From: a virus
Length of the DNA: 22,266 nucleotides
IMG/VR virus record: IMGVR_UViG_3300031656_000043
Coordinates: 1-22,266 of that record
Reading direction: 5' to 3' (one strand)
Under the pieces are notes generated by a model that saw nothing but the letters and a program-made list of their open reading frames with translations, made no database searches and was not told the DNA's origin. Position 1 is the first letter of the stretch. Every line of letters begins with the position of its first letter. Below are positions 1 to 22,266 of the stretch, piece by piece. The translations under genes and the position numbers were made by a program.

Positions 1-74
1 TCTTGCATGACTAGCATCCAGATCTTATCAGGGAATAGGCCATTGGTTTCTATGTCAAATATATACTTACTCAT
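1..74 (-). CDS. DNA polymerase or 3'-5' exonuclease, N-terminal fragment
   Basis: Only the first 24 codons are inside the window; the gene continues leftward past position 1. It begins with ATG at 74-72, preceded on the minus strand by AGAGGA about 7 nt upstream. The N-terminus reads MSKYIFDIETNGLFPDKIW; the FDIETNGL segment is the Exo I motif (catalytic Asp and Glu) of DnaQ-like 3'-5' exonucleases, and its position at residue 6 is typical of phage T7-like family A polymerases and of free-standing exonucleases. Coming just after ribonucleotide reductase in a leftward gene set fits a replication role. A full-length polymerase cannot be told from a stand-alone exonuclease from this fragment. 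Confidence 0.7.
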   Translation of the reverse strand, partial: MSKYIFDIETNGLFPDKIWMLVMQ

Positions 75-126
75 CTTGTATCCTCTGCGAGAAGTTTAAT
101 GACTATACTCAGGTCGTTATGTTAGA

Positions 127-1980
127 TTAGAAAGTTACTTCACAAGCTCCACCTGCACAAGCAGCTTCACCACTGAGGTCTGTCTTGTCTTCTACTTCTT
201 TCACTTGAGTTAGATCGATACCTGTAAGTGCAGACTCCATGATACGGTAACGCTCTTCGGAGATGTCTTCGAAGGGTGCTTGCACATAGGTGCCACCGTT
301 GTATGGTAGTACTGCGATACCATTAAAGGTGTATCGGTTCTTCCACATCCACTCACCAGCCAGCTCCCACTCATCATCCTTAACAGAGATAGTACATGAT
401 ACATTGTGAGAGTTCTGACCTTCGATGTGACCCGGAGCTACCCATTCTACATTGTACTTACGTACTCTGTCAAGCAATTCAACTGGACTCTCTGTCCTTA
501 GGATAGAGTTAGGGGGTGCTGCCTGTGGTATCTCAATCACTGCTTGTTCTTGTGGATTAAAGTATTCGTCTTCCACCAACGCAGGGTGGTTCTCAGCAAA
601 GTACTGATAGAGTGCTTCGTTCTTACCAACCCGTTGCCTACGGATATAGTAATCGTTATGCCAAGCATGAATACCACTACTGCTACCGAGCACACAAGAA
701 CTAGTGCCACTAGGCTTAACCGTGGTACATCTCGCAGCTGAATTAATTCCCAACAGCTTAGCCACTCTTTTGTTTTCGTTAACAACTTCAAGTGCCGCTT
801 CCTCTAAGTTAAACTTAAGTACAGCACCAGACCCAATGCCTGTTTGGCCTACACCAATGAGTGCATCTCGTTGACAAGTCTCTTGCCATTCAGGTCGTAG
901 GTAATGGAAGTCTGTGTACCCTGCTTGCAACGTACCAATTAGAGAAGCTGCTCGTGCTCTACTGTTCAAGTCTTCTTGTGATGTAACATTAGAAGCATTG
1001 AGTTCAGTGAGGTTACACATTTGGTATGGACGTAAGCCAATCTCACAGCAAGGGTTAGTGCCCCAGTCTTTATCATTAGTAAAGTAAATCCCTGGCTCAC
1101 CTGAACCTGATAGCTCTACACGTTTCCATAGCTTCTCGAAAGCTTCCTTAGTAATCTTATGTCTAAGCATTACTGCTGAGTTGTTAGACCTAGCACGTTG
1201 AGGGTTCTCTTCCCACCAGTTACCAGCTTTACAAGCAAGCATGTCTGCGTCATCCATAGAGAACAAGGAGATCATAGCTGCCCTACGTATACCACCTGTA
1301 AGCACAGCATCAGCGATGAAGCACATCATGTCATGGACTTCTAGTGTAGTAAGATTACGACCAATAGCCTCATCAAGTGTAGACCTTAGCTTGTGTATGC
1401 AATCCTTAAGAGGCTGAGGCCCCGGTGCTTTACCACCAGTAGTGATAAGCATAGCACCCTTAGGTCGGATGTCACGGTAGTCAAACTCTACATCCATAGT
1501 GCCGTTGAAGTAAGACTCACATAGAACCTTGACTGCATCAGCCCACCCTTCAATGTTATCTGACACAAGGAACCTACGCTTGCGTACCTTAGGCCCTGAT
1601 ACTTCAGGTAGTTTACGGGTGTGATGACGTTGCACTGAGTAACCCACACCAGTACCACCAAGTAGTAGGAACATAGTCTCTGCGAAAGCTTCTGTACTTT
1701 CTACTGGTAGGTAGGCACAGTTATAGATTCGGTTAGGTGCCAGCTCGATAGGTGCGCCACCAAATTGCAAGGCTCTCATAGAAGGTAGTACTTTCTTATC
1801 ATAGACAAACTTATATGCAGACTCAATTTCGTCTACCATAGTAGGGTACTTACGCATATGCATTTCTTTGTTACGTGTTACTAGCTCATCCCAAGTTTCC
1901 CTACGCTCCAACTCAGGTACGTACTTTGCATACTTGCTGAAGACAGTTATGTCTGATAGGATTTTGTTAGATGTGTTCAT
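127..1980 (-). CDS. nrdJ: Class II (adenosylcobalamin-dependent) ribonucleotide reductase
   Basis: Reduces ribonucleotides to deoxyribonucleotides using a radical generated from vitamin B12, supplying precursors for phage DNA synthesis. The 617-residue protein carries the expected core: NCAYLPV around C88 (first redox cysteine), FLLLGGTGVGYSV at 104-116, NPCCE at 309-313 (thiyl-radical cysteine C311 and E313), the second redox cysteine C322 in CNL, a PSGTSS loop near 423, and a C-terminal cysteine pair C608/C613 that re-reduces the active site. It resembles the monomeric triphosphate reductase type (Lactobacillus leichmannii, about 740 residues) but is shorter. ATG at 1980 overlaps the stop of the nuclease gene as ATGA, so translation is probably coupled. 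No small radical-generating subunit lies beside it, as expected for class II. Diphosphate versus triphosphate specificity cannot be decided here. Confidence 0.93.
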   Translation of the reverse strand: MNTSNKILSDITVFSKYAKYVPELERRETWDELVTRNKEMHMRKYPTMVDEIESAYKFVYDKKVLPSMRALQFGGAPIELAPNRIYNCAYLPVESTEAFAETMFLLLGGTGVGYSVQRHHTRKLPEVSGPKVRKRRFLVSDNIEGWADAVKVLCESYFNGTMDVEFDYRDIRPKGAMLITTGGKAPGPQPLKDCIHKLRSTLDEAIGRNLTTLEVHDMMCFIADAVLTGGIRRAAMISLFSMDDADMLACKAGNWWEENPQRARSNNSAVMLRHKITKEAFEKLWKRVELSGSGEPGIYFTNDKDWGTNPCCEIGLRPYQMCNLTELNASNVTSQEDLNSRARAASLIGTLQAGYTDFHYLRPEWQETCQRDALIGVGQTGIGSGAVLKFNLEEAALEVVNENKRVAKLLGINSAARCTTVKPSGTSSCVLGSSSGIHAWHNDYYIRRQRVGKNEALYQYFAENHPALVEDEYFNPQEQAVIEIPQAAPPNSILRTESPVELLDRVRKYNVEWVAPGHIEGQNSHNVSCTISVKDDEWELAGEWMWKNRYTFNGIAVLPYNGGTYVQAPFEDISEERYRIMESALTGIDLTQVKEVEDKTDLSGEAACAGGACEVTF

Positions 1981-2516
1981 TCTCTTCCCTTCTTTAGATA
2001 GGTTCTTATACGATTAAGAGCACCGAAGTCATCCTTCAGTCCACCTAATGTTCTATTGCATGAGTGGCATAGCCACCCTCTAAACTTACTGGTCAAGTGA
2101 TCATGATCCAAAGCCCAAGGGGATTTGTTTACACCACCACAACCTGCAGCTTCCTCTTCGTTTCTTAAACAGATAGGACACTCGTAGTCATCAGGAGGCG
2201 TACCCATTTCTTTATGAAGTGCATCTCTTACCTTAGACACAGACCTTACGCACAGCCTACAAGATGTCTTACGATATCCTCTACCGCTTTCCATAGAGAA
2301 CTCAGTCTCATCTTTCTTAACTCTGCACTTAGTACATGTCTTATATTCTACGTCTACTAGAACAGCATCATCCTTAGCTACAAAGTTTATGTAGCCTGCA
2401 GGTTCCTTAGACATATATTCATTAGACTCTACAGATACTAAGGGTACTGTCTGTCCAACAAGAGAACTGTACCACTTGTGACCATCATTACATTTAATTA
2501 TCTTTATCTTCTGCAT
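1977..2516 (-). CDS. Endonuclease VII-like HNH nuclease
   Basis: Predicted 179-residue nuclease of the recombination endonuclease VII (T4 gp49) superfamily, which cuts branched DNA or acts as a free-standing site-specific nuclease. The C-terminal half shows zinc-ligand pairs CTKC, CRLC, CPIC and CHSC, the catalytic LDHDH with a downstream FRGWLCHSCNRTLGG, and a final region with GLKDDFGALNRI, all hallmarks of the family. The reading frame stays open to a GTG at 2528, but that codon directly abuts AAAAGG, whereas ATG at 2516 has GGTGAGG about 6 nt upstream, so ATG is preferred. Its first 23 nt overlap the end of the preceding small gene, and its stop overlaps the reductase start. Either a resolvase needed before packaging or a homing-type endonuclease beside nrdJ is possible. 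Confidence 0.85.
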   Translation of the reverse strand: MQKIKIIKCNDGHKWYSSLVGQTVPLVSVESNEYMSKEPAGYINFVAKDDAVLVDVEYKTCTKCRVKKDETEFSMESGRGYRKTSCRLCVRSVSKVRDALHKEMGTPPDDYECPICLRNEEEAAGCGGVNKSPWALDHDHLTSKFRGWLCHSCNRTLGGLKDDFGALNRIRTYLKKGRE

Positions 2517-2655
2517 CTTTATCCTCACCTTTTAGGAGCCCGAAGGGCTCTACTGCTTCCTCAGGTTTGTCTTTCTTACCGAAGATAGCATCCCATGATT
2601 TAGAGTACGCTTCTTTTTCTTTCATAGGCCGTGGCCTTGAACCCTTGCCGGACAT
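2494..2655 (-). CDS. Small conserved phage protein (MSGKGSRPRP / WDAIFGKK type)
   Basis: A 53-residue gene starting with ATG at 2655, preceded by AAAGGAG that overlaps the stop of the DUF6378 gene. The N-terminus MSGKGSRPRPM and the central WDAIFGKK match a pattern I recognise from many podovirus small proteins of unknown function, which argues that it is real. The C-terminus is strongly acidic and lysine-rich (GEDKDAEDKDN). The coding sequence includes the perfect inverted repeat GAGCCC-TTC-GGGCTC at 2550-2536, coding EPFGL, which is the same hairpin found in two non-coding places in the window. It overlaps the start of the HNH nuclease by 23 nt. Function is unknown. Confidence 0.7.
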   Translation of the reverse strand: MSGKGSRPRPMKEKEAYSKSWDAIFGKKDKPEEAVEPFGLLKGEDKDAEDKDN

Positions 2656-2657
2656 GG

Positions 2658-2930
2658 CTACTCCTTTTTATCTAACATGTTTTCTATTAGTGTTGCGTAA
2701 CCGGAGATGTCATGCCAACTATCAGCGTAGTTAGGATCACCATTAATAATACGGGCAACCTTGTGCTGTATCATTTCAATTGATTCTTGCTGAGCTTCAT
2801 TGAGATTGCACCAACCAGAGTGCCCTCTCATTGCATGCTTTAATCTTTGACACAGTTCACTCTGGGTTTCAAAGGATCCGTACCTGTTACCACGTTGTAT
2901 CAGTGTGCTTTGTGTATCAGTGGGTTGCAT
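2658..2930 (-). CDS. DUF6378-like phage protein
   Basis: A 90-residue soluble protein. The pattern ERG/QRGNRYGSF near the N-terminus, followed by ESIEMIQHKVARI, NGDPNYADSWHDISGYA and TLIENML, matches the small phage and bacterial family called DUF6378, in which the HK-ARI and NYADSWHDIAGY segments are nearly invariant. The function of the family is not known to me; frequent occurrence beside replication and nucleotide genes suggests an accessory role there. The start ATG lies inside the end of the upstream gene (14-nt overlap) and the stop TAG overlaps the ribosome-binding site of the next gene, so it is embedded in one operon running from 3311 to the left edge. Confidence 0.8.
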   Translation of the reverse strand: MQPTDTQSTLIQRGNRYGSFETQSELCQRLKHAMRGHSGWCNLNEAQQESIEMIQHKVARIINGDPNYADSWHDISGYATLIENMLDKKE

Positions 2931-3093
2931 TCTTAGCCTTCTCCTCTAATGATTGGATACAATCTAACGCATAAGCAGATAGTTGAAACGCTTTACTATC
3001 CTCCTCTGCAAGATGAAGACCATCAGACTCTATACTAACAGAGACTGACTCTTTATCTTCTGAATCATTTAACCTTATAATATAGTTAGCCAT
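2917..3093 (-). CDS. Small acidic hypothetical protein
   Basis: A 58-residue gene not recognised by family. ATG at 3093-3091 overlaps the preceding stop as TAATG, and its own TGA at 2919-2917 lies inside the following gene; both couplings are typical of real phage genes. The protein begins MANYIIRLNDSEDKESVSVS, continues with alternating hydrophobic residues, and ends in a helix-like stretch with LSAYALDCIQSLEEKAK. The early beta-like part followed by a helix suggests a small folded domain, but no function can be assigned. Confidence 0.6.
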   Translation of the reverse strand: MANYIIRLNDSEDKESVSVSIESDGLHLAEEDSKAFQLSAYALDCIQSLEEKAKNATH

Positions 3094-3311
3094 TACTTTT
3101 CTTCTCCGAGATACTCTTCTGTGTATACGTTACCCCAAGTGATCACCATACAAGGTAACATTATAACTATCCCTTCGAAAGGCATAGCGGTTACCTCTTG
3201 TTTCTCCTCGTTGAATACCCACACAGGTCTGCTGTCACAGAATTCAATGTCAATACCAGTGCCTGATCTAAACTCACAGGTAATTAATTTATTAAATAGT
3301 TTAATGCTCAT
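3093..3311 (-). CDS. Hypothetical protein, first gene of the leftward nrdJ operon
   Basis: A 72-residue protein that I do not recognise. It starts with ATG at 3311, with TGAGGAC about 10 nt upstream, and is the first gene downstream of the tandem promoter-like repeats at 3340-3408, so it probably opens the transcription unit that runs to the reductase and beyond. The sequence is mostly beta-prone with a hydrophobic stretch FEGIVIMLPCMVITW near residues 45-59, too short and irregular to be a confident membrane segment. The stop overlaps the next start as TAATG. Confidence 0.6.
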   Translation of the reverse strand: MSIKLFNKLITCEFRSGTGIDIEFCDSRPVWVFNEEKQEVTAMPFEGIVIMLPCMVITWGNVYTEEYLGEEK

Positions 3312-3339
3312 ACGTTTGTGTCCTCACAAAGGTTTGTCT

Positions 3340-3375
3340 AAAAATGCATGTAAGCAGGTGTCGGTTGCCGAAAAA
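3340..3375 (-). promoter_or_regulatory. Promoter-like repeat A1
   Basis: Read on the minus strand this holds TTTTT, then CAACCGACAC, then TTACATGCA followed by TTTTT. It is one of four copies of the same composite motif in the window, all on the minus strand and all just upstream of operon starts. It ends about 30 nt before the ATG at 3311. It is not a sigma70 consensus, so a phage RNA polymerase or alternative sigma factor is the likely reader. That it is a promoter at all is inference. Confidence 0.5.
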
Positions 3376-3408
3376 TGCATGTAGTCAGGTGTCGGTGTTG
3401 CAATAAAA
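3371..3408 (-). promoter_or_regulatory. Promoter-like repeat A2
   Basis: Tandem neighbour of copy A1, spaced about 31 nt from it. On the minus strand: TTTTT (the tail of the terminator at 3404-3426), then ACACCGACACC and CTACATGCA, then a second TTTTT that also serves as the upstream T-tract of A1. The T-run therefore has two possible jobs: terminator tail and upstream promoter element. Confidence 0.5.
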
Positions 3409-3426
3409 AGAGGGGCTCTAGGCCCC
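3404..3426 (-). terminator. Intrinsic terminator after the 150-aa gene
   Basis: On the minus strand GGGGC-CTAGA-GCCCC forms a 5-bp GC stem, followed by TCTTTTTATT. The stop codon TAG of the upstream gene lies in the loop, so the gene and terminator overlap. It separates that gene from the next leftward operon. Confidence 0.8.
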
Positions 3427-3870
3427 TGCTTCGTTACTGCTACCACTTATCCTATCCATCTCTGCCTTCAGTTCTTCATCTGTTAAGTCAGTGTAATCAA
3501 AGTTAGTGTTGATTGTTTCTGATCGTTGAAGTTTAGGTTGCTCATACTCAGCTACTATAGATGCTAACCTTGAAGCCTCAACCATATCATCAGCACCAAT
3601 TGCTTTGATCATAGCTAGTTTCATAACAGTTAAACCTTTAGGGATTGAATCCATTAGGCTATCAGATAGGTTGTTAACTAATTTAAGAACATCTTTCATT
3701 TGTTCTTTCATTAGATCATTCTTTAACCTAGCTTCATCAGCTTTCTTACACATCATTTCCATGTGTTGCTTATCATGTCTTGGTTTAAGATTAGCTAATG
3801 AGTTAGGGTGTATCTTCTTCTTGCCATCGTTTACATCTTCTTGAGTAAAGACTTTCTCTTCAGTAGACAT
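3418..3870 (-). CDS. Possible terminase small subunit
   Basis: A 150-residue, charged, mostly helical protein with a strong ribosome-binding site (AAGGAGG 6 nt before ATG at 3870). The N-terminal HPNSLANLKP is a phrase common in phage small terminase and related DNA-binding proteins; the centre is coiled-coil-like (residues about 35-70); the tail has EYEQPKLQRSETINTNFDYTDLTDEELKAE-type sequence, similar to the C-terminus of many small terminase subunits, where a linker follows the helical core. No other candidate for this subunit is found next to the large terminase at 12708, which supports the idea, but its position on the opposite strand 9 kb away is unusual. It could equally be another DNA-binding accessory protein. 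Its leader contains one copy of the AGTACCTTATAGAG motif. Confidence 0.4.
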   Translation of the reverse strand: MSTEEKVFTQEDVNDGKKKIHPNSLANLKPRHDKQHMEMMCKKADEARLKNDLMKEQMKDVLKLVNNLSDSLMDSIPKGLTVMKLAMIKAIGADDMVEASRLASIVAEYEQPKLQRSETINTNFDYTDLTDEELKAEMDRISGSSNEAGA

Positions 3871-3890
3871 TGTATCCTCCTTCTAGGGTG

Positions 3891-3906
3891 CCCTCTATAA
3901 GGTACT
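3891..3906 (-). promoter_or_regulatory. Motif B copy in the leader of the 150-aa gene
   Basis: The minus strand reads AGTACCTTATAGAGGG about 20 nt upstream of the ATG at 3870. The same 16 bases occur at 12375-12390 on the plus strand, and 14 of them again at 12401-12414. The resemblance of its end to the TATAGGGAGA part of T7-type promoters is suggestive only. Confidence 0.35.
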
Positions 3907-3954
3907 TAATTGCCTAGAATCCTACACAACACCTCTCAGTTACGTTGTAAGACA

Positions 3955-3997
3955 GATAAAAGAAACCCCTCCCAACCTATTACTAAGTTGAGAAGGG
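3955..3997 (-). terminator. Intrinsic terminator after the gp2.5-like gene
   Basis: On the minus strand CCCTTCTCAAC pairs with GTTGGGAGGGG across a 10-nt loop: 11 base pairs, two of them G-U wobbles. The stem is followed by TTTCTTTTATC. It would end transcripts that come from the ssDNA-binding protein gene and the tiny ORF at 4023-4091. Confidence 0.8.
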
Positions 3998-4022
3998 CTC
4001 TTAGGCTCTAATCTATGGCGTT

Positions 4023-4091
4023 CTACCTACGTTTATCACGTAGATCTAGTAGCATTAACACACCAAAGAATAGTGTTATAAGAATTATCAT
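4023..4091 (-). CDS. Possible 22-residue hydrophobic peptide
   Basis: A very short reading frame with a good ribosome-binding site (AAGGA, 4 nt before ATG at 4091). It encodes one hydrophobic helix of about 16 residues (MIILITLFFGVLMLL) followed by the positively charged tail DLRDKRR, the pattern of a tiny single-pass membrane peptide. The frame is open further upstream as far as a TAA at 4133-4131, which is itself directly preceded by ATG-TCT at 4139-4134, so a longer ancestor interrupted at codon 3 is also possible. It lies between the ssDNA-binding protein and its terminator. Existence of the peptide is not proven. Confidence 0.3.
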   Translation of the reverse strand: MIILITLFFGVLMLLDLRDKRR

Positions 4092-4159
4092 ATAGTCCTT
4101 GATAATCTTATCCCAGTTTGGGTACTTAGTTTAAGACATGAGGCATAAACTATTAGTAC

Positions 4160-4627
4160 TTAGAACTGAGTGTCATCTGCTTCTGAATCATCAATATCAA
4201 AGTCAACTGAACCAGTGTACTCGATTAGGTCAGTGATCTGGATTGCAGTTAGGATAGTAGATATACCCTGACGACCAGCTACATCGTATTCTCTACGATA
4301 TACTTTAACATTACCTTTAGATCCATTGCCAATCTTAATCTTAGCGTCAATCTTTTGCTTCTTACCATCGACTAGCTGGACAGGGTCGTTAGCTTCCCCA
4401 TCTTTACGTACAGCTTTACGTTTCAGGTTGATAGCAACTCGACTTGGATCATCTTTGACTGGCTTAACGTTACCAAATCCACTAAGTTCTTCGCTTCTAT
4501 CTGCGGATACTACTAGTTGACACTCCCATTGTAAGGTTCCAAACGGATCAGTGGGGCTATCAGGATCTACTTTGACATAGTTAAGAGTTACATCACGGAT
4601 GATTGAAGTTCCAAGAATTGCGGTCAT
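4160..4627 (-). CDS. Single-stranded DNA-binding protein, T7 gp2.5-like
   Basis: A 155-residue predicted OB-fold protein that would coat single-stranded DNA during replication. Support comes from the region 86-139 (VDGKKQKIDAKIKIGNGSKG, then ILTAIQITDLIEY), which follows the same order as the last strands of T7 gp2.5 (an IGGGSK segment, then a strand ending in VELATF), and from the acidic C-terminus DIDDSEADDTQF ending in phenylalanine, the hallmark tail that contacts polymerase and helicase. T7 gp2.5 is longer (about 230 residues), so this is a compact form. It is followed by an intrinsic terminator and preceded by only a weak AAGG ribosome site. Another possibly related protein is at 11201-11686. 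Confidence 0.65.
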   Translation of the reverse strand: MTAILGTSIIRDVTLNYVKVDPDSPTDPFGTLQWECQLVVSADRSEELSGFGNVKPVKDDPSRVAINLKRKAVRKDGEANDPVQLVDGKKQKIDAKIKIGNGSKGNVKVYRREYDVAGRQGISTILTAIQITDLIEYTGSVDFDIDDSEADDTQF

Positions 4628-4688
4628 ATTTTATTACCTTATGTAGAATTAAATAGTTTGAATTCTCTTGACTTAGGTTGCTATTGCT

Positions 4689-5087
4689 TTAGATTAAATC
4701 TTTAAGTCTTACTTCTTTATGTTCATTCCAGTTGCCAGACTCAATGGTCGGGCACTTATCGTACCTATCATCGTCTAGTGTGTAGATGTATGTGGTACCT
4801 AAGGCTGTCTCAATGAGTTCTCTTTCGTAGAAGTTACTCTCACCCTCACCACGGTACCCCTCTAATCTATCCAAGCGAGAGAGGGTTGCATCGTCTATCT
4901 CGTACACCTCTACGAGAACTCTTTTATTACCTGATCGGATACCGGGGAACCCACCTAAGGAAAACATTTGATAGTTAGGCGCAGTGAATACAGTACCTAC
5001 CATTTTAGAGTTAGATAACAGTACGTTGTTACCATTACCCTTACGTAGTGTACCGTATACTGCTACCTTATACAAATCATTTAACAT
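4689..5087 (-). CDS. Gamma-glutamylcyclotransferase-like protein
   Basis: A 132-residue protein of the GGCT/AIG2-like fold, which releases 5-oxoproline from gamma-glutamyl amides or peptides. Diagnostic segments are VAVYGTLRKGNGN at 8-20 (the glycine-rich substrate loop), GGFPGI at 45-50, VEVYEID at 59-65, LDRLEGY at 72-78 and FYERE at 87-91. It starts with ATG at 5087, with GGAGGGTTAAT just upstream; that ribosome site covers the stop of the ATP-grasp gene, so the two are translationally coupled. As the last gene of the amidoligase operon it may remove or recycle gamma-glutamyl groups made by the upstream ligases, which is inference from family and context. Confidence 0.85.
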   Translation of the reverse strand: MLNDLYKVAVYGTLRKGNGNNVLLSNSKMVGTVFTAPNYQMFSLGGFPGIRSGNKRVLVEVYEIDDATLSRLDRLEGYRGEGESNFYERELIETALGTTYIYTLDDDRYDKCPTIESGNWNEHKEVRLKDLI

Positions 5088-5088
5088 A

Positions 5089-6321
5089 TTAACCCTCCAC
5101 TAAATGTATTTGACTACTAGGTAGGTCTAGTTCTATGTGGCATCGTAAGGTATCATCTGACCTAGGGGAGAATAGCACACGACATGTGTCCTCTTGTACT
5201 TTCCAATCGTACAGTATAAAGTCACACATAAGACCTGATAGCTCTGATATTGTATGGTAATTGTTAGCTCCATTCTCAGTACCACCTTCTAAAACATAAT
5301 CAACTATATAACTTTTAATGACATCAGATAATATTACTGAGTCTCCAATAGAGTTATAGGTTATCCTTTCATTAGGGGCTGAGCTTGTTAGTAACTGTGA
5401 AGTTCTACGAAGGAAAGTTTTCTTAGCTTCTACCTCATTAAACATGGTGTTAAGGTCTTCAAGCGTCTCTTCAAAGTTATCGATAGGTAAACTTTGACTC
5501 CATTTTATTTGAGCTTTATTGGTTAACATAGACTCTAAGGCTCTCTTGTACCGCTCGATACCCTTAATGCTTGTTAACCCACACGCAGTGTTGACTTCTA
5601 TTACAGTAGCTTTACCACGTCTTTCATTCCATATAACATCTACAGCTCCGAAGTCTAAGCCCAATGCAACAACAGCTTTAATAGCCTCAGATTCTACAAG
5701 AGGATTAGGGTTTAAGCCTTCAGTTACAAAGATGAATCCATTAGCAGTGTTACGTATTTGGTAGTCAACGATACGACTATCACTATATCTTGGGGCTTTA
5801 CGTTGTAAGAAGATAGCCTCTTGGCCTACAACATGGACACGGTACTCGTCTCTCTTCTTCATATACTTAGTGTATAGAGGTGCTTTAGGTACAGCATCCT
5901 TAGCAAGTATACTTTCGTCATAGCTTATTAATTCAAGGCCATCACCAGAGTGACCTTGCATTACGTTACGTACAACTACATCGTTACCTTCAGTGTACCA
6001 TCGTCTTGCAACACTGACCTTAGATGTCCAGTCTGGTATAGACACAGGGCTATCTTGATTAGCATCGTTGTACTGTTCGATAGCCTTAAAGAAATCTAAC
6101 TTATGAGATGCTAATCTTACGTTATCTGATACGTTGTACACTTTAACAGAGGGTAAGTGTGACAGGTTAGTTGTTGAGTTACCCCAGTTAATGATGCTAG
6201 TGTTAGGGTTATCAACTACCCTTGAGTTAGTTAGGTTCATTCTTTTACAACCCAGTTCATTAGCTATTACAACAGCAGATTTACTGGATGATTTGTATGG
6301 AAGTACTAATAGTTTACTCAT
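5089..6321 (-). CDS. ATP-grasp ligase
   Basis: A 410-residue enzyme expected to activate a carboxylate with ATP and join it to an amine or thiol. The pre-ATP-grasp part is residues 1-75; SHKLDFFKAIE at 72-82 leads into the ATP-grasp; VVVRNVMQGHSGDGL at 115-129 is the glycine-rich phosphate loop; YTKYMKKRDEYRVHVVG at 150-166 is the central strand with the conserved Lys/Glu; GAVDVIW at 225-231 and ATVIEVNTACGL at 238-249 carry the metal-binding Asp, Glu and Asn. Residues 265-410 form an extra C-terminal region of unknown fold. It overlaps the amidotransferase stop by 4 nt (ATGA). Resemblance to RimK/glutathione-synthetase-type ATP-grasps suggests peptide-bond formation; the substrate is unknown. 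Confidence 0.88.
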   Translation of the reverse strand: MSKLLVLPYKSSSKSAVVIANELGCKRMNLTNSRVVDNPNTSIINWGNSTTNLSHLPSVKVYNVSDNVRLASHKLDFFKAIEQYNDANQDSPVSIPDWTSKVSVARRWYTEGNDVVVRNVMQGHSGDGLELISYDESILAKDAVPKAPLYTKYMKKRDEYRVHVVGQEAIFLQRKAPRYSDSRIVDYQIRNTANGFIFVTEGLNPNPLVESEAIKAVVALGLDFGAVDVIWNERRGKATVIEVNTACGLTSIKGIERYKRALESMLTNKAQIKWSQSLPIDNFEETLEDLNTMFNEVEAKKTFLRRTSQLLTSSAPNERITYNSIGDSVILSDVIKSYIVDYVLEGGTENGANNYHTISELSGLMCDFILYDWKVQEDTCRVLFSPRSDDTLRCHIELDLPSSQIHLVEG

Positions 6322-7436
6322 CTAAATGCCCTTTGGTTTATGGTTGACGCTAGCGCAGCGTCTTTTGATAGTATTTTATCTACGATTTCAGGCCTACCTA
6401 CGTTGTTAACATCACCCTCTATGATCTCTGCTAGCCAAGGTTCTCTTATGATAAGGATATCTTTTCCTTTATCATTAATAACAGATTGTACTATGCCTGT
6501 GTAGTACCCAGCAATAGAGTCATTGGGCTGTGCATAGCACTTGATAGTCATAGGTACTTTGCAAGTACTTACACCTAGTAGGGTACCCAAAGTTTTAGAT
6601 GATACAACATCAGGTAACCCGTGTGTGTAGAACTCAACCTCGTCCCCTATCTTAAGGTTGTAAGACGATAAAGGGTTTGCTGCTTTATAACTTTTAATGT
6701 TCCATGATTGATACGAAGGGCTAGTTATTACTTTCTTAGGTGCTAACTTAACAGTTCTAATAGTGAGTTCTATATTAGTCTTAGACATATCGAAGGTAAG
6801 CAGTTCACCAGCCTTAACTTCTTTGATGTCATACTTGATACTGTTTCTAGTTAGAGCTGCCTCAAGCATGAATCTTTCAGAAGCATAATAGTAATTACTT
6901 TTCTCTTTATCTATAGCATACCACATAGGTCGCTCACTGTTGCGTACTATATAGAACTTAAGTTCATGGTCATTGTACCAAGTCAAAGCAAAGGCACCGT
7001 GAAGTTTACTTATAACCTCTTCAGGTTCTTTTGCTAACCCCATAGCCCATGCGATATTCTCACTGTCCACTTCAAAGTCTTTATGATCTGGTAGTGTAGT
7101 TTGATCAGTCAAGGTACCGTTGTGGCATAGGGTCACGTTACCATAGGTGAATGGGTGTGCGTTGTCATCATTGATACTACCTTGGGTTGCGTACCTGTTG
7201 TGACCCATCAAGAAGCTACCCGATATACTATTGATCAAGGTGTTTGCTGCATCTAACTGTAAGAAATCACTTGACATTAGTGCACGTTTGTACACACTTA
7301 CTTCGTTATCTTTGTTGTCAGTAGCAACACCAGTACTATGAGGGCCTCTAAGGGCATCCATATATAACAGTTGCTTGAACACTTTGTTCGTTTGAAAAGT
7401 AAGACTGTTTGATACTACCCCTACTAGACCGCACAT
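6318..7436 (-). CDS. Class II glutamine amidotransferase
   Basis: Predicted N-terminal nucleophile enzyme that hydrolyses glutamine and passes on ammonia. After removal of Met1, Cys2 would be the nucleophile (MCGLVGVVSN). Other signature elements are ALRGPHSTG at 28-36, the GHNRYATQG glutamine-binding segment at 78-86, HPF at 94-96, the CHNGTL oxyanion segment at 104-109 and DSEN at 124-127. The amidotransferase domain covers about residues 1-220; residues 220-372 do not show an asparagine-synthetase, phosphoribosyltransferase or GFAT isomerase domain that I can recognise, so the acceptor is probably another enzyme of the operon. ATG at 7436 has AAGGA 7 nt upstream and overlaps the amidoligase gene by 13 nt. 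Confidence 0.9.
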   Translation of the reverse strand: MCGLVGVVSNSLTFQTNKVFKQLLYMDALRGPHSTGVATDNKDNEVSVYKRALMSSDFLQLDAANTLINSISGSFLMGHNRYATQGSINDDNAHPFTYGNVTLCHNGTLTDQTTLPDHKDFEVDSENIAWAMGLAKEPEEVISKLHGAFALTWYNDHELKFYIVRNSERPMWYAIDKEKSNYYYASERFMLEAALTRNSIKYDIKEVKAGELLTFDMSKTNIELTIRTVKLAPKKVITSPSYQSWNIKSYKAANPLSSYNLKIGDEVEFYTHGLPDVVSSKTLGTLLGVSTCKVPMTIKCYAQPNDSIAGYYTGIVQSVINDKGKDILIIREPWLAEIIEGDVNNVGRPEIVDKILSKDAALASTINQRAFR

Positions 7437-8347
7437 AATTTATCCTTTATCTTATCCAATTGGTTGCCACCTTGTAATGATTCTATTAGATTACGGTGGG
7501 TTGTGTTCATTTTAGTGTGGTGTATTATATCTTCAGCTACCCACACACCTTCATATATCTTATTACGTACACGATTAGCAGCTTTTATGTTAGGCACTAA
7601 TAGTTTATCACCAAAGACTTCTCTAAGCATTGCGATGTGACCGCTAGTACTCAGTAGTTTAGGTAAGTCTGACAGGTTGTTGTCATACATTTGAACCCAC
7701 ATCTTTAGAGACAAGAGGTGGTTGATCCAATTGATAAGGGTACTGCTGTCACATGTACCACGGTGACCACGGAACTCTAAAGAACCAAAGTTAATGACAG
7801 ACAACAGGTTTACACTAGAGTACTTAGTCCAGTTACGTGACGTTAAGAACTCAGGCCCGTTTTCTATTAGGTTTATTAGCTTAGACACTTGGTCTTGACC
7901 ACGATACAGAGACAAGGAATAGATACTCTCATCCCTCTCTTGACCACAGACACTGAACAGGTAAGGTTCTACCATAGCATACAGTATCACTAGGTTTAGA
8001 AGTTCGTTCCAAGTCATATCTCTAACGTCTACGTGAACATGCACAGAGGTACGTGCTGAGAAGTTCTTTTGAGGTATAGATGTCAACACTTTGTCTAGTG
8101 CTACCAGTCTACGACATGCACCAGCACCACCAATAGGCCCTTTGAATACAAACTCAACGCCATTCTCACGGAGAGATCCGTCAGTAGTGCAACGCCATCC
8201 GGGTACGCTTATCATTCTTTGCATCTGTTCTACTTCAACTTCGACACCTATCCTAGTGTTAGATAGTAGTGCACCTGTCTTAGTCTTATCATTTTTATAA
8301 GGTACTGCTTCGCTGTGCTGCCACAGTGATTGAATTGTGGAATCCAT
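7424..8347 (-). CDS. Putative amidoligase (glutamine-synthetase-like fold)
   Basis: A 307-residue protein with the core of the Amidoligase_2 group of COOH-NH2 ligases: GVEVEVE at 34-40 (metal-binding acidic strand), TDGSL at 55-59 with VEFVFKGP at 64-71, SVHVHVDV at 101-108 and SLEFRGHRG at 189-197. The order ExE, DGSL, E-V-P, HVHV, EFR is typical for enzymes that couple ATP cleavage to amide bond formation. I place the start at ATG 8347 (GAGGG 9 nt upstream) rather than the TTG at 8356, which touches the ribosome site. It overlaps the end of the 231-aa gene by 53 nt and the amidotransferase start by 13 nt. An ammonia- or amine-using partner of the amidotransferase is a plausible reading. Confidence 0.82.
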   Translation of the reverse strand: MDSTIQSLWQHSEAVPYKNDKTKTGALLSNTRIGVEVEVEQMQRMISVPGWRCTTDGSLRENGVEFVFKGPIGGAGACRRLVALDKVLTSIPQKNFSARTSVHVHVDVRDMTWNELLNLVILYAMVEPYLFSVCGQERDESIYSLSLYRGQDQVSKLINLIENGPEFLTSRNWTKYSSVNLLSVINFGSLEFRGHRGTCDSSTLINWINHLLSLKMWVQMYDNNLSDLPKLLSTSGHIAMLREVFGDKLLVPNIKAANRVRNKIYEGVWVAEDIIHHTKMNTTHRNLIESLQGGNQLDKIKDKLCAV

Positions 8348-8990
8348 TTGGGACAACCCTCTTTAGTATAGGAATGATGTGGCTTACCTCTGGTACTATA
8401 GATATACTGTTGTCTTTTACGATACCAACAGCATGCTTCTTATAGTATAACAGTGGTGTCATTACACCAAATCGATTAGAGATACAAAAGTTAGATGAGA
8501 TTGCTCTAGCTACACTACTGCCAGAGCTAACAGATTCTATGGCTTGCATGTAGGGTGTGTACTCAGGTCTATACAGTAGTTGTATGTCTTCTGAACTAAA
8601 GCTACTTGCTCTGTATCTTTCAGAAGTAAAGGATAACTCTTCAAGTATAGTAGAGTCAAAGACAGTGGTAGCTAGGTTAGATAGTCTTAACCCTTTCTTC
8701 CATTGACGTTGTGCTATCCTCTTGACAAAACACACATGATCTCTCACGTTAACCATACCTAACTCAGGCCATTGTAACTTGTACTTAACTTTAGGATCAT
8801 CCTTACCTACAACAAAGACATCTTCATTGAATCTTTTAAAGCTTAGTATACATCCATTCATCTCTTGGTTGACGTTTATCAACTGAGCAGGGTAGTAGTC
8901 ATCATCGTCTCTTGTTTTAATTTGAATGTAAGTGTCTAAGTAGGTACCGCTTACATCTCTAGCGTTAATATCTTTGAATGGATTGTTCAT
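8295..8990 (-). CDS. Unrecognised protein between the two amidoligases
   Basis: A 231-residue soluble protein that I cannot assign. The N-terminal 75 residues look like a small beta-rich domain (TYIQIKTRDDDDYYPAQLI, then ILSFKRFNEDVFVVG), possibly an SH3- or OB-like barrel; the middle has RQWKKGLRLSNL and a helical part; the end is beta-prone with LLYYKKHAVGIV. No membrane segment, signal peptide or zinc motif is visible. ATG at 8990 overlaps the preceding ligase stop as TAATG, with GAGGATTGCTTA as ribosome site, and the 3' end overlaps the next ligase by 53 nt. Being locked between two ligase genes suggests a structural or substrate-binding partner, which is inference. Confidence 0.75.
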   Translation of the reverse strand: MNNPFKDINARDVSGTYLDTYIQIKTRDDDDYYPAQLINVNQEMNGCILSFKRFNEDVFVVGKDDPKVKYKLQWPELGMVNVRDHVCFVKRIAQRQWKKGLRLSNLATTVFDSTILEELSFTSERYRASSFSSEDIQLLYRPEYTPYMQAIESVSSGSSVARAISSNFCISNRFGVMTPLLYYKKHAVGIVKDNSISIVPEVSHIIPILKRVVPNGFHNSITVAAQRSSTL

Positions 8991-9796
8991 TAAGCAATCC
9001 TCTGTATACCTAGCTCATCTATTATTGCACGAGCAGATTGTTTGTCACTCTTATTAATAACTTTGTTAAGAGTTTTATTATCCACTAACTCTAGGAATTC
9101 AGGTAACATACCTAGATTACTAGTGGCCCATAGGGTAGTGTCGTACACCCAAGACATGAGATCATCAGAGCTTAACCAGAAATTACTGAGAGATCTATAC
9201 TCGACACCGTAAGGTTTGTATCTCATTGATCCTGCTTTACCATACAACTTACGTCTCTGATTGTCAGGGTCTACCTCGATAGATGGTAAGCCTAGTACAA
9301 AGTCTAGCATCTTAACGAGAGCGATACTGTCTGCTTTGTTGGGGTCATCATAGCCTACATGTACGTGACCACCTGCAGTTCTTAAGTTAACCTTAGAGCC
9401 TTGAGGTCTTGGCATTTCACGTCCACTCCAAGCATTCCACTCAGCACTACAACCAAATTCCATAGCCATAGGGCCATAGCTTTCGAGCTCACCTTTGTCG
9501 AACATGTGACTAGCAATGATGACTGGTTGTAAGTCTTTGTTTTCTAAGATGTTTTTAAGAGATGACATAACAGAGTTCATATTGTAAAGGAACTCTATCT
9601 TATTACTGGCAGGGTTGATGTTAAATTCTGCTAGGACATTGTCTTCTTGAACACCACCGTCTGTTACTGGACGAGGGAAGTCTTTACTACCACCTACGTT
9701 ACCTATAGCAGATGTTATGGTACCGGTATGATTCGCTACGAATACCTCAGGGTCTGCACCCACTGTTACGTTTTCCAATTTAGATTTATGTAGCAT
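8990..9796 (-). CDS. phiEco32-like COOH-NH2 ligase, type 2
   Basis: A 268-residue glutamine-synthetase-fold ligase. The sequence carries the signature set of the phage COOH-NH2 ligase type 2 family (PF14395): TVGADPEVFV at 11-20, a GNVGGSKDFPRPV segment, VQEDNVLAEFNINPA at 49-63 (metal and ATP site), GCSAEWNAW at 115-123, AGGHVHVGYD at 141-150, and GVEYRSLSNFWL at 197-208. The frame extends to 9817, but ATG at 9796 has AAGGGAG 6 nt upstream, overlapping the stop of the previous gene, so it is preferred. The family is named for phage phiEco32, where homologues are found with other amide-bond enzymes. It is clearly a different subfamily from the ligase at 7424-8347. Confidence 0.88.
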   Translation of the reverse strand: MLHKSKLENVTVGADPEVFVANHTGTITSAIGNVGGSKDFPRPVTDGGVQEDNVLAEFNINPASNKIEFLYNMNSVMSSLKNILENKDLQPVIIASHMFDKGELESYGPMAMEFGCSAEWNAWSGREMPRPQGSKVNLRTAGGHVHVGYDDPNKADSIALVKMLDFVLGLPSIEVDPDNQRRKLYGKAGSMRYKPYGVEYRSLSNFWLSSDDLMSWVYDTTLWATSNLGMLPEFLELVDNKTLNKVINKSDKQSARAIIDELGIQRIA

Positions 9797-9806
9797 GTTA
9801 ACTCCC

Positions 9807-10730
9807 TTAGGATTCAATTAACTTTATGAGTTGGGCTATTTGTTCCTTGTCCATTGCCAGATCATGTCGTCTTCTATAGTCTAGGTTACTATGCTTGCTT
9901 ACATCTTCTAGCCCTAGTATATCCTTAGCTACACGGGCTTGAAGGTTACCTGTCCGGTATGATGAAGCGGGTTTCTTACAGAAGAACCTACCTAAAGCTT
10001 TGGGATCTGTAGTAGCGTACCGATTGTAGTGACTCTTATCTCTGAAGTAATCTTGTGTACCACCGAAGAGTTCTTTATCGTAGTCATCGCACAGTAATCT
10101 ATTAAGCATTATCTTAGCACCGATTATGCTAAAGTACTGAGGGTATACGATAGTGTTCTCACAAGAATACAAAGGGGATATTGAATCTAAAGGTGAGCAT
10201 TCAGGGTTAAAGCTTTCGGTGTCTATTATATCACTAGCTTGTTGGCTATTGATAGCGAAGGATGTTACTAGTGCTGTGTCAGGGTTAGTGTCATGTTGTT
10301 TCATCACCCTATCCCACACCCTTACGATGTTAGGCTGGTACTGCGGGGCTCTAAGGAGGAACAACGTGAGCATCATCCTGTCGGCTGGCATCTCGGTTGT
10401 AACCTTTAGACCAGACTTGTACCCCTCTGTTGTGCTGGGTATGTCATCCTTTATACTCTCGGTTATAAAAGGTAGGGTCATTAGATAATCCCACCACTTA
10501 GTAGCTAACTCCCATGACATTTCTTTTGTCATCTTGTAGCCTTCAAGGTTCATACAGTCTTCGTTAGAGTAGTACCTTTGAAAGAAAGGTAGGTACTTGA
10601 TAGCGTTAACTCTATTGTGCCTACTCATCTGATCATTAGATAATACATGGTTGACTGGAGCGAAGCATGCTCTTGACACATACTTAAGTACAGTCATATT
10701 ACTTAACGTTACTTCGAATGAAACTGCCAT
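9807..10730 (-). CDS. Unrecognised protein of the amidoligase operon
   Basis: A 307-residue soluble protein without a family that I can name. ATG at 10730 is chosen because AGAGGA lies 7 nt upstream; the frame itself is open to 10766. The first half is helical with many aromatics (YLPFFQRYYSNEDC, LATKWWDYLMTLPF); the centre has MMLTLFLLRAPQYQPNIVRVWDRV; the C-terminus is basic (SNLDYRRRHDLAMDKEQIAQLIKLI). Seven cysteines are scattered but do not form a clear metal site. It is the second gene of the operon, upstream of the phiEco32-like ligase, and is an obvious candidate for a substrate, carrier or regulator of the pathway; nothing in the sequence proves this. Confidence 0.75.
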   Translation of the reverse strand: MAVSFEVTLSNMTVLKYVSRACFAPVNHVLSNDQMSRHNRVNAIKYLPFFQRYYSNEDCMNLEGYKMTKEMSWELATKWWDYLMTLPFITESIKDDIPSTTEGYKSGLKVTTEMPADRMMLTLFLLRAPQYQPNIVRVWDRVMKQHDTNPDTALVTSFAINSQQASDIIDTESFNPECSPLDSISPLYSCENTIVYPQYFSIIGAKIMLNRLLCDDYDKELFGGTQDYFRDKSHYNRYATTDPKALGRFFCKKPASSYRTGNLQARVAKDILGLEDVSKHSNLDYRRRHDLAMDKEQIAQLIKLIES

Positions 10731-10747
10731 TACAATTCCTCTTGGTT

Positions 10748-11017
10748 TTATATGATAGGTTTGCACAGGTAAGAAGCAGAGAACACTTCGTCTTTATGGA
10801 GAGCAGGCCAAGGGCGTGTGTACTTACGTACCTTAGCTGATAGGTCTGAGTCCTCTATGGTACTTTTCTTCCTACATCTGCTGAACACCTGAGGTTTTGT
10901 TAGCCCTGTTATCATTGATAGTTGATTGACGGTGTACTCAGCGTCTGGTATTAATCTACTATGGGTTGTCTTGTTCACTATGAATATTGGTTTGCCTCTG
11001 ACATAATCTTTTGGCAT
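10748..11017 (-). CDS. Small basic protein with HTH-like segment
   Basis: An 89-residue basic protein, first in the amidoligase operon. The frame opens at 11029, but ATG at 11017 has GAGG 6 nt upstream, whereas the ATG at 11029 has no ribosome site and lies only a few bases after promoter-like repeat A3. The segment YTVNQLSMITGLTKPQVFSRCRKK (about residues 28-51) resembles a helix-turn-helix of the kind found in phage DNA-binding accessory proteins and in the tails of HNH homing nucleases. No nuclease motif is present. It might regulate the operon or bind DNA elsewhere; it may also be the remnant of a larger protein. Confidence 0.6.
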   Translation of the reverse strand: MPKDYVRGKPIFIVNKTTHSRLIPDAEYTVNQLSMITGLTKPQVFSRCRKKSTIEDSDLSAKVRKYTRPWPALHKDEVFSASYLCKPII

Positions 11018-11033
11018 GTGATACCTCATTGCT

Positions 11034-11066
11034 TTTGCATGTAGTGTGTCGGTTGTAAGAAAAAAG
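11034..11066 (-). promoter_or_regulatory. Promoter-like repeat A3
   Basis: On the minus strand: TTTTTT (tail of the terminator at 11057-11095), then TTACAACCGACAC, AC and TACATGCAAAA. It ends 17 nt before the chosen start codon at 11017, leaving room for a short leader carrying ATGAGG as ribosome site. Same composite motif as copies A1, A2 and A4. Confidence 0.5.
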
Positions 11067-11095
11067 GAAGCGAGGCTGCTTAGCGTCAGCCCCGC
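11057..11095 (-). terminator. Intrinsic terminator between repeats A4 and A3
   Basis: On the minus strand GCGGGGCTG pairs with CAGCCTCGC (9 bp, one G-U wobble) across an 8-nt loop, followed by TTCCTTTTTTCTT. It sits downstream of repeat A4 with no gene in between, so transcripts begun at A4 would end here unless they read through. Confidence 0.8.
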
Positions 11096-11115
11096 GTCCC
11101 CAAGGAAACTGTGGG

Positions 11116-11150
11116 AATTTGCATGTAGTGTTGTCGGTTACAACAAAAAA
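11116..11150 (-). promoter_or_regulatory. Promoter-like repeat A4
   Basis: On the minus strand: TTTTTT (tail of the terminator at 11145-11190), then TTGTAACCGACAA, CAC and TACATGCAAATT. Fourth copy of the composite motif. It lies directly after the terminator of the 161-aa gene. Confidence 0.5.
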
Positions 11151-11190
11151 GCAGGTGCACCGAACTCAGTTAAGAGAACGATACACCTAC
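11145..11190 (-). terminator. Intrinsic terminator after the 161-aa gene
   Basis: On the minus strand GTAGGTGTATCG pairs with CGGTGCACCTGC: 12 bp including three wobbles, with a 16-nt apical part that may itself fold (CTC with GAG). TTTTTT follows at once. Together with the next hairpin it isolates the 161-aa gene from the amidoligase operon. Confidence 0.8.
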
Positions 11191-11200
11191 AGGGGGAAAG

Positions 11201-11686
11201 TTAGAAGACTGCACCATTTGGTGCTACTGACTCCATCTCTATGTCCATCTCTAATAGAGCAGCAGTTAGTGCGTCTTGTTTAGACTTCTTAACATCGAAG
11301 CTCAGAGCACGAACAGCGGAGATACGAGCATTGGTACCAGCAACAAACTTGGTACCATCTTTACGGACACCTGCTGGGTAGTCACGCAGCTCGAAGAGAA
11401 GGTGAGCTTTAGCTCCATTCTCCAGATCATCTTCGATGTCGTTACCAGCAGCATCTTGAATAGATACAGGTGGCACATCGACATCCATATTGCCATACTT
11501 GGCATTGGTAGAGTACCAGTACCCGCCATCGTTAGCTTGCTTTAGTCCTATCTCAGCTAGACCGTCACCAGTTAGGTGGGCTCCGTACTGTAGACCAAAC
11601 TTACCATTGTACGATCTGCGCAACTTACACGCAGAAATCGTGATGTTAGGTACAACTACACTTCGAATTTTAATCGAATCTTTCAT
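11201..11686 (-). CDS. Possible second ssDNA-binding (OB-fold) protein
   Basis: A 161-residue protein encoded as a single-gene unit, with GGAG 10 nt before ATG at 11686 and a strong terminator just after the stop. The C-terminal half (VSIQDAAGNDIEDDLENGAKAH.. then GTNARISAVRALSF) follows the same order of elements as the gp2.5-like protein at 4160-4627 (VQLVDGKKQKI.., IGNGSKG.., ILTAIQITDL), and both end in phenylalanine, which is why I suggest an OB-fold relative. The acidic tail is less clear (LLEMDIEMESV at 144-154), and the N-terminal half, with ITISACKLRRSYNGKFGLQYGAHL, does not obviously align. It could instead be an unrelated abundant early protein. Confidence 0.4.
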   Translation of the reverse strand: MKDSIKIRSVVVPNITISACKLRRSYNGKFGLQYGAHLTGDGLAEIGLKQANDGGYWYSTNAKYGNMDVDVPPVSIQDAAGNDIEDDLENGAKAHLLFELRDYPAGVRKDGTKFVAGTNARISAVRALSFDVKKSKQDALTAALLEMDIEMESVAPNGAVF

Positions 11687-11740
11687 ACTATATTACTCCA
11701 CTTGGTTATAATTACACTAGGTATATGCCCTTTAGGACAC

Positions 11741-11766
11741 TTCAAGGAGCCCGAAGGGCTCTTAGA
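11741..11766. repeat. GAGCCC-GAA-GGGCTC hairpin, intergenic copy
   Basis: A perfect 6-bp inverted repeat at 11747-11761, within AAGGAGCCCGAAGGGCTCTT. It lies between the membrane protein gene and the 161-aa gene and could act as a weak terminator on either strand, though neither side has a long T-run. Near-identical copies are at 2536-2550 (inside a gene) and 12235-12249 (one base changed). Confidence 0.6.
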
Positions 11767-11767
11767 T

Positions 11768-12046
11768 TTATAGAGTACCACTTACTATAGACATAGCTAA
11801 TGATACAATAAACAGTACAGACATAGACATAAACACCCATGACATTATCAGGGCACGTCTATACTTAAACACTGCACGAGAATGCTCCATATCCAGAATC
11901 ATTCGGATTGGTGTAGCCCCACGTTTCTTGAGACGGCACCAAACACTAACAGCCTCAAGGATACCAAAGATAGCAACGCTACCAAGGAGCCCAATGACTG
12001 ACACAAACAAACCAAGACCCCAAGGGTCAGAAAGAACTTCGTACAT
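11768..12046 (-). CDS. Small membrane protein with two transmembrane helices
   Basis: A 92-residue predicted inner-membrane protein. The start is ATG at 12046 with GGAG 8 nt upstream; the frame also contains a GTG at 12055 but without a ribosome site. Two hydrophobic segments at about residues 10-32 (GLGLFVSVIGLLGSVAIFG) and 64-86 (ALIMSWVFMSMSVLFIVSLAM) flank a basic, arginine-rich cytoplasmic-type loop (CRLKKRGATPIRM, then RAVFKYRR). Size and topology are compatible with a holin or a superinfection-exclusion protein, but no lysis gene lies nearby, so the role stays open. It is the first leftward gene beside the long repeat-rich intergenic region. Confidence 0.6.
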   Translation of the reverse strand: MYEVLSDPWGLGLFVSVIGLLGSVAIFGILEAVSVWCRLKKRGATPIRMILDMEHSRAVFKYRRALIMSWVFMSMSVLFIVSLAMSIVSGTL

Positions 12047-12707
12047 TACACACACTCCATGCCCCCTAAGGGACTCTATTAAACAGGTGTACCTGCAGGG
12101 TATCCACAGGTACTGAAAGGGTCTTACGGGGTCTATAGGGTCTTAAGGGCTATGTTACCCTAGGGACTCCCCATGTCCTCCGTTACTAGCAGATATCTTC
12201 GGGATCTCTAGGGATCTCTATGATATACTACAAGGAGACCGAAGGGCTCTACAGGAACAGTGCAGGAACCTATCAGGGGGGTACAAAGCTATATTAGGGT
12301 ACCGTATATCACAGGGTTATTCTATACACTCCCTAAAGACCCTTTAAGTCCCATTAACCCTTAAGCTCCATTATAGTACCTTATAGAGGGAAACCATTAT
12401 AGTACCTTATAGAGAGAGAGAATACGTAGGAAGATCAGAGCTTACCCGACAGTATGCTTGGAGTAGTGTCCCGAAGACACTCACAGATACACTATAGCTT
12501 AGGGTACGGAGGGGGCCCTAAGCCTATAAGGGCCCTATGGGATCTTATAGAGAATATAGATATCTAGTGTAGAGAATAGATACCCCCCTCCCCTTAAGGG
12601 GCTATAGGGCATTCTCGACACGGCTAGGAACCTTAGAGGTAAAGCTATAGGATATATTCCTATGGTTCTTCTCTCTCTGGTAAACTTTAAGGTCTGGGAG
12701 GACTACA
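12047..12707. other. Repeat-rich non-coding region between divergent gene sets
   Basis: About 660 nt with no convincing gene on either strand. It separates the leftward from the rightward transcription units. It contains three GGGTCT repeats (starts 12119, 12129, 12138), a perfect tandem pair of GGGATCTCTA (12201-12220), a GAGACC-GAA-GGGCTC hairpin copy (12235-12249), two perfect 21-nt direct repeats carrying AGTACCTTATAGAG (12368-12388 and 12394-12414), an inverted repeat GGGCCCT/AGGGCCC (12513-12535), the palindrome CCCCTTAAGGGG (12590-12601), and many CTATAG or TTATAG elements. A promoter for the late genes should lie here; an origin or packaging site is possible. Function is inferred only from position and repeat density. 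Confidence 0.6.
12368..12414 (+). repeat. Two perfect 21-nt direct repeats, motif B
   Basis: Copies at 12368-12388 and 12394-12414 are identical over 21 nt with a 26-nt period, and both include AGTACCTTATAGAG. A purine run AGAGAGAGAG follows the second. The same core on the minus strand leads the 150-aa gene at 3891-3906. Likely a protein-binding or polymerase-recognition site. Confidence 0.75.
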
Positions 12708-14345
12708 ATGAATAACATGAGAAAGCTTGCGTTAGTTAAAGAATCTAAGAGACGTATAAAGCTAACAGAATACGAGAAGGACTTTCAGCTATTCTCTAAA
12801 GAACAGATAAAGATTTTGACTAAGGATTCTTCTTTAGGGTTTGTACCCTTTGAGTTCAATGAGGCCCAAAGAATAGTAGACGATAAGATTCGTAAGCAGC
12901 TAGAGGAAACAGGCCGTGTTAGGGCTATAATCCTTAAGGGCCGACAGATGGGCTTATCTACCTATGCTACTGGCAGGGTGTTCTGGAAGTCTTACTTCAA
13001 TGCTCACAATAAATCAGTTGTTATGGCACATGACTCAGCCACATCTGATGCCCTCTTCAACATGTCACGTAATACTATTGCTAACATGCCTGATGAGTTT
13101 AGACCAGTCTTTAAGAAGTCCAATGCTAAAGAGATCCTGTTTGATCATAATGAATCAGGCTACAGGCTCTATACCGCAGGATCCCCTGAAGCTGGTCGAG
13201 GTACTACTCCAACCATTGCTCACCTCTCAGAGGTAGCCTTTTGGACTCATGATGAGAAGATCCTAGCTGGTCTCTTTCAGGGTATTTCAGAAGCGAATGG
13301 AACGGAAGTAATACTTGAGTCCACCGCTAATGGTGTTGGTAACGAATTCCATAGGTTATGGAAAGGTGCAGTAGAAGGTGAGAATGATTACCTTCCTATT
13401 TTTGTGCCATGGTACTTGATGCCGGAATACAGACGAACAGTCTTAGAGCCCGAAGCTTTCAAAGAAACCCTATCAAGTGAAGAAGATAAGATACAAGAGA
13501 GGCATGGTCTTGACTTAGAACAACTTTACTGGAGAAGGTTAAAGGTAGCTGAAGGAGGCCTTAGTAAGTTCCGACAAGAATACCCATTGACAGCAGAAGA
13601 AGCATTTCAAACTTCTGGTGCTAATGTGTTTAATATTGAAAAGTTACAATCCCTAATACCCTCACAAGTTATGAAGACTCAGACATTTAATTATGTATCT
13701 TCTTCCTTTGAGGACTTTAAAGATGGGGACATTGAAATATTCCAGTATCCTAAGTTTGATGATAACTTTGTAATAGGTGCTGACTGTGCATTAGGCGTGG
13801 GCCAAGACTACTCAGCCTGTGCAGTTATGAATACAAAGAATGAAGTTGTAGCTTTATATAGAAATAATAGAGTAGATCCTACCAGATATGGTGACTTACT
13901 ATTCTATCTTGGAAGATATTACAACAATGCCTTACTGGCTGTTGAATCTAATTCCTTAGGCATAGCTACACTTAATCGTCTCAAGCAGATGAACTATGTG
14001 AACCTATACCATCAAACCAAAGTAGCTAACGTGTCTAATGAGGAAGGCAGCCGACTTGGTTGGCGTACAACGCAAGCTACTAAACCCATGATCGTGGCGC
14101 ATCTTAAGAACGCAATTGAGAATGATGATATCAATCTTGCGTCCCCTCGGATTATTCAAGAGTGTTTGAGTTACGTGGCTGATGCGAATGGTCGTACCAA
14201 CGCTATTACAGGTGGACATGATGATACTGTAATTGCAACAGCTATAGCCTTTGAAGTCCTAAGAACCCATAGAGATCGATTGGTCTCCAACAGGGTAGGC
14301 TTTCAAAATCAACAGTATGAGGAGGATCATACTAGTTGGCTGTAG
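12708..14345 (+). CDS. terL: Terminase large subunit
   Basis: The DNA-packaging motor ATPase and nuclease, which docks on the portal and translocates DNA into the prohead. The 545-residue protein shows Walker A LKGRQMGLST at 77-85, Walker B-like TIAHLSEVAFW at 169-179, the coupling motif ESTANG at 204-209, and a C-terminal RNase H-fold nuclease with ADCALGVGQDYSACAVM (D359) at 358-374, AVESNSLG at 411-418 (E413) and GGHDDTVIA at 502-510 (D505/D506). Length is normal for the family. The start ATG follows GGGAGGACTACA. It is the first rightward gene and has no small subunit beside it. Confidence 0.95.
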   Translation: MNNMRKLALVKESKRRIKLTEYEKDFQLFSKEQIKILTKDSSLGFVPFEFNEAQRIVDDKIRKQLEETGRVRAIILKGRQMGLSTYATGRVFWKSYFNAHNKSVVMAHDSATSDALFNMSRNTIANMPDEFRPVFKKSNAKEILFDHNESGYRLYTAGSPEAGRGTTPTIAHLSEVAFWTHDEKILAGLFQGISEANGTEVILESTANGVGNEFHRLWKGAVEGENDYLPIFVPWYLMPEYRRTVLEPEAFKETLSSEEDKIQERHGLDLEQLYWRRLKVAEGGLSKFRQEYPLTAEEAFQTSGANVFNIEKLQSLIPSQVMKTQTFNYVSSSFEDFKDGDIEIFQYPKFDDNFVIGADCALGVGQDYSACAVMNTKNEVVALYRNNRVDPTRYGDLLFYLGRYYNNALLAVESNSLGIATLNRLKQMNYVNLYHQTKVANVSNEEGSRLGWRTTQATKPMIVAHLKNAIENDDINLASPRIIQECLSYVADANGRTNAITGGHDDTVIATAIAFEVLRTHRDRLVSNRVGFQNQQYEEDHTSWL

Positions 14346-14492
14346 TTGTACAAGTTTCCCCATTAGTCCTCCAACTGACGTTTCGGTTTAAGGTGACATA
14401 CACGTCTCGGGAAAGAGAAGCTATAGGAACCCGTTTTTAATTAATTGATTGATTGATGGATTGTGCTAATCCACTTAAGAGGATACTGTAAC
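14346..14492 (+). promoter_or_regulatory. Intergenic leader before the portal gene
   Basis: A 147-nt gap, long for this genome. It holds an inverted pair GACGT/ACGTC (14377-14381 and 14402-14406), between which TTTAAGGTGACATA (14387-14400) resembles the SP6 phage promoter core TTTAGGTGACA; a CGGG/CCCG pair followed by TTTTT (14408-14438), a weak terminator; an ATTG tandem run; and the hairpin TGGATT-GTGCT-AATCCA (14457-14473) just before the portal ribosome site, possibly an RNA-processing or stabilising stem. Confidence 0.35.
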
Positions 14493-16721
14493 ATGAATGA
14501 GCCTGACGGTTATATGGAACAAGTAACAGATGAAGAGTTGATTACAATCATTAACTCAGAAGTAGCAGGCTCTCAAGGTAACTTCCTTGACTCCTCTGAT
14601 CTATCAGACGAAAGAGAAAAGGCTACTTACGAATATGCGATGCAGCCTATTGGGCACTTAGCCCCACAGGGTGTATCTAAGATTGTATCCTCAGATACCG
14701 TAGAGGCTATCGAAGGGTACTCAGCAGTTCTTTCTGAATTGCTATTGAATAATAAAAAGCTAGCAAAGTTTATACCATACTCACAAACTGCTATGGGTGT
14801 ACACCAAGCAAGAGTAGCTTCTGATGTAACTAACTATTGTATCTTTAAGAAGAACAAAGGTTGGGAGCTTATTAATACTTGGATTAAGTCTGCTCTTCTA
14901 TGGAAGAACGCAGCGGTTGTCTGGGAGTTTGTAGAAGACTACGAGTTTACTTTCCAAGAGTTTGATGAGATAACTACAGAATCCTTAGACATGTTATTGT
15001 CTGATCCTGAAGTAGAAGTGGTAGGTGACCTATACGTTAATACAGGTGGTGTGTACGAAAATGTTCGTGTTAAGCGTACTGTTAATAAGAGTGGAGTTAA
15101 GATTCGTAATATAGAACCTGAGTCTTTCCTTATTAGCCAAGGCGCTTCTTCTATAGATGATGCCTCCTTTGTTGGTCTACGCACAGAGATGACTCGCTCA
15201 GAGATACGTAAGCAGTACCCTGATCACTCTGAGAATATAGATTGGGATACTACTAATAGTACCTATACCTTTGCACAGGCTATTAATAACGAGAAGGCTG
15301 CACGAAGAACCTCAGTAGGCTTAAGCAATCATAGCTTTGGGCAGAACAGTAATAGTGAAGCTAACCAAGTTGTTTCTGTGTTAGAGTGTTGGATGCGGGT
15401 AGATCGTGACGGTGATGGTATCTCCGAGTTAAAGAGATTCATTACTATTAATGATAATATCTTATTCGAAGAAGATGTTGACTCTATCCAGATATGCGAG
15501 CTTAAGGCCTTTGATATCCCACACGAGTGGGCTGGACTGTCTATGGCTGACATGACTAGACCTTCTACTCTAGCATCTACAGCTATCTTGCGTGGCTTTG
15601 TTGAGAATACTTATTTAACTAACTACTCTCCTAAGCTAGCTGATCCTAACGTGGTAGACTTTTCTGCATTACAGAATATGAAACCAAAACAAATTGTACC
15701 TACCAACGGTAACCCTGCAATGGCTGTTCACAACATGCCACCAGAGGCTTTATCTTCGGGTACGGTACCTTTACTTGAGTTCCTGCAGCAGCACAAAGAG
15801 CAAGCCAATGGTTTGTCTAAGGCAGCACAAGGGCTTAATGATACTCTCTATGTGTCCGGTAACTCCGAACAGAAAGTATCGGCTGTTCAATCAGCAGCAC
15901 AAACACGCATCCAGCATATCGCCAGAAGATTCATGGAAACAGGCTTAGCCGCTCTCTGTGAAGGTGTGTATAAGACGATGACTAAAGAAATGCGTGGGCA
16001 AAAGATGGGATACTATGATCGTAATGATTTTTACGGCACAGTTAACATTAGTGAACTACCTGACAATATGATGTTGCAAGTAGAAGCTGACGTTGGTGAC
16101 GCTAGTAATAGTACTATCCTAAGTAAAATGTCAATGATTGGTGAGAAAGTTTTACCTGCTCTTATGGGAGCTGGGTACAAAGGGGCCATAAATCCCACAG
16201 CACCAGCAGTCATTGCCTTTAAAACCATTGAGGCACTAGGTGAAGATCCGTTAGACTACATAGTAGACTACACTTCCGATGAGTACAAAGATTCCGCAAT
16301 GAAAGATAAAGAGAAGGAACAAGAACAAGCAGAGAAGGCAAAGAGTGTTGCTGATATTACTACGCAAACTAAAATTGCTCTTGATCAAGCTAATGTAGAC
16401 TACACTAATGTGCAGTCCCAGAATGCTATTCAAGACAACCTTAAGCAGCTTGTTGTTGCTCTGGATAAATCATATCAAGAATGGGCAAAGTTAAGTTTAT
16501 CTGCAGCTAAAGATGGTTCGGAGCAACCTATCCAACCTGACGTACAAGAGATGTACGGATTAGCTCAGTCTCTAATTCAGCAAACAATGACCCAGCCGAA
16601 GAGTAATCAAGAACCTAAGAAACCTGAACAGCCTCCTGTGCAACAAGAGATGCAAGGTCAAGGATTGACACCAGAAGCTATTCAATCTTTCTTAGGTCAA
16701 GGCGGTGGAGGTATGATGTAG
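14493..16721 (+). CDS. Portal protein
   Basis: Forms the dodecameric ring at the capsid vertex through which DNA enters and leaves. The 742-residue protein, placed straight after the large terminase, has features of large podovirus portals: an early VSSDTVEAIEGYSAVLSELLL segment, ALLWKNAAVVWEF, the calcium-loop-like DRDGDGISELKRF near residue 302, AAQGLNDTLYVSG, a helical AQTRIQHIARRFMETGLAAL, and a long glutamine-rich C-terminal coil ending in a Gly/Met tail. The D-x-DGDG-I-E-x-R phrase is common in P22-like and phiEco32-like portals. The frame extends upstream to a GTG at 14463, but ATG at 14493 has AGAGGA 9 nt before it and is chosen. The larger size than T7 portals (about 535) argues against a classical T7-like head. 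Confidence 0.88.
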   Translation: MNEPDGYMEQVTDEELITIINSEVAGSQGNFLDSSDLSDEREKATYEYAMQPIGHLAPQGVSKIVSSDTVEAIEGYSAVLSELLLNNKKLAKFIPYSQTAMGVHQARVASDVTNYCIFKKNKGWELINTWIKSALLWKNAAVVWEFVEDYEFTFQEFDEITTESLDMLLSDPEVEVVGDLYVNTGGVYENVRVKRTVNKSGVKIRNIEPESFLISQGASSIDDASFVGLRTEMTRSEIRKQYPDHSENIDWDTTNSTYTFAQAINNEKAARRTSVGLSNHSFGQNSNSEANQVVSVLECWMRVDRDGDGISELKRFITINDNILFEEDVDSIQICELKAFDIPHEWAGLSMADMTRPSTLASTAILRGFVENTYLTNYSPKLADPNVVDFSALQNMKPKQIVPTNGNPAMAVHNMPPEALSSGTVPLLEFLQQHKEQANGLSKAAQGLNDTLYVSGNSEQKVSAVQSAAQTRIQHIARRFMETGLAALCEGVYKTMTKEMRGQKMGYYDRNDFYGTVNISELPDNMMLQVEADVGDASNSTILSKMSMIGEKVLPALMGAGYKGAINPTAPAVIAFKTIEALGEDPLDYIVDYTSDEYKDSAMKDKEKEQEQAEKAKSVADITTQTKIALDQANVDYTNVQSQNAIQDNLKQLVVALDKSYQEWAKLSLSAAKDGSEQPIQPDVQEMYGLAQSLIQQTMTQPKSNQEPKKPEQPPVQQEMQGQGLTPEAIQSFLGQGGGGMM

Positions 16722-16741
16722 GAGGTGATTTTCATCTACTG

Positions 16742-16761
16742 AGGGGCCCAGACGGGCCCTT
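16742..16761 (+). terminator. GC-rich hairpin after portal, weak terminator or processing stem
   Basis: AGGGGCCC-AGAC-GGGCCCTT forms an 8-bp stem with one G-U pair and a 4-nt loop. The following sequence CAACTTAAG is not a T-run, so full termination is doubtful; it may lower or process transcripts between portal and the next genes. Confidence 0.45.
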
Positions 16762-16791
16762 CAACTTAAGACACTAACCCGAGGAGATATA

Positions 16792-17139
16792 GTGGATAAG
16801 TATAAACAAGGTGCTAAACGTAAGTTTAAACCTAAGATGGATCAACAGACAGGTGAGTATAAAGCTAACCCGTTTGGAGATTCTCAACAAGCATTAACCC
16901 GAGCAATATTTGCAAGAAAAGAAAGAGATGAGTTCTTTACTGAAGCTTACTCTGACATCGTTGTAGATTTGTTTACTCAATGGTTAGTCACAGAACCCCA
17001 CTGCGTAAAAGAACGTGAGTACTTGTACCACGTAGCTATGGCATTAGGTTCCGTTAAAGAACGTCTTATTAACGTTGAAACCTACGGGTTTAACCAAGAG
17101 ACGATAGACTACAATAAATCTCAAGAAGGAGATATCTGA
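16792..17139 (+). CDS. Hypothetical protein between portal and scaffold
   Basis: A 115-residue protein starting with GTG at 16792, supported by GAGGAG about 6 nt upstream; no ATG with a ribosome site is found in the frame. The N-terminus is basic (MDKYKQGAKRKFKPKM), the middle helical with ALTRAIFARKERDEFFTEAYSDIVVDLFTQWL, and the C-terminus acidic. It overlaps the next start by one base (TGATG). Position between portal and scaffold in podovirus-like genomes often houses small head-assembly or unknown proteins; no homologue is recognised. Confidence 0.7.
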   Translation: MDKYKQGAKRKFKPKMDQQTGEYKANPFGDSQQALTRAIFARKERDEFFTEAYSDIVVDLFTQWLVTEPHCVKEREYLYHVAMALGSVKERLINVETYGFNQETIDYNKSQEGDI

Positions 17140-17336
17140 TGGATAACCCATTACTGGCTAGGGCAATCCTAGCTACAGAAGGCACTATCAAAGCTATGAT
17201 AAAAGAACTAGCATCAGGCCCCGGCAAAGCCCGGTTCCATGCAGAAACTTTTGTACATGCTTGTAATGCTTTAGAAGAGTTAAAGAAACTTGAGAAAGAA
17301 ACCCGAGCGCCTAAGAAGAAGGACGCGGTTAAATAG
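17139..17336 (+). CDS. Small basic hypothetical protein
   Basis: A 65-residue mostly helical protein beginning at ATG 17139, overlapping the previous stop by one base, with AAGGAGA 7 nt upstream. It contains the helical LLARAILATEGTIKAMIKELAS, then FHAETFVHACNALEELKKLEKE, and a lysine-rich tail (APKKKDAVK). Similar small helical proteins occur next to scaffold genes in other phages but I cannot name a family. Confidence 0.65.
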   Translation: MDNPLLARAILATEGTIKAMIKELASGPGKARFHAETFVHACNALEELKKLEKETRAPKKKDAVK

Positions 17337-17358
17337 GACTAATACAGGATAACAATTT

Positions 17359-18462
17359 ATGAGCAACGAAAACAATACAGCCTCTACCCGTTCGGATGAC
17401 GCTGGTTTTTATGCTGGTCAAGATGGTCAGTCTATCGATGACATTCCAGTCCCTTTAGGGCCCATGGGCGCAGCACTTGGCCTTGAGCGCGAAGAGGAGG
17501 AGGAGTCTCTACCAAATGATGATGAATCTATACTTGACCCGGAAGATTCTGTGGATGATGAAATCCCCGATGACAACACAGATGAAGACGATACCGATGG
17601 CGATGAAGCAGACGCTGAAGAAGATGAAGAGTATGAGGATGAAGATGATTCTACCCAAGATGACGATTTACCTTCTGAAGATGATATTGACTGGGGCTAT
17701 AAAATCCCTGTCAAAGTAGATGGAAAAGTTAAACACTTAACTCTTTCTGAACTCCGTAAAGGTTTTGCTACAGACCAACACTTGTCTAAGAAGGGTAGAG
17801 AAGTTAGTGATCTTGAGAAACAACTTAAGGAAGAATATTCCGAAAAGACTAATCAAGCTCTCGAACTTGGGACTGTTTTAAGTACGCAACTTCAACAACA
17901 AGAAGATTTGCTAGCTAAAAACTTCCATGACTTAGAAGCTAAAATTGCAAAAGCCCGTGAAGACGGTGATACGTATGAGCTAAATGAGCTCAAGGATAAA
18001 CGAGAGACAGCACAGAAAGACTACTGGTCAGCACGTAATAAGCGTGAAGGTTTAGTAGGGGCTGTGCAAACCCAGCAACAAGAAATGTTCCAAGCACAAG
18101 TAGATGAGTTAATGGGTAAGTTTGAAGAGGATATTAAAACTGTCCTACCTGACTTCGACTCTGAAGCTGTGCGGAAGTTTGCTCTGGATGAAGGTGTACC
18201 TCAAGAGTTCCTTGATATCATTATGGATGCTAACGTTGTTAAGTTTGTAGATGATTATCGCAGACTTAAGCAGAAAACCTCAAGTGGTTCTGCTAAACGA
18301 AAGGCAGCCCCTAAAGCTAAAGGTATCCCAACTAAACGTAAGTCAACTGCAAGTCAACGTAAAGTCCGTGATCAATCTGCACTTAGAGATAATGTGCTGT
18401 CTGGTCAATCTGACGAAGCGTCTCAATTAGCATTCTTAAAGTCATTAAGCAAGTTCAGCTAA
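17359..18462 (+). CDS. Capsid scaffolding protein
   Basis: Expected to guide assembly of the capsid shell and then leave or be degraded. The 367-residue protein has the composition typical of scaffolds: a disordered N-terminus, a very acidic stretch about residues 46-115 (many D/E runs), a predicted coiled coil from about 145 to 260 (SDLEKQLKEEYSEKTNQA, then LEAKIAKAREDGDTYELNEL and KRETAQKDYWSARNKREG), and a basic lysine/arginine C-terminus about 305-345 (KRKAAPKAKGIPTKRKS) that would bind the acidic inner face of capsid protein. It lies immediately upstream of the capsid gene, as usual. The assignment rests on composition and order, not on a conserved motif. Confidence 0.85.
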   Translation: MSNENNTASTRSDDAGFYAGQDGQSIDDIPVPLGPMGAALGLEREEEEESLPNDDESILDPEDSVDDEIPDDNTDEDDTDGDEADAEEDEEYEDEDDSTQDDDLPSEDDIDWGYKIPVKVDGKVKHLTLSELRKGFATDQHLSKKGREVSDLEKQLKEEYSEKTNQALELGTVLSTQLQQQEDLLAKNFHDLEAKIAKAREDGDTYELNELKDKRETAQKDYWSARNKREGLVGAVQTQQQEMFQAQVDELMGKFEEDIKTVLPDFDSEAVRKFALDEGVPQEFLDIIMDANVVKFVDDYRRLKQKTSSGSAKRKAAPKAKGIPTKRKSTASQRKVRDQSALRDNVLSGQSDEASQLAFLKSLSKFS

Positions 18463-18501
18463 CAAAAATAGATTTAATATAATATATAAGGAAATTTAAT
18501 A

Positions 18502-19542
18502 ATGGCTGCAACAAATTTTGTAACTACTGGTACTCTTTCTGAGAAGGAAGACCTAGGTAACTTCATCTCGATGATTTCTCGTGATGAGACTCCATTCATG
18601 TCTTCTATTGGCAAGACTTCAGCTAAAGCTATTTATCACGAGTGGCAGACTGATGAGCTAGTAGCACCCGCTTCTGGCGCTGTTGCTGAAGGTTCTACCT
18701 TTGCTACTATCGCAGGCGCTCAAGCTGCTGGTGGTGCTCGTACTCGTCTAGGTAACTACACTCAGATTAACTCTAAGACTGTTCAAGTTTCTGGCTCTAA
18801 GCGAGCTATTGATCAGGCTGGTGTTGCTGATGAATATGCTTACCAGTTGAAGAAGCGTGGTACTGAACTACGCCGTGACCTTGAGTTGGATCTGGTACAC
18901 AGCTTCCACTCTAAAGATGGTTCTAGTTCTACTCGTAAGATGGGTGGCTATCAGGCATACATCAACTACACTGCTAACGTTGTAAACGCTGGTGAAACCG
19001 CAGCTTACACTGCTGTGTCTACTGGCGCTCAGGGTACTGGTACTGCTGGTACTATTGTACGTGGATCGACAGACTCTAACCTCAATGATATTGAGTTAAG
19101 CCACGTTGATGACATGATGCAAGCTATCTACGAGCAGGGTGGTAAGGCTACTACTCTTATGACTTCTCCGTTAAACAAGCGTACTTTCTCCTCTAAGGCT
19201 CACGCTACTGGTAACAACACTGTACGTAATGTTGATGACACTGGTAAGCTGCGTCAGAGCATTGAGCTGTTTGATAGTGATTTCGGTGAGATCCGTATTG
19301 TGCCTAACTACATTATGGGCCTAGCTCATAACACTGGTAGTGACGCTACTACTAACGCTGCTAACTACTGTGCATTAGTGTATGATCCCGCTATGTTTAA
19401 GATTGCTACTCTTCGTCCTCTTCAGGAAACTGAAGTCGGTCAGCAAGGTGATAGCACTGTTGGTCAGATCGTGGAAGAATGTACCCTTGCAGTAATGAAC
19501 CCTAAGGGTTGTGGTTTGATTGTAGGTCTTGGTGGAAGTTAA
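18502..19542 (+). CDS. Major capsid protein (SU10-like, DUF5309 family)
   Basis: The main shell protein, 346 residues, with probable HK97 fold. The N-terminal GTLSEKEDLGNFISMISRDETPFMSSIGK and YHEWQTDELVAP match the SU10 major capsid/DUF5309 family, as do QINSKTVQVSGSKRAIDQAG, TTLMTSPLNKRTFSS, EIRIVPNYIM and the C-terminal YDPAMFKIATLRPLQETEVGQQGDS followed by ECTLAVMNPKGCGLIVGL. Codon use is strongly biased (GCT, ACT, GGT, CGT), as expected for the most highly made protein. The leader 18463-18501 is AT-rich with TATAAT at 18476-18481 and an AAGGAAATTTAATA ribosome site; a local promoter is possible but the -35 is poor. A strong terminator follows the gene. Confidence 0.92.
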   Translation: MAATNFVTTGTLSEKEDLGNFISMISRDETPFMSSIGKTSAKAIYHEWQTDELVAPASGAVAEGSTFATIAGAQAAGGARTRLGNYTQINSKTVQVSGSKRAIDQAGVADEYAYQLKKRGTELRRDLELDLVHSFHSKDGSSSTRKMGGYQAYINYTANVVNAGETAAYTAVSTGAQGTGTAGTIVRGSTDSNLNDIELSHVDDMMQAIYEQGGKATTLMTSPLNKRTFSSKAHATGNNTVRNVDDTGKLRQSIELFDSDFGEIRIVPNYIMGLAHNTGSDATTNAANYCALVYDPAMFKIATLRPLQETEVGQQGDSTVGQIVEECTLAVMNPKGCGLIVGLGGS

Positions 19543-19556
19543 TCTCTAAGACTATT

Positions 19557-19587
19557 AGGGGCTCCTTAAAGGGGGCCCCTTCTTTTT
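19557..19587 (+). terminator. Strong intrinsic terminator after the capsid gene
   Basis: AGGGGCTCC pairs with GGGGCCCCT (9 bp, one wobble) across the loop TTAAAG and is followed by TCTTTTT. It would lower expression of tail genes relative to capsid. Confidence 0.9.
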
Positions 19588-19603
19588 ACCTATTGGAGGC
19601 AAA

Positions 19604-19909
19604 ATGAATAACAATAATATGAAAGTCGGTACTGAGTCAAGTAAGTTTGAAGTAGTACAAGACGTAGGTGAATACTTAAAGTTTGCCAAAGAGTCCCGTG
19701 AAACCCAAGGACGAGGTGACGCTTCGCACTATAGATCTTTTGCAATCATACCAGATATTGTTGCTATTGAGATTTTAACTAAGCATGGTTTAAACTTAAA
19801 TGAATCAGAGTTTATGAGCAACAAGCAAGACGTTGCTAAACTAAAAAGAATTATAAAATCAGAGTACCCCGGTCTTTTAACATCTAGTGTATCAAGGGGT
19901 CGTGGTTAA
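19604..19909 (+). CDS. Hypothetical protein downstream of capsid
   Basis: A 101-residue protein with TTGGAGG 5 nt before its ATG. It is charged and probably helical (FEVVQDVGEYLKFAKESRETQG, then IPDIVAIEILTKHGLNLNES, then KQDVAKLKRIIKSEYPGLL) and ends in an arginine/glycine tail (SVSRGRG). I do not recognise the family. Placed between capsid terminator and adaptor, it may be a minor head or connector protein; similar small genes of this type occur at this point in other podovirus late operons. Confidence 0.65.
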   Translation: MNNNNMKVGTESSKFEVVQDVGEYLKFAKESRETQGRGDASHYRSFAIIPDIVAIEILTKHGLNLNESEFMSNKQDVAKLKRIIKSEYPGLLTSSVSRGRG

Positions 19910-19925
19910 CAACAGGAGACAATAA

Positions 19926-20687
19926 ATGTCAACTCCACTATACGATGCCTTAGTTGCAAAAGTTAGAACATGGGTAAACAGAGATTCTAATATTTTAACA
20001 GATGCTTTAATAGAAGACTTCATAGACTACTCAGCAGACCTATGCTACCGTAAGCTAAGAATACCACCCTTAGAGCACACCTTCAGCTATGGAGCTGTGG
20101 GAGCTAGCACTGTGGGTGAGACAGAATTAACAGTACCTTCAGACTTGTCAGAGATTATTCAGTTTAGAAAAGTAGATGCTGAAGGTAACAGCTTTGTATT
20201 TGATGAAAGAATATCATTACTAGCTATGCAAGATAAAGATTATCAGCATCAGCAAGAGTCTTATGCACGTAAGGGTTCAAACCTAGTGTTCTACCCTGCG
20301 GCAAAGCTTGGTGATGTGTACGAGCTGTACTACTACAGAAGGCTTAAGGATGCTAACGCTGTTTATGTTGTTAACCAAACAAACATAGATGCTGGTTTAG
20401 CTGAGTCTTCTACTCAAAGTGTTACAGGATCTGTAGAGTTCCCTGCTGGTAGTGGGAGCTATTACATAAGCAAAGAAGTACCTAACTGGTTAAGAGATAG
20501 TAATGAAAGAGCTTTACTATGGGGAGCTGTGGCTCATGCTTTCGACTACGTAGGTGAAGACGAAAGGGCTGCTAAGTTTAAAGATCAGCAACTAAAAGAC
20601 ATACAAGAGTTAAATGCTGAGGAAGTACAAAGAAAAACTAGAGGTGGTTCTTATGTCCAGACCTATTCTAACACTGCTCAATTTTAA
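19926..20687 (+). CDS. Head-tail adaptor-like protein
   Basis: A 253-residue protein in the position where connector proteins are found, between capsid and tail genes. The N-terminal VRTWVNRDSNILTDALIEDFIDYSADLCYRKLRIPPLE is a helical segment similar to phage adaptor proteins; LTVPSDLSEIIQFRKVD, SNLVFYPAAKLGDVYELYYYRRL and VPNWLRDSNERALLWGAVAHAFDYVGEDERAAKFKDQ reproduce the order seen in that broad group (a beta core with P-x-D-L, then strand Y-P, then a C-terminal helix with W-G-A-x-A-x-A and a D-E-R-A-A segment). It would bind under the portal and carry the tail. Ribosome site AGGAGA precedes ATG. Confidence 0.65.
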   Translation: MSTPLYDALVAKVRTWVNRDSNILTDALIEDFIDYSADLCYRKLRIPPLEHTFSYGAVGASTVGETELTVPSDLSEIIQFRKVDAEGNSFVFDERISLLAMQDKDYQHQQESYARKGSNLVFYPAAKLGDVYELYYYRRLKDANAVYVVNQTNIDAGLAESSTQSVTGSVEFPAGSGSYYISKEVPNWLRDSNERALLWGAVAHAFDYVGEDERAAKFKDQQLKDIQELNAEEVQRKTRGGSYVQTYSNTAQF

Positions 20688-20698
20688 GGAGATGGCTA

Positions 20699-22266
20699 AT
20701 GGCTATTGAATATACACCCCTAGAGAGTTCTAACTTAGTAAACAATCCTTCAGAGGGTGGTAACTTTAGTGTAGGAAGCCCAGCAGAAATAGCAGATGCT
20801 TTATCTTTTGCATCAGAAGCTAAGAAAGCCCAAGTTGCTGCTGAGTTAGCAGAGGCTAATGCAGAAGGTTCCGCAAGTAATGCAGCTACCTCAGCTACTA
20901 ATGCTTCTTCATCAGCTACTACTGCTTCTTCTGCTGTAACTAGTACAGCTACCTCAGCTACTAATGCTTCTAACTCGGCAACAACTGCTTCTACAGCAGC
21001 TACTAATGCCTCTAACTCAGAGACTGCTGCAAGTACTAGCGAAACCAATGCTGCTACTAGTGCTACTACAGCTACTACTAAAGCAAGCGAAGCTGCTACC
21101 TCAGCTACTAATGCTTCTACTAGTGAGACTAATGCTGCTACTAGTGCAACCACTGCAACTACTAAAGCAGGAGAGGCTTCTACTTCAGCTAGCAATGCAG
21201 CTACTTCAGCAACTAGTGCAGCTACTGCTAAGACTAATGCAGAGACTGCAGAAACTAACGCAGAGACTGCTGAAACTAATGCAGCAGCCAGTGCAACCAC
21301 TGCTACTAATCAAGCTACTGCTGCAAATACTAGTGCAACCAATGCTGCTACTAGTGCTACTACAGCTACTACTAAAGCAAGCGAAGCTGCTACATCAGCT
21401 ACTAATGCCTCTAACTCAGAGACTGCTGCAAGTACGTCAGCTACTAATGCCTCTAACTCAGAAACTGCTTCAGGTACTTCAGCTACTAACGCTGCTACTA
21501 GTGCATCTACAGCTACTACTAAAGCTAGTGAAGCTGTCACTTCAGCCAGTAATGCAGCTACGTCTGCCACTGCTGCTGCAACTGCAAAAACTAACGCAGA
21601 GACTGCTGAGACTAACGCAGAGACCGCAGAGACTAACGCTGCTGCTTCTGCAACTACTGCTACTAATCAAGCTACTGCTGCAGGGACTTCAGCTACTAAC
21701 GCTGCTGCTAGTGCTACCACGGCTACTACTAAAGCTAGTGAAGCATCAACTAGTGCAACTAATGCAGAAACTGCTGAGACTGCTGCAGTTGCCGCTAAAG
21801 ATGCTGCACTTGCAGCCTTTGATTCTTTTGACGATAGGTACTTGGGACAAAAGTCCAGTGACCCGGGAACAGACAACGATGGCGATGCTCTGGCTGCTGG
21901 CATGCTCTACTTCAACACGACTTCAGATGTAATGAAAGTATACGAAGGCTCTAATTGGGTTGCAGCTTATGCATCTGCTACTGGAAGCTTACTTGCTGCT
22001 AACAACCTAAGTGACCTTGCGAATGCTGGAAGTGCTAGGAGTAATTTAGGACTTGGCTCCGCAGCCACCTCAGCATCGTCAGCATTTGCCACGGCTTCTC
22101 AAGCTGACCAGACTGTTGGGCTAACAGGTGCGGGTGCCACTAGTATTTCTGGTACTTATCCGAACTTCACGATTACCAGTACAGACACAAATACAAACAC
22201 GACATACAGTATCCAAGACGGTGAGCTGTCGCAGAATAACTTTACGAACGCTGATCACACCAAGCT
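20699..22266 (+). CDS. Tail fibre protein, N-terminal 522 codons
   Basis: Probable host-receptor-binding fibre, running past the right edge. ATG at 20699 follows AAGGAGATGGCTA. After an N-terminal region (MAIEYTPLESSNLVNNPSEGG) that may attach to the tail, residues about 40-378 are an Ala/Thr/Ser/Asn-rich heptad-like repeat (units such as ATSATTATTKASEA and TNAETAETNAAASA) typical of the trimeric coiled-coil shaft of lambda Stf-like fibres. It then changes to folded domains: FDDRYLGQKSSDPGTDNDGDA, MLYFNTTSDVMKVYEGSNW, NNLSDLANAGSARSNLGLGSAA, and GATSISGTYPNFTITSTDT, all frequent in phage fibres. A 119-codon block is duplicated in the shaft. The repeats create long spurious frames on both strands. 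Confidence 0.85.
   Translation, partial: MAIEYTPLESSNLVNNPSEGGNFSVGSPAEIADALSFASEAKKAQVAAELAEANAEGSASNAATSATNASSSATTASSAVTSTATSATNASNSATTASTAATNASNSETAASTSETNAATSATTATTKASEAATSATNASTSETNAATSATTATTKAGEASTSASNAATSATSAATAKTNAETAETNAETAETNAAASATTATNQATAANTSATNAATSATTATTKASEAATSATNASNSETAASTSATNASNSETASGTSATNAATSASTATTKASEAVTSASNAATSATAAATAKTNAETAETNAETAETNAAASATTATNQATAAGTSATNAAASATTATTKASEASTSATNAETAETAAVAAKDAALAAFDSFDDRYLGQKSSDPGTDNDGDALAAGMLYFNTTSDVMKVYEGSNWVAAYASATGSLLAANNLSDLANAGSARSNLGLGSAATSASSAFATASQADQTVGLTGAGATSISGTYPNFTITSTDTNTNTTYSIQDGELSQNNFTNADHTK
21227..21940 (+). repeat. 119-codon duplication in tail-fibre shaft
   Basis: The segment starting at the AKTNAETAETNAETAETN unit at 21227 recurs at 21584, a period of 357 nt (119 codons, in frame). 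The protein around it is nearly identical, including ATTATNQATAA, while many codons differ synonymously (GCT-AAG against GCA-AAA), so the copies are old or have been kept apart. The second copy loses similarity after about 21770. Confidence 0.7.

What the first reader, a model, noticed from the sequence alone, without database searches (positions are those of the whole stretch)
4689..11017. Phage operon that combines two amidoligases, an ATP-grasp ligase, a class II amidotransferase and a GGCT-like enzyme
Five enzymes of amide/peptide bond chemistry sit in one leftward unit with 1-62 nt overlaps and couplings. Seen in sequence: the GS-fold signatures (GADPEVFV / GGHVHVGY in one, GVEVEVE / HVHVDV in the other), the ATP-grasp loops, Cys2 plus GHNRYATQG in the amidotransferase, and YGTLR in the cyclotransferase. 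Established: related genes occur together in phiEco32-like phages, and comparative genomics has proposed peptide or cell-wall modification (recalled, not looked up). Inference: glutamine-derived ammonia is fed to ligases that build an amide on a small peptide or on host peptidoglycan/glutathione, with the cyclotransferase cleaving or recycling gamma-glutamyl groups. The chemistry and target appear to be unknown.
Basis: partly seen in the sequence, partly recalled or inferred. Interest (0 to 1): 0.85.

Follow-up and report, generated by a model that had tools for sequence, protein, structure and literature searches.

The report
Phage gamma-glutamyl amide-bond enzyme cassette
A set of phage genes that probably builds and trims glutamate-linked amide bonds in infected bacteria is really there and is widespread in phages; it was already known as a cassette, its product is still unknown, and the comparison of many relatives points to chemistry on the side-chain end of glutamate rather than to DNA modification.

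Summary
On the minus strand lie GGCT, ATP-grasp, class II GATase, Amidoligase_2, an unnamed 231-aa protein (U231) and a COOH.NH2 ligase in one tight unit. The set is published as a 'peptidoglycan modification cassette' of phiEco32-, LUZ24-, PA11- and RIO-1-like phages, and elsewhere as nitrogen-metabolism genes; the passages I read report no test of its product. The window is a diverged new member.

What I add, using the COOH.NH2 ligase as bait: in 70 diverged clusters with long flanks, Amidoligase_2, GATase and ATP-grasp are present in 70 of 70. GGCT is accessory (42), but an unrelated gamma-glutamyl hydrolase family (peptidase C26, PuuD-like) occurs in 48; 67 carry at least one. That the two replace each other is not secured: the hold-out set shows no such tendency. 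U231 is in 51. The COOH.NH2 ligase model has the glutamine-synthetase fold, nearest to YbdK and glutamate-cysteine ligase. Best reading: the module makes and trims gamma-glutamyl-type amides on a soluble amine or peptide. DNA modification is unlikely; peptidoglycan, protein and polyamine targets stay open.

The parts
4689..5087 (-). Gamma-glutamyl cyclotransferase-like protein (GGACT/AIG2 family), 132 aa
   Evidence: PF06094 E 4.9e-22; phrog_2520; nearest solved relative by sequence, UPF0131 protein YtfP 1xhs, E 2.8e-19; Glu76 in 52 of 52 clusters
5089..6321 (-). ATP-grasp ligase, 410 aa
   Evidence: phrog_2599 E 1.4e-64; Pfam ATP-grasp families only below cut-off; K74, E159, R161, K175, D228, E242 in 100 of 100 clusters and N244 in 98 of 100
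6318..7436 (-). Class II (Ntn-type) glutamine amidotransferase, 372 aa, Cys2
   Evidence: PF13522 E 8e-15; phrog_4736 E 4.4e-83; C2 92/102, R81 101/102, N106 101/102, G107 101/102, D124 102/102
7424..8356 (-). Amidoligase_2 (glutamine-synthetase-type carboxylate-amine ligase), 310 aa from TTG; ATG at 8347 likelier
   Evidence: PF12224 27.8 bits, cut-off 22; E39, E41, E68, H106, H108 98/98, E194 and R196 97/98; start
8295..8990 (-). U231: conserved protein of unknown function between the ligases; N-terminal small beta-barrel by model
   Evidence: phrog_11055 E 1.5e-16; in 51 of 70 full-flank clusters; model pLDDT 92.5; no solved structure matched at Foldseek E 0.001, VIA-align Z at most 6.0
8990..9817 (-). 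Phage COOH.NH2 ligase (PF14395), glutamine-synthetase fold; ATG at 9796 likelier than the TTG at 9817
   Evidence: PF14395 E 2.4e-10; phrog_3815 E 4.5e-88; model pLDDT 94.9, Z 14.8 to YbdK; start
9807..10730 (-). U319: upstream gene of unknown function (307 aa from ATG 10730; listed as 319 aa from GTG 10766)
   Evidence: ORF; no Pfam match; weak PHROG match of unknown function; profile finds it in 4 of 41 clusters
10748..11029 (-). U93: first gene of the leftward unit, unknown function (ATG 11029 or 11017)
   Evidence: ORF; no Pfam or PHROG match; 1 of 41 clusters
11070..11095 (-). Terminator-like hairpin just upstream of the unit; possible boundary of transcription
   Evidence: consensus scan only
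4160..4627 (-). Downstream neighbour: gp2.5-like ssDNA-binding protein (replication context, not part of the module)
   Evidence: phrog_112 E 2e-9

Best explanation
A phage-restricted cassette, probably expressed with the replication genes, that forms gamma-glutamyl-type amide bonds on a soluble amine or small peptide and trims them again. Likely steps: the COOH.NH2 ligase (GS fold) uses ATP to activate the gamma-carboxylate of glutamate or of a glutamate-ended compound and joins it to an amine; Amidoligase_2, probably working with U231, makes a second amide; the class II GATase supplies ammonia from glutamine (or itself removes a gamma-glutamyl group); the ATP-grasp enzyme adds a further peptide-like bond; GGCT here, or a PuuD-like C26 hydrolase in many other phages, removes or recycles the gamma-glutamyl group, as in glutamylate-then-deglutamylate pathways (PuuA/PuuD for putrescine, the aniline synthase with its GAT-like hydrolase). 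Shown here: composition, conservation, conserved catalytic-type positions, GS fold of one ligase by model, the second gamma-glutamyl hydrolase family. Inferred: every reaction, the order of steps, the substrate.
For: With the COOH.NH2 ligase as bait, Amidoligase_2, GATase and ATP-grasp are in 70 of 70 full-flank clusters, and all 432 labelled genes within 7 kb in one locus per cluster are on one strand. The top VIA-align rows for the ligase model are YbdK (Z 14.8, rmsd 3.4, 223 aligned), its Salmonella relative (14.2) and plant glutamate-cysteine ligase (14.0), tied within 1 Z, then bifunctional glutathione synthetase (13.7), glutamine synthetases, Dop (13.1) and PafA (12.8); that these work at a glutamate gamma-carboxylate is recalled. 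GGCT in 42 and C26 in 48 of 70 clusters, at least one in 67 (68 if L191's GGCT at E 1.1e-4 is counted). C26 is PF07722 above cut-off in 8 of 8 tested; Cys 65/66, His 65/66, Glu 66/66; PuuD is among the solved relatives of the one searched. 48 of 58 deposited phage records with a C26 match are in the 60 listed of 316 with the COOH.NH2 ligase, against 316 of 50,697 overall (many near-copies). GS-like ligase plus GAT-like gamma-glutamyl hydrolase is a known pairing (PMC11335346 passages; PuuA and PuuD in PMC9397018 passages). No membrane-type segment in the eight window proteins: highest 19-residue hydropathy 1.74.
Against: No reaction or metabolite was measured. Mutual replacement of GGCT and C26 is not established: pooled Fisher p 0.0033 and first set p 7e-4, but the 40 hold-out clusters alone give p 0.70, with 3 lacking both where independence predicts 3.8 (my arithmetic), 23 of 70 have both, and the tree-based pair test had only 2 or 4 supported pairs and was not significant. 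Three hold-out clusters have neither at the set threshold (two if L191 is counted). GS-fold ligases can also work on proteins (PafA). Class I and II amidotransferase folds do more than gamma-glutamyl hydrolysis. The growth effect reported for phage ZRK32 favours a metabolic rival.
Confidence: 0.48

Rival explanations
1. Published view: a peptidoglycan modification cassette. The ligases build unusual linkages in the peptide side chains of cell-wall precursors, altering the surface to stop superinfection.
For: Stated for RIO-1-like, phiEco32, 7-11, PA11, tf, MR299-2, LUZ24, PaP3 and CW02 phages (PMC5498523 section 16) and for phiEco32 (PMC10580990 passages). The proteins look cytosolic, where wall precursors are made. 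A gene annotated as endolysin stands a few genes upstream in A24 and pSal-SNUABM-01 and a holin gene some kb downstream in LUZ24 and UFV-P2.
Against: No experiment was cited in the passages read. GGCT and PuuD-like hydrolases are known for L-gamma-glutamyl amides whereas the wall residue is D-glutamate (recalled). The commonest neighbours are replication genes.
Confidence: 0.22
2. Protein or peptide tagging: the ligases add glutamate, amide or amino acids to a host or phage protein, in the manner of RimK or PafA.
For: Dop and PafA are among the fold matches (Z 13.1 and 12.8); the ATP-grasp family's PHROG is labelled ribosomal protein S6 glutaminyl transferase; phage R2K ATP-grasp enzymes have been proposed to modify host proteins (PMC4431377 passages). 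U231 could hold the target.
Against: Gamma-glutamyl cyclotransferases act mostly on small molecules (recalled); U231 shows no strongly conserved acceptor site (only R95 is kept in 90% or more of 76 clusters).
Confidence: 0.15
3. Auxiliary nitrogen or glutathione metabolism: the genes recycle glutamate, ammonia or glutathione to feed growth.
For: Claimed for Poriferisphaera phage ZRK32, which carries the same set (L010); its authors report that the phage raised growth of Pseudomonas stutzeri 273 three- to eightfold with ammonium (PMC10945688 passages), without a gene-level test in the passages read.
Against: No bacterial donor operon was found: a pattern-based scan of 84,980 species genomes gave 11 loci, all MAG contigs; 9 carry the phage module (L098 in part), and of the 5 of these whose large neighbours were tested 4 lie beside phage replication genes and 1 beside a tail-fibre-like gene; the 2 others lack the module. 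Two GS-fold ligases plus U231 are more than nitrogen supply needs.
Confidence: 0.1
4. DNA hypermodification: the enzymes build an amide-linked group on phage bases.
For: Frequent neighbourhood with primase, helicase and DNA polymerase genes; amidotransferases serve 7-deazaguanine DNA modification (title and start of abstract seen; the rest recalled).
Against: Phage Rembedalsseter carries the whole set, and nanopore comparison of its native and amplified DNA reported nicks but no modified base (PMC11780129 section 20). Phage tf, which has the COOH.NH2 ligase, gave DNA that restriction enzymes cut (PMC3517423 passages).
Confidence: 0.03

Closest known systems
'Peptidoglycan modification cassette' of RIO-1-, phiEco32-, LUZ24- and PA11-like podoviruses (Hardies 2013, cited in PMC5498523; Iyer 2009, not held)
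   Same: Two amidoligases, ATP-grasp, class II GATase and GGCT together amid replication genes; LUZ24 gp16 to gp22 and UFV-P2 have the six genes in the window's order, U231 position included, with one or more small genes between.
   Different: The window's proteins are diverged: the COOH.NH2 ligase is below 60% identical in all 312 records, 45.4% at best among the 60 listed. The function in the name is untested. The counts over 70 clusters and C26 as a frequent further member come from this work.
Puu and aniline-type gamma-glutamylation pathways of bacteria (PuuA/PuuD; AtdA1/AtdA2, NpaA1/NpaA2)
   Same: GS-type ligase that makes a gamma-glutamyl amide plus a hydrolase that cleaves one.
   Different: No oxidase or dioxygenase gene was seen among the module's constant members; two GS-fold ligases, GATase II and ATP-grasp are extra; in the window GGCT is the only candidate cleaving enzyme.
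YbdK and glutamate-cysteine ligases
   Same: Nearest folds to the COOH.NH2 ligase model (Z 14.8 and 14.0, tied).
   Different: 14% and 13% identity; substrate unknown.
Phage ZRK32 'AMG' set (PMC10945688)
   Same: All six genes in the same order (locus L010).
   Different: Read there as nitrogen metabolism; that record is an unverified partial genome.

Membership tests
Phage amidoligase cassette ('peptidoglycan modification cassette') | Two amidoligases, ATP-grasp, class II GATase, GGCT in one same-strand cluster | tested here: met
Phage amidoligase cassette ('peptidoglycan modification cassette') | Lies among DNA replication and metabolism genes | tested here: met
   Window: ssDNA-binding protein, endonuclease VII and ribonucleotide reductase on the same strand
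Phage amidoligase cassette ('peptidoglycan modification cassette') | Changes host peptidoglycan or blocks superinfection | not testable with these tools
   needs infection experiments
GS-fold carboxylate-amine ligase (COOH.NH2 ligase) | Glutamine-synthetase fold | tested here: met
   Model pLDDT 94.9; Z 14.8 YbdK, 235 of 999 chains at Z 8 or more; Foldseek E 2.6e-6 to a glutamine synthetase
GS-fold carboxylate-amine ligase (COOH.NH2 ligase) | Conserved acidic, His and Arg active-site-type positions | tested here: met
   E24, E64, H151, R199, E206, R208 106/106, H153 105/106; their catalytic role by analogy
GS-fold carboxylate-amine ligase (COOH.NH2 ligase) | Gamma-glutamyl transfer | not testable with these tools
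   enzyme assay needed
Amidoligase_2 (PF12224) | Pfam gathering score and conserved Glu/His/Arg | tested here: met
   27.8 against 22 bits; residues; fold not modelled
Class II glutamine amidotransferase | N-terminal Cys nucleophile, Arg, Asn-Gly and Asp of the glutamine site | tested here: met
   C2, R81, N106, G107, D124; PF13522 above cut-off
Gamma-glutamyl cyclotransferase (GGACT/AIG2) | YGxL loop and catalytic Glu | tested here: met
   Y11, G12, L14 51/52 each, E76 52/52; PF06094 E 4.9e-22
ATP-grasp | Pfam ATP-grasp family above gathering score | tested here: inconclusive
   Only below cut-off; phrog_2599 E 1.4e-64 and conserved Lys/Glu/Arg/Asp pattern
R2K ATP-grasp | R2K profile | tested here: inconclusive
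   R2K_3 16.1 bits, cut-off 26.3
Host-derived auxiliary metabolic gene set | Bacterial homologous operon as donor | tested here: inconclusive
   11 MAG loci from a scan of 84,980 genomes; 9 carry the phage module, 2 distant COOH.NH2 ligases lie in other contexts; a pattern search has limited reach
DNA hypermodification system | Modified base in virion DNA | not tested
   No data for this phage; a published negative in one carrier

The most novel reading that the evidence does not exclude
A virus-only pathway that glutamylates and deglutamylates host polyamines or a similar small amine through the gamma-carboxylate, so that the phage controls a cationic or signalling metabolite during DNA replication or against defence; U231 is a dedicated subunit that couples the two ligases. 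One unconfirmed published hint: LUZ24, a carrier, has a bactericidal early protein, gp9, for which a yeast two-hybrid screen gave the host gamma-glutamylpolyamine synthetase SpuB/PauA2 as a potential partner; the authors did not confirm it (PMC4635203 passages).
Probability: 0.13. Interest if true: 0.82.

Novelty: new member of a known kind. Interest (0 to 1): 0.5.

Why it matters
Carriers include much-used phages of Pseudomonas aeruginosa and E. coli (LUZ24, PaP3, phiEco32 relatives, Bas93). Papers that cite Iyer 2009 show that its product has been a matter of proposal since then. If it is a gamma-glutamyl pathway, one targeted metabolomics experiment can find it.

Tried and rejected
U231 as the missing N-terminal part of Amidoligase_2: 11 U231-lacking loci have a 126 to 250 residue N-terminal extension on Amidoligase_2, but profile comparison with U231 showed no relation (probability 0.1%), so a fusion is not claimed. 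Three U231-bearing phages also have such extensions of 101 to 167 residues (L004, L015, L017).

U231 fold: Foldseek found no solved match at E 0.001 or better; VIA-align rows reach only Z 6.0 and mainly span residues 1-136, mostly small beta-barrels (Tudor, Sm-like, ribosomal protein), which may be a common arrangement. BFVD gave 11 matches at E 0.001 or better, none with a named function. A blast of window U231 against deposited phages found nothing, although profiles do find relatives.

GGCT/C26 exchange as strict mutual exclusion: rejected, 23 of 70 clusters have both, and the hold-out shows no negative association. The hold-out was all loci fetched after the first set: those plus the 11 MAG loci. 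It had 68 new clusters, of which 40 had long flanks; the other 28 were not used in the presence counts. In the first set 29 of 41 were usable. A cluster counts as having a gene if any of its long-flank loci has it, so pooling changed a few first-set calls. The tree counts L191 as GGCT-bearing; one search does not. 31 of its 67 inner branches are unsupported.

Promoters: sigma-70-like matches are at chance level (32 against 35.4 in shuffles).

Papers: ten searches. In their listings I saw no title or abstract opening that reports an assay of this cassette. Passages only were read of PMC4431377, PMC3890496, PMC7824862, PMC10580990, PMC10945688, PMC4635203, PMC9397018, PMC11335346, PMC6209634 and PMC3517423; of PMC5498523 and PMC11780129 passages plus section 16 and section 20 in full. 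Iyer 2009 was not held and is known here only through citing papers; Hardies 2013 was not looked up and is known only through PMC5498523.


Full report
What is in the window. The window is a phage fragment with a leftward unit and a rightward head and packaging unit: terminase, portal, scaffold, major head protein and a further virion protein at 12708-20687. Within the leftward unit lie, from right to left, U93 (10748-11029), U319 (9807-10730), a COOH.NH2 ligase (8990-9817), U231 (8295-8990), Amidoligase_2 (7424-8356), a class II glutamine amidotransferase (6318-7436), an ATP-grasp enzyme (5089-6321) and a gamma-glutamyl cyclotransferase-like protein (4689-5087); a gp2.5-like ssDNA-binding protein, endonuclease VII and ribonucleotide reductase follow on the same strand.

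It is a known cassette. tblastn with the COOH.NH2 ligase finds 312 of 50,697 deposited phage records, all below 60% identity, 45.4% at best among the 60 listed. LUZ24 gp16 to gp22, UFV-P2, Cronobacter A24, Escherichia IMEP8 (a Kuravirus; that phiEco32 is one too is recalled) and Bas93, Pseudomonas O4, Aeromonas 4_4572, Salmonella pSal-SNUABM-01, Vibrio 1.262.O and the crAss-like phi14:2 all carry the four core enzymes. The set has been printed as a seven-gene 'peptidoglycan modification cassette' hypothesised to prevent superinfection (PMC5498523 section 16, read in full), as early-region genes in UFV-P2 (PMC3890496 passages) and as nitrogen-metabolism genes of phage ZRK32, whose authors report a growth effect of the phage on a Pseudomonas (PMC10945688 passages). 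I saw no experiment on the product in what I read.

Composition across relatives. I gathered IMG/VR and deposited loci with the COOH.NH2 ligase as bait, called open reading frames mechanically and searched them with profiles grown from the window's proteins. Grouped at 60% identity of the bait, 93 loci fall into 41 clusters: Amidoligase_2 and GATase in 41 of 41, ATP-grasp in 40 of 41 (the exception is a short contig), U231 in 33, GGCT in 22. A hold-out with frozen profiles used the loci of two further scans and the 11 MAG loci: 68 new clusters, 40 with long flanks, and all core genes in 40 of 40. Pooled, 70 clusters have long flanks: core genes 70 of 70, U231 51, GGCT 42. In one locus per cluster all 432 labelled genes within 7 kb of the bait are on one strand, and the median core span is 5154 bases. 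U231 stands next to Amidoligase_2 in 49 of these modules and overlaps it in 41 of the 49, though longest-start calling inflates overlaps. The order of the other genes differs between lineages, so linkage is kept against rearrangement.

A second gamma-glutamyl-cleaving family. Clustering of the remaining neighbours showed one family in 21 of 41 clusters that is not a replication gene. It is peptidase C26: PF07722 above cut-off in 8 of 8 tested, with Cys95 65/66, His197 65/66 and Glu199 66/66, and with PuuD, gamma-glutamyl-GABA hydrolase, among the solved relatives of the one searched. In the first set, 29 long-flank clusters split 14 GGCT only, 9 C26 only, 6 both, 0 neither. In the hold-out 40 split 5, 16, 16 and 3; one of the three, L191, has a GGCT just above the threshold (E 1.1e-4), and the others, L141/L173 and L167, carry two class II GATases. 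Pooled: 19, 25, 23 and 3. So 67 of 70 modules hold at least one enzyme of a gamma-glutamyl-cleaving family. The stronger claim that they replace each other is not secured: pooled p is 0.0033, but the hold-out by itself shows no negative association (p 0.70), and the best tree needs at least 11 changes of GGCT and 9 of C26, with too few supported independent pairs for a test. C26 lies within 1 kb of a core gene in 39 of 51 cases and GGCT in 29 of 41. As a control, 48 of the 58 deposited phage records with a C26 match are among the 60 best of 316 listed with the COOH.NH2 ligase; the other 10 were not in that list. Many of these records are near-copies.

Enzyme state. Catalytic-type positions are kept in nearly all clusters (one length-filtered sequence each): COOH.NH2 ligase E24, E64, H151, R199, E206, R208 106 of 106; Amidoligase_2 E39, E41, E68, H106, H108 98 of 98; GATase R81, N106, G107 101 of 102 and D124 102 of 102, with Cys2 in 92 of 102 (my reading is that some starts are misplaced); ATP-grasp K74, E159, R161, K175, D228, E242 100 of 100; GGCT E76 52 of 52. 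The roles of these residues are by analogy with known families. The predicted COOH.NH2 ligase (pLDDT 94.9) has the glutamine-synthetase fold: YbdK Z 14.8, plant glutamate-cysteine ligase 14.0, bifunctional glutathione synthetase 13.7, glutamine synthetases about 13, Dop 13.1, PafA 12.8 (rows within 1 Z are tied). These are known to work at a glutamate gamma-carboxylate (recalled), which is why I favour gamma-glutamyl chemistry. U231 is modelled with confidence (pLDDT 92.5) but no solved structure was matched as a whole; its N-terminal part is a small beta-barrel. It keeps few invariant residues (only R95 in 90% or more of 76 clusters), which suits a structural or docking role rather than an enzyme; that is inference.

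Phage-restricted. A pattern-based scan of genomes of 84,980 bacterial and archaeal species gave 11 relatives, all on MAG contigs. Nine carry the phage module, L098 in part because its contig is short; of the five whose large neighbours I tested, four (L097, L100, L101, L102) lie beside phage primase, helicase or polymerase genes and one (L096) beside a tail-fibre-like gene. The other two, L104 and L105, are distant COOH.NH2 ligases of 31% and 26% identity in other contexts, beside sulfatase-modifying-enzyme-like or helicase genes. This argues against a recent host-derived metabolic gene set, within the reach of such a scan.

Targets. DNA modification is disfavoured: Rembedalsseter has the whole set and nanopore comparison reported nicks but no modified base (PMC11780129 section 20); DNA of tf, another carrier of the ligase, was cut by several restriction enzymes (PMC3517423 passages). 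Peptidoglycan, protein and small-amine targets remain. In favour of the wall view, genes annotated as endolysin lie a few genes away in A24 and pSal-SNUABM-01 and holin genes some kb away in LUZ24 and UFV-P2. The commoner replication neighbourhood (two DnaB-type helicase families above Pfam's cut-off, in 17 and 12 of 41 clusters, and a polymerase-exonuclease-like family in 29, below cut-off), the cytosolic look of the proteins and the PuuD-like partner lean towards a soluble amine or peptide. The analogy is the GS-like ligase plus GAT-like hydrolase pair that makes and unmakes gamma-glutamylanilide (PMC11335346 passages) and PuuA with PuuD (PMC9397018 passages). One unconfirmed hint for polyamines is the two-hybrid contact of LUZ24 gp9 with host PauA2 (PMC4635203 passages).

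Verdict. A real, well-conserved and already published phage cassette, of which the window is a diverged new member. The new elements are the four-enzyme core counted over 70 clusters, the constant place of U231 where it occurs, the frequent PuuD-like C26 partner, the GS-fold model and published evidence, put together here, against a base modification. They make the old question of its product more directly testable.

Noticed in passing
window 11034-11047 and 11118-11131: An exact 14-nt direct repeat (84 nt apart) on either side of the terminator-like hairpin at 11070-11095, just upstream of the first gene of the unit; a possible regulatory site.
   Followed up: partly
window about 12060-12700: Divergent stretch between the leftward and rightward units with a 24-nt tandem pair (12368-12417) and many short palindrome-like words; possibly an origin or control region.
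   Followed up: no
window 9807-10730: U319 looks loosely alike to ligase-upstream proteins of A24, 4_4572, IMEP8 and LUZ24 (gp14, gp15), with a Cys-Phe-Gly-like stretch near the N-terminus (alignment A3, identities 15 to 21%); relationship not established; no Pfam match.
   Followed up: partly
window 11201-11686: A 161-aa gene before the hairpin, found in 20 of the 95 sequences searched, the window included, without Pfam or PHROG match.
   Followed up: no
L048, L052, L057, L061, L062, L069, L072: A second class II GATase, mostly shorter, follows Amidoligase_2 in a lineage without a recognised U231.
   Followed up: partly
L059, L081, L092: A second ATP-grasp gene lies upstream of the module.
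   Followed up: no
L105 9986-11089 and 14281-15438; L104 3394-4641: Distant COOH.NH2 ligases in a Deltaproteobacteria and an Omnitrophota MAG without the cassette; in L104 two sulfatase-modifying-factor-like genes lie nearby.
   Followed up: partly
L010 (OP650935.1): Phage ZRK32, reported from a planctomycete, has a COOH.NH2 ligase that groups at 60% identity with that of Pseudomonas phage UFV-P2, so its stated host deserves a check.
   Followed up: no
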